A stretch of 64,000 bases of DNA from Bacteroidales bacterium (GTDB taxonomy: Bacteria > Bacteroidota > Bacteroidia > Bacteroidales > Paludibacteraceae), in contig JAAYQF010000093.1 of NCBI GenBank assembly GCA_012519425.1, positions 43,151 through 107,150 on the forward strand, given 5' to 3'. Positions 1 to 64,000 of this stretch are shown in pieces (the first letter of the stretch is position 1; every line of letters starts with the position of its first letter). A model generated the notes under the pieces. It did not search any database. It saw only the letters and a list, made by a program, of their open reading frames with translations, and was not told where the DNA came from. The position numbers were made by a program, and so were the translations under genes.

Positions 1-1235
1 ACTTCATCCTGATCAAATCCCAGATATTCAAGACGGAAATTATCAAACAACACCCAGTAATACGATTGCCTGAAATCAGATTTGGCTCCAATCGTCAGCA
101 CATCATTTTCTGCCAGCATAATGTCAGTTAAAACCATCTCATAGTGCCCGTCTGAAAACGCCCTCCCGGCAGAAGCCATATTGTTGACATAGCCGTTATA
201 CGTTCCATCACCTGAATAGGTATGTTTATAAAGTGAGTTGAATGGAATGGAATGTTCTGAGAAAACTTCACTATTTGCATAAAGGCGGGCGTAAATAGTT
301 TCAGTACCTGCTTTGTAAGCAGCACCGCTGTCATTGTTTTTCGGACGCTCAAAGCCTTGTGCTTTTAATATGTATTTACCTGCCGGCATGCCTGTGATCT
401 CTTGATACATGTCGAAGGTTCTTTCATAAAACTCCACTTCATGATAATTGACCGTAGCAGCTTCCACGGTCCATCCTTCAGCATCATTATTATCAAAATT
501 CGGATTAACCAAATAATAAGTCAGATCAACAGGGTTTGACGGGGAAGCATCCCTGGTTATTTCATCTATCACCTCTCCGTCCAATTCTTTGGTAGCATTC
601 CTGACTTCATTAGGATCCTTCGATGTTTCATACACAGTGGTGTATGATGAAAGGTCAAGACTTGTCGTTTCTGATGCATGGACCAAAGCTCTGTAAAAGG
701 CCTGGCGAGCTTCATACAAAGAAATATTTAAAAATTGCCATTTGATATAATCGGCATATTGGTCTTTATCACGATTGTATTTTAATATGTAATTGTCGTT
801 CTCTTTTAGTCCGTCAGAACCGAAAAACTGATTGGCTCTGTAGCCTGCATAATTCGAAGGAGCCTGAATGGTATAAGTAAAATCTTCTCCATCCACTAAC
901 TGTATGTTCCACTTGTTGTCTTTGGTTTGATCCGTATAAACATTTCCGCTTAGATCATCCCTGAACAATGTCTTGTCTCTTCCGGGAAACTCCAATACAT
1001 ACAGACTTGTAGCAGCATCAAGGCGAACGGTAGCAACCAAACCTTCCTCCTTTAGTACCGCCCGTGTTCCCCAATCGGCTCCGGCAGCTATCTGTAAATT
1101 CAGACCTGTATTTTGCACATAGTAAACTGAACCGTCCTGTATTTCAGTTGCTTCCAGGACCGGTACTTCCCATGTTTGTGCGGATAAGTTAATCGTGCAT
1201 AAAAGCATGCTTAACATCATAAATTTCACTCTCAT
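1..1235 (-). CDS. Secreted protein, partial (runs off left window edge); tandem paralog of the 1294..4512 product
   Basis: Not in ORF track because it is truncated. ATG at 1235 on minus strand; translation MRVKFMMLSMLLCTINLSAQTWEVPVLEATEIQDGSVYYVQNTGLNLQIAAGADWGTRAVLKEEG... is closely similar to the N-terminal region of the 1294..4512 protein. Confidence 0.85.
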   Translation of the reverse strand, partial: MRVKFMMLSMLLCTINLSAQTWEVPVLEATEIQDGSVYYVQNTGLNLQIAAGADWGTRAVLKEEGLVATVRLDAATSLYVLEFPGRDKTLFRDDLSGNVYTDQTKDNKWNIQLVDGEDFTYTIQAPSNYAGYRANQFFGSDGLKENDNYILKYNRDKDQYADYIKWQFLNISLYEARQAFYRALVHASETTSLDLSSYTTVYETSKDPNEVRNATKELDGEVIDEITRDASPSNPVDLTYYLVNPNFDNNDAEGWTVEAATVNYHEVEFYERTFDMYQEITGMPAGKYILKAQGFERPKNNDSGAAYKAGTETIYARLYANSEVFSEHSIPFNSLYKHTYSGDGTYNGYVNNMASAGRAFSDGHYEMVLTDIMLAENDVLTIGAKSDFRQSYYWVLFDNFRLEYLGFDQDE

Positions 1236-1293
1236 ATTTTTTGGTTTTTACGGTTTATGTTTAATATATGTAAAAAAAATATCGGTTTAAATT

Positions 1294-4200
1294 TTATCGA
1301 ACAACAACTTTTTTAGTTTTGGTAGCTTGTCTGTTGGAAACAGAAACAAAATATACCCCTTCTGACAATGTTCTTGAACAGGAGCCTGACACTCCGCTCA
1401 TGCTGAATTGCAAGCGTCCGGAAATATCATACACAACTATATCAGATGGTTCGACGATATTATTGATGTGCAACTGCTGATTTTCAGCATAAATGGCAAG
1501 TTGAGACATCGCCATCTCTTCTGTTTGGCTCGTCTGCGGGTAAGCCTTATCGAAAAGCTCAACCTCATCTGCGGTCAGAATAAACCAACGTTGTGAGGTA
1601 GCCGCATCATTCAGATTAAAGGCAGTCGCTGTAATAGACCTATTGGTCAGAACAGACATCGCAGGAGGATTCAGTTGATGTTCCGGACGTATGATCCAAA
1701 ATGTCCGGGTAGTAAGTTTATCCCTTCCGGAGCCTATCTCTGAATTTACACGAGACATCATCATTTGGAAGTTTTCCGCCGTTCCGGGAATAGCTTTTTC
1801 CGTCAAAGTAATTCCATTTGCACCAAGTTGCCTGTAAGTAAAATACTTTCCTGTGCTTGCATTGCGAATGGTGTAATAGCAGTTTTTCGGATTGAATGTG
1901 AAATACCATGCTGCACTGTCATTTGCCAGGGACTCTGCACCACTCATAACTCTCAATGCCAGTCTTCCTTGCGGACTCTCAACCAAATACATGGTGTTTC
2001 GTCCCAATCTTTCATTTTCAATCTTGATATAATACTTGATGGTATCTTCCGACTCAAACGTGTATGCAGGGGTAGTAAAACCTCCTGTCGGAGGCAAACC
2101 ATCCTCACCAAGACCTTGATAGATGGAAGTGTTTGCCATATACAAAACAGAACTACCGGAATCCTCATGTGCTCCATTAATGCCATAGGGCCACATATGC
2201 ACTCCATCTCCGGTCAACCTGGCAGTCCCGCTGTTTTCAAAAAACTGCACCACTTTATTGGCACGATCTCCCAGCCAGTCACCACGTCCTTCACCAGCCC
2301 GTAAAGGTGAAGAGCCACCATACCAAATGCCATGTTGTCCGACACCTATAGTATGCCCCATCTCATGAAGTACGGTACCCGTACGCTGGTAAGAGGGGTT
2401 CGGACCAAAAGTCATCCATCCCCCGTAACTTGCCTCAGCAGTAGGTGTACCTGAACCATAATTGGCCGTCACATGAAGCCCCTGAATACTGGTGAAATTA
2501 TTAAAATATTCAACCGCCGATTCAACTCCCTCTTTAATACCGATTATATCTGTATTTAAAGTATAAGTAACTCTTCCTTTGGGAATGGTAATTACTTTCA
2601 ACACATCACCATAACCGACAGCATAGGTCCGGGTCATGGCATAAGCTCGTATGTAATAAACAGTAGATGGCTCAAGATTTTTAATGTGATAAATATTACC
2701 ATTATGATTATAATATTCAGTTGTTCTATTGTCCAGCACAGTGGGCTCAGGATGCGTGGCCCAGCAAAAACCACGTTCTATATTTGAACCTACTGCGCCC
2801 AGTAATCTGGCAAGTATGGATGTGGATCCTCTTACATAATTAGGATTGGTCATTACGCGAGGTGCCGTTCCGGTGGCATTTGCCAGATAATAGGTAAGGA
2901 TGGCTGAATACATTTCAGATGTGCCGTTGTAAATATCATCCAGCTCTGCATCAAAATTATTTGACATGTCCTCAGCTGAATTGATGCTGTTTTGCAAAGC
3001 AGAAGCTTCGTTTCCTGATCCGTCGGCATACACAACCCTGGCAGAATCAATGGCTATTTGCAGATTTTCATATGCAAGCACGGATACTTCTGCTGCCTCA
3101 GTGGTCACAAGCAACTGGTCATAAGCCTCGTACAGATTGGTCAAATCCAAAGGCTCGGCATCCAAAACATCTCCTATCTGATCCAATGCCGAAGTCAGGT
3201 TGCCTCGTACAACATTCTGCATTTTACCATCTAAGAGTCCCCGGGCAGCGGTTATTTGTTGTTGAGCCAATGCCACAACTTCATCTGCATCAAACCCCAG
3301 ATATTCAAGACGGAAATTATCCAACATGACCCAATAGTACGACTGTCTGAAATCAGATTTGGCTCCAATTGTCAACACATCATCTTCCGCCAACATGATT
3401 TCAGCTAGTTCCATTTCATAATATCCCAATGAAAATGCTCTCTGACCGGAAGATTTATTACTGGGATAGCCGTTCAAGGTTCCTTCTCCGGAAAGCTTGT
3501 GTTTATAAAGTGAATTAAACGGCATGGAATGTTCTGAAAAAATTTCACTGTTCGCATAAAGGCGGGCATAAATGGTTTCAGTACCTGCCTTGTAGGCAGC
3601 ACCACTGTCATTGGCTTTCGGGCGCTCAAAACCTTGTGCCTTTAAAATATACTTACCTGCAGGAAACCCGGTGATCTCCTGATACATATCAAAAGCTCTT
3701 TCATAGAATTCTTCTTCAGAACCACTAACTGTAGCAGATCCTTGCGTAATCTTCCATCCACCGCAAAAATTTGGATTAACAAAATAATGAGTTAAATCGA
3801 CAGGATTTGAAGGAGAAGCGTTCTCTGTTATTACACCCAACACTTCACTGTCCAGCGCCAAAGCAGCATTTCTAATCTCATCGGAATCGTCCGATGTTTC
3901 ATATATATTGCTGTATGAGGCGAGATCAAGCTCTGTTACCTCTGATGCATAAACCAAAGCTTTATACAAGGACTGACGAGCTTCATACAAAGTCACATTT
4001 AAAAACTGCCACTTGATGTAATTGGCATATTGGTCTTTATCGCGATTACATTTCAGTATGTAATTATCGTTTTCTTTTAAACCGGTGGAACCAAAAAACT
4101 GATTAGCTCTGTAGCCTGCATACGACGAAGGGGCCTGAATGGTATAAGTAAAATCTTCTCCATCTACCGGCTGTATGTTCCATTTATTCTCAGTTGTTCG

Positions 4201-4512
4201 GTCTGTATAAACGTCTCCGACATTATTACTCCTGTACAATGTCCAGCCATTTCCGGGAAATTCCAACACATACAGATTTGTATTGGCATCAAACCGAATA
4301 GTAGTAGTCAAGCCATTTTCCTTTAATATTGCCCGCGTTCCCCAGTCGGCTCCGGCAGCTATCTGTAAATTAAGACCCGTATTTTGCACATAGTAAACTG
4401 AACCGTCTTGTATCTTGGTTGCTTCTAAGACTGGTGTTTCCCATGTTTGTGCGGATAAACAAACATTAAACAGGCAAAAAAATATGCCTGACAAAGTAAA
4501 TTTCATTCTCAT
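1294..4512 (-). CDS. Secreted zincin-like protein with C-terminal T9SS sorting domain
   Basis: Signal peptide; motif TVLHEMGHTIGVGQHGIWYG; C-term VVYDISGRLQFSMSG...GVYFVSVSNRQATKTKKVVVR typical of Por-secretion tails. Confidence 0.85.
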   Translation of the reverse strand: MRMKFTLSGIFFCLFNVCLSAQTWETPVLEATKIQDGSVYYVQNTGLNLQIAAGADWGTRAILKENGLTTTIRFDANTNLYVLEFPGNGWTLYRSNNVGDVYTDRTTENKWNIQPVDGEDFTYTIQAPSSYAGYRANQFFGSTGLKENDNYILKCNRDKDQYANYIKWQFLNVTLYEARQSLYKALVYASEVTELDLASYSNIYETSDDSDEIRNAALALDSEVLGVITENASPSNPVDLTHYFVNPNFCGGWKITQGSATVSGSEEEFYERAFDMYQEITGFPAGKYILKAQGFERPKANDSGAAYKAGTETIYARLYANSEIFSEHSMPFNSLYKHKLSGEGTLNGYPSNKSSGQRAFSLGYYEMELAEIMLAEDDVLTIGAKSDFRQSYYWVMLDNFRLEYLGFDADEVVALAQQQITAARGLLDGKMQNVVRGNLTSALDQIGDVLDAEPLDLTNLYEAYDQLLVTTEAAEVSVLAYENLQIAIDSARVVYADGSGNEASALQNSINSAEDMSNNFDAELDDIYNGTSEMYSAILTYYLANATGTAPRVMTNPNYVRGSTSILARLLGAVGSNIERGFCWATHPEPTVLDNRTTEYYNHNGNIYHIKNLEPSTVYYIRAYAMTRTYAVGYGDVLKVITIPKGRVTYTLNTDIIGIKEGVESAVEYFNNFTSIQGLHVTANYGSGTPTAEASYGGWMTFGPNPSYQRTGTVLHEMGHTIGVGQHGIWYGGSSPLRAGEGRGDWLGDRANKVVQFFENSGTARLTGDGVHMWPYGINGAHEDSGSSVLYMANTSIYQGLGEDGLPPTGGFTTPAYTFESEDTIKYYIKIENERLGRNTMYLVESPQGRLALRVMSGAESLANDSAAWYFTFNPKNCYYTIRNASTGKYFTYRQLGANGITLTEKAIPGTAENFQMMMSRVNSEIGSGRDKLTTRTFWIIRPEHQLNPPAMSVLTNRSITATAFNLNDAATSQRWFILTADEVELFDKAYPQTSQTEEMAMSQLAIYAENQQLHINNIVEPSDIVVYDISGRLQFSMSGVSGSCSRTLSEGVYFVSVSNRQATKTKKVVVR

Positions 4513-4557
4513 ATTCCTGGTCTTTATGGTTTATACTTCACTTAGTTGTGTAAAACA

Positions 4558-4614
4558 GTTTTACTACAAACAATCAACATACAAAGATAGTTGATCGTTT
4601 GTAGTAAAACAAAA
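4558..4614 (-). promoter_or_regulatory. Promoter (TTTTG-N20-TATCTTTG) embedded in a 21-nt-arm inverted repeat
   Basis: Minus strand ATTTATTTTG-TTTTACTACAAACGATCAAC-TATCTTTG; arms 4558-4578 and 4590-4610 match 20/21, loop 4579-4589 contains the -7 box. Confidence 0.7.
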
Positions 4615-4637
4615 TAAATTAAACTGACAAAGAACCC

Positions 4638-7600
4638 TTACTTAACCATTAGTTTAACTGCAGGATAATTGTTGATCTTAATCAGATAAATACCGGCTTC
4701 AACAGTCGCATGTCTTGCAAAATCTATTTTACGTCCAAACATGTCATATACCGATACCACGTCTCTTTCCATTAAATTATCGATCATGATCTTGCCATCA
4801 ACTGCATAAACATGATATGGGAAATCAGAGTTATCTGACCTTACAGGGATCAGACCGCTTGGCATGGTAGCACTGTTAAGCATTTCCAAAGTTGCAGGCA
4901 CATCCATTACATCACCCTGGAAATCATCTTCCAGGAATGCTTCGGTGTACATTCTGAAGTCATAGATCATTGTTTGACGTAAATATGAGTCATTGCCATA
5001 GCACGAACGTCCGATCCAGTTGTACATTGTTCCAATGCGCCCATCCATTGGTAAGAAAAATGGCGGAAGATTGAAGATATCTGTTTCTGCAACAAGTAAA
5101 CCGTCAATGTATACTGAAGCAACTAAATCTACACTTTGAACAAAAGCAAAGTGTACCCATCTGCCCTTTTCAGCCGGTAAGTAATTACCTGTATCTATAT
5201 CCCTTACTTCAACATTTTCAAGAACGCCCGGTCCTTTTAATTCTATTCTTTGTTGTCCCTGTCCCAGGATAGCCACAAGGTGTCCATTACCTTCAGTTTC
5301 CCAGTTAGAGAAAGTCCACAGGAAGTTTCCGGCGTTACCTAATTCTTCATAATCCTCATCAATATAGAAGTATACTGAAAGGGTGTAATCCATGGCTTCA
5401 TTGTACATGATTTGACCAATTTCATATCCCAAATCGAAATATCCGGTTCCATTACCCAAATCCAACACATTGAGTGAAGTACCGTCTTCCAATTTTAATT
5501 GAGCTATCTTGGCGTCATTCATCATGGTTCCCTGGAAGCCCTTTTCAGCTATATCGGTTACAGTTTTGCCGTCAACCTGACTGAAGTCATAATGAACTAC
5601 CAAAGTGCTTTCGAAAGGTGTACCATCTGTTGGCACAGTTGCAATAAACTCTTTCTCTGCCTTTCTTCCGTTGCGCATCAAATGAGCAGTCAGCGTGACA
5701 GTAGCGTCATACAATTTTGGTTTATTTACTGTTCCATCCTCAGATATTATAAGAGGATCAGAAGTACTCCAGAAAACAGTAACATCGTCGTATCCATCTA
5801 CAGAACCCGGCAAGGTGAGATCAGACTCAACATTGTTCAAATCACCTAAATCAAGTGCTGCTAATGCTGCTTCCAAAACATCATCCGGAACATTGGGATT
5901 CTGTTCGTATGCTAAATTGAGCGCAGCCAATGTATTTTCGATATCAAGAATAGCCATATCATCCGCCGTTAGCGGGATACTCATCAGTCTAAAGTCATAA
6001 ACCAATGTTTTCTGCATATAATTATCGCTCGCATAACAGGGACGTCCAATCCAGTTGTAAGGCATTCCGGTAAATTCCGGTCTTGCTATATCCATTGGAG
6101 AAAGCGAAACTGTACCCGACGTAACTGAGTCACCGTCAATGTATATTGTTGCAAGATCACCTTGTTGTACAAACAAGATATGGTGCCATTCGCCCTGGAA
6201 TTTAGGTCTGCCATCCTCAGGGAATGGATACTTTTGGAAGTAATCACCTTTTTCGAAAGCTTGTGCTCCTCCCCAGTGAGTCTTGGTAATTTCATATTTA
6301 ACAGAAGTAGGACGTATAAAAATACCACCCATCTGGGTATCACCTATCGATTCTGAATTCGCAAATGTCCACAGGAAGTTTCCATGACCATCTATATTTG
6401 CTGCATCAACATCCACGAAGAAATAAGCTCCGGCACTGTAATCATCCAATTTATAAACTTCTTTACCTATTTCCGTACCCATGTCAAAATAGCCTCGACC
6501 TTCACCTAAGTCGAGTACATTGAAGCGATTACCCTCATCACCGATCACCCTGATCTGAGCTTCATTCTTAATTGTTCCCTTGTAGGTAACGCCTTCAGTA
6601 TATTCACCTTCGTTAGAGGTTACAACCACTTGACCATTTTCGAACGAGATATTCTCTGAGTCAAATTTCCAAATCGCAATTTCATACGGAGACGGTTCAC
6701 TGGGCAAGGTCCGCACGATGATGGTTTTTTCTAAGGTATCATCTCCTTCTTTAGAGAAGGTCACCGTCAACGTTACAGTCACGGCTAAATCTTGAAGCGT
6801 AACCTTACCGTCTGTCGCGATAACATCTTCTCTTGAAGATTGCCAGGTTAAAGTAATGCCACTGATATTAGTCATTAAATCCAGGTCTGTATCTATTTCA
6901 TTCAAGGCATAATTACCACCCAAAATATCTTCATCTTCGAAAGCCTGGTAAACATTCAAAAGTTCTTGTGAGTACTTATAGATCACCACATCAATTTCTG
7001 CAAACACTTCAGAATTGTTGCTTGATTCCAAACGAATTTTTCCGGTCACGTCGGTAGTTCCGTCATATTGAATCTCCAGCTCATCTTTTCCGTAACGGTA
7101 GTTATTTGCATCCACGTAATCTCCTTGTAGGATAGTGTTTGCTTCTAAAGTTGCAGGTCCTGTGATTCCGGCAGGGTAAGTCACTTTTATTACATCTCCG
7201 TCAGGAAGATTTGCAGATTGCACATAGAGTACTTTAGCAAACTCACCATCAGCCATGCTGAACTCTACTTTTTTTGTAAAAGGCAAAATGATAGGGTCGA
7301 CAACTTTATAAACCTCAACATTGTCTATCAAACCGTACGGGATATAAACATTACCGTTTCCATCACCCAATGAGGGAGCAAGATATTCAACTTGTTTCCA
7401 TACTTCATATTCCTGCTCTGCTTCGTTTTCGTAATACCGTATCTCAAAATACGGAGTACCACCACCCAGGGCTATCATCGTTGCACCACCGTCATTATAA
7501 AACCAACACATGGCCCTTACACGATAAACCGCATCTAATTCAAGGGCGGAAGAAGTGTTTTTCTGATAAACCCCGGCCCAATTACCGGCTACATGTCCGC

Positions 7601-7787
7601 TATTACCACAATAGGCTCCTTGTGCTTCAGTTACAACCGAAGAGCTACCCCAACCGTCTGAAGGCGAGTTACATTCCGGATCGAGGATCATGTTTGCAGC
7701 TGCGTCCAAGGGTTGAAAACAACCATCATTAGCAAACATCACTGAGCTAACAAGTATGCTCAAGAATAAAAAATAAAATCGTTTCAT
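4638..7787 (-). CDS. LamG/concanavalin-like domain protein with Ig-like repeats and T9SS tail
   Basis: Two LamG-like blocks (YNWIGRPCYASDNYMQKTLVYDFRLM / YNWIGRSCYGNDSYLRQTMIYDFRMY), repeated 'TWQSSREDVIATDGKVTL'-like segments, C-term VSVYDMFGRKIDF...GIYLIKINNYPAVKLMVK. Confidence 0.8.
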   Translation of the reverse strand: MKRFYFLFLSILVSSVMFANDGCFQPLDAAANMILDPECNSPSDGWGSSSVVTEAQGAYCGNSGHVAGNWAGVYQKNTSSALELDAVYRVRAMCWFYNDGGATMIALGGGTPYFEIRYYENEAEQEYEVWKQVEYLAPSLGDGNGNVYIPYGLIDNVEVYKVVDPIILPFTKKVEFSMADGEFAKVLYVQSANLPDGDVIKVTYPAGITGPATLEANTILQGDYVDANNYRYGKDELEIQYDGTTDVTGKIRLESSNNSEVFAEIDVVIYKYSQELLNVYQAFEDEDILGGNYALNEIDTDLDLMTNISGITLTWQSSREDVIATDGKVTLQDLAVTVTLTVTFSKEGDDTLEKTIIVRTLPSEPSPYEIAIWKFDSENISFENGQVVVTSNEGEYTEGVTYKGTIKNEAQIRVIGDEGNRFNVLDLGEGRGYFDMGTEIGKEVYKLDDYSAGAYFFVDVDAANIDGHGNFLWTFANSESIGDTQMGGIFIRPTSVKYEITKTHWGGAQAFEKGDYFQKYPFPEDGRPKFQGEWHHILFVQQGDLATIYIDGDSVTSGTVSLSPMDIARPEFTGMPYNWIGRPCYASDNYMQKTLVYDFRLMSIPLTADDMAILDIENTLAALNLAYEQNPNVPDDVLEAALAALDLGDLNNVESDLTLPGSVDGYDDVTVFWSTSDPLIISEDGTVNKPKLYDATVTLTAHLMRNGRKAEKEFIATVPTDGTPFESTLVVHYDFSQVDGKTVTDIAEKGFQGTMMNDAKIAQLKLEDGTSLNVLDLGNGTGYFDLGYEIGQIMYNEAMDYTLSVYFYIDEDYEELGNAGNFLWTFSNWETEGNGHLVAILGQGQQRIELKGPGVLENVEVRDIDTGNYLPAEKGRWVHFAFVQSVDLVASVYIDGLLVAETDIFNLPPFFLPMDGRIGTMYNWIGRSCYGNDSYLRQTMIYDFRMYTEAFLEDDFQGDVMDVPATLEMLNSATMPSGLIPVRSDNSDFPYHVYAVDGKIMIDNLMERDVVSVYDMFGRKIDFARHATVEAGIYLIKINNYPAVKLMVK

Positions 7788-7842
7788 GATTAATAAATTT
7801 AAATTTCACATAAAAATAATTTCCGTATTACAATAAATATTA

Positions 7843-7915
7843 CAAATATACAAGCTTCTGAATCAGAAGCTAAAAAACAAAACCGACAAAATTATAAACA
7901 AAACCGACAAAATTT
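7843..7915 (-). promoter_or_regulatory. -7 box (7843-7850) plus 21-bp-spaced direct repeats (7876-7911)
   Basis: AAACAAAACCGACAAAATT occurs twice exactly 21 bp apart; minus-strand TATATTTG box 25-26 bp downstream. Confidence 0.65.
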
Positions 7916-7978
7916 TTCAAACAGCAACCGACTGACTGTTTGAGGATTTATTTTATCCCCGAACAATCAAAGTACAAA

Positions 7979-10900
7979 TCAGATAATCACCTTTGCCCTT
8001 AACCGATCTGCACAGATAATGTAAATACCTTTATCAAGTGGCACGATCAGTTTATCCCGGACAGCGTTATATTGTTTGATCAACCTTCCGTAAACATCAT
8101 AAATCCTGAGGTCTTCCCCGGACAAATCATCTACGATGAGGTTATCATCAACAATCCTGTATTTCAACTCCGCATTATCAGGAGCAATTAAGCCACTGGA
8201 TGAATCGTCAACCATAAAGCCAACTGACTTGACATTAGAGCTATGCCCGGAATATTTAACCCTGATTTTATGGACACCTTCCAACTGGAATGCTGCTGCG
8301 GATTCAGAAACTTTAAAAGTCAGTTGACCGCCTGTATTGATAGCAGGTACCCGGGCAAAGGGAACAACTTCATTATCCTTAAGAAAATTATAAGTAGCTC
8401 CCGCAGGTGGAGTCCCGCCATATGCTGTTTCTACGAAGGCTTTCTTGGGAGCATTACCGGATCCGAAATCAATGTCACCTAAAATAATTTCTCCTTGAGT
8501 AGACCCCTGTGCATACGAAACATTTTTGTCTGTAAGTGTCCAACTCATGTTTTTCAGTTGATCGACTTCGCTGACCGGAATGTTATAGAGTTGATCTAAG
8601 GAAGCATCATAAACATATTCGGGCAAATAATCTTCATCATTCTTCAACACGCGCAGCAATAACACTTCTTTAGCTCTGAACTCCTGTGTATCACCCGCAG
8701 ACAAATCCCCAATCCATCCCAGATACAATGTTGTTTCCTCTTCTAAGGTAAACTCAAGACCGTGCCAGGTACCATCATTCAATCCTCCTGAGATGGAATA
8801 ATACGCCATGGCCTCGTCCTTTAAAGTTTTATAAGTAGGAATTGTCTCAGAAACAAACATGTACATATTGTTCAACATGTATAAAGCATCGTAGCCTGCC
8901 AAAAACCTGTATGTTCCTTTGGGTAATGTAACTTGTCTGTACAGCTTGACATCTTTCAAATTACCTCCTGTTGAGTTTCCTCTATCTTGCCAAACCCCCA
9001 TCATCAGCGAGGCATATCCCGAATATTTGTCGATGCCGTTCTTTATACCGGAATTATCAGACTGTGGTATTTCGAAATTTTCGACCACCCAATATGTGGG
9101 GGTTCCAAATCGGAGATTCGAAAAATCTTTGCGGGTAATATTCTTATAGTTTGCTATATAATCCGCTGAAATATCGTTCCCACTTTCATCCAGCAACAAA
9201 ATTTCATTGACACGCATACTCCGGTTAGCTGCACTTCCCGCGATATATACTACCCACCCGAGGGCAACTTGCGTTTGCTCAGTAAGGGTAAATTCGCAAA
9301 CCTCATACTGATTCCCGGTTGAAGCATTCGACATGTCGTAGTACGCCAAAGCTCTGTTTTTTACTTGCGCTGAGATAGGAAGAATACGACCTTTATTGAC
9401 AGCCAGGTATATCTCACTATTTTGCAAGCCGGCCTGTTCATGAACATTTATCCTTAGCTTATAACTACCGGCGGGCAAGGTAGTAGTTTGAAAAATCATT
9501 CCGTTCGTTATTGCAGGATCAGATGCATACCATTTTTGAACCCCGATGGAACGACTGTTTCCAAAATTATCATATCCACCCTTGGTGTTACCTTCCTGAT
9601 TAATTATATTTCCGGTCACTGTCCACGGCTCTCCCAACAGACCAAATCTGCCTCCTTCATCTGAACGGGAAAAATTCCTCGATTCAACCAAAGTTTTGTT
9701 GGTAATATTCTGGGTATTTGCAGTTGACAATACCCCTCCTTTTACCGAACTGGTAGTCATAAAGTGTGAAAAATCAGCCTGTAATTTGTCGATAGCTTCC
9801 TTTACAACGGAAGTCTCGCTGTCTTCCGGAACTGCCTGGGCTGCCTGAATTGCCTGCTCAAAAACCTGAACAGAGTCTGCACTCAACTGACCGGTGTTAG
9901 TTCCAACCCTTCCCCGGGATACATCAAGTGCACCCTGAGCTTCTGAAATAAGTGCGCTCAAGTTTTCATGGGTATAAAGATCTTCCCCGCCTTTGTATTG
10001 AACTTTAAATACCAGGGCTATATTACTGGGTCTTCTTGCAGGCAAGCCCGTCACTTTCAATCCTTCATAACTGCGAACAAATTCGAGTTCACCATGGCCC
10101 AGCAATTCTACTTTTTCTACAGGACCCAGGTATATAGGAGAAATACTTCCCAGGGATTTAAATAAAACCTCGCTTCCTGAGGGAGATCCCATAACTGTTG
10201 CATAAATGGTGTCTGCTTTACAAACATATCTTATATCATCTGCGCTATAAGCCTGCCCTTCATTGAACCCCTGTGCATTTATGGGATTTACCGCCTCAGC
10301 TATCGGACCTTCTCCGAAAACATGCCACGGCCTGGTATCATGGATACTTTCCTGGTTGATCTCCATCCAGGCAATGATTCCTTCAACTACAGCCATTACC
10401 TTTTCATCAAGCACTCCACGGCCACGTATAGGGACACTCAATAACAGATTGCCATTTTTACTCACGATATCGATGAGCATGTGAATAACCGTTCTGTCAG
10501 ATTTATACCAACCCATCTCATAATCATACCTGTTATAGTGCCATCCTCCTATACAAGTACAAGTTTGCCAATACTTTTCCTGTGGCCGGTCAGGAATTCC
10601 CCTTTCAATATCCCACATGATACATTCTTTCTGTTGTTCAGTCAGCACCTTAGCCATAATAACAGCTTCATTCCTTCCCTCATTATCTGCCATACTCTTG
10701 TTGTAGTAATGTGCAGCTATTTTTAATCCTGTGTTATCGAATTGCCAGAAAGGAAGTCCGGTATCATCAAAATATACCGCATCCGGATCGTATTGATTGA
10801 TCATATCTACGGTACGATTGTAGAATTTATCCAAATACGCCCTGTTGGGTAAATTAGCACCATTTCCCCAATTCCACTGGGAATGAATTCTGCCTCCATC

Positions 10901-11596
10901 ATGACTGCCTTCACTCCGGGGGTGGTTCTGGGCATAAAGATCCTGGGGGTCATATCCCTCCCACCATTTTCCTACTCCATCTGCAAGCGTCAAATTTCCA
11001 TCATAATCTTGTGCTCCTTCATACCAGGTCCATGCATGTGAAGCATGAATACTCACGCCAAAGTACAAACCATTTGCTCTTGCAGCCGCTGCCCACTCAC
11101 CAACGATATCCCTCTTGGGTCCCATATTCACACTGTTCCACGGTTGATACGGACTATCCCATAAATCGAAATTATCATGGTGATTACCCAAGGTAAAGAA
11201 ATACCGTATACCTGCTCTTTTATACAAAGACATCAGAGAATCAGGATCCCATTCAGCAGCTTTCCATTCATTGATCACATCTTTAAAACCAAAAACTTTT
11301 GGATCTCCGTAGTGAGCCCGATGGTGGTTTTGCTGCCCGCCGGGATAATACATGCCCCGGGCATACCAGTCTCCGGCTTCCGGTTCGTTCTGAGGGCCCC
11401 AGTGCGCCCAAATACCAAATTTTGCATTTTTAAACCACTCCGGCGCATCTTTATATTGCGCAAGAGACTGCCAGGTAGGTTGATATATTCCTTCGGCCAT
11501 AGGCTCTAATGCTGAATTTTCTGCTCTTAGAGCAAATGAGAGAAAAAAGCCAAAAAGGAAGAATGCTGTTCTTTTTAAGAGGGTAGTTGTTTTCAT
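7979..11596 (-). CDS. GH29 alpha-L-fucosidase, multidomain, T9SS-secreted
   Basis: KFGIWAHWGPQNEPEAGDWYARGMY, YFFTLGNHHDNFDLWDS, DAVYFDDTGLPFW; C-term DLRIYDVYGRLIKQYN...GIYIICADRLRAKVII sorting tail. Confidence 0.9.
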   Translation of the reverse strand: MKTTTLLKRTAFFLFGFFLSFALRAENSALEPMAEGIYQPTWQSLAQYKDAPEWFKNAKFGIWAHWGPQNEPEAGDWYARGMYYPGGQQNHHRAHYGDPKVFGFKDVINEWKAAEWDPDSLMSLYKRAGIRYFFTLGNHHDNFDLWDSPYQPWNSVNMGPKRDIVGEWAAAARANGLYFGVSIHASHAWTWYEGAQDYDGNLTLADGVGKWWEGYDPQDLYAQNHPRSEGSHDGGRIHSQWNWGNGANLPNRAYLDKFYNRTVDMINQYDPDAVYFDDTGLPFWQFDNTGLKIAAHYYNKSMADNEGRNEAVIMAKVLTEQQKECIMWDIERGIPDRPQEKYWQTCTCIGGWHYNRYDYEMGWYKSDRTVIHMLIDIVSKNGNLLLSVPIRGRGVLDEKVMAVVEGIIAWMEINQESIHDTRPWHVFGEGPIAEAVNPINAQGFNEGQAYSADDIRYVCKADTIYATVMGSPSGSEVLFKSLGSISPIYLGPVEKVELLGHGELEFVRSYEGLKVTGLPARRPSNIALVFKVQYKGGEDLYTHENLSALISEAQGALDVSRGRVGTNTGQLSADSVQVFEQAIQAAQAVPEDSETSVVKEAIDKLQADFSHFMTTSSVKGGVLSTANTQNITNKTLVESRNFSRSDEGGRFGLLGEPWTVTGNIINQEGNTKGGYDNFGNSRSIGVQKWYASDPAITNGMIFQTTTLPAGSYKLRINVHEQAGLQNSEIYLAVNKGRILPISAQVKNRALAYYDMSNASTGNQYEVCEFTLTEQTQVALGWVVYIAGSAANRSMRVNEILLLDESGNDISADYIANYKNITRKDFSNLRFGTPTYWVVENFEIPQSDNSGIKNGIDKYSGYASLMMGVWQDRGNSTGGNLKDVKLYRQVTLPKGTYRFLAGYDALYMLNNMYMFVSETIPTYKTLKDEAMAYYSISGGLNDGTWHGLEFTLEEETTLYLGWIGDLSAGDTQEFRAKEVLLLRVLKNDEDYLPEYVYDASLDQLYNIPVSEVDQLKNMSWTLTDKNVSYAQGSTQGEIILGDIDFGSGNAPKKAFVETAYGGTPPAGATYNFLKDNEVVPFARVPAINTGGQLTFKVSESAAAFQLEGVHKIRVKYSGHSSNVKSVGFMVDDSSSGLIAPDNAELKYRIVDDNLIVDDLSGEDLRIYDVYGRLIKQYNAVRDKLIVPLDKGIYIICADRLRAKVII

Positions 11597-11625
11597 TTTT
11601 TGTACTTTATAGGTTATTTATCTTA

Positions 11626-11690
11626 CAAAGTTATTCGTATCCAACGAACAACCATTGAACAATATCGACAAAAAGCCAAACAATATCGAT
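11626..11690 (-). promoter_or_regulatory. -7 box (TAACTTTG, 11626-11633) plus 21-bp-spaced AACAATATCGA repeats (11658-11690)
   Basis: AACAATATCGA at 11658 and 11679, 21 bp apart; located 25 bp upstream of the -7 box on the minus strand. Confidence 0.7.
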
Positions 11691-11801
11691 AAAAAACAGT
11701 TATAAACTATAACACCGCATGTAAACAAAACAGGGAGGAAACCTCTATTCTTCCTCCCTGCCACCCAATATCTGTATAAAAACTGTTTTTACAGAACCGC
11801 C

Positions 11802-13433
11802 TTAATTAATCGCCAGCACAAAAGAAATGTCATTGGGACGAACAAGGTCTTTGGGTAATTCTACCTGCAAACCATCAGCAGTTCTTTTAAACACTACATT
11901 TTCAGTACTTCCGACAAGCGTTACGCTGTTTATTTCTTTTTCATACAAAGGACTCTCCGAAGACAAGGATTTGATAAGCACTTTTCCGTCTTCAGGCCAG
12001 GCCATAACATGGGCAAACAAGGTTTCGTCTTTTGTCATGAAACGTATATCTTTGGAAGTGTAAGGAGCATTTCTGCCTTCATTAAACCCTTGTGCATTGA
12101 TAGGATTCGAAGCTTCCGCAACAGGTCCTTCTCCAAACACCTTCCAGGGACGTGTGGCATAAATGGTTTCTTTGTTAACATCCATCCAGGCGGTTATTCC
12201 TTCAACTACAGCCATTACTTTTTCATCAAGCACTCCACTGCCACGCATGGGAACACTTAATAACAAGTTGCCATTTTTACTCACGATATCGATAAGCATG
12301 TGAATAACCATTTGAGGGGATTTATACCAACCTCTCCGATAATCATTCCTGTTGTAGTGCCATCCACCTATACAAGTACAGGTTTGCCAGGGTTTTTCCT
12401 GAATTTGATCCGGAGCTCCCCTTTCTACATCCCAGACTATGCAATTCTTCTGTTCATCTGTCAGAACTTTGGCAAACACAACTGCTTCATTTTTTCCATT
12501 ATTATCTTTGATACTTTTGTTGTAAAAATGGGCAACTGCCTTCAAACCCACATCACTAACAGGCCATAGCGGCATACCGGTGTCATCGTAATACACCATG
12601 TCAGGATTGTATTTATTCATCATATCGATATTACGATCCAAAAAGTTCTGGCAATACTCTTCAGACGGTACGGAGGCTCCATTTTCCCAACCCCACTGAC
12701 TGTGTATTCTGCCTGTATTTTCACTTTCTACGCTTAATGGGTGATTTTGAGCATACAAATCTTGTGGATCGTATCCTTCCCACCAGGTACCTTTTCCATC
12801 CTCTTTGGTCAGATGACCATCGTAAGGAACACCGGCTTTAGGACCATTTTTATCTGCTCTCTGGGCAGTTTCGTACCAGGTCCACGCGTGTGCAGAATGG
12901 ATACTGATACCAAAATACAATCCGTTGGCACGTGCAGCTTTTTCCCATTCTCCCACGATATCTCTTTTGGGCCCCATATTGATGGAGTTCCATTCCTGGT
13001 GTTTACTATTCCACAAGTCGAAATTATCGTGGTGATTTCCCAGGGTAAAGAAATACTTTGCTCCTGCTCTTTTATACAGGCTCATCAATTCTTCAGGATC
13101 CCATTCAGCAGCTTTCCAGGCATTGATCACATCCTTAAATCCGAATTCTGAAGGATGCCCGTATTTTTCAACATGATATCTATACTGCCAGCCACCTTCA
13201 TCGTACATGTGCCGGGCATACCAGTCCCCGGCTTCCGGCTCACACTGAGGCCCCCAATGTGCCCAAATACCAAACTTGGCATCTCGGAACCATTCAGGTG
13301 CCTCTCCGTATTGTGACAACGATTCCCAGGTGGGCTCGTATTGTCCTTCCAGCATTTTCTCATGCTTCGCACCGCATGATGCCAGAACAACAGCAACTAA
13401 TAAAAATAGAGATAATTTGTTTTGTGTCTTCAT
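11802..13433 (-). CDS. GH29 alpha-L-fucosidase, lipoprotein
   Basis: Lipobox LLVAVVLASCG; strongly similar to the catalytic domain of 7979..11596 (KFGIWAHWGPQCEPEAGDWYARHMYD). Confidence 0.9.
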   Translation of the reverse strand: MKTQNKLSLFLLVAVVLASCGAKHEKMLEGQYEPTWESLSQYGEAPEWFRDAKFGIWAHWGPQCEPEAGDWYARHMYDEGGWQYRYHVEKYGHPSEFGFKDVINAWKAAEWDPEELMSLYKRAGAKYFFTLGNHHDNFDLWNSKHQEWNSINMGPKRDIVGEWEKAARANGLYFGISIHSAHAWTWYETAQRADKNGPKAGVPYDGHLTKEDGKGTWWEGYDPQDLYAQNHPLSVESENTGRIHSQWGWENGASVPSEEYCQNFLDRNIDMMNKYNPDMVYYDDTGMPLWPVSDVGLKAVAHFYNKSIKDNNGKNEAVVFAKVLTDEQKNCIVWDVERGAPDQIQEKPWQTCTCIGGWHYNRNDYRRGWYKSPQMVIHMLIDIVSKNGNLLLSVPMRGSGVLDEKVMAVVEGITAWMDVNKETIYATRPWKVFGEGPVAEASNPINAQGFNEGRNAPYTSKDIRFMTKDETLFAHVMAWPEDGKVLIKSLSSESPLYEKEINSVTLVGSTENVVFKRTADGLQVELPKDLVRPNDISFVLAIN

Positions 13434-13463
13434 AATGTTTTAAATGAGTTGTAATTAATAATT

Positions 13464-14762
13464 TTAATTTCTGACTAATTTAGCTTCTTCTGACTTATCA
13501 ACCACTTTATATCCTTTCCAGCCGTAATGGGCACAGAAAATAAAACAAACAAGCGGAACTATGTAGGCGATGTGGTAAAACATCTCGTTGCGATGCATGA
13601 TGTAAGCAGTCAGTTGTGGAAGACAGGCATTGCCCACGATCGCCATCACTAAAAAGGCAGAGCCGCTTTTGGTGTTTTCACCTAAATCTTGCAAGGCCAA
13701 AGAAAATTGAGTGGGGTACATGATGGACATGAAGAATGACACGGCAAGCATGGCGTACAAACCAACCATACCACCAAAAATCATGATCACACCACATAAC
13801 AATACATTCACAACAGCGTAGACAACCAACATATCTTGCGGTCGGAATTTAGCCATGAGCAATGTTCCTATCCAGCGGCCGAGAAGGAATGCCAACATAT
13901 AAAGTCCGAAGAAGGTCGTTGCTATCGATTCTTCCATGCCTACATATACACAACAATACACTAAAAATAAACTATTTATTGCAGTTTGTCCCCCATTGTA
14001 AAAGAATTGTGCAATGACTCCTTTCCGCAAATGCGGTCGCTTAAGTACTTTGAAATCGATCAATTTACCTTTTTCTGTATCGCCCTCAAAGTGTTCTCCC
14101 TCTTTTATTTTGGGCAACTTTGAGAATGTGATTATAACAGCAACCACCACTAAGACTACTGCCAAAATTATATAGGGTACTTTCATTGCATCGGTTTCAA
14201 ATTGAATGTAACCCTCCCATCCGTTTGGAAAGTCAGCAGGCAACGTTTCACGTGTGTAATTATATCCGCTTAAAACCAGTTTGCTCAAGAACATGGCGGC
14301 TATAAATGCTCCCAGGCCATTAAAGGATTGTGCCAGGTTCAGTCTCCGGGAAGCCGTCGCAGGATCTCCCAAAGCTGTAACATAAGGATTGGCAGCTGTT
14401 TCCAGGAAGCACATCCCTGTCGCGATGATGAAGAAAATCGTCAAATACGCCCAGTACGATTTGATGATGGCAGCAGGCAAAAACAAGAATCCTCCGACCG
14501 CAGCTATTAACAACCCGAAGATTATTCCGGCCTTGTAACTATAGCGTTTCATGAACATGGCAATAGGGATCGGGAAGATAAAGTATGCAAGCCAATATGC
14601 CGTTTCAGTGAAAGATGCCTGAAAAGTATTCAATTCGCATGTTTTCATCAGCTGCCGGATCATGGTCGGAAGTAAATTACTGCTGATAGCCCAAATAAAG
14701 AAAAGGCTGAAAATAACGACCAAAGGCAATATATCGGAACGTTTAGTTTGTTTGTTTTCCAT
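13464..14762 (-). CDS. fucP: MFS sugar permease, FucP-like (L-fucose)
   Basis: 12-TM-like hydrophobic protein; FucP-type segments (FFIWAISSNLLPTMIRQLMKTCELNTFQASFTETAYWLAYFIFPIP; GMCFLETAANPYVTALGDP); fucosidase neighbours. Confidence 0.85.
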   Translation of the reverse strand: MENKQTKRSDILPLVVIFSLFFIWAISSNLLPTMIRQLMKTCELNTFQASFTETAYWLAYFIFPIPIAMFMKRYSYKAGIIFGLLIAAVGGFLFLPAAIIKSYWAYLTIFFIIATGMCFLETAANPYVTALGDPATASRRLNLAQSFNGLGAFIAAMFLSKLVLSGYNYTRETLPADFPNGWEGYIQFETDAMKVPYIILAVVLVVVAVIITFSKLPKIKEGEHFEGDTEKGKLIDFKVLKRPHLRKGVIAQFFYNGGQTAINSLFLVYCCVYVGMEESIATTFFGLYMLAFLLGRWIGTLLMAKFRPQDMLVVYAVVNVLLCGVIMIFGGMVGLYAMLAVSFFMSIMYPTQFSLALQDLGENTKSGSAFLVMAIVGNACLPQLTAYIMHRNEMFYHIAYIVPLVCFIFCAHYGWKGYKVVDKSEEAKLVRN

Positions 14763-14824
14763 GAAATATATTTTTATTGGGTTTGAAAAATTGTTTGTGT
14801 AATATTTGGAGATAGAAATATGGT

Positions 14825-15748
14825 TTACTCCACCATATTTTTAATGTAGGGCAACTGCTTTAGTTGTTTAAACTTATAAAAATCTGCAGCATTTTTACCC
14901 AAAAATAATGATTTTTCTTCCTGTGAAAGCAGATTGGATTTTACAATGAAGTCGTAAGACATGCGATAGGTGATTGCCGTCATGGTTCTGGGGTAATCCG
15001 AACCCCACATAAGTTTTTCAATACCTGCAAGTTCAACGGCTTCTTTGATTGCCCAAACGGCTCCTGTGAAAGGATAAAACTCATCGTTAAACAACCAGGT
15101 AATACCTCCTGATTCAATCATCACATTTTTATTTCGGGCAAGTTTGATCTGTTCCTGCCAATCTTTTCGGGTAACCATCCCAAAGTGCCCGATTGCAATT
15201 TTCAGTTTTGGAAATTCAGCAATGATCTCATTCATTTCACCTACTTGTTCAGCACCATCAGCCAGATCAATGGATAAAATAATATTGTGTTTTTCCATCA
15301 GGTTAAAGACTTTCATCATCTCATCATTGGTGAGATAAATTTTCGTATCATCGGTTACCAGGCGGTTTGCCGGAATCTTAATCGCACGAAATCCTTGTTT
15401 TACCAGCTCTTCTGCATGGGAATAATACCCCGGCTGACGAGCATCAAACATCCCGCAACAAAAAAGACGATCGGGATATTTTTGCTGCACCCCCGTCAGA
15501 TATTGATTTTGTAATCCGTCAATATATTCTTGCGTAATAACGGCTGCTGAAACTTGTGCATAATCCATGTTTGAAATCAGTATTTCAGCAGTATTTTTTC
15601 CATCCAATATATAGGGAGGCATCATCTGACGAACTTCACCCATAAATTCGGACCTGCCGTTTTCAAGGGTTTTAATTTTCTTTCCTTCAACTTCCGTATT
15701 TTGACGAAGCCAAAGGTGTGCATGAGCATCAATAATAGGAAAAAACAT
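14825..15748 (-). CDS. Amidohydrolase family protein; candidate L-fucono-lactonase
   Basis: N-term IIDAHAHLW, C-term LMWGSDYPRTM typical of amidohydrolase_2; fucose gene context. Confidence 0.75.
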   Translation of the reverse strand: MFFPIIDAHAHLWLRQNTEVEGKKIKTLENGRSEFMGEVRQMMPPYILDGKNTAEILISNMDYAQVSAAVITQEYIDGLQNQYLTGVQQKYPDRLFCCGMFDARQPGYYSHAEELVKQGFRAIKIPANRLVTDDTKIYLTNDEMMKVFNLMEKHNIILSIDLADGAEQVGEMNEIIAEFPKLKIAIGHFGMVTRKDWQEQIKLARNKNVMIESGGITWLFNDEFYPFTGAVWAIKEAVELAGIEKLMWGSDYPRTMTAITYRMSYDFIVKSNLLSQEEKSLFLGKNAADFYKFKQLKQLPYIKNMVE

Positions 15749-15751
15749 GGT

Positions 15752-16765
15752 CTAAAACTTTATCAAAATTCTAAAAACTTCACCCGGATTTGCAGCCCAG
15801 TTTTCCAAAGCTGTTTGTGCTTCTTCGGGACTATAAACGGCTGTTATTAATTCGTCCACCGGACAAGCGCCGCGTTTCATGTACTTCACAACAGCTTTAA
15901 AATCATTCGGCATCGCATTCCGTGAGCCGCGAATATCCAACTCTTTCTTTACAAAAAATTGGGTATCAAACGGGATCTTCTCCTTGGCATAGCCAATATA
16001 AACGACCCGCCCTGTATAAGAAACCTCAGAGATGGCTGACAGATAAGATTCCGGACGACCTACTGCCTCTATGACAACATTTGCTCCTCTGCCTCCCGTG
16101 ATCTCTGAGACACGATTGCTGAGGCTCTCGGCAGATGAGTTGATAACGTGTTTAGCTCCCAAACGTTTTGCCAGAGACAATTTATTATCATCAATATCTA
16201 CTGCTATGACTTGCGCTCCACGAAGGGCAGCACGCACAATTGCACCAACTCCGATCATGCCGCAACCGATAACCATTACTGTGTCTTCGTCCGTAACTTC
16301 GGCTCGACTTACGGCGTGAAAGCCCACACTCATAGGCTCTACCAACGCAAATTCCCGAACCGAAAGAGAGTCATCTGCAATTACTTTTTCCCACGGAACC
16401 AAAATAAATTCAGACATTGCCCCATCACGTTGTACGCCGAATGTCTGATTAAATTCACAGGCATTGGTACGTCTGTTCAGGCAAGCCTCACAGTGTCCGC
16501 AACTCGTATAGGGATTTACGGTTGCATGCATCCCGGGCTTTAAATCCGGCACATCTTCCGCAACTTCCTCGACAATCGCTCCTATCTCGTGGCCCGGCAC
16601 AATCGGCAATTTAACCAATGGATTCAAACCTCGAAATGTATTCAAATCGGAGCCGCAAAAGCCTACATAAGCTATTTTCAACAAGACATGACCCGGCTTG
16701 AGTTCAGGTTTGGGAATCTCAACCAACCGAACCTTGCCGGGATCTGTAATTTGTATTGCTTTCAT
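15752..16765 (-). CDS. Zinc-dependent medium-chain alcohol dehydrogenase
   Basis: GFCGSDLNTFRG, GHEIGAIV, NPYTSCGHCEACLNRRTNAC structural-Zn motif, VIGCGMIGVGAIVRAALRGAQVIAVDID nucleotide-binding motif. Confidence 0.9.
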   Translation of the reverse strand: MKAIQITDPGKVRLVEIPKPELKPGHVLLKIAYVGFCGSDLNTFRGLNPLVKLPIVPGHEIGAIVEEVAEDVPDLKPGMHATVNPYTSCGHCEACLNRRTNACEFNQTFGVQRDGAMSEFILVPWEKVIADDSLSVREFALVEPMSVGFHAVSRAEVTDEDTVMVIGCGMIGVGAIVRAALRGAQVIAVDIDDNKLSLAKRLGAKHVINSSAESLSNRVSEITGGRGANVVIEAVGRPESYLSAISEVSYTGRVVYIGYAKEKIPFDTQFFVKKELDIRGSRNAMPNDFKAVVKYMKRGACPVDELITAVYSPEEAQTALENWAANPGEVFRILIKF

Positions 16766-16772
16766 TTAAATA

Positions 16773-17705
16773 TTAACTGTTTACCCAGGTATCCCGATAA
16801 CCGGGTTCAAATATTTTTTGAACTTCCCGCAATAAATCCGGATCAAGGGGAGTCCTGGCATACCGAATCGATTTCAATACATTTTCCGAATTGGTAGTGC
16901 TGAACAAGGTCGTTGTAATGCGAGGATTGGAAACCGCAAACGATACTGCCAATTCTTCAATAGATTTCCCTTTCGACCTGCAAAAATCTGCCGCTTTCTT
17001 AGCCAAACGCAGCAATGCCGCAGGTGCAGGATGCCAATCAGGCGCACCACGCTCAGTAAGCAAACCCATTGAATAAGGAGAAGCGTTAATGACTCCGACT
17101 CCCTTAGATTCAAAATAATCTAAATAATCAACTAAAGAATCATCATTTAAAGTATGATGGCAAAATGAAAGAACAGTCTCCACCATTCCTGCGGGAACAT
17201 GATCAATTACGTATTTGAAATGACGTAAATTCAAATTGGTAATGCCTACGTGTCTCACAACTCCCTCACGCTTCAAATCTGCCAGGGCAGGAAGAGTTTC
17301 TTTACAAACTTGCTCCAGATCGGCAAACTCAATATCGTGAACTTGAATCAAATCGATGTAATCCACATGCAGGCGTTCCATGCTTTCATACACACTTTCC
17401 CTGGCTTTCTTAGCAGAATAGTCCCAATGATTCTTGTCATCTTTACCATAACGCCCTACTTTAGTGGCAAGGTAATAACGGTTTCTATCGACATTCTTCA
17501 AGGCTTTACCCAATACAAATTCTGCCTTCAAATAACCGTAGTAGGGGGAAACGTCAATAAAATTGATCCCGTTGTCCAGAGCCGTATAAACGGCCTCAAT
17601 CCCACTACTTTCTTTTAATGAATGAAAAACACCGCCTAATGAAGACGCTCCAAAACTTATTTCGGAGATTTTCATACCTGTTTTCCCTAATTCTTTGTAT
17701 TTCAT
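16773..17705 (-). CDS. Aldo/keto reductase; candidate L-fucose (L-galactose-type) 1-dehydrogenase
   Basis: GKTGMKISEISFGASSLGG, INFIDVSPYYG, LHVDYIDLIQVHDIE AKR motifs; clustered with lactonase and ADH. Confidence 0.85.
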   Translation of the reverse strand: MKYKELGKTGMKISEISFGASSLGGVFHSLKESSGIEAVYTALDNGINFIDVSPYYGYLKAEFVLGKALKNVDRNRYYLATKVGRYGKDDKNHWDYSAKKARESVYESMERLHVDYIDLIQVHDIEFADLEQVCKETLPALADLKREGVVRHVGITNLNLRHFKYVIDHVPAGMVETVLSFCHHTLNDDSLVDYLDYFESKGVGVINASPYSMGLLTERGAPDWHPAPAALLRLAKKAADFCRSKGKSIEELAVSFAVSNPRITTTLFSTTNSENVLKSIRYARTPLDPDLLREVQKIFEPGYRDTWVNS

Positions 17706-17847
17706 ACTATTATAATTTATTTTTTTAATTTTCGCAAGAACTCCTGATATACCTGTTTATCATTTATTTCGTCCGGGACAAGAAGCGAATGGCTAAATCA
17801 AATCGTGTTCATTTCATGACAATTACGTTTGGCAATCAGTATGATGA

Positions 17848-17916
17848 CAAAGGTAGTTGCTATATCAGGAAGTGTCTTGAAAATTTTCGACTTAGACTTG
17901 CACAATACCGACTTTT
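17848..17916 (-). promoter_or_regulatory. -7 box (TACCTTTG, 17848-17855) plus 21-bp-spaced CGAC half-sites
   Basis: AAAATTTTCGACTT and CACAATACCGACTT with CGAC at 17888 and 17909 (21 bp); 25 bp upstream of the minus-strand -7 box. Confidence 0.55.
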
Positions 17917-17933
17917 TTAGTAGTGCATGTCTT

Positions 17934-18794
17934 TTATCGACTGTGAATATTTATTTCATTGCAATATTGTTTCGGCGTTTTCCCCGTTATTTTCTTGAAC
18001 AAACGGTTGAAATAGGAGATATTCTCAAAAGAAAGGCTGTACGCAACTTCTTTGATCGACTCACTTTTTAAACTGAGTAGCAATTGAGCGTGCTCTATTT
18101 TTTTCTGGTTGATATATTGAATGGGTGTACAATTCATTTCTTTCTTGAAAAGCCGGATATAGTGATCGCTGCTCAGGAAAGACATTTTTGACAATTCATC
18201 AATAGACAAAGGTAAATGAATGTTTCTGCGTATATACAGCAAACTTTTCGCAATCCGATGATCCTTGACATCAAATTTCGGCTTTGCTTTTTCTAAAAAT
18301 TTAGAAAACAAACAGAACAGAATTCCCTTTGTTCGCAAAGCAACATAAGTTGACTGATGCGTGTTCGCTGCAATATTTTTCAACAAAGTAGCTGAATTGT
18401 CATAGAATTCCGGGTCATAGTGTTTTAGTTCCCTGCGCGGATTGAGCTCCAACAATTTTTCCACAAGCAGATAATCCAATTCCGAAGCATCCACTTCAAA
18501 GGGAAAAGTATATTGTTCAGTTATGTTGGTCTCCGGTGTTTCATAGACATGAATATAGTTCAGTTTGAAAAGTCCGGTGCATTTGTATGTATGGGGAGTA
18601 AAGGCAGGAATTATGTACAGATGATTGGGTGTCAGTTCAAAAAAACCCTCCGGAAAAAAGATGCCCGCTTCCCCCTCTGTCACCAAATAAATCCGGGTAA
18701 AAGGACTGCTGACATTCTCATAATTCCAGTCGGCATAATGATGGGCCTTCCCAACATTCAATAGTGCAAAATCGATTTTGGAGGAACCTTTCAT
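17934..18794 (-). CDS. AraC-family transcriptional regulator
   Basis: N-terminal cupin-like sensor and C-terminal HTH: SIDELSKMSFLSSDHYIRLFKKEMNCTPIQYINQKKIEHAQLLL...YFNRLFKKITGKTPKQYC. Confidence 0.9.
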   Translation of the reverse strand: MKGSSKIDFALLNVGKAHHYADWNYENVSSPFTRIYLVTEGEAGIFFPEGFFELTPNHLYIIPAFTPHTYKCTGLFKLNYIHVYETPETNITEQYTFPFEVDASELDYLLVEKLLELNPRRELKHYDPEFYDNSATLLKNIAANTHQSTYVALRTKGILFCLFSKFLEKAKPKFDVKDHRIAKSLLYIRRNIHLPLSIDELSKMSFLSSDHYIRLFKKEMNCTPIQYINQKKIEHAQLLLSLKSESIKEVAYSLSFENISYFNRLFKKITGKTPKQYCNEINIHSR

Positions 18795-18980
18795 GGAATT
18801 GTAATTTATTTTTAAACTGCCACATGGAACTCTTGATGGCCTGATTTAAATTTCTCTTGCTAAATAGAACGTGCACACAGACATCATCACAGTTTTATAA
18901 TGCAAATATATGCAAATCTGTTGCATAATAATCACTTTTTTTTGAAAAATCACATACGAATTCTTGCAGTAAAATTATTG

Positions 18981-19050
18981 AACAATCTGAAAAGTAACAA
19001 ACAATATCGATTTTGTACATAAAAAAAACGGTATTATTCAATTACCTTTG
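18981..19050 (+). promoter_or_regulatory. 21-bp-phased half-sites and -7 box (TACCTTTG, 19043-19050) of mutarotase operon
   Basis: AACAATATCGATTTTG and ACGGTATTATTC with CG at 19008 and 19029 (21 bp apart), weaker element in phase at 18987. Confidence 0.45.
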
Positions 19051-19078
19051 TCTCTGACAAAAAATAACAATTATCAGT

Positions 19079-19480
19079 ATGAACAAATTTTGTGAAGGAA
19101 AAAAGACGGGTTACAGGCAAAACAAATATAACTTTGAAACTAAAAGGTATTGCCAGACTTTAGAACTAAAAGAAGATCAAGAACTTATTCGTCAGTATTT
19201 GCAATGCCACAGCAAAGAAGATGCTTGGCCCGAGATAAGGGAGGGAATCCGGTCTGTAGGAATTCTTGAGATGGAAATCTATGTTCACGAAAATAAACTT
19301 TTTATGATAGTTGAAACCCCTCTGGATTTTGAATGGGAAGAAGCGTTCGCCCGATTGGCTAAGTTACCCAGACAAGAAGAATGGGAAGAATACGTTGCTC
19401 GTTTCCAAAAGAGTGCTCCAAATGCGACTTCGGCAGAAAAGTGGCAATTGATGGAGCGTTTCTCTTATATTTACGAGTAA
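19079..19480 (+). CDS. RhaM-superfamily L-rhamnose/L-fucose mutarotase
   Basis: KRYCQTLELKEDQELIRQYLQCHSKEDAWPEIREGIRSVGILEMEIY...FEWEEAFARLAKLPRQEEWEEYV; start codon may be further downstream. Confidence 0.8.
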   Translation: MNKFCEGKKTGYRQNKYNFETKRYCQTLELKEDQELIRQYLQCHSKEDAWPEIREGIRSVGILEMEIYVHENKLFMIVETPLDFEWEEAFARLAKLPRQEEWEEYVARFQKSAPNATSAEKWQLMERFSYIYE

Positions 19481-19556
19481 TATAGCGGTATCTCATAAGC
19501 GCCCAACTGCTGCACTTCGTGAATATTTGTTTTGAGGCAGTCTCAAACCGGTATGG

Positions 19557-19593
19557 TGCACAAAAAGCCGCAGGGTTGTGTGCATCGTTTTTA
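19557..19593 (+). terminator. Possible weak intrinsic terminator/attenuator between mutarotase and GH43 genes
   Basis: TGCACA...TGTGCA 6-bp stem followed by TCGTTTTTA. Confidence 0.3.
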
Positions 19594-19621
19594 GAAATTT
19601 AAAACATAAATTACATGTCGT

Positions 19622-21097
19622 ATGAAAACACATTTTTTTTCTATTTTTTTTCTTTTTACATGCCTAACGGCTTTTACTCAAAATTTCAACCCCATTATTC
19701 CGGATAATATTGCGGACCCTTCTATTTCGAAGTTTGGTGACACCTATTATCTCTATGGTACTTCCGATATCGACCGCGGACTCGAAGAAATGGGTCCTCC
19801 GGTAGTGTGGAAATCCAAGGATTTCGTAAACTGGAGTTTTGAGGGTACCATATTGAACGAAATTGACTGGAATAAACCCTATGTGTTTACCAATCGTGAA
19901 GGAAAAAAACATTACGGTTTCTTCCGCTACTGGGCTCCGGGAAGAGCAATAAAAATCGGTAACCTGTACTATTTGTTCCCTACCATTGTTTCTCCCGACG
20001 GAAGGTGCCCCGTATATACAGTAGTGTCAGAATCACCGGACGGACCTTTCCGTTTTCAAAATGGAGACGGGTTATTCTGGGGTGAAGTGCCGGAAGGGAA
20101 AAAGAACAGTCAGCCTTTAACTCCTGACATCGATGTTGAGCCTTTTACTGATGATGACGGAACCAATTATGTATTTTGGCGAAACCGCAATGCGGCCCAG
20201 GTAAATGAAGATTTTTCTTCCATTGTGGGAGATATCATCACCATGCCGACCAAAAGGACTGCCTATTCCGAAGGTCCCACCATGTTCAAGAGAAATGGAA
20301 TTTATTACTACGTATATACGCAGGGAGGTGATCAAAACTATCGCAACGCATATATGATGAGTAAAGAAAGTCCTCTCAGCGGATTTGTGGCACCAAAAGG
20401 CAATGATGTATTTATTTCATCCTCACTTGAAGAAGGTGTCTGGGGTCCCGGACACGGAAATGTGTTTTATGATGAAGCATCAGACACCTATGTTTTTGCA
20501 TACCTTGAATTTGGTGAGGGAAGCACAACACGCCAGGTTTTTGTCAATAAAATGGAGTTCAATCCTGATGGTACCATCAAAACCATCACTCCAAATTTTA
20601 AAGGTGTCGGTTACCTGAACAACACACCGGACACCAGAAACAATTTAGCTCTAAAAGCAAAAGCGACGGCTTCAAGTCATAAGAAAGAAAGGGTTTCTAC
20701 AAAAAGAGTAGAAACAGACCAAAACAATCCTAAACCCAATGAGGGCTCTGTCGTAACCGTTTCCCGGACTTTTACATATGAACCTGAACATGCAATTGAC
20801 GGGTCTAACGGCACACGCTGGGTAGCTTCGGGAGACGATATCAGACCTAATTTCAGACTTGAGTTTGATGAAGTAACAAAGATAGACCAATGCGACATGT
20901 TTTTTACACTCCCTTCTTTGGGGCATGCCTGGATACTTGAAAAGTCGGTTGATGGCCGCCATTGGGAAGTCTGTCAAATACAGGACGAAATTGTTGCCCG
21001 CTCACCACACACCGTTACCGGAATTGGTGAGGCAAAATTCTTAAGAGTCAGAATCATCAAGGGAGATCCCGGATTATGGGAGATCAAAGTTTATTAA
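19622..21097 (+). CDS. GH43-like glycosidase with C-terminal F5/8 type C (discoidin-like) domain
   Basis: NIADPSISKFGDTYYLYGTSD, VWKSKDFVNW, WAPG, EGVWGPGHGNVFYDE; C-term EPEHAIDGSNGTRWVASGDDIRPNFRLEFDEVTKIDQ. Confidence 0.85.
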   Translation: MKTHFFSIFFLFTCLTAFTQNFNPIIPDNIADPSISKFGDTYYLYGTSDIDRGLEEMGPPVVWKSKDFVNWSFEGTILNEIDWNKPYVFTNREGKKHYGFFRYWAPGRAIKIGNLYYLFPTIVSPDGRCPVYTVVSESPDGPFRFQNGDGLFWGEVPEGKKNSQPLTPDIDVEPFTDDDGTNYVFWRNRNAAQVNEDFSSIVGDIITMPTKRTAYSEGPTMFKRNGIYYYVYTQGGDQNYRNAYMMSKESPLSGFVAPKGNDVFISSSLEEGVWGPGHGNVFYDEASDTYVFAYLEFGEGSTTRQVFVNKMEFNPDGTIKTITPNFKGVGYLNNTPDTRNNLALKAKATASSHKKERVSTKRVETDQNNPKPNEGSVVTVSRTFTYEPEHAIDGSNGTRWVASGDDIRPNFRLEFDEVTKIDQCDMFFTLPSLGHAWILEKSVDGRHWEVCQIQDEIVARSPHTVTGIGEAKFLRVRIIKGDPGLWEIKVY

Positions 21098-21118
21098 AAC
21101 AACAAATGCGTTTGTCGA

Positions 21119-22708
21119 ATGAAAAAGCTTATTTATACAGTTTTATTGGCATTGGTATGGAACTGTGGTTATGCGTACCACCCGGGCAAATGGGGTAACT
21201 GGGCCACATGGGGAGAACAAAGTGACGGAACCTATCGTAACCCCGTACTCCCGGGAGATTTCAGTGACTTGGATTGTATCCGTGTGGGAGATGACTATTA
21301 TGCAATAACTTCTACCTTCCAATATTCACCGGGTATGACCATATTGCACTCAAAAGATCTCGTAAACTGGTCAATCATCAGTCATGCGGTTGAGGACATT
21401 CGTCAAATAGGACCGGCATTGAACTGGGATCGGATGGATAGATATGGAAGAGGAATATGGGCAGGATCCATACGCTACAACGATGGAAGATTTTACGTGT
21501 TGTTTGGAACACCGGAAGAGGGTTTCTTTACGACATGGGCTAAAGATCCCCGTGGTCCGTGGGCTCCGTTAACCAATATTCTTCCTGAAAGAGGATGGGA
21601 CGACTGCACCGCAATTTGGGACGAGAATGGGCAGGCTTATTTTGTAGGAACTTGTTTTGGAGATGGATATAAAACGTATCTTTTCAAAATGGCTCCCGAC
21701 TGCAGCTCCATAGACCGAAGCAGTGCAGTACTTATAAATCAGGGTGACGGTCGCGAAGCAAGCAAGCTGATAAAGGTCGGCAACTACTACTATTTAATAT
21801 ACAGTACAGTAGAACACGGGATAAGGTTTGTTGTGGGAAAAAGGACTTTGGATCTTTCAAATCCGAAAGGTTGGAGCGAAGAAAAGCGACTGATGGCATA
21901 CAACAGGGAGTCCCACGAACCTAATCAGGGTGGAGTCGTATTAGGTCCCGACAATAAACAATGGTACTTCTTTACACACCACGGACACGGCGATTGGTCA
22001 GGCCGAATTGCAAGCTTACTACCCGTTACCTGGGTGGATGGCTGGCCCATAATGGGGCGAGTGGGCGAAGATGGTCTGGGGTATATGGTGTGGTCCGCCG
22101 AAATGCCATTAAAAGCAGAAAGCGAAAAGAAAACAGTATTTTTTGATGACTTTAAATCAAGACAATTAGATCCAAATTGGGCGTGGAATTATTATCCGCG
22201 AAACGAAATGTGGTCTTTAACGGATAAAAAGGGACATTTGAGGATGAAAGCGGTGAAGCCGATAGAAAGCAATAACCTGAAGAAGACACCCAACATCCTG
22301 ACTCAACGGATTTATCGCACCGGCTTTAATCAGGTTACAACCAAAATTAAAGTCGAAGGAATGGCTGACGGACAAGTGGCCGGACTGTGCCACTACGCCC
22401 ACACCTATGCCTATATAGGCCTTCAGAAAACAAATGGAAACCCGGAAATTGTTTTCAATGAAAATGAGCAAATCAAAACTCATCCGATAAAGAAAACAAA
22501 AAACATATGGCTCCGCTCAACATGGGGACTGGATGGGAAAAGCACTTTCTCTTACAGTACGGACGGAAAAACTTTTGTTGAGTTCGGTAATCCTTACCAG
22601 TTTACATGGGGCGACTATCGCGGTACAAGGGTAGGTTTATTCACCTGTAATGAAACAGAGGAAAAAGGTTACATAGACGTTGACTTTTTCAAATACGAGA
22701 GAAAGTAA
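21119..22708 (+). CDS. GH43 beta-xylosidase/arabinofuranosidase-like with C-terminal beta-sandwich
   Basis: YRNPVLPGDFSDLDCIRVGDDYYAITSTFQYSPGMTILHSKDLVNW; RGIWAGSIRYNDGRFYVLF; C-term FFDDFKSRQLDPNWAWNYYPRNEMWSL. Confidence 0.9.
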   Translation: MKKLIYTVLLALVWNCGYAYHPGKWGNWATWGEQSDGTYRNPVLPGDFSDLDCIRVGDDYYAITSTFQYSPGMTILHSKDLVNWSIISHAVEDIRQIGPALNWDRMDRYGRGIWAGSIRYNDGRFYVLFGTPEEGFFTTWAKDPRGPWAPLTNILPERGWDDCTAIWDENGQAYFVGTCFGDGYKTYLFKMAPDCSSIDRSSAVLINQGDGREASKLIKVGNYYYLIYSTVEHGIRFVVGKRTLDLSNPKGWSEEKRLMAYNRESHEPNQGGVVLGPDNKQWYFFTHHGHGDWSGRIASLLPVTWVDGWPIMGRVGEDGLGYMVWSAEMPLKAESEKKTVFFDDFKSRQLDPNWAWNYYPRNEMWSLTDKKGHLRMKAVKPIESNNLKKTPNILTQRIYRTGFNQVTTKIKVEGMADGQVAGLCHYAHTYAYIGLQKTNGNPEIVFNENEQIKTHPIKKTKNIWLRSTWGLDGKSTFSYSTDGKTFVEFGNPYQFTWGDYRGTRVGLFTCNETEEKGYIDVDFFKYERK

Positions 22709-22882
22709 GTTTTTCAATGGGTTGAGGCTTATCCAATCAAACCTAAATACGGTGTGTACGCAGCACCGGGCAATAAAAAAGACAACACCCACATTTATGT
22801 CAGCTCAGGCTTAGGCATTTGGGGTCCGCAGTATCGTATAGGAACACAAAGCGAATTGGTGGTGATTGAGTTTAAATATTGA
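22709..22882 (+). pseudogene. C-terminal remnant of a calcineurin-like metallophosphoesterase
   Basis: Translation VFQWVEAYPIKPKYGVYAAPGNKKDNTHIYVSSGLGIWGPQYRIGTQSELVVIEFKY* with no start codon, directly following the GH43 stop codon in the same frame. Confidence 0.65.
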
Positions 22883-25800
22883 TCAGGAGTGCAATATATG
22901 TTTGATCCTTAACTGTTTGTTCTCGTGTGTCAGGCTGATTATATAAACGCCGGGCAGAAGATTTTTCTCGGTTAGCAAAGTGTCAATGTGTTTTCCATTG
23001 AGCTTGCTCTGAAAGACAAAACGTCCGGAAATATCCAGTACCGAAACAAGCGTATCGGGATGACCAAAAGCATTCAAAATTACCTGCTTTGTGGCAACAT
23101 CCATATCCGCCGGTGAAATTCTTAAGGAATTAACAACCCAATTTAAGTCCTCACCGTGCCTGGAAAACTCAAAATCAAGATATCCGGTTTGGGTTGATAC
23201 GGTAAATTGATTGGTCAGCAGTTGCCCTTTATTGCTGGTTATCTGATCCAGCACAATTTCCCCATTGACTTTAACAGTCATTTTATCATGCATATAAGAA
23301 ATGTCTCCTTGTTTTAAAGTAACGATATAGTCACCGTTGTCAATCTTCACCCTGAAGGTAACGGGTACACCCGACATGTTGAAATCTCTGAGCTCATCAT
23401 TCCAGGCATCGCCCCTGTCGCGGGTTGCAACGTCTCCCATCCATCCGTAGGAAGCATCGGCAGTCCAGCGGGTTTGCTCCGAAACACGAATGGCTCCTTG
23501 AGCAAGCGGTGAACTACCGGTTCCAAAATCAAAAAAGAGCAAAACTTCCATCACCTTGACCTCACAGGACACGCTAACACCGCCATGTCCGGTTGCTGTG
23601 ATTGTAGCAATTCCGGGAGAAACAGCAGTGATCTTGCCATCTTCTACTGTGGCTACCGATTCATCAGTTGAACTCCAGGTAACATCTCTGTGTGCCGTAA
23701 AAAAAGGGACGTACTTTAACATCAGGGATTCGGTATCAAGGGGAAACATACAAATTTCCTCCTTATCCAACTCCAGCGCACTTAATTCGTCAATCCTCTC
23801 CATTTTAGGGAAGACCAGGGATGTATTGTACTGCTGATCGGCATAAAAAACATAGGTACCACGCATCCATACCACGTCAAAAAATCCTTTTTTATGGTTT
23901 CGCGGAACTATCGGACGCACATTTACCAAGTGGCCCGGGGTGTTCCGGGTCAGGGCTTGCTCCAACCATGTCTGACCTTTATCTTCAGTAAAATATTTAA
24001 AAATTTCGAAAGTATTATTCACCTGTTTCGATAAATACACAATGGAAGGATTGTCCGGATCTAAAATGATCCCTCCCGAATAATTCGGCTCCGGCTCACT
24101 TTTACCCGACGGCGTTTGAGGGAACCATCTGCCCGCTTCTGTCATTTGTGTATTGTCCCAGGAGGTACCGTTCCAACGGGCATAGTGGTAACGATGATCT
24201 GTATCAGTAGGAAAAGAGGCATATACCATCACAGGATATCCGGTCTCAGGTTCCAAAGCAATGTCCCAAATCCATCCTTTTCCGATACTTGCATCATAGA
24301 CCACCTCCAACTGACTCAGGTCGACCGGACTGCCGGTTACATCCTTAATCAGGGTGCCATTGGCCCGATATACTTTGTTACCTTTGAAGCGACAATAATG
24401 TATTTTATTGGACGGCTCATTGCGAGGATGTCCGGTAGTCACTGCCACATGAATAGAACCGTCACTCCCCTGGAAGTACCTTGTATAAGGGCGCTGTCCG
24501 CCACCGGAAATAAAAAGTCTGCCATTGTCAAAAGTTTGTCCGTTATCGGTTGAAACCGACAATCGTGGGTGCCAATCACTTCCACCCCGGTAAAACACAC
24601 AAATGGAGTCACCTATCTGGAAGGGATAAGGATAGGTTACCGTATTGGAAAAGCCGTATGAACTGCCCCATGCAGTGATGTCCTCCGGATTGGTACTGAT
24701 GAAACGATATATTCTGGCTCCAAAGTGTGCAGCCATAAATATGATAATGCGCCCGTCATCCCTGATCAATAATGTTGGATTGGCATGATCATCCGGCTGA
24801 AAGTTTTCCCAGATCCGATGCTGATTAAATGCTCCGGTTTCATGATCATAGGAAGCCACCTCAATATGTCCGTCGCGGGTAACCCAGGAAAAATAAGTTT
24901 GTTCCTTTTCTCCTTTATAATAAATAGCCCTGGGTTCAGCGAACCAGCACCAGGCACCATCAACCGTCAGGGTATCCATTCCTTTTTGAGCCAGAGGCGG
25001 CTGTGTAGCAAACAAATTAGCTGTAAAAATCTTGTTACTGGTGTAGGTTCCCTCACCTTCCACTTCAAGGCTCAAAACTGCTGTCAGCTCTACCGAAACA
25101 TTATATTCATCGGGTAAGGTTACTTTGCCATCGGTAGCAATGTATTTCGGCCTGGAAGAAGTCCATGTCACAGTTACACCACCTGCCATGGAGGTCGGCA
25201 TATTCAGGTCTGTACGCACATCACCCCATCCGGTATTTTCCCCAAGCACCATCGCGTCATCCAAATCTTCGAGTGCTTGTATCAACTCCGCAGGGAATGG
25301 AAGCTTATACAGTATGACGTCATCATACACAAGCTTGGGATTGCTTCCCGAACCGGCACCATCACGTGATTTGAAACCAATTTGTATTTTACCGCTTGTT
25401 TCACCGGAAACAAAAAAATCCACATGCTCTTCTTCCCACACACCAACTGCAAAATTTCCTTTGCCTGAAAGTGCAGGCGAACCTTCATCAGGAACCCATC
25501 CAAAAACACTGGTACTTTCCGTGCTGGTACCCACATTATAGGTATTGGTCGCCAACCGGTATTTGCCTTCCGGCAGAGTTACTGCCTGTGAAAAAGACAA
25601 TGTATTGCCCCATCCTATGGATATGGCCAGCACGCCGCCGGCGGCCTCACCATTTCTGTCGGTAGCAGGAACAGTTGAGTTGTTGAATGTATAAGGGGAA
25701 CCAAATTCAAAAACATAACCTACTGCCCAGCCACCGTGATTTTCAATACCCCATCCGGTAATATCAGCCTGTGCGTTTCCGGGGTTGGCAGTACCTTGAT

Positions 25801-25933
25801 TTGCTTGCGCAAAATTACTGCTGTCATCAAATCCGGCATTTATCAAATAAGTATCAGTCACATCAGTTTGTGCAACTGCGTAGCCACCAATAAAAGCAGC
25901 TAAAAAGACAAATAAGAATAATTTTGTTTTCAT
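22883..25933 (-). CDS. BNR-repeat (BNR_4-like) secreted protein with Ig-like, C-terminal CBM-like and T9SS domains
   Basis: ORF track start is 25984; MKTKLFLFVFLAAF signal peptide at 25933 is the likely start. DGAWCWFAEPRAIYYKGEKEQTYFSWVTRDGHIEVASYD; VSVLDISGRFVFQSKLNGKHI...GVYIISLTHENKQLRIKHIL. Confidence 0.8.
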   Translation of the reverse strand: MKTKLFLFVFLAAFIGGYAVAQTDVTDTYLINAGFDDSSNFAQANQGTANPGNAQADITGWGIENHGGWAVGYVFEFGSPYTFNNSTVPATDRNGEAAGGVLAISIGWGNTLSFSQAVTLPEGKYRLATNTYNVGTSTESTSVFGWVPDEGSPALSGKGNFAVGVWEEEHVDFFVSGETSGKIQIGFKSRDGAGSGSNPKLVYDDVILYKLPFPAELIQALEDLDDAMVLGENTGWGDVRTDLNMPTSMAGGVTVTWTSSRPKYIATDGKVTLPDEYNVSVELTAVLSLEVEGEGTYTSNKIFTANLFATQPPLAQKGMDTLTVDGAWCWFAEPRAIYYKGEKEQTYFSWVTRDGHIEVASYDHETGAFNQHRIWENFQPDDHANPTLLIRDDGRIIIFMAAHFGARIYRFISTNPEDITAWGSSYGFSNTVTYPYPFQIGDSICVFYRGGSDWHPRLSVSTDNGQTFDNGRLFISGGGQRPYTRYFQGSDGSIHVAVTTGHPRNEPSNKIHYCRFKGNKVYRANGTLIKDVTGSPVDLSQLEVVYDASIGKGWIWDIALEPETGYPVMVYASFPTDTDHRYHYARWNGTSWDNTQMTEAGRWFPQTPSGKSEPEPNYSGGIILDPDNPSIVYLSKQVNNTFEIFKYFTEDKGQTWLEQALTRNTPGHLVNVRPIVPRNHKKGFFDVVWMRGTYVFYADQQYNTSLVFPKMERIDELSALELDKEEICMFPLDTESLMLKYVPFFTAHRDVTWSSTDESVATVEDGKITAVSPGIATITATGHGGVSVSCEVKVMEVLLFFDFGTGSSPLAQGAIRVSEQTRWTADASYGWMGDVATRDRGDAWNDELRDFNMSGVPVTFRVKIDNGDYIVTLKQGDISYMHDKMTVKVNGEIVLDQITSNKGQLLTNQFTVSTQTGYLDFEFSRHGEDLNWVVNSLRISPADMDVATKQVILNAFGHPDTLVSVLDISGRFVFQSKLNGKHIDTLLTEKNLLPGVYIISLTHENKQLRIKHILHS

Positions 25934-26470
25934 GTGATTGTAATTTATGTTTAAGTTGTTATATAAATCCTTAATAAGTATCAATAAGAGAAATTGCTAT
26001 CTGTGGTAAATAAGAGGCAGCACACCACCAACATGTTTTTCATAAAAAAGAATTGCGACACTAAACGACCAAATCCTTTGCGCCTGTAGTCCGAAAAGCA
26101 AATATAGGAAATTCTTCATTTAAATTAATGTGCTTTAAAGAAGATTGCCCTAAAAAGACTCTTTTTTGACCTATTTTTGCTAAAATCAAACTTGTTCTTT
26201 ACGACATGAACAATCCGCATCAAACTGTTCTTGTTCAATTTAGAAGAGCGGGTTCTCGAGGTCCGTCCGGGTTCCGTGGTCACGATGTTGGTTTCTCACT
26301 GATCAATGCAAATTGAGAAATTACTTTCTCACTGGCTTGGGTAGAATTACGCAAATTTACGCAAATTGCGGCATCACAGAATAGCGAGAATTTTCATAAA
26401 AAATATTTTTGACAACTTTGTGTTACGTTTACATTTACTCATTTATATTAAGATATCGGCACACGCTCTG

Positions 26471-26531
26471 AAACATACTGTTTAGGGTTGTTATGGACTA
26501 ATTTTGCATCTTTTTAGACAAAAATTAAATA
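26471..26531 (+). promoter_or_regulatory. Conserved promoter/leader copy 1 (AAACATACTGTTT palindrome + TAATTTTG + conserved leader)
   Basis: 38-bp stretch tggactaattttgcatctttttagacaaaaattaaata (26494-26531) identical to 39209-39246; palindrome AAACA-N3-TGTTT 16 bp upstream of -7 box in both. Confidence 0.85.
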
Positions 26532-26593
26532 CTTACAGTGAAAAAATCGCTTGATTTGTATGTTGTGATTTAAACTCGTTCTAAAAATTCAGT

Positions 26594-29500
26594 TTGTATA
26601 AAATGAAACATCTAATTACCAAAACGCTGATTGGAAGTGTTTTACTTTTGTCTTTCAACATTTCTATTGCTCAAAAAGCTAATCCGGCCGGTCTCCCCGA
26701 CGAACGAACCATCCGGGAAGTTGAACCCGTTGAAGTACGTTGCCCTGTGGGTAATGTACCTCGACTTCCCTACCAAGTGTGGGTAACTTATGCTCACGGG
26801 AAATCAGAATACAGGCAGGTAAAATGGACAAACGCAGCACGGCAGACAGAAGAAAATCAGGCTGACCCGGCTACTCATCCTGTAGGTACCAACTACACTA
26901 TTACAGGCTTTATTTTGGGAGATAACACAACTGACAACGGATACCCCATAACCGCCGGGGTTGAAGTAGTTGCGGATCCGGCCGAGACTCCGGCACCTTG
27001 TCCCGTTGCAAGCACGTTCCCACTAAACAAAGTGCAACTAATTGGTGACAACAGACTTACCTGCAACAGGGAACTTGCCATACAGGAAATTATCAGCTGG
27101 GATGTGTCTCAGCAATTATATAATTACAGAGACACGTACGGACTCAGTACTGATGGATATCTCCGGGCCGATGGATGGGACTCCCCTACCACCAAGCTCA
27201 AAGGACACGGCTCGGGACATTATATGTCAGCCTTAGCCCTGGCATTTGCATCCGCCACCCGGGTTGAACAAAAAAATGCCTTACGCGTTAATATGACCCG
27301 CATGGTCAACGAATTACGTGAATGTCAGGAAAGAACATTCGTATGGAACGAAGAGCTGGGCAGATATTGGGAAGCCCGTGATTTTGCACCGGAAGAAGAA
27401 TTACGTGCAATGCAAGGGACATGGGCGGATTTTGATGTTTACAAAACCGAGTGGGAAAAGTACGGTTATGGATATCTCAATGCCATTCCTGCACAACACG
27501 CTGCCCTGATTGAAATGTACCGCGCTTACAATAATGAAAGCTGGGTATGGGCGCCCTATTATTCCATCCACAAGCAGTTAGCGGGATTGATAGACATCGC
27601 AACTTATATAGATGATAAAGCCATAGCAGACAAAGCTTTGCTTGTAGCTAAGGATATGGGATTGTGGATATGGAATCGTTTGCATTACAGAACATTTGTT
27701 CAAACTGAAGGCAGTCAGGAAGAGCGCAGGTCAAAGCCCGGCAACCGCTTTGAAATGTGGAATATGTATATTGCCGGAGAAGACGGAGGTACAGGAGAAT
27801 CCTTAGCCCGTCTTTCTGAAATGGTGAGCGACCCGACAGAAAAAGCACGTCTGCTTGAAGCATCCAATTTCTTCGACAGTCCTGCTTTTTATGATCCGCT
27901 GGCAAGAAACATCGACGACATAAGAACAAGGCATGCCAACCAACACATTCCGAAAATCATCAGCGCCTTACGCAGCTATATAGGCAATGAAAATCCTTAT
28001 TATTATCAACTTTCCCGAAACTTTTGGGAGATGATACAAGGGCGTTACCGCTATGCTTCCGGTGGAGTTGGCAACGGAGAAATGTTCAGGCAACCCTACA
28101 CCCAAATGATCAGCATGATCACTAACGGTTCACCCACCCTGAACGAAACCTGTTGTGCTTATAATTTAGCTAAGCTTACCAAAGATTTGAATACCTTTGA
28201 CCCGGATGATGCGCGCTATATGGATTACTATGAGCGTCTGCTTTACAACCAAATTATTGGTTCCTTGCATCCCACACACTATATGACCACCTATCAATAT
28301 GCTGTGGGACTGAATGCATCCAAGCCCTGGGGTAACAGAACACCACAATCCACTTGCTGCGGAGGTACGGGTTCGGAGAGTCATACCAAATACCAGGAGG
28401 CAGCCTATTTCTTCAACGACAGTACCCTTTGGGTGAGCTTGTACTTGCCGACCACTCTTGAGTGGGACAACAAAGGTATCAGTTTGCAGCAGGATTGTGA
28501 GTGGCCTGCCGAGAAATCAACTATCAGACTTACTTCGGGTGCAGCCCGTTTTGCCATGAAGTTACGCGTTCCCTATTGGGCAACGGAAGGGTTTGATATC
28601 AGGCTCAACGGTACTTCTATTGCCAACAGCTACCGCCCAAGCTCTTACGTAAGCATCCCTGCACGCAATTGGGCTCACCATGATGTGGTAGAAGTTATCA
28701 TGCCCTTCAGCAAACACATAGATTACGGCCCTGACAAACCGGAGAACCGGGGATCGGAAACCGATACCGATAAAGCAACCTCATCTAACTTATGGATGGG
28801 CACTCTGATGTACGGACCTTTGGCCATGACTGCTACAGGTGTTGAAAACTGGGAGGAAGCCACTCTCACGGTTGATTCTTATTTAAACAATATCATAGCC
28901 AATGGTTCTGACGGCTCCAAAGGAACCCATGGAAATTTATACACCCTGTCAGTTGGTGATAAAACTTTTGAACCTGATTATTACAGAGATGAGAATTCTA
29001 CGCATTATTTCCGCATCGATGTGGTCAGCGACATGAAAGCTGAATTCAGAGCCATGCTTGCAAAGAAAATAGAAGATGCAGGTGTATTCCAGTCCAAAAC
29101 CTATACACGATCATCTTATAAGATATTAAAGAAAGTACTGAAAGATGCAAAGAAAATATGTAAAAACGAGTTATCCACACAGAACCAAATCACCAGTCAA
29201 ATAGCCCTTATTGAACAGGCACAAAACGATTTGATAACAAAAAGAATTAATAAATCAACACTGACTGCAACCATACAGGCAGCCGCAGCCAAAAAAGAAA
29301 AAGATTATACCTGGGATAACTACGGAGTGCTTCAAAGGTCTATTGAAAGAGCTTACGAAATAGAACAACAAAATGAATCTCAACTGTTGATAGACAAACA
29401 AATACTGACCTTGCAAAAAGACATGGAGGCCCTGGTATTGGTCAGCAGTGTCGATAAAAACGCCTTAAAAGAAGTGTTGTCCGTTGCCCAAGAAAGAATT

Positions 29501-29902
29501 AAAGAGCAGGAAGCCTGGAACCAACTCAGTGTGAAGGTTCCTGAATATGCTCCCTGGGCACCCCATGCGTTCAGGCGTCTGGTATGGGAAGTTCCGAAAG
29601 CTCAGGATATCTATGAAAATAAAGACAGGAACTACACCCAGGGCGAGGTCAACACCACAGTATCTGCATTGAATGCAACCATCAATACCATGCGTCCCGG
29701 CAATCTACCGGAGCCTGAAGATTTATATCCTCTGAGAACATTACTGAGACAAGCAGGCCGTTTGCTGCCAAACGAGAAAACCCCGAAGATTGCCGAAGCA
29801 ATCGAATATGCACAGATGGTGGTTGATTACGTGAATGATGGCAGCGGCACACACGATATGATCGAAAATGCCACTTCAAAATTGAGGGAAGCAATGAAAT
29901 AA
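26594..29902 (+). CDS. GH127/GH146-like beta-L-arabinofuranosidase (DUF1680 type) with C-terminal helical repeats
   Basis: KLKGHGSGHYMSALALAFASA, PYYSIHKQLAGLID, NETCCAYNLAKL and STCCGGTGSESHTK (Cys/Glu cluster). Confidence 0.85.
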   Translation: MYKMKHLITKTLIGSVLLLSFNISIAQKANPAGLPDERTIREVEPVEVRCPVGNVPRLPYQVWVTYAHGKSEYRQVKWTNAARQTEENQADPATHPVGTNYTITGFILGDNTTDNGYPITAGVEVVADPAETPAPCPVASTFPLNKVQLIGDNRLTCNRELAIQEIISWDVSQQLYNYRDTYGLSTDGYLRADGWDSPTTKLKGHGSGHYMSALALAFASATRVEQKNALRVNMTRMVNELRECQERTFVWNEELGRYWEARDFAPEEELRAMQGTWADFDVYKTEWEKYGYGYLNAIPAQHAALIEMYRAYNNESWVWAPYYSIHKQLAGLIDIATYIDDKAIADKALLVAKDMGLWIWNRLHYRTFVQTEGSQEERRSKPGNRFEMWNMYIAGEDGGTGESLARLSEMVSDPTEKARLLEASNFFDSPAFYDPLARNIDDIRTRHANQHIPKIISALRSYIGNENPYYYQLSRNFWEMIQGRYRYASGGVGNGEMFRQPYTQMISMITNGSPTLNETCCAYNLAKLTKDLNTFDPDDARYMDYYERLLYNQIIGSLHPTHYMTTYQYAVGLNASKPWGNRTPQSTCCGGTGSESHTKYQEAAYFFNDSTLWVSLYLPTTLEWDNKGISLQQDCEWPAEKSTIRLTSGAARFAMKLRVPYWATEGFDIRLNGTSIANSYRPSSYVSIPARNWAHHDVVEVIMPFSKHIDYGPDKPENRGSETDTDKATSSNLWMGTLMYGPLAMTATGVENWEEATLTVDSYLNNIIANGSDGSKGTHGNLYTLSVGDKTFEPDYYRDENSTHYFRIDVVSDMKAEFRAMLAKKIEDAGVFQSKTYTRSSYKILKKVLKDAKKICKNELSTQNQITSQIALIEQAQNDLITKRINKSTLTATIQAAAAKKEKDYTWDNYGVLQRSIERAYEIEQQNESQLLIDKQILTLQKDMEALVLVSSVDKNALKEVLSVAQERIKEQEAWNQLSVKVPEYAPWAPHAFRRLVWEVPKAQDIYENKDRNYTQGEVNTTVSALNATINTMRPGNLPEPEDLYPLRTLLRQAGRLLPNEKTPKIAEAIEYAQMVVDYVNDGSGTHDMIENATSKLREAMK

Positions 29903-29984
29903 CAAAGAACTGAGAAAAGACAATTTAACAGCACAACGTAACAATCAAAAAAATATCATTATCACAACTAATACATTAAAAAAC

Positions 29985-32579
29985 ATGAAACTTATTCGTT
30001 TACGCGTATTTTTTATCAGCATTTCATGCATGGTTCTCGGGCTTGGCCTTTTATCGGCACAAGCTACCGGGGCAACTGTAAATTTAGCCAGAATAACCGG
30101 TGTACAAGTATCTACATCCTTTGTCTCCGGATGGGAAAGTCTGGCAGCCATCAATGACGGATTTGAACCGAGTAGTTCGACCGACCGCAGTCATTCCATT
30201 TACGGGAACTGGAACGGTGAAGGTGATTACGGCAAATATAATTGGGTAGAATATGCATGGGACACACCCTGTCATATTGTTTCTGCATCCGTGTATTGGT
30301 TTACTGACTATGCAGGATTAGCTAAACCAACCGTTGCATACATCGAATATTGGGATGGAATGGAATGGGTACAGGTAAGTAATATCGGAACGGAGCTAAA
30401 CAAGTACAATACAATTTACACAGACATTAACGGATCTAAAATCCGTCTTTACATGAAAAGTGAGACTTCAACCGGCATCATTGAATTTAAAGTGATGGGT
30501 AATCGTATTACCGGTTGCGAACCGGATGCCATTAACACTTACATCATTGATGGAACTTCAAGAACAAAAATTAATTACGCCAGTGTAAAAACAGGAGAAA
30601 ACATCACTTTTAACCCGACAGTTACAGCACCTAATCCCTCAAGCGGACGCTGGAGATGGAAAGGTCCTGACAATTTCACATCCACCGCACAGACAGTAAC
30701 TCTAAAGAATCTGCAACCCCATCAAAGTGGTACTTATACCATTACCTATGTCAATGCTTGCGGTGCCACTTCTTCAGCTATTTACCATTTGACCGTGGCT
30801 GATAATTTTGATGGTTCAGCTTACAGCTGGCCTGCATACACACCCACTATCAATTACAATTTCCGACAAGAATTTCCTGATTTGGAAATGCCAACTGAGA
30901 ATTTAATTGACACAGAAGGTATAGCCTACACACAAAATGATCGCTGGTGGACATTTCACATGGGGAACAGACCAAAATCCGTTATCACCGAGATGGCTAT
31001 TACACCCATGTTGCAGCGCATGAATGAAGACTTCGCATACATCCGCGACGTTATGGGATGGCCACCCGATAAGCGTGTCAAAAGGGGGTATCGCAGCGCG
31101 ATTTACCTTTTAGGTTCCGGTATGGCTTTCGACGCATCCACGGACAGCACGCAATTGGGAGGATGGCAAGGTTCTATCTACCATAAAGGAGAAAATTGGC
31201 CCATGGTGTATTTATCTTATTATCCCGTATATTGTTTTGACCCGTCCTGCCCGTACACGGATAAAGATTATCAAACGGGAGGTGTAGTGCACGAAGGGAT
31301 ACATTCCGTTTTGGCCGACTTACCCGGATGTAGAAATGCCGCATGGTTCCACGAAGGTGGTAACACCTGGCTACAACAAGAGATGGAATCACGCCGTTCA
31401 AACAACTACGGTAGCATGGGATTCTTGAACGCAGGATCATATATCGCGCCCTTCATGCCCATCGAATGTTATTCCGGATGGTTGCAGGATGGCAGCTTTG
31501 GAGGTCCTTCGGCAGAAGGGGTCAATATGTATGATGGAGGCCAACAAATCTGTACATGGCGTAACCTTTTGGGAGGCGTTCAGTACTCCAACGCCTTTCC
31601 GGTGTTTTTAGCCAATACGCTGGGCGATGGTAGTGTTCCCTGGGTATGGCGTTATTGTGAAACACGCGTATTGGAAGGAATCGCCGACACCATAGGAAAC
31701 GAACAAATAAGAAGGTTGATCATGGAATACCGCGCCAAACAAGCTGTGGTTGATATGAAAAACTGGACCAACAGTATAAAGGTATTATTAAATAACAGTT
31801 TTGGAACCGGTATTGGTGCAGAATGGTCTCCGTACTGGAAAAATCCGAGTACCTGGTCAGCTACACCCTATGTTAAAACTGTGTATCAAAACGGCACCCT
31901 GATACCGGAACAAAGAACCACCCCGGGCTGGTCGGGCGGCAACCAAATTCCTTTGCGTGTGGATGCACAGGCAGATGAAATAAGCCTTGAATTTATTCCG
32001 TTAGGAGAAAATATGTCATTACAATTATGCTATCGCACCCGACAAGGAGAAATAGTATATAGCCAACCTGTATTTTGTGGTGAATGTAAACTCAAAATGG
32101 ACCCAAACAAACGTCCTTCCAATGATGTAGTATTCGCTGTGGTCAGCAATCTGAATTATGTATATGAGGGTGAAGTTACCCGCAAAGCCCACTACGACTA
32201 CCGTATAAATATAAAGAAAGGTATAACACACCTGGCTTCAATTGATAAAAGATGGTTCAATTGGGAAAACGACATCGTGGACCAAACGGCTATTCCTGTT
32301 TCACCAACCGCAATACAAAATTTCGTTGTGGAAGAAATGGATGCCAAAATATATCCGAATCCTTTAGTAGCGGATACACCACTAAAAATTGAACTAAAAA
32401 ACATTCCAAATACTCCCATCATGGTGGAAGTCAGCAGTGTAAACGGACAGTGCATTTATAAACAAACCATTCAGTCCGGAGAATTCACCTTGCCGAACGA
32501 ACTGTTCAGCAACGGAATGTATATACTTACTTTGAACAACAGTAATCACATCATTACAAAAAAAATAATAGTGCAATAA
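29985..32579 (+). CDS. Secreted gluzincin-like putative metallopeptidase with discoidin-like, Ig-like and T9SS domains
   Basis: GGVVHEGIHSVLADLPGCRNAAWFHEGGNTWLQQEM (HExxH plus downstream E); C-term IMVEVSSVNGQCIYKQ...GMYILTLNNSNHIITKKIIVQ. Confidence 0.75.
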   Translation: MKLIRLRVFFISISCMVLGLGLLSAQATGATVNLARITGVQVSTSFVSGWESLAAINDGFEPSSSTDRSHSIYGNWNGEGDYGKYNWVEYAWDTPCHIVSASVYWFTDYAGLAKPTVAYIEYWDGMEWVQVSNIGTELNKYNTIYTDINGSKIRLYMKSETSTGIIEFKVMGNRITGCEPDAINTYIIDGTSRTKINYASVKTGENITFNPTVTAPNPSSGRWRWKGPDNFTSTAQTVTLKNLQPHQSGTYTITYVNACGATSSAIYHLTVADNFDGSAYSWPAYTPTINYNFRQEFPDLEMPTENLIDTEGIAYTQNDRWWTFHMGNRPKSVITEMAITPMLQRMNEDFAYIRDVMGWPPDKRVKRGYRSAIYLLGSGMAFDASTDSTQLGGWQGSIYHKGENWPMVYLSYYPVYCFDPSCPYTDKDYQTGGVVHEGIHSVLADLPGCRNAAWFHEGGNTWLQQEMESRRSNNYGSMGFLNAGSYIAPFMPIECYSGWLQDGSFGGPSAEGVNMYDGGQQICTWRNLLGGVQYSNAFPVFLANTLGDGSVPWVWRYCETRVLEGIADTIGNEQIRRLIMEYRAKQAVVDMKNWTNSIKVLLNNSFGTGIGAEWSPYWKNPSTWSATPYVKTVYQNGTLIPEQRTTPGWSGGNQIPLRVDAQADEISLEFIPLGENMSLQLCYRTRQGEIVYSQPVFCGECKLKMDPNKRPSNDVVFAVVSNLNYVYEGEVTRKAHYDYRINIKKGITHLASIDKRWFNWENDIVDQTAIPVSPTAIQNFVVEEMDAKIYPNPLVADTPLKIELKNIPNTPIMVEVSSVNGQCIYKQTIQSGEFTLPNELFSNGMYILTLNNSNHIITKKIIVQ

Positions 32580-32608
32580 ATAATCATTCATAACAATATT
32601 CAACACCC

Positions 32609-34849
32609 ATGAGAAAGCTATTGTTTTTTATCCTACTTATATCTCTGCCGGGTTTCGTATCAACAGAAAACCTGGCGGAGCTATACAAGCGTGCGGATAA
32701 TTTCCGGGTCAGGTATGACAGCTTATACAAGAATAAAATACTTGCCGTTAACCCTATTCCGGCAAGCAACGACTTTTGGTACCTGATTGAAACATCCGGG
32801 GGCACCGAGTTTTTCCTGGTAAAAACTGAACAGGGACAAGCCGGGCCTGCCTTCGACCAGGAACGTTTGGCAACGGAACTGAAGAATTCTTTTGGAAAGG
32901 ACAAAATTGAACCCTTTGCATTGCCTTTCAGAAATATCAGCTACAACAAAAACATGGACACGCTTTTCTTCAGCCTGGACAACGAAAGGTATCAATGCTC
33001 CTTGTCCGATTATCAAATTACCAAAAGGGGAAGAGAAAACACCCGAAGTGTGAGTAACGAATATTGGGGGCGATTCAACCGCGCTGACGGAACCGGCAGG
33101 GTCAGTTCACCCGACAAAGCGTACGAAGCCTATATTTCAGAAGGCAATTTGTGGGTTCATCACATAAATTCCAACACAAAAAAACAGCTGAGTTTTGATG
33201 GAACCACGGCCGACTATTATTCCTCCGAAATATTTTGGTCACCGGATTCAAAAAAGATCGTTTGCTGTAAATTTCGTCCGGGAGGAGAGAGAAAATTATT
33301 GTTGATAGCCTCCTCACCCGGAGATCAATTACAACCCAAAACGGAAACTTACGACTATGCCAAGCCCGGAGACGCACTACCCATCAGACGTCCTGTATTA
33401 TTTCATGTAGAAGAAGAGCAGAGTTATGCTTTTGAATTTCCGGGCATAGAACAACAATACAGTCTGGGACGTATTCGTTGGAACGAGGCATCAACAGCTT
33501 TCACTTTCCACTTCAACCGCAGGGGACACCGGCAATACACCATCTATGAAGGGAATACAGAAGGGACACTCAAGACATTGATTGATGAGCGCAGCAATAC
33601 CTTCATTTATTACAATGCGATTTACGACTACCGCATGAAAAACAGCGATGAAATACTTTGGATTTCTGAACGAGACGGATGGAGGCATACATATTTGTAC
33701 GACACGAGCGGAAATGTGAAAAAACAAATCACAAGTGGAGAATGGGTGGTAAAATCCGTTGTTCATGTAGATGAAGAAAAACGGGAATTAATTATCAAAG
33801 CTTGCGGACGTGATAAGAAGGAAGATCCCTATTTGGAGAAATATTATCGCGTTCATATTGACACAAGGAAGATAACGGCTCTTACTCCTGAAAACGGTAA
33901 TCATCAGGTTAAATTCAACGATGACTACACCTATATGAGTGATATCTGCTCGCGTGTGGATGCCGCTCCTGTTTTGGTAATCCGCTCAGCCGTTGACGGA
34001 AAAATATGCTATAAACCGGAACTACAGCCTGATATCAGTTCTATGCTTGCTGCAGGATGGACCCCGCCCGAAGTGTTCTCCTCCAAAGGACGAGACGGGA
34101 AAACTGATATTTGGGGCATAATCATTCGCCCATCTCACTTTGACCCCGACAAAGAATACCCTGTGATTGAGTACATCTATGCCGGTCCGCACGACTCTCA
34201 TGTACCCAAGTCATTTGGCATCAACCATTGGGGCAATGAATTGGCAGAACTTGGCTTTATTGTAGTACGAATAGACGGGATGGGTACGTTCAATCGTTCC
34301 AAAGCCTTTCATGATGTCTGTTGGAAAAATCTCAAAGATGCCGGCTTTCCCGACCGGATTGCCTGGATACGTGCCGCAGCAAAAAAATACCCACAAATGA
34401 ATATAGAAAAAGTGGGCATTTACGGAAGTTCAGCCGGTGGACAAAATGCCATGGGCGCTTTACTCTTCCATCCTGATTTTTACAAGGTTGCAGTATCTTC
34501 CTGCGGATGCCATGATAACCGCATGGACAAAATCTGGTGGAATGAACAATGGATGGGCTACCCCATCGGGAAAGAATACGAAGCCAGCTCCAACGTAGTA
34601 AATGCACATTTACTGCAAGGACAACTCATGCTGATCCTGGGCGAGTTGGACAACAATGTCGATCCGTCATCCACGCTGCAGGTAGTCAATGAGTTGATTA
34701 AACATGATAAAGAATTTGAATTTGTAATGCTCCCCAATGAGCGACACACCATAGGTGGCAAGTATGGCGAACGCAAAAGGCGTGATTTCTTCATGCAACA
34801 CTTGAAAGGCGTGACCATACCTAACTGGAACGAGAAGGAAACTCCTTGA
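32609..34849 (+). CDS. S9 family prolyl peptidase, DPP-IV-like
   Basis: DPPIV_N propeller followed by KVGIYGSSAGGQNAMGALLFHPDFYKVAVSSCGCHDNRMDKIWWNEQWMGYP; GELDNNVDPSSTLQVVNELIKHDKEFEFVMLPNERHTIG. Confidence 0.9.
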   Translation: MRKLLFFILLISLPGFVSTENLAELYKRADNFRVRYDSLYKNKILAVNPIPASNDFWYLIETSGGTEFFLVKTEQGQAGPAFDQERLATELKNSFGKDKIEPFALPFRNISYNKNMDTLFFSLDNERYQCSLSDYQITKRGRENTRSVSNEYWGRFNRADGTGRVSSPDKAYEAYISEGNLWVHHINSNTKKQLSFDGTTADYYSSEIFWSPDSKKIVCCKFRPGGERKLLLIASSPGDQLQPKTETYDYAKPGDALPIRRPVLFHVEEEQSYAFEFPGIEQQYSLGRIRWNEASTAFTFHFNRRGHRQYTIYEGNTEGTLKTLIDERSNTFIYYNAIYDYRMKNSDEILWISERDGWRHTYLYDTSGNVKKQITSGEWVVKSVVHVDEEKRELIIKACGRDKKEDPYLEKYYRVHIDTRKITALTPENGNHQVKFNDDYTYMSDICSRVDAAPVLVIRSAVDGKICYKPELQPDISSMLAAGWTPPEVFSSKGRDGKTDIWGIIIRPSHFDPDKEYPVIEYIYAGPHDSHVPKSFGINHWGNELAELGFIVVRIDGMGTFNRSKAFHDVCWKNLKDAGFPDRIAWIRAAAKKYPQMNIEKVGIYGSSAGGQNAMGALLFHPDFYKVAVSSCGCHDNRMDKIWWNEQWMGYPIGKEYEASSNVVNAHLLQGQLMLILGELDNNVDPSSTLQVVNELIKHDKEFEFVMLPNERHTIGGKYGERKRRDFFMQHLKGVTIPNWNEKETP

Positions 34850-34850
34850 A

Positions 34851-37800
34851 TTACACCTCCTCTTGATGCAAGTTCTGCTGAATAAATTCCATGGGCTTTA
34901 ATCCGAACTGTTTCTGGAAGCATTTACTGAAATAGGAAGGATTGCTGAAGCCCACCATATAGGCAACTTCATTGATCCTGTATTCCTTTTTCAGCAGATA
35001 GGTGGCGGCTTTCTTTAAACGTATCAGTTGCAACAATTCGTTGGGAGTGAGTCCGGTCAAACTTTTAATTTTTCCAAATAAGCCCGAGCGACTGATGCCC
35101 AATTCCTGCACCAACTGATCGATATTAAAATCTTCGTTGGCGATGTTCTGCTCCAGAATTTCGTGGGTCTTAGATAAAAACGCTTCGTCAGCCGGATTCC
35201 CGGCAATGGTCTTGATGGGCACAAATGGTAATTCGGAATACTTTTTCCTGAGCATTTCCCGGGAATCAATCAGATTCTTAACCTTAGCTTGCAAATAAGA
35301 CATAGAAAAAGGTTTTTCTATATAAGAATCTGCCCCCACATTCATCCCATCCATTTTGGAATCGACATCAGTTTTGGCAGTCAATAACACAAAAGGAATA
35401 TGCGACCACAACATACTGGTTTTTACCTCATTGCACAATTCCAAACCATCCATGTTGGGCATCATCAAATCACTGACGATAATATTGACTTCACTGGTCT
35501 GCAAAATTTTCAACGCTTCCAGACCATCAGAAGCAGTCAGGACTATAAAATTATCAGCAAAGCTGTCGCGCAAAAAATCCAGCATTTCCGGACTGTCCTC
35601 CACAATCAACACCACCTCAGCATCTTGCTCAACCTCCGTTACCTGGTCTGACACAGCTTGCACCTTATCTTCATTGTCAACAAAGACAAACCCGGCATCT
35701 TTTACCAACACACCGTCATTACCGATACTTACAGCCTGTTGCTGTCTTACCGGTAACTTGACAGTAAACACAACTCCCGAAGGATAGGCATCCGCTACTT
35801 CTATGCTTCCGGAATGCGCTTCCACCAAACTCTTGACTAAAGAAAGTCCCAAACCTGTACCTTCCTTTTTGGTACTTTGCACCTGATAGAAAGGCTGAAA
35901 AATCTTTTCCTGATCGGCAGGTGAAATCCCCGGACCATTATTGGAGATACTTATGGTAAAAAAATCTTTTTCTCTATCCAATCCACAAGATAAGTGTATT
36001 TGTCCTTTGGTAAATTTAATGGCATTGGTAAACAAATTACTGAGGATTTTTATCAATGCATCCTGATCTACTTCAGCTTCGAATTTTTTATCAGGGCAGT
36101 GCAAGGTAAAATTGATAAGGCGCTGTTCCATTGCAGGCTTGAAGCTATCCGCCACATTACACAGAAGGTTGAAAATATTATGGGTAGAAAACTGCATTTT
36201 CATCACTCCCTGGTCAGCTTTTCTAAAATCAAGCAGTTGATTAACCAGTTGCAGCAAGCGTTTGCTGTTTCTCTCAATGATATGAAAGTCACGTGCGACT
36301 AAATCAGGAAGTTGATCTGCCGCATATATTATTTTTTCGATAGGACCCATGATCAATGAAACCGGTGTTCTGATCTCATGAGCGATCATGGTGAAAAAAC
36401 TTATTTTAGCGTCGTACAGTTCTTTTTCCTTTTCCTGCTCTATCTGTCGAATGCGTTCCTTTTGCTTTTTCTCTGTCCGTTTCAAACTATACCTGATGAC
36501 GAGTACAAGAATGGCAACAAAGAGAATTAAATAGAACACTTTAAATCCCTTACTTAACCAGAACGGAGGATGTATTACCACAGCCAGGCTGGTTATCCTG
36601 TCTTCATTCCAAATACCGTCACTGTCAGAAGATTTGACTTTGAACATGTAATCACCGGGAGGCAAATTCGTATAGGTTGCCCTATTCGTTCCACCGACAT
36701 CATTCCACTCCTTGTCAAACCCTTCCAACATATACGCATAGTTGATTTTTTCAGGGGATGTATAACTCAAGGCAGCAAAATTGATGGTGAAAACATTTTG
36801 CAAATGACTCAAATCAACCCTTTGTGCAAAAACAGGAGATTGTTTTAGAAAACCCTTTCCTTTTTTGTCTTTAGATACGGGAAGTGGCTTATTAAACACT
36901 TCTATGTCTGTCACAACCACATCCGGCTTGAATATATTGACTTCAAAATCTTTGGGATCAAACGCATTAAATCCATTAGCCGTACCAATATAAATTTTAC
37001 CCCGACTACTTTTAAATCCGGAATTAACAATGAATTGTTCGCTCACCAAACCATCACTTTTTGTAAAAAAATAATTTTTATGCAAGGCATTGTCAACATG
37101 TATCAATCCCTTGGTAGTGGTCAACCAAAAAGAGCCTTCATCATCTTCTATGATACACTGGACATTGACATTGACGTTGACATCGTTTAATACAAAAGGA
37201 ATAAAGCCATCGTTTTTATAATCAAACTGACAGAGGCCGTTGGTGGTTGCAAGCCAAAGCTGCCCTTTGGAATCACAAAGCATACTGTTGACCGTATTAG
37301 ACAACAAAGCGCCTCCGGCTAATGAATCACTCACCGTATAATGTCGCCATTGATTGGTATGCGGATTCAATCTGTACACACCTTTACCCAAGGTTGCAAA
37401 CCATATCCAGTCTTTTTTGTCTTGCACGATGCTGATCGTTGTGATGTTGGTCTGCATAACTCGTTTAAATTGCCGCTTACTTCTTTCATACACGTTAATG
37501 CCACTCATGGTCCCAACCCACATTTGCTTGTTTTTATCCTTGAAAATGGCATAGATGCTTCTGTCCAAAGTGGTTTCATCATCCGACACGTGGTTATGAT
37601 GGCTAAACAAGCCGGTTTTAGTATGCAAAATATTGAGTCCTCCCGAGTAGGTTCCTATCCACAAATCATCATCATCCCAACACAGGGCATGTACGTTGTG
37701 ATAAGAAAGACTGTTTTTCCCCTTTTCGGGCATATAAGATTTGAACAGCCCCGTTTTTATGTTTAGCATATTTAAGCCTCCATCATCAGAGGCTATCCAG

Positions 37801-38909
37801 ATATTTCCATGCACATCTTCCGTAAAACCTGCAATCACATTGCCATTCACTGAATTTTGATATTGTGAATGTGAATACCTTTCAAAAAAACTGCTATTCG
37901 GAGACAGATAATTGACCCCACCAAAATAAGTACCTACCCAAATACCACCCTCACGGTCTTTCATAATCGGATAGATGAATTTATCCGACAGAGAGGTAGG
38001 ATCAATTTCATTGGACACAAACAATTGGTGGTCGCCGGTTTGAGTATTGAACAAACTGAGTCCGTCATCAGAACCTATCAACAGCATTCCGGGTTCATAT
38101 TCACAAATATCGTGTACGTGCAATATGCCGCCCGGACGATCAGCAGCAAGATAGATATTCAAACTATTATCTTGCCTGTTAAACCTGCAAATTCCTTTGT
38201 CCCAGGTTCCTAGCCAAAGCTCATGCCGGGAGTCTTCGAAAATGGAATAGATGGATATTTCATGCGATTTTTTAATATGACATACTACAAAACAATTTTC
38301 CGAAGCATCAAATGTGATGAGTGGTATATCTTGCGATCTGGGTGCTGCCCAGATCTGATTCGTTTTATCGACATAGATATGATTTACGATATCAAAATCA
38401 CTTGACGTACGTCCGTCAAAAATAACCCTATACTGTACCAATTCATTGGTGGAGGGATGATATCGAAAGATACCCTGACCACGTGTTGCAATCCACACAT
38501 TACCCAATTGATCTTCTACCATGTTGTTAACGTGGGTGCTGATGCCTACTCCGTCAGCTTCACCTTCAAACTTACGCATTGACTCATAAAGGGGATCAAA
38601 AATATAAACACCATTGTCCGCAGCAACCCATATCTCTCCACTGCTGTGCTCTAACAAATGGGTTATTACACCACCAAACATCAATTTGGAAGCATATTCG
38701 GGTGTTAAAAAATTCTTAAATTTTATTCCGTCAAAACGGACCAAACCTCCATCCGTGCCTATCCACACAAACCCATATCTATCCTGGATGATACTGTTGA
38801 CATTATTGGAAGCTAATCCTTGTTCCACTTTATAATGGCGGAAACTAAAAGATACAGCCTGCAAATCTGAAAAACAGATGCAGATGAATATCCAAAGGAG
38901 GAATCTCAT
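34851..38909 (-). CDS. Hybrid two-component system sensor/regulator (HTCS)
   Basis: Reg_prop propeller repeats, Y_Y_Y, HisKA (FFTMIAHEIRTPVSLIMGPIEKI), HATPase, receiver (VSDLMMPNMDGLEL), AraC HTH. Start placed at MRFLLWIFICICF (38909) rather than 39191. Confidence 0.9.
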   Translation of the reverse strand: MRFLLWIFICICFSDLQAVSFSFRHYKVEQGLASNNVNSIIQDRYGFVWIGTDGGLVRFDGIKFKNFLTPEYASKLMFGGVITHLLEHSSGEIWVAADNGVYIFDPLYESMRKFEGEADGVGISTHVNNMVEDQLGNVWIATRGQGIFRYHPSTNELVQYRVIFDGRTSSDFDIVNHIYVDKTNQIWAAPRSQDIPLITFDASENCFVVCHIKKSHEISIYSIFEDSRHELWLGTWDKGICRFNRQDNSLNIYLAADRPGGILHVHDICEYEPGMLLIGSDDGLSLFNTQTGDHQLFVSNEIDPTSLSDKFIYPIMKDREGGIWVGTYFGGVNYLSPNSSFFERYSHSQYQNSVNGNVIAGFTEDVHGNIWIASDDGGLNMLNIKTGLFKSYMPEKGKNSLSYHNVHALCWDDDDLWIGTYSGGLNILHTKTGLFSHHNHVSDDETTLDRSIYAIFKDKNKQMWVGTMSGINVYERSKRQFKRVMQTNITTISIVQDKKDWIWFATLGKGVYRLNPHTNQWRHYTVSDSLAGGALLSNTVNSMLCDSKGQLWLATTNGLCQFDYKNDGFIPFVLNDVNVNVNVQCIIEDDEGSFWLTTTKGLIHVDNALHKNYFFTKSDGLVSEQFIVNSGFKSSRGKIYIGTANGFNAFDPKDFEVNIFKPDVVVTDIEVFNKPLPVSKDKKGKGFLKQSPVFAQRVDLSHLQNVFTINFAALSYTSPEKINYAYMLEGFDKEWNDVGGTNRATYTNLPPGDYMFKVKSSDSDGIWNEDRITSLAVVIHPPFWLSKGFKVFYLILFVAILVLVIRYSLKRTEKKQKERIRQIEQEKEKELYDAKISFFTMIAHEIRTPVSLIMGPIEKIIYAADQLPDLVARDFHIIERNSKRLLQLVNQLLDFRKADQGVMKMQFSTHNIFNLLCNVADSFKPAMEQRLINFTLHCPDKKFEAEVDQDALIKILSNLFTNAIKFTKGQIHLSCGLDREKDFFTISISNNGPGISPADQEKIFQPFYQVQSTKKEGTGLGLSLVKSLVEAHSGSIEVADAYPSGVVFTVKLPVRQQQAVSIGNDGVLVKDAGFVFVDNEDKVQAVSDQVTEVEQDAEVVLIVEDSPEMLDFLRDSFADNFIVLTASDGLEALKILQTSEVNIIVSDLMMPNMDGLELCNEVKTSMLWSHIPFVLLTAKTDVDSKMDGMNVGADSYIEKPFSMSYLQAKVKNLIDSREMLRKKYSELPFVPIKTIAGNPADEAFLSKTHEILEQNIANEDFNIDQLVQELGISRSGLFGKIKSLTGLTPNELLQLIRLKKAATYLLKKEYRINEVAYMVGFSNPSYFSKCFQKQFGLKPMEFIQQNLHQEEV

Positions 38910-39185
38910 TTTTTTTTGAAGCAATATGAGGTCTCTTAGTCGCATTTTGATGAAGTTACTTGCTTTCTTTTTATACAAATTGAGGCACAATAATACAAAA
39001 TTATATACAAATTGTTCTACCCAATCATCAAAATTGATCCAATTCCTCCGTAATAATGCACGATTATTTTTTGTGAAATCTACAAATTTTCCTGTTTGAC
39101 CCTTATTGTGCATATTAATAAATTTATGTAACCTTGAGTTTTTTTCACATTTACTCACTTTAATAAGGATGTCAGCAATGCTACT

Positions 39186-39246
39186 AAACACAGTGTTTGG
39201 GGCTTTCGTGGACTAATTTTGCATCTTTTTAGACAAAAATTAAATA
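39186..39246 (+). promoter_or_regulatory. Conserved promoter/leader copy 2 (AAACACAGTGTTT palindrome + TAATTTTG + conserved leader)
   Basis: 38-bp identity with 26494-26531; similarity extends on both sides (CATTTACTCA upstream, CGCTTGNTTTGTATNTTGTNATT downstream). Confidence 0.85.
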
Positions 39247-39311
39247 TTTACAACAAAAAAAACGCTTGCTTTGTATATTGTAATTCAGGCTCATTTTAAA
39301 TACTTGGTTTC

Positions 39312-40544
39312 ATGAAAAGCAACTTGGTTATCATTATTCATATCTTCATATGCTCATTTTTTGCATCACACTTACAGGCAAGTGATCGGGTTGATTCACC
39401 TGAAGAAGATTTTTTAAGTCTTGCAGCCACCCCTCCCATGGGATGGAATAGCTGGAACAAGTTTGGTTGTAACGTCAATGAAGATTTGATCAAGGAAATG
39501 GCAGATGCCATGGTTTCATCAGGTATGAAAGACGCCGGCTACACTTATATTGTCATCGACGATTGCTGGCAAGTTGATCGTGACCAGGATGGTTTCATTG
39601 TTCCGGATCCTGAACACTTTCCTTCCGGTATCAAGGCGTTGGCTGACTACATACACGGTAAAGGTTTAAAGCTGGGGATCTATTCATGTGCGGGTAGCTT
39701 AACCTGCCAGGCACGTCCGGGAAGTCGCGGACATGAATTTCAGGATGCCAGACAGTATGCAGAGTGGGGCGTTGACTTTCTTAAATATGATTGGTGCTAC
39801 AATGAAGGTCGCAATGCTGAAGCTGCCTATAAAATTATGAGCGATGCACTTAAAGCTTGCGGACGCCCCATCGTATTAAGTATTTGTGAATGGGGAGAAA
39901 ATGAGCCGTGGAAATGGGGAAAAGGTGTAGGGCATATGTGGCGTGTTACACCGGATATTCGGGATTGTTTCGATTGTCTGTTTGATTGGGGAGGCGTTGT
40001 GGTATTGAATATTATAGATGTCATGGCAGATTTGTATCCTTACGCAGGTCCCGGACATTGGAACGATGCTGAAATGCTTGAAGTCGGAAATGGCGGCATG
40101 AGCAAAGATGAATATATCTCCCACTTCTCAATGTGGTCTATGCTGGCTGCGCCCTTAATGGCTGGTAACGACTTGCGCAAAATGGACCAGGAGACCATTG
40201 AAATTTTGACTAACAAAGAAGTAATAGCCGTCAATCAGGATAAATTGGGAAAACAAGCTGTCAGATTCATGGACATGGGTGATCATGAAATTTGGGCAAA
40301 GCCATTGAGTGATGCTGAAATTGCTGTTTGCTTTTTAAACAGGTCGCTCCAGGAGTGGAATCTGGATTATGACTGGAAGAAACAGACCATGTATTTTGCA
40401 AGAGATATCAATATTCACAAATACGAGTACGATATCAGGGATTTGTGGAAACACAAACAAATCGGAACTACCGGTCGAAACACAAAAACTACCATTCCAC
40501 CGCATGGATGTTTGATGGTAAAACTCAGTAAGAAAAATAAATAA
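39312..40544 (+). CDS. GH27 alpha-galactosidase
   Basis: ATPPMGWNSWNKFGCNVNEDLIKEMADAMVSSGMKDAGYTYIVIDDCWQ; WGVDFLKYDWC; GPGHWNDAEMLEVGNGGM. Confidence 0.95.
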   Translation: MKSNLVIIIHIFICSFFASHLQASDRVDSPEEDFLSLAATPPMGWNSWNKFGCNVNEDLIKEMADAMVSSGMKDAGYTYIVIDDCWQVDRDQDGFIVPDPEHFPSGIKALADYIHGKGLKLGIYSCAGSLTCQARPGSRGHEFQDARQYAEWGVDFLKYDWCYNEGRNAEAAYKIMSDALKACGRPIVLSICEWGENEPWKWGKGVGHMWRVTPDIRDCFDCLFDWGGVVVLNIIDVMADLYPYAGPGHWNDAEMLEVGNGGMSKDEYISHFSMWSMLAAPLMAGNDLRKMDQETIEILTNKEVIAVNQDKLGKQAVRFMDMGDHEIWAKPLSDAEIAVCFLNRSLQEWNLDYDWKKQTMYFARDINIHKYEYDIRDLWKHKQIGTTGRNTKTTIPPHGCLMVKLSKKNK

Positions 40545-40610
40545 TTACATTAAACTATATTATATCAATCATTTAAATTTATTAGTTTCTAATCTCAAAT
40601 TTATAGTAAT

Positions 40611-43600
40611 ATGAATAGAACGCAGAATAAAAATGGCAAGCGGACTTCAAAGTACTTGGTCCTTCTTGCGAGTATTTTGTTTTTGATGGGTTCTGTGAAT
40701 GTTGACGCATTTGCAAGCAATCATACGCTTGCTGACTACAATCAACTAACAGAGCAGCAATCATCAGGGTTCACTGTAACCGGACTGGTTACCGACCAGC
40801 AGGGAGAAACCATGATTGGTGTCAGTATATTGGAAAAAGGCACTTCGAATGGTACTATCACCCAGGCAAACGGACGGTTCAGCTTACAAGTTGAAAGCGC
40901 CAACTCTGTCTTGGTGTTTTCATATATCGGTTATGCAAAACAAGAAATTACGGTTGGCAATGTTCGTGACTTGAAAGTTGTACTGGCTGTAGAAGCAAAA
41001 GAAGTGGACGAAGTTGTGGTTATCGGCTATGGTACACAGCGCAAAGGTGATATTACCAGTGCCGTTGCCAGTGTCAAAGCTGAAGATTTCTCCGTAGGTA
41101 AAATCGGAGATGCAGCCGAATTGGTGAAAGGAAAAATTGCAGGCCTGAGCATCACCAAATCTTCCGGAGACCCCAACGCCACGTCAAGTATTATGTTACG
41201 CGGTATTACTACCATTATCGGTAGTGTTTCCCCATTGGTTTTGGTTGACGGAGTGGAAGGATCACTCACAACGGTTGCACCTGAAAACATCGCAGCTATC
41301 GATGTATTAAAGGATGCTTCCGCAGCAGCAATTTACGGTACACGCGGTGCTAACGGGGTGATTATCATCACAACGAAAAGTGGACAAAGGGAAAGCAGAG
41401 CCAATGTCACCTATCACGCTTACGGTTCTTTGACCAATTGGTACAAAAAAGCCGAATTCATGGATACAAGAGATGTGATCTTTGCACGCACAAATTTCCC
41501 ATATGACGGATATAACACAGATTGGTTGGATGCCGTTACCCGTAAGATGGGACATGCACAAAATCATTCTATCAGTATAGACGGGGGCACAAAATCAGCA
41601 ACCTATTCTGCCAACATCACTTACAGTGACGAAGCAGGCATTATGCGTAAGAGCGACAGGCGTGATTTAAAAGCTCATATCGACTTGAATCAATATGCCT
41701 TAAATGACATATTGAAATTTAACATCAACCTGTTATATGGCACACACGGCAATACCAACAACCAAAACGCATATGTGTATCGCCAGGCTTTGATCCACAA
41801 CCCTTCTTCTCCTCTTTTTAATCCTGACGGAAGCTATTACGAGGAGTTCAGTCGCTTTCAGTACTACAATCCTTTGGCTATACAAAACGAGTTGATCGGC
41901 AACACCCGTTCAAGTTATACACGTTTAACCGGTAACATTACTTTAGAACCCATCAGGGGTTGGCAAACCAACCTAATGATGTCCATGAGAAAAGGGGAAT
42001 CAACTTCTCAAAATTATTACACCAGTAAATTTTATTCTCAAGCCGTTGGAAAGATCCGGGGTAGTGCATCTCAATCAGCAGGAAACAACAGAAGTGATAA
42101 TTTGGAAATCACCTCACAATACAAATTTGATATAGATAGAAATCATTTCACAGCTTTAGCGGGATACAGCTATTTATACAATGTGTATGACGGTTTTAAT
42201 GCCGGTAACTCCAACTTTCCTTCTGAATCTTATTTATATAATAATCTTTATCAGGGAACTTATTTGACGGACGATGATCATGTTGCCAGTATGGGTTCAT
42301 ACAAAAACGACAACACCTTGATCGGATTTTTCGGGCGTGTGAGCTATGGGTTTGACAACAGATACAACCTGATGTTAAGTTTCCGTCGTGAAGGTTCTTC
42401 AAAATTCGGTGAGAACAACAAATGGGGTTCTTTCCCGTCAGCTTCTGCCGGCTGGACCATCAGCAATGAAGAATTTATGAGGGATTTGCTATGGATCAAC
42501 AATTTGAAACTACGCGCAGGCTACGGAGTAACAGGTATCATCCCTAATGCATCATACGCATCGTTGGTAACCTACGATTACGATGTATGGGGCAAGCACC
42601 TGAGCAAAGACGGCGTTTGGAGTCCCTCGCTCAGAGTAGCCCAAAATCCTAACCCTAACCTGAAATGGGAGAAGACCAGTGAATGGAACGTAGGTATTGA
42701 CTGGTCAATTCTAAACTCACGTTTAGGCGGTGCTGTGGATGTGTATTCAAAAACAACGGTGGACTTATTGTATTACTACAACGTTCCCGTTCCACCCAAT
42801 ATGTACGGACAAACTTTAGCAAACGTTGGTCAAATGCGTAATAACGGTATAGAATTCTTATTGAACGCTATCCCTGTACAAACCCGTGACTTTACCTGGA
42901 AAACAACCTTGACCTTGTCGCATAACAGCAACAAGCTGCTTAGCTTATCCAATGAATTATACGAAACCAGAAACTTCAACGAAACCGGTGGAGTAAGTGA
43001 TCCTATTTCAGTACCGACACACTGTATGGAAGTCGGTCACCGTCTCGGTGATTTCTGGGGATTAAAATCAGCAGGTGTAAGCGAAAACGGTTTTGTTTTG
43101 GTTGAAGTTTCCGACAACGCCGGCGGATGGGTTTTAAAAGAATTTGACACCAAATACAACGAGGAGAAAAACCGTCAACGCCTGGGTAATGGTTTGCCGC
43201 AATTATATGCCGGCTGGAACAACCAACTCAGTTACAAGAACTTTGATCTTAACCTGCAGTTTACCGGTCAATTCGGATACAAAATCCTGAACGTTCAGAG
43301 ATCATTCTACGAAAACAATTCTATTGCATATAACAGACTGAAAACAGCAGATAAGGAATACGGAGCAATTGATACAGATGGTAAACCTGTAATTGATCCG
43401 GCAACCGGAACTCAAAAGATGGTGAAACTTTCTGCTGCCATGTCCCAAGGTATATGGAGTAATCAAATTGAAGATGGTGATTTTCTTAAATTAACCCATG
43501 CCACTTTAGGATACAATGTAAACCTAAAGGGTGAGACACTTAAATACATCAATAATTTAAGGATATATGTTTCAGGACAGAACTTATTCTGTATTACCAA

Positions 43601-43715
43601 ATACACCGGACTTGATCCCGAGGTATCCAACTACTTCATGGCACCCGGTATAGACGACCGCGACAAATATCCAACCATCCGTTCATTTACGATGGGACTT
43701 TCTATTAACTTCTAA
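40611..43715 (+). CDS. SusC/RagA TonB-dependent receptor
   Basis: Carboxypeptidase-D-like domain FTVTGLVTDQQGETMIGVSILEKGTSNGTITQANGRF; TonB/plug VVIGYGTQRKGDITSAVASV; AAAIYGTRGANGVIIITTKSG. Confidence 0.95.
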   Translation: MNRTQNKNGKRTSKYLVLLASILFLMGSVNVDAFASNHTLADYNQLTEQQSSGFTVTGLVTDQQGETMIGVSILEKGTSNGTITQANGRFSLQVESANSVLVFSYIGYAKQEITVGNVRDLKVVLAVEAKEVDEVVVIGYGTQRKGDITSAVASVKAEDFSVGKIGDAAELVKGKIAGLSITKSSGDPNATSSIMLRGITTIIGSVSPLVLVDGVEGSLTTVAPENIAAIDVLKDASAAAIYGTRGANGVIIITTKSGQRESRANVTYHAYGSLTNWYKKAEFMDTRDVIFARTNFPYDGYNTDWLDAVTRKMGHAQNHSISIDGGTKSATYSANITYSDEAGIMRKSDRRDLKAHIDLNQYALNDILKFNINLLYGTHGNTNNQNAYVYRQALIHNPSSPLFNPDGSYYEEFSRFQYYNPLAIQNELIGNTRSSYTRLTGNITLEPIRGWQTNLMMSMRKGESTSQNYYTSKFYSQAVGKIRGSASQSAGNNRSDNLEITSQYKFDIDRNHFTALAGYSYLYNVYDGFNAGNSNFPSESYLYNNLYQGTYLTDDDHVASMGSYKNDNTLIGFFGRVSYGFDNRYNLMLSFRREGSSKFGENNKWGSFPSASAGWTISNEEFMRDLLWINNLKLRAGYGVTGIIPNASYASLVTYDYDVWGKHLSKDGVWSPSLRVAQNPNPNLKWEKTSEWNVGIDWSILNSRLGGAVDVYSKTTVDLLYYYNVPVPPNMYGQTLANVGQMRNNGIEFLLNAIPVQTRDFTWKTTLTLSHNSNKLLSLSNELYETRNFNETGGVSDPISVPTHCMEVGHRLGDFWGLKSAGVSENGFVLVEVSDNAGGWVLKEFDTKYNEEKNRQRLGNGLPQLYAGWNNQLSYKNFDLNLQFTGQFGYKILNVQRSFYENNSIAYNRLKTADKEYGAIDTDGKPVIDPATGTQKMVKLSAAMSQGIWSNQIEDGDFLKLTHATLGYNVNLKGETLKYINNLRIYVSGQNLFCITKYTGLDPEVSNYFMAPGIDDRDKYPTIRSFTMGLSINF

Positions 43716-43727
43716 ATACAACAAATT

Positions 43728-45428
43728 ATGAAACTACTTAAAAAAACAGCTATATTTCTGATAAGTTCCTTTTTGTTGTTAGGAGCTTGCACTGATTTGA
43801 CAGAAAATGTTTATGATACATTAACAGATGCTACCATTGACGTAAATGACCCTGAAATTATCGGCTACATGATGGGAGAAGCTTATGCACAATTCCGCTT
43901 CATGTACTGGGGATGGAATGGTTATTTTGATTTGATGGAAGAATGCAGTGACACTTATATGACACCCAAAAGGATCGGTATCGGTTGGGGTGACTTATAC
44001 ATCAACATGCACAAACACAGCTGGAATTCTACCCAAGGACACATACAGTCCCTGTGGCATTATGCCTACGTGGGCATCGGATATACCAACAAGTGCCTGG
44101 ATGTTTTACCTGAAACGGGACGAAACCAGGCTGAAATGCGTTTTTTAAGGGCGTTGAACTATTACGTCCTGCTGGATGCTTTCCGCAATGTACCTTTAGA
44201 AACAACTCAATTAGTTGAAGAGGGATATTTACCAAAACAAGTTTCCGCTGATTCAATTTTCAGATTCTGTGTCAGCGAACTTGAAGCTGTCAAAGATGAT
44301 CTCGGAACAGAAAAATATCACGGATATCCCAACAGATACGCGGCCAATATGGCATTGGCAAAACTGTACCTCAACTACAATGCTTATTTCAACAAAAATG
44401 ATGACTCATATTATGAAAAGGCTTTAGCAGAAGTAAATGAGGTAATTGACGAAGGTGGGTATACCCTGGCTCCAAATTATTTGGATAACTTCAAAGCGGA
44501 CATTTCAACTTCTCCTGAAGTAATCTTCGCATTACCCCTGGATAAAACAAATGCCGCACATAATTATTTGGTGAACAAATGCCTGGTTGGAGCAGGCGCT
44601 CAGGCATATGGTTATACGGGAGGCCCGTGGAATGGTAGTTGTGCAGTGCCACAATTTATAGAAAGTTATCATCCTGATGATAATCGTCTGAAGTACACCT
44701 GGACCGGCGGTGTTCAACGTTATGCTACCAAGGACGCGCAAGGCAACACCATACCACAATCCGGAGCGGATATACCTTTTGGAGCGGACGACTGGGCAGG
44801 ACAAGGTGTTTTGAACTACTCACTGAGGGTTCATTCCATCGACAATCCGGGTGCTTACCAGCAAGAAGGGTATCGCTTTGTAAAAAGTGAAATTGTAGCA
44901 GGCGATGCGGGTACTTACGGAAATGATGTTGCGTTCTTCAGATTGGCTGACGCCATGTTTATAAAAGCTGAGTGTTTGCTACGCCTGGGACGTGATGAGC
45001 AGGTAGCTGCCGATTTGATCACTGAAGTGCGCAAACGCTCTTTTGATGATGCAGCGAAAGCTAAACGAACCGTTGCAGAATTGAAAGGTGGTAGCAAATA
45101 TGCCTATGGGCATGAAGAGTACACCGGGGAAGGATATGCCAACTGGGACCCTGCAACTTTAATAAAAACCCATGAGGGTGGCGACGATATCATACTGGGC
45201 GGTTTGTTGGATGACTTAGCCTGGGAGTTCGTTGGCGAACACCACAGACGGCAGGATTTGGTCAGATTTAAAATGACCGACGGTCGCAATGTGTTCAACG
45301 GTAAATCCTGGTTCTGTAAAGATGCTACAGATGAGACCCATTGGGATTATTTCCCCATACCTAAATCGGCACTGGATGCAAATATTACTTTAGAACAGAA
45401 CGAAGGGTATGAAGGAAGAGCCCATTAA
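43728..45428 (+). CDS. SusD/RagB outer-membrane lipoprotein
   Basis: Lipobox LLGACTD; RFLRALNYYVLLDAFRNVPL; LDDLAWEFVGEHHRRQDLVRF. Confidence 0.95.
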   Translation: MKLLKKTAIFLISSFLLLGACTDLTENVYDTLTDATIDVNDPEIIGYMMGEAYAQFRFMYWGWNGYFDLMEECSDTYMTPKRIGIGWGDLYINMHKHSWNSTQGHIQSLWHYAYVGIGYTNKCLDVLPETGRNQAEMRFLRALNYYVLLDAFRNVPLETTQLVEEGYLPKQVSADSIFRFCVSELEAVKDDLGTEKYHGYPNRYAANMALAKLYLNYNAYFNKNDDSYYEKALAEVNEVIDEGGYTLAPNYLDNFKADISTSPEVIFALPLDKTNAAHNYLVNKCLVGAGAQAYGYTGGPWNGSCAVPQFIESYHPDDNRLKYTWTGGVQRYATKDAQGNTIPQSGADIPFGADDWAGQGVLNYSLRVHSIDNPGAYQQEGYRFVKSEIVAGDAGTYGNDVAFFRLADAMFIKAECLLRLGRDEQVAADLITEVRKRSFDDAAKAKRTVAELKGGSKYAYGHEEYTGEGYANWDPATLIKTHEGGDDIILGGLLDDLAWEFVGEHHRRQDLVRFKMTDGRNVFNGKSWFCKDATDETHWDYFPIPKSALDANITLEQNEGYEGRAH

Positions 45429-45504
45429 AAAATTAGTTATATATCTCTTTTATATAAAAATTCAAGAAACAGTTTTAACAAACAATTAAAATTTATTTAA
45501 AGCA

Positions 45505-46977
45505 ATGAAAAAAGTATTTTATTATTTAGTTGTATTTTCCGTACTATTCGGCGGATTTATCGCTTGTGAGGAAAATCTTAAAGACAAGGAAAAAGAACTC
45601 ACACCCGAGGAACTTGAAGAGTTAAGAAGACAAGACTCTCTCAAGGAAGCTCAAAAAAACACCATCAATGCTGATCTGGTACTCACGTATGAAGTCAATA
45701 TTCCTATCAGCGCATCATCTTACGGTGGCACCGATTTAGAAATTGAATTGAATAAAATCGCTCAGGCTTTTGAACTGACCGAAGAACAAGTTCTAAATGG
45801 AATAGCAGGAGCAGACGGTGCACCGGATATTACACCTTTTGCCATTGCGGGAACTACCGGTGCCGATGTAGGCTCAGCATCCAACACTAACGCTCCCTGG
45901 GGCCACTGGTGGGATGCTAATGGAGATGTGATCAATTGGGGTGAAGGAGCTATGATCTATGCCGAATTTAATCCTGAAACCGGAATTTTCCATGTTGGTC
46001 AATTCCCCGGACGTTTGGAAGACGGACAAAAAATCACCGTCATTGAAGCACTTCGGTACAATAGTATCAGGGTAGCCGTTCAGATTAAAGCTACAGCAGT
46101 GGCTAAAGAGGAGGTTCAAGCCAGCATAGTGGCTACACAAAACTTAACTCTTGAAACAACCCCAAAAAGCTCTTATGACCTGGATCCTGTTACATTCGAC
46201 CTGACTGCCGCCTTAACTGAACTAGGTGTCAGCTCAATGGAAGGGGTTGAATTTGTGGCTGTAGGTGCAGGAGACAAGATAACTGATGAATACACCGGTG
46301 AAGCGGCTCTTAAGAGTTATTGGTATGACACCAATGGTGAAGTCTGCGGCTGGGGTGATGACGCTATGGTATACACTACTTATGGTAGTTTTGAAGAAAA
46401 CCAGATCGGTGTCGGACAATTCCCGGGACATCTGAAAGAAGGTGATGTGTTGACTGTTAAGTACGGGTTGATAGCCGGAAGTAAAATTGTGGTGTTGGAG
46501 ATCAAAATCACAGTCGTAGGCTACCAGGATCCGGAAACAGAATTAGAAGGAGAAGCACAAAATCTTACCTACGACATTCAACTCAGCAAACCGGTTTCTC
46601 AAGACTATGCTTCTGTAGCCGTAGATATCAAAGACAAGTTTAGAGAAGCGTTCCGCAAAACCACCTATCAGATCCATCAGGCCATTCTTAGTGGAGAGTT
46701 AAAGTTGTATGTGGATGAGATAACTGAAGAAGCTCCTGCATATACTGCTGACGCTCCCGGATATTGGCTCAATACTGAAGGTAAAGCCTGCGGTTGGAGC
46801 GATGGTATTGTATGGTGCAGCATAGGTCATTCTGAAACCACTTTAACCCTGTATGGTGGTAACCATCACGAAAATGCAGAAGCCGGAAATGTTGTTACTA
46901 CGAAATACATCGCTACTTATAACGGCGGTTCTGTAACGTTTAACATAACATTTACAATTAACAATCCTGAAGAATAA
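45505..46977 (+). CDS. Lipoprotein with three DUF4859-like repeats; candidate surface glycan-binding protein
   Basis: FIACEE lipobox; repeated modules WGHWWDANGDVINWGEGA / KSYWYDTNGEVCGWGDDA / PGYWLNTEGKACGWSDGI; directly follows SusD. Confidence 0.8.
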   Translation: MKKVFYYLVVFSVLFGGFIACEENLKDKEKELTPEELEELRRQDSLKEAQKNTINADLVLTYEVNIPISASSYGGTDLEIELNKIAQAFELTEEQVLNGIAGADGAPDITPFAIAGTTGADVGSASNTNAPWGHWWDANGDVINWGEGAMIYAEFNPETGIFHVGQFPGRLEDGQKITVIEALRYNSIRVAVQIKATAVAKEEVQASIVATQNLTLETTPKSSYDLDPVTFDLTAALTELGVSSMEGVEFVAVGAGDKITDEYTGEAALKSYWYDTNGEVCGWGDDAMVYTTYGSFEENQIGVGQFPGHLKEGDVLTVKYGLIAGSKIVVLEIKITVVGYQDPETELEGEAQNLTYDIQLSKPVSQDYASVAVDIKDKFREAFRKTTYQIHQAILSGELKLYVDEITEEAPAYTADAPGYWLNTEGKACGWSDGIVWCSIGHSETTLTLYGGNHHENAEAGNVVTTKYIATYNGGSVTFNITFTINNPEE

Positions 46978-46979
46978 TA

Positions 46980-49019
46980 ATGTTTAAAAACATCCAAACA
47001 CATAAGCCGGGCAAGTCCGGCTTATGTGTTTACTCACTAATCGTATTTCTTTTTTTTATTGTCAATGCTTTTGCGTTGACAAGTTGTGACAACAATGCCA
47101 TCGAAGATGACCCGAATCCGGAAAATAACGATTCCATTCCCAAGGAGGAAGATGTAATCGTTTTGAGTCCGGAAGACATCATTGATTATGATAAATTCTA
47201 CAAGCCTAATGAATTTAGCAGGATGGACATGTTGCGAGACGACAGCAGATGGTCATTTGTCAGAAGTCGTCAATCTGAACATTTTATCGTTTTTTGGGAA
47301 CCGGGATTTGGGCTAGATCCCAATGCATCTTCCGTTCCGGCTGACCTGAGGGTCGATATAGACGACTTATTGAACAAGGCGGAATCTTTTTTCCGCGTGA
47401 ATATAGACGTTCTAAAATTTGCCGATTTGGAAAAATCTAACCTCAGCAAATACAAAATGCAAATTTATCTCTTGTTCCAAAGAGAGTGGGCTGCCTATGG
47501 AGGGGGTATAGACGATGTGATCGGTGGCTTGTGGATTAATCCTTCTACTTGCAAACCTGTAGGCTCTACCATTGCCCACGAAATCGGACACAGTTTCCAA
47601 TATCAGGTGTATGCCGATTTAATAGCTTCCAAAGAAGCTCCACATGATTTCACCCGGGGTTTCAGATACGGATTCGGTGGAAACGGTGGCAATGGATTCT
47701 GGGAACAAACCGCACAATGGCAAGCTTACGAATCCTATCCTATGGAAGCCTTCGTGTCCCACAACTTCAATGTTTACATGGACAACCACAACCGGCATAT
47801 CTGTCATGAATGGCAACGTTATGCAAGCTATTTCATCCATTATTATTGGGTACATAAACATGGAAAAGATATCATTGCCAAAATATGGAGAGAGGCTGTC
47901 AGTCCGGAAGATCCCATAGAGGCATATCAACGCATCAATCAACTCAGCATGGATGAACTAAATGCTGAATTCTATGAGGCTGCTACTCGTTTTGTGACCT
48001 GGGATTTGGATGACATCAGAGATATTGGTAAGAATTTCATCGGACGTCACGCCTATAAATTCTATGCGAATGAAGATGGCAAATATCAGGTTTCCTATAA
48101 AAAATGTCCGGGAACAGGTGGTTACAATGTGATACCGTTAAACGTTCCGGCAGCCGGTACCACGGTTACCACACGATTTGAAGCCCTGCAACCCGGCTCT
48201 GCTTTAGCGGCAGATGATCCGGGTAGTTACGATGATAACGGCAGGGTGAAGACTACCAGAACCTACAACAAAGGTGACCTTACCAGGGCAGGCTGGCGTT
48301 ATGGATATGTAGCTTTGCTGAATAACGGTGAACGTATTTATTCTGACATGAACAGATTAACTGCGGCCAATGTTGAATTTACAATCCCGGAAAACTGTTT
48401 CAGGTTATGGTTCGTCGTTACCGGCGCACCCACCACCTATACTTCACATCCCTGGGATGAAAATGAATCTAATGATGACCAATGGCCCTATACTGTTCAA
48501 TTCACCAATACGGATATTTTAGGAAATATCACCATTGATCCCGGTGCCGATCCTGAAAGCCGGACGATCACTTTCGATGTTTCATTCCCGGCAGATGCAG
48601 CAAATTACAGCGGCACATTGGTAGATCTGAATGTGACAGGAGACATCGAACAAGTTGCACAAGCATTTGTCTTGCAACCTTCAGCTATTTCAGGCTTGCT
48701 CTTGAGTCCAAAAGCTACTCCACAAGAAGGGAAAATTGCATTTGCTGCGGTAGAACCTTCCGGTGAATTCAACTACAATACTACCGCCAACGGTCACGGA
48801 TTCTGGTTCAGTTCAACAGGAGCAGTCATAGGTTGGGGAGCATCCAATGACAGCAAAGTGTTTGTTGAATTCGATGTCAACAGAATGGAATTCAGTGTCG
48901 GACAATATCCCGGGAAATGTGCTTCAGGCGATAAATTTACGGTCAAGGAAGCATTGATTTACAAAAAAAACGGACAAGAATACGTAGTGACATTTATTTT
49001 TAACATCACAATCCGGTAA
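46980..49019 (+). CDS. DUF6055-like gluzincin-type lipoprotein with C-terminal DUF4859-like domain
   Basis: Lipobox ALTSC; RSRQSEHFIVFWEPGFG; STIAHEIGHSFQYQVYADL followed by FWEQTAQWQAYE; C-term GFWFSSTGAVIGWGASNDSKVFVEFDVNRMEFSVGQYPGK. Confidence 0.8.
   Translation: MFKNIQTHKPGKSGLCVYSLIVFLFFIVNAFALTSCDNNAIEDDPNPENNDSIPKEEDVIVLSPEDIIDYDKFYKPNEFSRMDMLRDDSRWSFVRSRQSEHFIVFWEPGFGLDPNASSVPADLRVDIDDLLNKAESFFRVNIDVLKFADLEKSNLSKYKMQIYLLFQREWAAYGGGIDDVIGGLWINPSTCKPVGSTIAHEIGHSFQYQVYADLIASKEAPHDFTRGFRYGFGGNGGNGFWEQTAQWQAYESYPMEAFVSHNFNVYMDNHNRHICHEWQRYASYFIHYYWVHKHGKDIIAKIWREAVSPEDPIEAYQRINQLSMDELNAEFYEAATRFVTWDLDDIRDIGKNFIGRHAYKFYANEDGKYQVSYKKCPGTGGYNVIPLNVPAAGTTVTTRFEALQPGSALAADDPGSYDDNGRVKTTRTYNKGDLTRAGWRYGYVALLNNGERIYSDMNRLTAANVEFTIPENCFRLWFVVTGAPTTYTSHPWDENESNDDQWPYTVQFTNTDILGNITIDPGADPESRTITFDVSFPADAANYSGTLVDLNVTGDIEQVAQAFVLQPSAISGLLLSPKATPQEGKIAFAAVEPSGEFNYNTTANGHGFWFSSTGAVIGWGASNDSKVFVEFDVNRMEFSVGQYPGKCASGDKFTVKEALIYKKNGQEYVVTFIFNITIR
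46996..47031 (+). terminator. Perfect 15-bp stem hairpin followed by T-rich tract inside 5' coding region; candidate intra-operonic attenuator
   Basis: AAACACATAAGCCGG-GCAAGT-CCGGCTTATGTGTTT, then ACTCACTAATCGTATTTCTTTTTTTT. Confidence 0.6.
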
Positions 49020-49031
49020 TATCGTGGATAC

Positions 49032-50312
49032 ATGAAGCGGTCTTGTTTAGGTTATTTTTTTCTTATCACAGTTGTAATATTCACAAGTTGTGATCCTGAG
49101 TCGGTGTTGGATCCTCGTTCCAAAGTAAAAGACTCATTGGCGGTCTCAACCATATGGATAAATACATTAAACGAAGAAAAAATCACCTCTAAAGACAAGG
49201 CTGATTATGTACCTTGTGACGTCAAGATTCAGTCTGTCAACAAACCATGGAATTTCAGCGGAAGTGGAAAAATCCGTGGCAGGGGCAATTCAACCTGGCT
49301 GTGGTATGACAAAAAACCCTACAGGCTGAAATTGACAGAAGCAAAAAGTATCCTGGGATTGAAAAGTGACAAGGATTGGGTGTTTTTAGCAAACTACAGA
49401 GACCCGACTCATCTGATGAACACCTTTGTTTTTATTATGGGTCGGGGACTGGGTTTGCCGTTTACCAACAGCGTCAGGTACGCTGAGGTTTATTTAAACA
49501 ATGATTACATCGGTTTATACCAAATTACCGAACAGGTGGAACAAGGTAGAAATCGTGTGAACGTAGATTATAAAGAAGGTTTATTGCTTTCTCTGGATTT
49601 GGATGATGGTCCCTCCCTCAGTCCTGCTGCTCAGGATAATTTTTGGTCAAGCGTGTATGGCATGCCTGTATGTGTAAAACACCCTAAAGATATTCCAACC
49701 GAGCAGCTCGACAGTATTAAATCGGAACTTAAAGTATTGGAAACCGCCATTCAAAGGGACAATTATTACGCGGTCAGTGATATCTTGGACATTCCGGCTT
49801 TTATCGATTATCTCATCATTCAGGAATTAGTATTTAATGTTGAAGTGGCTGCACCCCGCAGCATCTATATCCATCGTAATAAAAACCAAAAATGGGTGAT
49901 GGGGCCACTTTGGGATTTTGATGCCGGATTTGATTTCGATTGGAGCACCATGTACACCGGACATAATTATTTCAACAACTTCAGAAAATTAGTCTTAGGA
50001 AGAGACCCCTACCGTCAAATTGGAGGGCACCGAATTCCTTATTTTTTTACGGACTTGTTTAAATTCAGGCAATTTGTACGGGACTATAAAGATAGATGGT
50101 TGGAAATCAAGAATGACATCATGGATGTTTATTGGGAAGAAACCTTGAGATATGCTGAAGAGAATAAAGATGCCATGTTTCGTGATTTTGAACGTTGGCC
50201 TATTGACAGACACTACGACACAGAAATCAGGGCTATGGGTGTGTGGCTGCGCGACAGGGTAGAGTATCTCTCCGGAATCATTGCGAATTATCCCGCCGGA
50301 CAAATTTATTAA
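49032..50312 (+). CDS. CotH kinase-like lipoprotein
   Basis: KIRGRGNSTWLWYDKKPYRLKLTEAKSILGLKSDKDWVFLANYRDPTHLMNTFVF; YIGLYQITEQVEQGRNRVNV; VMGPLWDFDAGFDFDW. Confidence 0.85.
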   Translation: MKRSCLGYFFLITVVIFTSCDPESVLDPRSKVKDSLAVSTIWINTLNEEKITSKDKADYVPCDVKIQSVNKPWNFSGSGKIRGRGNSTWLWYDKKPYRLKLTEAKSILGLKSDKDWVFLANYRDPTHLMNTFVFIMGRGLGLPFTNSVRYAEVYLNNDYIGLYQITEQVEQGRNRVNVDYKEGLLLSLDLDDGPSLSPAAQDNFWSSVYGMPVCVKHPKDIPTEQLDSIKSELKVLETAIQRDNYYAVSDILDIPAFIDYLIIQELVFNVEVAAPRSIYIHRNKNQKWVMGPLWDFDAGFDFDWSTMYTGHNYFNNFRKLVLGRDPYRQIGGHRIPYFFTDLFKFRQFVRDYKDRWLEIKNDIMDVYWEETLRYAEENKDAMFRDFERWPIDRHYDTEIRAMGVWLRDRVEYLSGIIANYPAGQIY

Positions 50313-50323
50313 ATCATAATTAT

Positions 50324-52456
50324 ATGAAGAAGAGAAGAAGCGTTTGGAAAATAAGTTTAAGCTGTATGCTAATCGGATTGTTATCGGGACTTTATGCGCA
50401 AAAACAATGGACAGGTAACCCTTTGGTACCCGGCTATTTCGCAGACCCTACCATTCGAAAGTTTGGGGACACTTATTATCTTTATGGCACCACAGACGGA
50501 GTCAAATTGGCTTCAGGAGAACCTACAGTTTGGGTCAGTAAAGATTTGATTGCATGGTATAATCATAAATTGGAATTAGCCTTGCCCGCCAACTTAAATA
50601 ATTGCTGGGCACCTGATGTACACCGGGCTGCCAACGGACTGTACTATTACTTTATGGGCAACTGCGAAAGAGGCTGTAATATCTACGCCTACGTTTCCGA
50701 ATCTCCATTGGGACCTTTCCGTCCTGTAAATGACGGCAAACCTGCTATTCCTGTGGGAACATCCGGCGAACATTTGCCGGCACTTGATGCACAATACCTG
50801 ATAGATGACGACGGCTCTGTACATGCCTATTTCGGTACCTGGTGCAGCTCTTTCGGAGGTATGGGCTATGCCAGGATCAATCCGGATGACATGGTAACCA
50901 TAGAAAAAACAGGCTTTATCCCCATGTCACAAATACCACACGCCTTTGAAGCTGCATACCCCATCAAATATGGCGATAAGTATTTTTTGATGTATTCATC
51001 CGGAGATTGTCGTTTAAGCACATACCAGGTACACTATTCAATCGGAGATAGTCCCGAAGGACCTTTTACTTACGGCAAAAACAATCCTATCTTGAAATCC
51101 AATGAAGACGGAACAGTAGATAGTCCGGGACATAATTCAGTATTAGAAAAAGATGGTAACTATTATATCTTGTACCATCGTCATGATAATCCCCATAGCA
51201 CGGGAGGTGAATTCAGACAAATGTGCATTGACCCGATGTTCTTTTCGGATAGCGTGACCATTGAAAAAATCAATCCCTCACATCACGGAGTTGAATTTGA
51301 ACCAGACATTAAGCTTACAAATCTGGCAAAAAATTGTCCGGTAACTTCCAGCTCAGCATATCACCTGACAGCTGATCCTACGCGCTATAGCCCCGGTGGA
51401 TACGACCATGTCTACAAACCGGCGCATGTTACAGATGAAAATAATGGTAACCTATGGAAGGCTGCAAGCTGCCAATTGCCTCAATCTGTAACCATAGATT
51501 TGGGTAAAAGTGTAAAAATCAAAAGAATTGCAACCGATTTTGAGTATGCAACCTATTATTATCAATACAAAATAGAACTTTCTGAAAACAACAAAAAATG
51601 GCAGATTTTTGCCGATCGCACCCAAAACATGGTTTGCGGCATGCCGATGATAGACGACAATGAAATGCAGGGAAGATACGTTAAACTGACTATTACCGGC
51701 ACAGAAAAAACCGGGGTCATTCCTGCAATATGGAACGTAAAAGTTTATGATCAAATCTTTGACTTGCCTGATTTTCAAAACAAACCTTCAGAAACTCCAC
51801 CGGGACCAAAACCCAACGGAGACAAGATAGTTGACTTCCAAGTAAAGAATTTAAAAGCAGGGAAATATTTCTCGCAATTCAAAAACAAAGGTACCCTCAA
51901 AGGGATATTTCAGGCTACTGCTCCGTTGAAGGTGTGTGTGGTAGATGGTGTCAAGGCTCTGTGTTTTGATGGAAAAAGTTTTTTACGATTGAATAAACCG
52001 GCTCCCGAAACCATGAATTGGAACGCTCCATTTACGGCATCTGCCTGGGTGTATAACCCTGAAATTGGTCATGGTGAATGCCTGGTTACATGGGCTTCGC
52101 GTGAACAAATGCTGCAATCATCTTACGTAGCCCTGATGTATGGAAAGGGTAATTATGGAGCTGTAGCCCATGGAGATGGGGCAGTGGATGTACCCTTCAA
52201 ACATATTCCCGAGGCCGGAAAGTGGCAGCATATTGCAGTCAGCTTCGACGGTGCGTTGGAGCATGTTTATGTAAACGGAAAAAAGGATTCCTGTCTGCCC
52301 ATTTCATTATTTATAGAGAGGGGTGAAATATTAATTGGATCAACCGGCGTTCCCATCGAAAATTTCGGTGGATACTTGGCTCGTGTACAAGTCTTCAACA
52401 AGCACATGACTGAATCGGAAATTCAGCAACTGATGCAGAAAACCGATCCACGTTAA
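50324..52456 (+). CDS. GH43-like glycosidase with discoidin-like and LamG domains
   Basis: GNPLVPGYFADPTIRKFGDTYYLYGTTDG; NNCWAPDVHRAANGLYYYFMGN; DSPGHNSVLEKDGNYYILYHRHD. ORF-track start 50243 overlaps the CotH gene; signal-peptide ATG at 50324. Confidence 0.9.
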   Translation: MKKRRSVWKISLSCMLIGLLSGLYAQKQWTGNPLVPGYFADPTIRKFGDTYYLYGTTDGVKLASGEPTVWVSKDLIAWYNHKLELALPANLNNCWAPDVHRAANGLYYYFMGNCERGCNIYAYVSESPLGPFRPVNDGKPAIPVGTSGEHLPALDAQYLIDDDGSVHAYFGTWCSSFGGMGYARINPDDMVTIEKTGFIPMSQIPHAFEAAYPIKYGDKYFLMYSSGDCRLSTYQVHYSIGDSPEGPFTYGKNNPILKSNEDGTVDSPGHNSVLEKDGNYYILYHRHDNPHSTGGEFRQMCIDPMFFSDSVTIEKINPSHHGVEFEPDIKLTNLAKNCPVTSSSAYHLTADPTRYSPGGYDHVYKPAHVTDENNGNLWKAASCQLPQSVTIDLGKSVKIKRIATDFEYATYYYQYKIELSENNKKWQIFADRTQNMVCGMPMIDDNEMQGRYVKLTITGTEKTGVIPAIWNVKVYDQIFDLPDFQNKPSETPPGPKPNGDKIVDFQVKNLKAGKYFSQFKNKGTLKGIFQATAPLKVCVVDGVKALCFDGKSFLRLNKPAPETMNWNAPFTASAWVYNPEIGHGECLVTWASREQMLQSSYVALMYGKGNYGAVAHGDGAVDVPFKHIPEAGKWQHIAVSFDGALEHVYVNGKKDSCLPISLFIERGEILIGSTGVPIENFGGYLARVQVFNKHMTESEIQQLMQKTDPR

Positions 52457-52607
52457 ATTTCCGTAACTCTAAAACTTATTGTATCATTGTATTCAAATTT
52501 AAATTTTAATAATAACAATATGAAGAAAGCATGCAATTCATTCTGAAACAGATCGTACATGCATTTGCAAACAGACTTCATACAAAATTCTAATAAATTA
52601 TTGACCT

Positions 52608-55007
52608 ATGAAACGACTTATTATCAGCTTTATCTCATTAACTTTAATTTTGCTTGTCAATGCAAAAACACCGACATCACCCTACCCCATCACACCGGTG
52701 CCGTTTACGGATGTAAAAGTTACGGATCAATTTTGGGGACAGCGCTTACAGGCAAACAGAGAAGTAACCATTCCTCTGGCATTCAGCAAGTGCGAAGAAA
52801 CAGGAAGGTATGAAAACTTTGTAAAAGCAGCCAACCCCAGCGATTCTTATGTGGTAGGCGGTTTGTCTTTTGACGACACCGACGTGTACAAGACCATTGA
52901 AGGGGCAAGCTACTCCATGCAAACCTATCCCGATAAAAAATTGGAACAATACATCGACAGCGTCATTGAAATTGTTGCCAAGGCACAAGAACCAGACGGA
53001 TACTTGTTTACCGCACGTACCATGAACCCCGGACGTCCACATGAATGGGCGGGTTCAAAACGCTGGGAAAAAGTGGAAGATTTAAGTCATGAGTTGTATA
53101 ATTTGGGACATCTGATTGAGGGAGCTATTGCGCATCACCAGGCAACGGGCAAACGTAACTTTTTGGACATTGCCATCAAATTTGCCGAATGTGCAATCAG
53201 AGAGGTTGGAGATCAACCCGGACAGGCATGTGTAGTTCCCGGTCACCAGATTGCAGAAATGGCCATGGCACGACTGTATGTTCTAACCGGTGAAAAGAAG
53301 TATTTGGATTTTGCCAAATTCTTACTGGACAAACGCGGTTACACAGAACGCAAAGGAGAATACAGTCAGGCACACAAACCCGTTCTTGAACAAGATGAGG
53401 CAGTTGGACATGCTGTTCGTGCGGCTTATATGTACAGTGGCATGGCCGATGTGGCTGCGCTGACAGGAGATCCAAGTTATATCAAAGCCATCGATGCAAT
53501 TTGGGACAACATAGTGAGTAAAAAGATGTACATAACCGGTGGTATCGGTTCAACCAACAACGGAGAAGCTTTTGGAGACAATTATGAACTTCCGAACATG
53601 TCCGCTTATTGTGAAACTTGTGCTGCCATTGCACATGTGTATATGAACCATCGTTTATTCCTGCTCCATGGAGAATCTAAATATTACGATGTGTTAGAGC
53701 GGACGCTATACAATGGATTGATATCGGGTGTATCCTTAGACGGAGGAAGGTTTTTCTATCCCAATCCCCTGGAGTCAATTGGTCAGCACCAACGTCAACC
53801 CTGGTTCGGATGCGCTTGTTGTCCATCTAATGTGAGTCGTTTTATCCCCTCTTTGCCGGGTTATGTGTACGCAGTTAAAGATGCCGACGTATTTGTCAAT
53901 CTGTTCATGGCAAACAATGCTAACCTGACAGTAAATGGTAAAAAATTAAATTTGGTTCAACAGACCGGCTATCCCTGGAACGGAGATATCGAAATTCAGG
54001 TTAATCCCTCTTCGAGACAAGAATTCAACATCAGAATCAGAATCCCCGGTTGGGTAACAGGCAAAGTTGCACCCTCAGATTTATATAAATATGCTGATAG
54101 AAAAAATCTGTCTTACAGCGTTCAGGTAAATGGTGAACCAGTTGAATCCAAGTTAGAAGACGGGTATTTTGTTATTTCCAGAAGATGGAAAAAAGGAGAT
54201 ATTGTAAATGTGCATTTCGACATGGAACCACGCACGGTAAAAGCACATCCGGAAGTAGAAGCAGACAGGGGAAGGATCGCCATCGAAAGAGGTCCTTTAG
54301 TATATTGTGCTGAATGGCCCGATAATGATTTCAGTGTACTGAGCATCATCATGAATCAAAGACCTCAATTTGAATTGATCGAAAGACCGGATTTACTCGA
54401 AGGCATTGTACAATTAAAAACCGGTGCTCAAATCCTGAGCTTTAATGAAGAAGGCAGGATAGAAGTAGAAGATGTACAACTTATCATGATCCCGTATTAT
54501 GCATGGGCGCACAGAGGAAGCGGTGAAATGTCAGTATGGCTGCCAAACGAACTCAACGCTACCCGCCCGGTAATGCCCCCGAGCATTGCTTCTGAAAGCA
54601 AAATATCAGCTTCATTAATGACAAGGTCAATATCAGCCATCAACGACCGCCTGTTGCCTAAAAACAAAGAAGACAGATCAGTTCCCTATTACCATTGGTG
54701 GCCCAAAGAAGGTACTACAGAATGGATTGCGTACGAGTTTTCTGAAAAAAAGAGCATCAGTGGCAGTAGTGTTTTCTGGTTCGATGATGGTCCCTGGGGC
54801 GGTTGCCGAACTCCGCAAAGCTGGCGTTTGTACTACAAAGACAGCCGGGGTGAATGGACACCTGTAGAAAACACAGAACCGTATGGCACTGAAAAAGGTG
54901 TAAATAACTTCGTACCTTTTAAGGCTGTTACAACAGATGCGGTAAAAATTGAAATTGACTTGCCTGAGAGACATTCAGCTGGCATTTTCGAATGGAGCAT
55001 TGAATAA
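52608..55007 (+). CDS. GH127 beta-L-arabinofuranosidase (HypBA1-like) with C-terminal discoidin-like domain
   Basis: VKVTDQFWGQRLQANREVTIPLAFSKCEETGRYENF; YCETCAAIAHVYMNHRLFLLHGESKYYDVLERTLYNG; FGCACCPSNVSRFIPSLPGYVYA (E-x-C plus CC cluster). Confidence 0.9.
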   Translation: MKRLIISFISLTLILLVNAKTPTSPYPITPVPFTDVKVTDQFWGQRLQANREVTIPLAFSKCEETGRYENFVKAANPSDSYVVGGLSFDDTDVYKTIEGASYSMQTYPDKKLEQYIDSVIEIVAKAQEPDGYLFTARTMNPGRPHEWAGSKRWEKVEDLSHELYNLGHLIEGAIAHHQATGKRNFLDIAIKFAECAIREVGDQPGQACVVPGHQIAEMAMARLYVLTGEKKYLDFAKFLLDKRGYTERKGEYSQAHKPVLEQDEAVGHAVRAAYMYSGMADVAALTGDPSYIKAIDAIWDNIVSKKMYITGGIGSTNNGEAFGDNYELPNMSAYCETCAAIAHVYMNHRLFLLHGESKYYDVLERTLYNGLISGVSLDGGRFFYPNPLESIGQHQRQPWFGCACCPSNVSRFIPSLPGYVYAVKDADVFVNLFMANNANLTVNGKKLNLVQQTGYPWNGDIEIQVNPSSRQEFNIRIRIPGWVTGKVAPSDLYKYADRKNLSYSVQVNGEPVESKLEDGYFVISRRWKKGDIVNVHFDMEPRTVKAHPEVEADRGRIAIERGPLVYCAEWPDNDFSVLSIIMNQRPQFELIERPDLLEGIVQLKTGAQILSFNEEGRIEVEDVQLIMIPYYAWAHRGSGEMSVWLPNELNATRPVMPPSIASESKISASLMTRSISAINDRLLPKNKEDRSVPYYHWWPKEGTTEWIAYEFSEKKSISGSSVFWFDDGPWGGCRTPQSWRLYYKDSRGEWTPVENTEPYGTEKGVNNFVPFKAVTTDAVKIEIDLPERHSAGIFEWSIE

Positions 55008-55026
55008 ATTAAATAAAACTGTTGCT

Positions 55027-56673
55027 ATGTGCAGATATCTAAAAAGTTTATTGAGCACATCCTTTTTGTTGACATTTGCCCTACAAATAGCATGGGCGCA
55101 ACCGGCACACGATCCCTCAACCATCGTGTATGAAAACGGGAAATATTGGGTTTTTTGCACGGGCAATGGCGTTTGGGCTATGTCTTCGGACAAACCTGAC
55201 TTTACAAATTGGAGAGGTCAAAAGCCTGTGTTCCCCATAGGCACCTGGCCATCGTGGATCAACACGTACGTAAAAGAATTCAATGGACATTTTTGGGCAC
55301 CTGACATCATTTTTATGAATGGTAAGTGGTATTTGTACTACTCCTGTTCCACCTTCGGATCAAACAAATCTGCTATCGGAGTAGCAACAACAAATTCTTT
55401 GTCCGGTGAAAGCTGGACTGACTTAGGATTGGTAACTTACACAGATGGCACGCAAGGAGTTAATGCCATTGATGCCTCAATCATGCGTGACAAAGATGGG
55501 AAAATCTGGCTCAGCTATGGTTCGTTCTGGAACGGTATTGTAATGACTGAACTTGATTCCGTCAGCGGAAAACCCAAAAATGCCAACAACAGAATAGCAA
55601 TTGCCAACAACAATCCGGAAGCATCATCTTTGGTGTATCATGACGGCTATTATTATCTGTTTTTCAATAGGGGTAAATGCTGCGATGGTATGAACAGCAC
55701 TTATCATATGTATGTAGGCAGATCAAATAAGCCCACTGGTCCGTACTATGACAAAGCCGGAGTAGATTGTAACAAAGGTGGCGGAAGTTCATTTCTGCAC
55801 TCAGACGGCAGATTTATCGGTCCCGGACATTTTGGAATGCGTGACTCACTACTGTCTTATCATTTCTATGATGGTATGGACAACGGAAATGCTAAATTAA
55901 AAGTAGCAAAAATCAGGTGGAAAGATGGATGGCCAAGCGCTGAATACTCTCGTGTAGGTGGATATGCTGATGGAACTTATGTTATAGTAAACAAAAACAG
56001 CAACAAAATTTTAAAGCTCAGAAACAACATAACAAACAATGGTTCGAGTGCAGTCCTTGGCACTGAGAAAGGTGAAGACAGCGAGAGATGGCGCGTTAAT
56101 TATTTAGACAACAGGTACTATAGAATAGCCTTGGATGTTGACACCACCATGACATTGGAAATCAGAAATTGCAGCAAATCAACAGGAGAATTGGCTCAAG
56201 TATGGACTGATATCGGCACTGATTGCCAGGAGTGGTACTTGGTTCAGGCAGGAGGCCTCTATTATAAAATAGTGAACAAGAACAGTCACCACGTTTTGGA
56301 AGTGATCAACGCCCTGACAGCTGATGGGGCTCCCATCCGTCAATGGGAGTACAACGGCCATGACTGCCAGTTGTGGAGATTGAAACGCCCTGCCAATCAA
56401 ACCGGAATAGAGGTTCCAACAGAAGAGGATCAACAGGCCAAAATCTACCAACCTGCAAAAGGCATCCTGGAAATTGAAATGCCTGCCAATCTGATTCATA
56501 AATCTGAACTCCGGGTATTCAATCAAATTGGTCAACCCAAACTCCGGATTCCGCTGCATACGAAGAGGACCAATGTCAATATTACGGATAAGTTAAATTT
56601 AGGTTTGTATATCGCGAAAATAACTGATGCGAAAGGCTCAACAATCCGGATACAGAAAATTTTCATCGAATAA
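55027..56673 (+). CDS. GH43 endo-arabinanase/arabinosidase-like with RICIN-type domain and T9SS tail
   Basis: AHDPSTIVYENGKYWVFCTGNGVWAMSSDKPDFTNW; FWAPDIIFMNGKWYLYYSCSTFGSNKSAIGVATT; RICIN-like repeats; C-term LNLGLYIAKITDAKGSTIRIQKIFIE. Confidence 0.9.
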   Translation: MCRYLKSLLSTSFLLTFALQIAWAQPAHDPSTIVYENGKYWVFCTGNGVWAMSSDKPDFTNWRGQKPVFPIGTWPSWINTYVKEFNGHFWAPDIIFMNGKWYLYYSCSTFGSNKSAIGVATTNSLSGESWTDLGLVTYTDGTQGVNAIDASIMRDKDGKIWLSYGSFWNGIVMTELDSVSGKPKNANNRIAIANNNPEASSLVYHDGYYYLFFNRGKCCDGMNSTYHMYVGRSNKPTGPYYDKAGVDCNKGGGSSFLHSDGRFIGPGHFGMRDSLLSYHFYDGMDNGNAKLKVAKIRWKDGWPSAEYSRVGGYADGTYVIVNKNSNKILKLRNNITNNGSSAVLGTEKGEDSERWRVNYLDNRYYRIALDVDTTMTLEIRNCSKSTGELAQVWTDIGTDCQEWYLVQAGGLYYKIVNKNSHHVLEVINALTADGAPIRQWEYNGHDCQLWRLKRPANQTGIEVPTEEDQQAKIYQPAKGILEIEMPANLIHKSELRVFNQIGQPKLRIPLHTKRTNVNITDKLNLGLYIAKITDAKGSTIRIQKIFIE

Positions 56674-56915
56674 TATATCTCCCAAGGCGTTGCCATTGAG
56701 CCGAAGAAGTTGTGAGTTGTTTGATCGATTTAGCTGTTTGAGCGCTAATTTTTCGAACTAAGCAGGCATAGTTTTGTTTTTTTTGTTTCGGTCAAGACAA
56801 AAAAATGAAGAAAGACGTAAGCTCAATCTCGTCCGGTAAGCCAAAAAACCCTCCATTTTTTAAAAATTTTCACCAAAATTACGTAAAATTTTTTCATTAA
56901 AAAAACTTAAAATTG

Positions 56916-56945
56916 TTTGTCAAGTAAAAACTGTTACTACTTTTG
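56916..56945 (+). promoter_or_regulatory. Strong-looking Bacteroidetes promoter (TTTG-N18-TACTTTTG)
   Basis: TTTG at 56916-56919, TACTTTTG (TAnnTTTG) at 56938-56945, with a structured transcript immediately downstream. Confidence 0.6.
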
Positions 56946-56951
56946 TAGTAT

Positions 56952-57067
56952 GCAAGTTGTTTAACTTGAATAAAATACCAAAAACAAAGTGCCGGATGAA
57001 TTATCGGTTCCTTGAGAGAACGTCTGTAAGACAGGGGCGGTTGACATTCCGGTTTTTTATGGCACTT
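56952..57067 (+). ncRNA. Candidate structured RNA / riboregulator with alternative pairings and U-tract
   Basis: CAAGTT-GTTT-AACTTG hairpin; AAGTGCC(56987-56993)/GGCACTT(57061-57067); competing CCGGATG/CATTCCGG followed by TTTTTT; internal CTGT-AAG-ACAG stem. Confidence 0.4.
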
Positions 57068-57264
57068 CAGAAAAAAAAGCGAGAAATACTAAACTATTCT
57101 ACTCACCTAAAATCACACAAATCCTAAAACTAAATAATAAACAAAAAACATCATACCGTACTCATTGCGATATGCATTAGCTCATTAATGTCCTTTAATG
57201 ATATAAGCATGAACAAACAACAAATAACTAAATAATTAACTAATCAACCCCACTTTCCCAAAGT

Positions 57265-57276
57265 CCCCCTTGGGGG
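57265..57276. repeat. GC-rich palindrome CCCCCTTGGGGG (REP-like)
   Basis: AAAGTCCCCCTTGGGGGATTTAGGGGG; related copies at 61259-61271 and 61335-61347. Confidence 0.6.
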
Positions 57277-57304
57277 ATTTAGGGGGCCATACAACAATCA
57301 TATC

Positions 57305-60300
57305 ATGAAACCAAAAAACCACAATCTCAAACTTTTATGCCTATCGCTCCTGATGATGTTAGGAGCCGGCAACTTGCATGCAGTCGATTACCTCTGCTTT
57401 ACCGCCGGAGAAGCGAATTCTTCCGTAAAGCTAAATAAAAACGGAAATGTCACCGCCACTATCCAAACCAGTACGGACGGTACTACCTGGACAAACTACA
57501 CGTTTAATACAAATATTCCTCTCGCGGTAAATGAGAAAGTTTATTTTAAGGGTAATTACAAAGGAACGGGAACCGATGATTATGCTTCGTTTGTAATGAC
57601 GGGTAAAATAAGTGCCTCGGGCAATCTGATGACACTTACTAACGGCGACAGCCCAACCACTACCTTAGCGGGCAAAAACTATTGTTTCTACAAGCTATTT
57701 GACGGCTGCACAAGCTTGACGGCAGCGCCTGAGCTTCCTGCCAAGACTTTGTCAAATTACTGCTATTACAGCATGTTCTACGGCTGCACGGGTTTGACTC
57801 AGGCACCCGCTCTGCCTGCCAAGACGCTGTCCGAAGGATGCTATCGAGACATGTTCCACGGCTGCACAGGTTTAACGGAGGCTCCTGATTTGCCTGCCGT
57901 GACACTGGCTGACTACTGCTACCGGCAGATGTTCTACGGTTGTACCGGGCTGAATTACCTTAGGGTAAAGTTCACCTCATGGACCGGTGCCACCGATGCC
58001 ACTTTAGATTGGCTGGCGAATGTGTCGGCTACCGGTACATTTGTATGTCCTACGGAATTGGACACCTCTACCAGGAATGCTTCGCGCGTGCCATCAGCCT
58101 GGACAGTCAACGTCGATTACCTCTGCTTCACCGCCGTGGAAGCAGGCTCTGTAAAACTAACTAAAAAAGGAAATATCACTGCCACCATCCAAACCAGTAC
58201 GGACGGTACTAACTGGACAAACTACACCTTTGATACAAACATTCCTCTCGCGGTAGACGAGAAAGTTTATTTTAGGGGTAATTACGTAGGAACGGGACCC
58301 GATGATTATGCTTCGTTTAGAATGACAGGTAAAATAAGTGCATCCGGTAATATTATGACACTAACAGACGGCGATAATCCGGGTACTTCGTTGGCAGACA
58401 AAAACTATTGTTTCTACAAACTATTCGATCAATTCGACTACGATCTATGGGAGGGTAGTGACGTCTTGACTACCGCACCCGATCTGCCTGCGACGACTTT
58501 GGCTAACTATTGCTACGCTTCCATGTTCTTTGGCTCCACGGGTTTAACAGAGGCACCCGAACTACCTGCCATGACCATGTATGATTACTGCTACAACGCT
58601 ATGTTCGCTTTTTGCACGGGCTTGACAGAAACACCTGCGCTACCTGCTACGACTGTGGCTGAACACTGCTACGAATTTATGTTCTACGGCTGCACCTGTT
58701 TAACTATGGCTCCTGCCCAATTGCCTGCCGCCACGCTGGCAAGTGACTGCTACAACCACATGTTTGGCAGTACCAAGTTAGCAAGTGCGCCCGCTTTACC
58801 CGCCACGACGCTGGCTGAACGCTGCTACTACGGCATGTTTTACGATTGCAAAAATTTGACTGCAGTGCCTGCTCAGCTTCCTGCCTTGACCCTGGCACCG
58901 AACTGCTACGAAGCCATGTTCAACGACTGTACTAATTTGACAGAGGCTCCTGCTCTGCCTGCCACGACGCTGGCCAAAGTGTGTTACCGCCAGATGTTCC
59001 GGGGCTGCACAAGTTTAACGGAGGTTCCTGCCCAACTACCCGCCACCACACTGGTTGATTCCTGCTACCAGCAGATGTTTTTTGACTGCCAAAGTCTAAC
59101 AGAAGCGCCTGAGCTACATGCCACAACTTTTGCTAAAGAGTGCTGCAACGAGATGTTTTGGGGCTGCACCCAACTGGATTACCTTAAGGTACACTTTACC
59201 TCATGGGCAGATGATATCGATGCTACCTTGAACTGGATGGGAGGTCTATGGCTTACCGGCTCATTTGTATGTCCTGAGGACTTGGATACCTCTATCAGGG
59301 ACGATTCGCACGTACCGCAGGACTGGATTGTGGACACTGGAGCCATCGTTGATTATCTCTGCTTTACCGCCGGAGAAGCGAATTCTTCCGTGCAGCTAAA
59401 TAAACATGGGAATATTCCGGCCGGTATCCAGATCAGTATGGACGGTATCAAATGGACTCACTACTTTTTTGATATGAATATACCACTCGCCGAAATAGGC
59501 GATAAGGTCTATTTTAGGGGTCTTTATCAGGGGATGGGACCCGACGATTACGCTTCGTTTGTAATGACGGGTAAGATAGCTGCCTCGGGCAATATCATGT
59601 CACTTACCGACGGTGCCGCCCCGACCACTTCTTTGACAGGCAAAAACTATAGTTTTTACAAACTATTCGACGGCTGCACAAGCTTAACGGCGGCACCTCA
59701 ACTGCCTGCTACGACACTGGCACCAAGCTGCTACCGCAACGTGTTCACCGGTTGTACGGGTCTAACGGCGGCGCCTGCTCTACCTGCCATAAATCTGGCT
59801 GACTACTGCTACATGAATATGTTCCGTGACTGTACGGGCTTGACGACGGCACCTACACTACCTGCCACAAATCTGGCGCCGAGCTGCTACCGGCAGATGT
59901 TCCTCGGCTGTACAGGTCTAACGGCGGCGCCTGTGCTGCCCGCCACCACTCTGTTTGAGTTCTGCTACACAAATATGTTCAATAACTGTACGGGCTTGAC
60001 GACGGCGCCTACTCTACCTGCCACAACTATGGCACCGAACTGCTGCCGGCAGATGTTCTTCGGCTGTACGAGTCTAAAGGCGGCGCCTGCTCTATCTGCC
60101 ACAAATCTGGCTGACTACTGCTACATTTACATGTTCTATGGCTGCACGAGTTTGACTACGGCTCCTGCTCAACTTCCTGCCACAAATCTGGCTAACTACT
60201 GCTACACCGGCATGTTCCTCGGCTGCACGAGTTTGACTACGGCTCCTGCTCAACTTCCTGCCACAACGCTGGCTGAAAGCTGTTATGAAAACATGTTCGG

Positions 60301-60772
60301 TGGCTGCACCAAGTTGACGGCAGCTCCTGAACTTCCCGCCACGACTTTGACTAAATACTGCTATTTTGGCATGTTCCAAGGTTGCACCGATTTAACGACT
60401 GCACCGGAGTTACCTGCCACGACTTTGGTTGACTCCTGCTATTACGCTATGTTCCATGAATGTACCAGCCTGAATTACCTTAAGGTACACTTTACCTCAT
60501 GGGCAGATGCCATCGGCGCCACCTCACACTGGGTATGGAATGTATCGGCTACCGGCACATTTGTATGTCCCACGGACCTGGATACATCTATCAGGGGTGC
60601 TTGGTACGTACCGGAAGGCTGGACCGTCGATATTATTTCGGGAACTAACCCTGTGTTGGATAGCCGCTTCGACCCCAATGGTGTTATTCACAACATTTCA
60701 GGACAGCGGGTAGATGAGAACTACAAGGGTATCCTTATTCAAAATGGGAAAAAGTATCTTAGGAGGCACTAA
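57305..60772 (+). CDS. Giant secreted Cys-rich tandem-repeat surface protein (BspA/DUF285-like leucine-rich repeats)
   Basis: 26/27-aa units LPATTLAxxCYxxMFxGCTxLTxAP; three DYLCFTAxE...KVYFRGNY..DDYASF modules; C-term NISGQRVDENYKGILIQNGKKYLRRH. Confidence 0.85.
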   Translation: MKPKNHNLKLLCLSLLMMLGAGNLHAVDYLCFTAGEANSSVKLNKNGNVTATIQTSTDGTTWTNYTFNTNIPLAVNEKVYFKGNYKGTGTDDYASFVMTGKISASGNLMTLTNGDSPTTTLAGKNYCFYKLFDGCTSLTAAPELPAKTLSNYCYYSMFYGCTGLTQAPALPAKTLSEGCYRDMFHGCTGLTEAPDLPAVTLADYCYRQMFYGCTGLNYLRVKFTSWTGATDATLDWLANVSATGTFVCPTELDTSTRNASRVPSAWTVNVDYLCFTAVEAGSVKLTKKGNITATIQTSTDGTNWTNYTFDTNIPLAVDEKVYFRGNYVGTGPDDYASFRMTGKISASGNIMTLTDGDNPGTSLADKNYCFYKLFDQFDYDLWEGSDVLTTAPDLPATTLANYCYASMFFGSTGLTEAPELPAMTMYDYCYNAMFAFCTGLTETPALPATTVAEHCYEFMFYGCTCLTMAPAQLPAATLASDCYNHMFGSTKLASAPALPATTLAERCYYGMFYDCKNLTAVPAQLPALTLAPNCYEAMFNDCTNLTEAPALPATTLAKVCYRQMFRGCTSLTEVPAQLPATTLVDSCYQQMFFDCQSLTEAPELHATTFAKECCNEMFWGCTQLDYLKVHFTSWADDIDATLNWMGGLWLTGSFVCPEDLDTSIRDDSHVPQDWIVDTGAIVDYLCFTAGEANSSVQLNKHGNIPAGIQISMDGIKWTHYFFDMNIPLAEIGDKVYFRGLYQGMGPDDYASFVMTGKIAASGNIMSLTDGAAPTTSLTGKNYSFYKLFDGCTSLTAAPQLPATTLAPSCYRNVFTGCTGLTAAPALPAINLADYCYMNMFRDCTGLTTAPTLPATNLAPSCYRQMFLGCTGLTAAPVLPATTLFEFCYTNMFNNCTGLTTAPTLPATTMAPNCCRQMFFGCTSLKAAPALSATNLADYCYIYMFYGCTSLTTAPAQLPATNLANYCYTGMFLGCTSLTTAPAQLPATTLAESCYENMFGGCTKLTAAPELPATTLTKYCYFGMFQGCTDLTTAPELPATTLVDSCYYAMFHECTSLNYLKVHFTSWADAIGATSHWVWNVSATGTFVCPTDLDTSIRGAWYVPEGWTVDIISGTNPVLDSRFDPNGVIHNISGQRVDENYKGILIQNGKKYLRRH

Positions 60773-60784
60773 GGGAGACAAAAA

Positions 60785-61182
60785 GAACAAAGAACAAAGA
60801 CAAAAGAGTAAAGACAAAAGACAAGGGTGGATAGTAGATAGTTTTGGAAGTTAGAGAAGTTAAGGAAGTTAAGGAAGTTAGTTTTAGTAGATAGTAGCTG
60901 GTAGTTAGTAGTTAGTAGATTTTGGAAGTTATTGAAGTTAAGGAAGTTAGGGAAGTTAGGGAAGTTAGTTTTAGTAGATAGTAGCTGGTAGTTAGTAGTT
61001 AGTAGATTTTGGAAGTTATTGAAGTTAAGGAAGTTAGGGAAGTTAATGCGTTCCGGGGTGCGGGGTCTGATTTGTTCATCGTTCTCCGTTCAACAATTAA
61101 ACGATTCAACAATTCAACACTACACATTACACATTAAACAATTTGTCTTTATTCTTTTGTCTTTGCTCTTTGCTCTTTGTTC
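60785..61182. repeat. Long-range inverted heptamer-rich arms (60785-60817 and 61143-61182) flanking low-complexity repeats
   Basis: GAACAAAGAACAAAGACAAAAGAGTAAAGACAA versus reverse complement of TTGTCTTTATTCTTTTGTCTTTGCTCTTTGCTCTTTGTTC. Confidence 0.65.
60874..61045. repeat. 87-bp tandem duplication rich in GAAGTTARG units
   Basis: gaagttagttttagtagatagtagctggtagttagtagttagtagattttggaagttattgaagttaaggaagttaggg starts at 60874 and again at 60961. Confidence 0.9.
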
Positions 61183-61403
61183 TCAGTTAAACAGTTCAAC
61201 GATTAAACAATTAAACGATTAAACAAATAAATAATCATTAATCCCATAGTCCCAAAGTCCCCCTTCGGGGGGTTGGGGGGCTATAATTACTAATCAACCC
61301 ACAGCCCTGATCCTCTCTCTAATGAGGCTCCAAGCCCCCTTCGGGGGGTTGGGGGCTTTCTTTGGGGGATTTAGGGGGTTGGGGGCCACACAACAATCAC
61401 ATC

Positions 61404-64000
61404 ATGAAACCAAAAAACCACAATCTCAAACTTTTATGCCTATCGCTCCTGATGATGTTAGGAGCCGGCAGCTTGTATGCAGTCGATTACCTCTGCTTTA
61501 CCGCCGGTGAAGCAAATTCTTCCGTACAGCTAAAGAAAAACGGAAATGTCACCGCCACTATCCAAACCAGTACGGACGGTACTAACTGGACAAACTACAC
61601 TTTTGATACAAACATTCCTCTCGCGGTAGGCGAGAAAGTTTATTTTAGGGGGAATTACGTAGGAACGGGACCCGATGATTATGCTTCGTTTAGAATGACA
61701 GGTAAAATAAGTGCATCCGGTAATATTATGACACTAACAGACGGCGATAATCCGGGTACTTCGTTAGCCGGCAAAAACTATTGTTTCTACAAACTATTCG
61801 AACTACTCGGCTACGAAGATCTATCCTACTATGATCAATACGGGGGCAATGATATTCTGACTACCGCACCCGAATTGCCTGCCACGACTTTAGCTGACTA
61901 TTGCTACAGCACTATGTTTGTTGGCTGCGCAGGTTTGACAGAGGCACCCGTACTACCTGCCATGACCCTGTCTGATTACTGCTACAACGGTATGTTCGCT
62001 TTCTGCTCGGGCTTGACAGAGGCACCTGCTTTGCCTGCTACGACTGTGGCTGAACACTGCTACGAATTTATGTTCTACGGCTGCACAAGTTTGACTACGG
62101 CTCCTGCCCAATTGCCTGCCGCCACGCTGGCAAATGACTGCTACAACCACATGTTTGGCAATACCAACTTGACAAGTGCACCGGAGCTACCTGCCGAGAA
62201 TCTGGCTGCCGGTTGCTACCACGGCATGTTCTACGATTGTGAAAATTTGACTAAAGCACCTGCTCTGCCTGCCACGACATTGGTTAATGACTGCTACTCC
62301 GATATGTTCGACCAATGCGCCAATTTGACGGATGCACCTGAACTGCCTGCCACGACACTGGCAACAAACTGCTACAAAGCAATGTTCCGAGGCTGCATCA
62401 AACTGAATTATCTTAAAGTAAACTTTACTTCATGGGCAGACGATATCCATGCTACACAAGAATGGTTGGGAAGTGTGTCTAACACCGGCACATTTGTATG
62501 TCCCGAAGGCTTGGATACCTCCATCAGAGACGAATCGCACGTACCGGCGGGATGGACTGTTAATTATACAGATCCGGGTCCCGATGTTGATTATCTCTGC
62601 TTTACTGCCGAAGAAGCAAATTCTTCCGTGAAGCTAAGTGTGACCGGAAGTATCACTGCCAATATCCAAACCAGTACGGACGGTACTACCTGGAATGACT
62701 ATGCGTTTGATACGAACATTGAACTCGCCGGAATAGGCGAAAAAGTCTATTTCAAGGGCGATTACCAAGGAACGGGACGCGACAATTACGCTTCGTTTGT
62801 AATGTCGGGTAAGATAAGTGCCTCCGGCAATGTGATGACACTTACCAACGGTGATGATCCGGGCACTTCTTTGGAAGGTAAAGACTTTTGTTTCTTCAGG
62901 CTATTCAATAATTGCACGAGCTTGACGGCGGCTCCTGAACTGCCTGCCACAACGCTGGCACCAAGCTGCTACCGCAACATGTTCACCGGCTGTACGGGTC
63001 TGACGGTGGCACCTGAGCTGCCTGCTAAGACTTTGGCTGACTACTGCTACATTTACATGTTCAATGGGTGCACGAGTCTGACGACGGCGCCGGAGTTACC
63101 TGCCACAACACTGTCTGCACTCTGCTACTACGGTATGTTCTATGGTTGCACAGGTCTAACAGCGGCTTCCGAGCTGCCTGCTACGACGCTGGCTTCAAGA
63201 TGCTACGAGTTTATGTTCTACGGCACGGGGTTGATCAATGCACCCGCTCTTCCTGCCACGACCCTGGCTGAACGTTGCTATTACGCCATGTTTGGTGGAT
63301 GCTCCGCTTTAAAAACGGCACCGGAATTATCCGCCACGACTTTGGTTAATTACTGTTATGAGTTCATGTTCTATGGCTGCCCGGATTTGACTGAGGCGCC
63401 TGCTCTGCCTGCCACGACTTTAACTGACAATTGCTACCGGGGCATGTTCTCCGGCTGCGCGAGTCTGACGGCGGCTCCTGAGCTTCCCGCTACGACCCTG
63501 ACACCGGGCTGCTACGCCGGCATGTTCCAATACTGTACGAAGTTGACGGCGGCGCCTGAGCTGCCTGCTACAACGCTGGCTGAAAACTGCTACGCCGGAA
63601 TGTTTTCGGAATGCACGAGCCTGGAGGCGGCGCCTGAGCTGCCTGCCACGACTTTAGCACCATACTGCTACTACTCCATGTTCAACGGCTGTACAGGTTT
63701 GACTAAGGCTCCTGCTCAACTTCCTGCCACAACCCTGACTGAAAACTGCTACGAGTTTATGTTCACCGGCTGCTCGGATTTGACAGAAGCACCTGCTCTG
63801 CCTGCCACAACTTTAGCTGCGGACTGCTACCGTATCATGTTCCACGGTTGCACAGGTCTGACTAATGCACCTGCTCTTCCAGCGACAACTCTGTCTGAAA
63901 GCTGTTATGACGGCATGTTCAGTGGCTGTACGAGTCTAACAGTGGCTCCTGAGCTTCCCGCTACAACGCTGGCACCTAACTGCTACTACGGCATGTTCCA
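61404..64000 (+). CDS. Second giant Cys-rich tandem-repeat surface protein, partial (runs off right edge)
   Basis: Not in ORF track because truncated. ATG at 61404: MKPKNHNLKLLCLSLLMMLGAGSLYAVDYLCFTAGEANSSVQLKKNGNVTATIQTSTDGTNWTNYTF... open to 64000 with continuous LPATTLA..CY..MF repeats. Confidence 0.9.
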   Translation, partial: MKPKNHNLKLLCLSLLMMLGAGSLYAVDYLCFTAGEANSSVQLKKNGNVTATIQTSTDGTNWTNYTFDTNIPLAVGEKVYFRGNYVGTGPDDYASFRMTGKISASGNIMTLTDGDNPGTSLAGKNYCFYKLFELLGYEDLSYYDQYGGNDILTTAPELPATTLADYCYSTMFVGCAGLTEAPVLPAMTLSDYCYNGMFAFCSGLTEAPALPATTVAEHCYEFMFYGCTSLTTAPAQLPAATLANDCYNHMFGNTNLTSAPELPAENLAAGCYHGMFYDCENLTKAPALPATTLVNDCYSDMFDQCANLTDAPELPATTLATNCYKAMFRGCIKLNYLKVNFTSWADDIHATQEWLGSVSNTGTFVCPEGLDTSIRDESHVPAGWTVNYTDPGPDVDYLCFTAEEANSSVKLSVTGSITANIQTSTDGTTWNDYAFDTNIELAGIGEKVYFKGDYQGTGRDNYASFVMSGKISASGNVMTLTNGDDPGTSLEGKDFCFFRLFNNCTSLTAAPELPATTLAPSCYRNMFTGCTGLTVAPELPAKTLADYCYIYMFNGCTSLTTAPELPATTLSALCYYGMFYGCTGLTAASELPATTLASRCYEFMFYGTGLINAPALPATTLAERCYYAMFGGCSALKTAPELSATTLVNYCYEFMFYGCPDLTEAPALPATTLTDNCYRGMFSGCASLTAAPELPATTLTPGCYAGMFQYCTKLTAAPELPATTLAENCYAGMFSECTSLEAAPELPATTLAPYCYYSMFNGCTGLTKAPAQLPATTLTENCYEFMFTGCSDLTEAPALPATTLAADCYRIMFHGCTGLTNAPALPATTLSESCYDGMFSGCTSLTVAPELPATTLAPNCYYGMF

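What the first reader, a model, noticed from the sequence alone, without database searches (positions are those of the whole stretch)
26471..39246. Twin promoters: 38-bp identical core plus conserved palindrome and leader upstream of two PUL operons
tggactaattttgcatctttttagacaaaaattaaata is identical at 26494-26531 and 39209-39246, 12.7 kb apart, in front of the GH127 and GH27-SusC operons. Both have AAACA-N3-TGTTT (26471-26483; 39186-39198) 16 bp upstream of the TAATTTTG -7 box, and similarity continues into the 5' leader down to the start codons. The HTCS gene is divergent from copy 2, so this is a good candidate HTCS operator. The conserved leader downstream of the expected start site suggests a second, post-transcriptional element.
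Basis: partly seen in the sequence, partly recalled or inferred. Interest (0 to 1): 0.72.

Follow-up and report, generated by a model that had tools for sequence, protein, structure and literature searches.

The report
HTCS direct-repeat operator before two sugar-utilization operons

Summary
The 38-bp identity (26494-26531, 39209-39246) is real, and these are its only copies in the 2.39-Mb genome. Comparison with 80 loci encoding relatives of the HTCS (34854-38945, minus strand) shows the block is a direct repeat of two 16-bp half-sites 21 bp apart, TRGAYKATTTTTNYAT. About 80 intergenic sites carry it, upstream of HTCS, GH127, GH27, SusC and DUF6055 genes across Bacteroidales. This is the architecture predicted for HTCS operators in Bacteroides. 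The "-7 box" TAATTTTG is inside half-site 1. The real -7 box lies 57 bp downstream of the operator start (TTGATTTG 26551-26558; TTGCTTTG 39266-39273), where 44 of 77 related operators have TTTG at one exact offset. The "conserved leader" is mostly operator half 2 plus core promoter. The true leader is about 35-40 nt, no better conserved than the upstream flank, without notable RNA structure. AAACA-N3-TGTTT is not conserved in relatives. New member of a known kind. Extras: divergent operator pairs in relatives usually sit 61-64 bp apart; the window copies look like a promoter duplication. No binding or transcription data exist.

The parts
26494..26530 (+). HTCS operator, copy 1: half-site 1 26494-26509 TGGACTAATTTTGCAT, half-site 2 26515-26530 TAGACAAAAATTAAAT, 21-bp period
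   Evidence: Shared motif with relatives; 26.3 bits with a matrix built without the window, next best site in the window 12.1; sequence
39209..39245 (+). HTCS operator, copy 2: half-sites 39209-39224 and 39230-39245, identical to copy 1
26551..26558 (+). Predicted -7 box of the GH127 operon (TTGATTTG), 57 bp from operator start
   Evidence: TTTG at offset 61 in 44 of 77 operators against a mean of 0.59 at other offsets
39266..39273 (+). Predicted -7 box of the GH27-SusC operon (TTGCTTTG), 57 bp from operator start
38976..39041 (-). Weak candidate HTCS self-operator (half-sites TGGATCAATTTT starting at 39041 and TAGAACAATTTG starting at 39019, 22 bp apart) and its -7 box TCAATTTG 38983-38976
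   Evidence: Best pair on the HTCS side, 9.2 bits; only 10 of 383,760 tested placements in the window score as high; the half-site 2 to TTTG distance (40 bp) equals that of the two strong sites; relatives carry a strong site here
34854..38945 (-). HTCS: periplasmic Reg_prop/Y_Y_Y sensor, HisKA, HATPase, receiver, AraC-type HTH
   Evidence: Pfam; SHIP motif at residue 1181, HEIRTP and SDLMMP motifs
26603..34849 (+). Target operon 1: GH127-like, HEXXH protein with sorting tail, S9 dipeptidyl peptidase
39312..56673 (+). Target operon 2: GH27, SusC, SusD, DUF4859, DUF6055, CotH, GH43, GH127, GH43
   Evidence: gaps mostly under 160 bp and no further operator in the window
26471..26483 (+). AAACATACTGTTT palindrome, copy 1; function unsupported
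   Evidence: Not conserved in relatives; chance expectation 0.26 per window
39186..39198 (+). AAACACAGTGTTT palindrome, copy 2; function unsupported

Best explanation
The 38-bp block is the operator of the hybrid two-component regulator encoded between the two operons. It holds two same-direction half-sites 21 bp (two helical turns) apart, so two AraC-type HTH domains can sit on one face of the DNA. Shown by sequence comparison: the repeat, its conservation, its fixed place upstream of a -7 box, and its restriction to this HTCS clade and its gene set. Inferred: the phosphorylated HTCS binds it on sensing an oligosaccharide, and the downstream half-site abuts the -33 region, which has no TTTG, so that the bound regulator recruits RNA polymerase and turns on both operons together. 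The window pair shares about 170-190 bp and most likely arose by duplication of one promoter segment, with selection or gene conversion keeping the operator identical.
For: All five HTCS orthologs first examined (52-56% identity) are divergent from GH27 and have the repeat in the divergent region. A matrix iterated over 81 sequences (1.64 Mb) gives 84 hits above 15 bits, 80 of them intergenic although about 8% of the DNA is intergenic; column-permuted matrices give 0-3 intergenic hits, and spacing 21 gives 70 intergenic pairs against 0-5 at other spacings. The two half-sites of the matrix correlate at 0.80 at offset 21 and at most 0.21 at the other offsets tested. With the window left out of training, the two window sites score 26.3, the next 12.1, the best of 200 shuffles 18.8. 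Of 81 distinct sites, 13 precede HTCS or HTCS-like genes, 15+7 GH127, 9 SusC, 8 GH27, 6 DUF6055, 3 CotH. Fourteen loci of more distant HTCS paralogs (about 36-41% identity) have no hit above 13 bits. Literature: predicted HTCS motifs in Bacteroides are all direct repeats, mean distance 21 bp, e.g. 12-bp sites + 9-bp spacer or 16-bp sites + 5-bp spacer (PMC3878776). The -7 position is fixed. Flank identity about 70% against 38/38 in the core.
Against: No binding, TSS or expression data. Half-site 2 in the window (TAGACAAAAATTAAAT) departs from consensus in the T-run. The -7 boxes are TTGATTTG/TTGCTTTG rather than TAnnTTTG (though T is the commonest base at that position in the set, 42 of 77). 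Many loci lack a strong site, partly because contigs end, and partly in Prevotella loci with similar HTH domains. Relatives share ancestry, so sites are not independent.
Confidence: 0.9

Rival explanations
1. One reading: AAACA-N3-TGTTT is the HTCS operator, TAATTTTG the -7 box, and the rest of the block is initial transcript and leader.
For: The palindrome arms are identical in both copies while the centre differs; TAATTTTG matches TAnnTTTG.
Against: Of 79 operators scored, only the two window sites have the exact palindrome within 45 bp upstream and one other is within one mismatch. TAATTTTG falls in a repeated half-site, and its counterpart 21 bp downstream is the same motif in relatives. 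TTTG enrichment at offset 61 marks the promoter. HTCS motifs in the literature are direct repeats.
Confidence: 0.04
2. The block is the operator of another regulator (for example the AraC-type protein at 17937-18794 or a global regulator), not the HTCS.
For: AraC-family proteins also bind direct repeats; one is encoded about 8 kb from copy 1.
Against: The sites were found beside this HTCS clade in many genera, a dozen of them in front of the HTCS gene itself, and none beside 14 paralogous HTCS loci. No Cur/Crp-like palindrome lies in either promoter at up to 3 mismatches.
Confidence: 0.05
3. The leaders carry a second, post-transcriptional element (sRNA target or folded RNA).
For: Similarity extends past the -7 box into the leader (25 of 37 positions).
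Against: Similar identity to the upstream flank; no Rfam match in the window; folding no better than shuffles; the predicted 35-40-nt leader is close to the B. thetaiotaomicron median of 32 nt (PMC7366714). Leaders of relatives were not aligned to each other.
Confidence: 0.05
4. The block is a dispersed repeat or mobile-element end.
For: Two near-identical copies 12.7 kb apart.
Against: Only two genomic copies; flanks about 70% identical on both sides, no sharp ends; in relatives the motif sits in front of PUL genes.
Confidence: 0.01

Closest known systems
Predicted HTCS operators of Bacteroides thetaiotaomicron (HTCS_Rgu-1, HTCS_Rgu-2, HTCS_Man; Ravcheev et al. 2013, PMC3878776)
   Same: Two direct-repeat sites about 21 bp apart upstream of PUL operons, assigned to AraC-type HTCS; HTCS_Rgu-1 has 12-bp sites + 9-bp spacer, HTCS_Man 16-bp sites + 5-bp spacer
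   Different: Probably a different HTCS clade (orthology to a B. thetaiotaomicron HTCS was not established). The motif letters could not be compared because the published logos are figures or supplements. Autoregulatory sites and a fixed operator to -7 distance are described here for this clade; I did not find them stated in the text read
BT4124 / BT4663 HTCS binding to bt4114 / bt4662 promoters (mBio 2024, PMC11253607)
   Same: HTCS with SHIP receiver motif (present here at residue 1181), AraC-type DNA-binding domain, susCD promoter as target
   Different: Those were tested by EMSA; nothing here has been tested
Sigma-ABfr promoter of Bacteroides (-33 TTTG, -7 TAnnTTTG; PMC7366714)
   Same: -7 box with TTTG core at a fixed place
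   Different: No -33 TTTG in the window copies; operator half-site 2 occupies the adjacent position, as expected of an activated promoter

Membership tests
HTCS operator (direct-repeat type) | Two same-orientation half-sites about 21 bp apart | tested here: met
   Half-site correlation 0.80 at offset 21; 70 intergenic pairs at 21 against 0-5 at other spacings
HTCS operator (direct-repeat type) | Upstream of PUL operons co-localized with the HTCS and conserved in genomes with its orthologs | tested here: met
HTCS operator (direct-repeat type) | Motif specific to the HTCS clade | tested here: met
   No hit above 13 bits in 14 paralogous HTCS loci; motif score correlates with HTH identity, Spearman 0.43, but also with sensor identity, 0.36
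HTCS operator (direct-repeat type) | Bound by the HTCS and needed for induction | not testable with these tools
   Needs EMSA and reporter assays
HTCS (regulator) | Periplasmic sensor, HisKA, HATPase, receiver and AraC-type HTH in one chain | tested here: met
   Pfam
Sigma-ABfr promoter | -7 TAnnTTTG | tested here: inconclusive
   TTTG at the position conserved in relatives, but the second base is T, not A
Sigma-ABfr promoter | -33 TTTG | tested here: not met
   No TTTG in 26527-26550 or 39242-39265
Cur/Crp-like site (wwwTATGTTnTAnAACATAwww) | Palindrome match | tested here: not met
   No match at up to 3 mismatches in either promoter

The most novel reading that the evidence does not exclude
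In this HTCS clade, divergent PUL promoters are built as a fixed module: two direct-repeat operators back to back with 5' ends 61-64 bp (about six helical turns) apart in 17 of 25 pairs, often one serving the HTCS gene itself. Two membrane-anchored HTCS dimers on one DNA face may switch both directions cooperatively. The window lineage would have broken this module (168 bp between the two sites), with a promoter-cassette duplication supplying a second operon with an identical operator.
Probability: 0.3. Interest if true: 0.55.

Novelty: new member of a known kind. Interest (0 to 1): 0.38.

Why it matters
It gives a specific, testable operator and promoter geometry for an HTCS clade found in Paludibacter, Bacteroides, Phocaeicola, Parabacteroides and Prevotella genomes. 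It names the regulon in the window (two operons, possibly the HTCS itself). It also shows how an A/T-rich half-site can mimic the Bacteroidetes -7 box and mislead promoter calls by about 50 bp.

Tried and rejected
BLAST of the 201-bp promoter against 200 family genomes gave only weak matches, so DNA similarity alone does not reach relatives; synteny through the HTCS did. An IUPAC scan of the own genome for looser operators gave 6 extra hits at 1-2 mismatches, near the 5 of the reversed-pattern control; the two best-scoring appear to lie in coding sequence, so no further regulon member is claimed. Cur/Crp palindrome: rejected. Rfam and RNA folding of the leaders: nothing. Alignment of the 62-bp spacers of divergent pairs showed no clear common element. 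No structure prediction was run because it would not decide DNA specificity.

Full report
Observation. The 38-mer is present exactly twice in the window and exactly twice in the 2.39-Mb genome at up to 3 mismatches. Around it the two promoters align over about 170-190 bp, with roughly 70% identity in the flanks and 38/38 in the core. The HTCS gene lies between the operons and reads away from copy 2; its likely start is ATG 38945, because the longer mechanical ORF from GTG 39191 runs through the intergenic region and relatives align only from about residue 8 of the 1364-aa form.

What the block is. The five closest HTCS relatives found in 200 genomes of the same family (52-56% identity) are all divergent from a GH27 gene, as in the window. 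Their divergent regions each hold GGAC/GGAT/AGAC cores exactly 21 bp apart, and so does the 38-bp core. A matrix started from these sites and iterated over 80 further loci from named genomes plus the window converged on TRGAYKATTTTTNYATNNNNNTRGAYKATTTTT. A YAT at offsets 34-36, outside the matrix, echoes the YAT at 13-15, so each half-site is about 16 bp and the operator spans 37 bp, almost exactly the identical block.

Controls. Eighty of 84 hits above 15 bits are intergenic, although intergenic DNA is about 8% of the total. Permuting the matrix columns leaves 0-3 intergenic hits; changing the half-site spacing leaves 0-5 intergenic pairs against 70 at 21 bp. With the window left out of training, its two sites score 26.3 bits and the next best position in 64 kb scores 12.1. 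Fourteen paralogous HTCS loci have nothing above 13 bits. The genes behind the sites are those of the window's own PUL: HTCS, two kinds of GH127, GH27, SusC, DUF6055, CotH, the S9 peptidase. Caveat: the genomes share ancestry and the matrix was fitted to these loci, so counts overstate independence; the left-out test and the -7 test below are the cleanest.

Where the promoter is. Downstream of 77 operators, TTTG occurs at offset 61 in 44 cases, against a mean of 0.59 at the other offsets from 33 to 110. TAnnTTTG peaks at 57. The window copies have TTGATTTG and TTGCTTTG at offset 57. The predicted starts (about 26562 and 39277, inferred) leave leaders of about 40 and 35 nt, near the 32-nt median of B. 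thetaiotaomicron (PMC7366714). There is no -33 TTTG; half-site 2 ends where the -33 region should begin, which fits a promoter that needs its activator (inference).

The leader and palindrome. Leader identity (25/37) is no higher than in the upstream flank (28 of 40 at best offset). There is no Rfam match and folding is no better than shuffles. The palindrome is absent near relatives' operators. Its presence in both copies is explained by shared descent of the promoter segment, although a lineage-specific factor cannot be excluded.

Mechanism. The HTCS has the sensor, kinase, receiver and AraC-type HTH domains and the SHIP motif that in B. thetaiotaomicron marks HTCSs whose DNA binding is held off until phosphorylation (PMC11253607). 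The likely sequence is: oligosaccharide bound in the periplasm, phosphorylation of the receiver, binding of two HTH domains to the 21-bp repeat, recruitment of RNA polymerase at both operons. All binding and activation steps are inferred.

Autoregulation and divergent pairs. In relatives, 13 distinct sites precede the HTCS gene or (two low-scoring cases) an HTCS-like gene. Divergent operators are 61-64 bp apart (5' ends) in 17 of 25 pairs, including pairs that do not involve the HTCS gene. In the window the HTCS-side site is weak and has 22-bp spacing, but the distance from half-site 2 to the TTTG of its -7 box is 40 bp as in the strong sites; it lies 168 bp from copy 2. This suggests the ancestral divergent module was disturbed, perhaps when the promoter segment was duplicated. 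The direction of duplication could not be determined.

Comparison with known systems. Ravcheev et al. 2013 (PMC3878776) predicted direct-repeat operators about 21 bp apart for 16 HTCSs of B. thetaiotaomicron. The present operator has the same architecture, here for an HTCS whose B. thetaiotaomicron counterpart, if any, I did not identify, so it is a new member of a known kind. Whether its letters match any of their logos could not be checked because figures and supplements are not held.

Noticed in passing
window 26603-56673: The regulon joins two HEXXH-containing secreted proteins (29985-32576 VHEGIH; 46980-49016 AHEIGH, DUF6055), an S9 dipeptidyl peptidase, two GH127, GH27 and GH43 enzymes. 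This suggests a locus for a plant arabinosylated glycoprotein (extensin or arabinogalactan-protein) rather than a bare polysaccharide.
   Followed up: partly
L029, L030, L031, L033, L034, L041, L078, L090, L098: Divergent HTCS operators back to back with 5' ends 61-64 bp apart, about six helical turns.
   Followed up: partly
window 57305-60772 and 61362-63998: Two adjacent large genes of repeated CY..MF.GCT.LT.AP.LPATTL units, apparently tandem paralogs of a surface repeat protein.
   Followed up: no
L085:1758, L071:221, L073:6840, L082:12061, L089:5588: In Prevotellaceae and Porphyromonadaceae loci the half-site becomes GGACGATTTTT (G instead of T after GGAC), and the site lies before DUF6055, CotH or HEXXH-protein genes, suggesting regulon reshuffling with motif drift.
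   Followed up: partly
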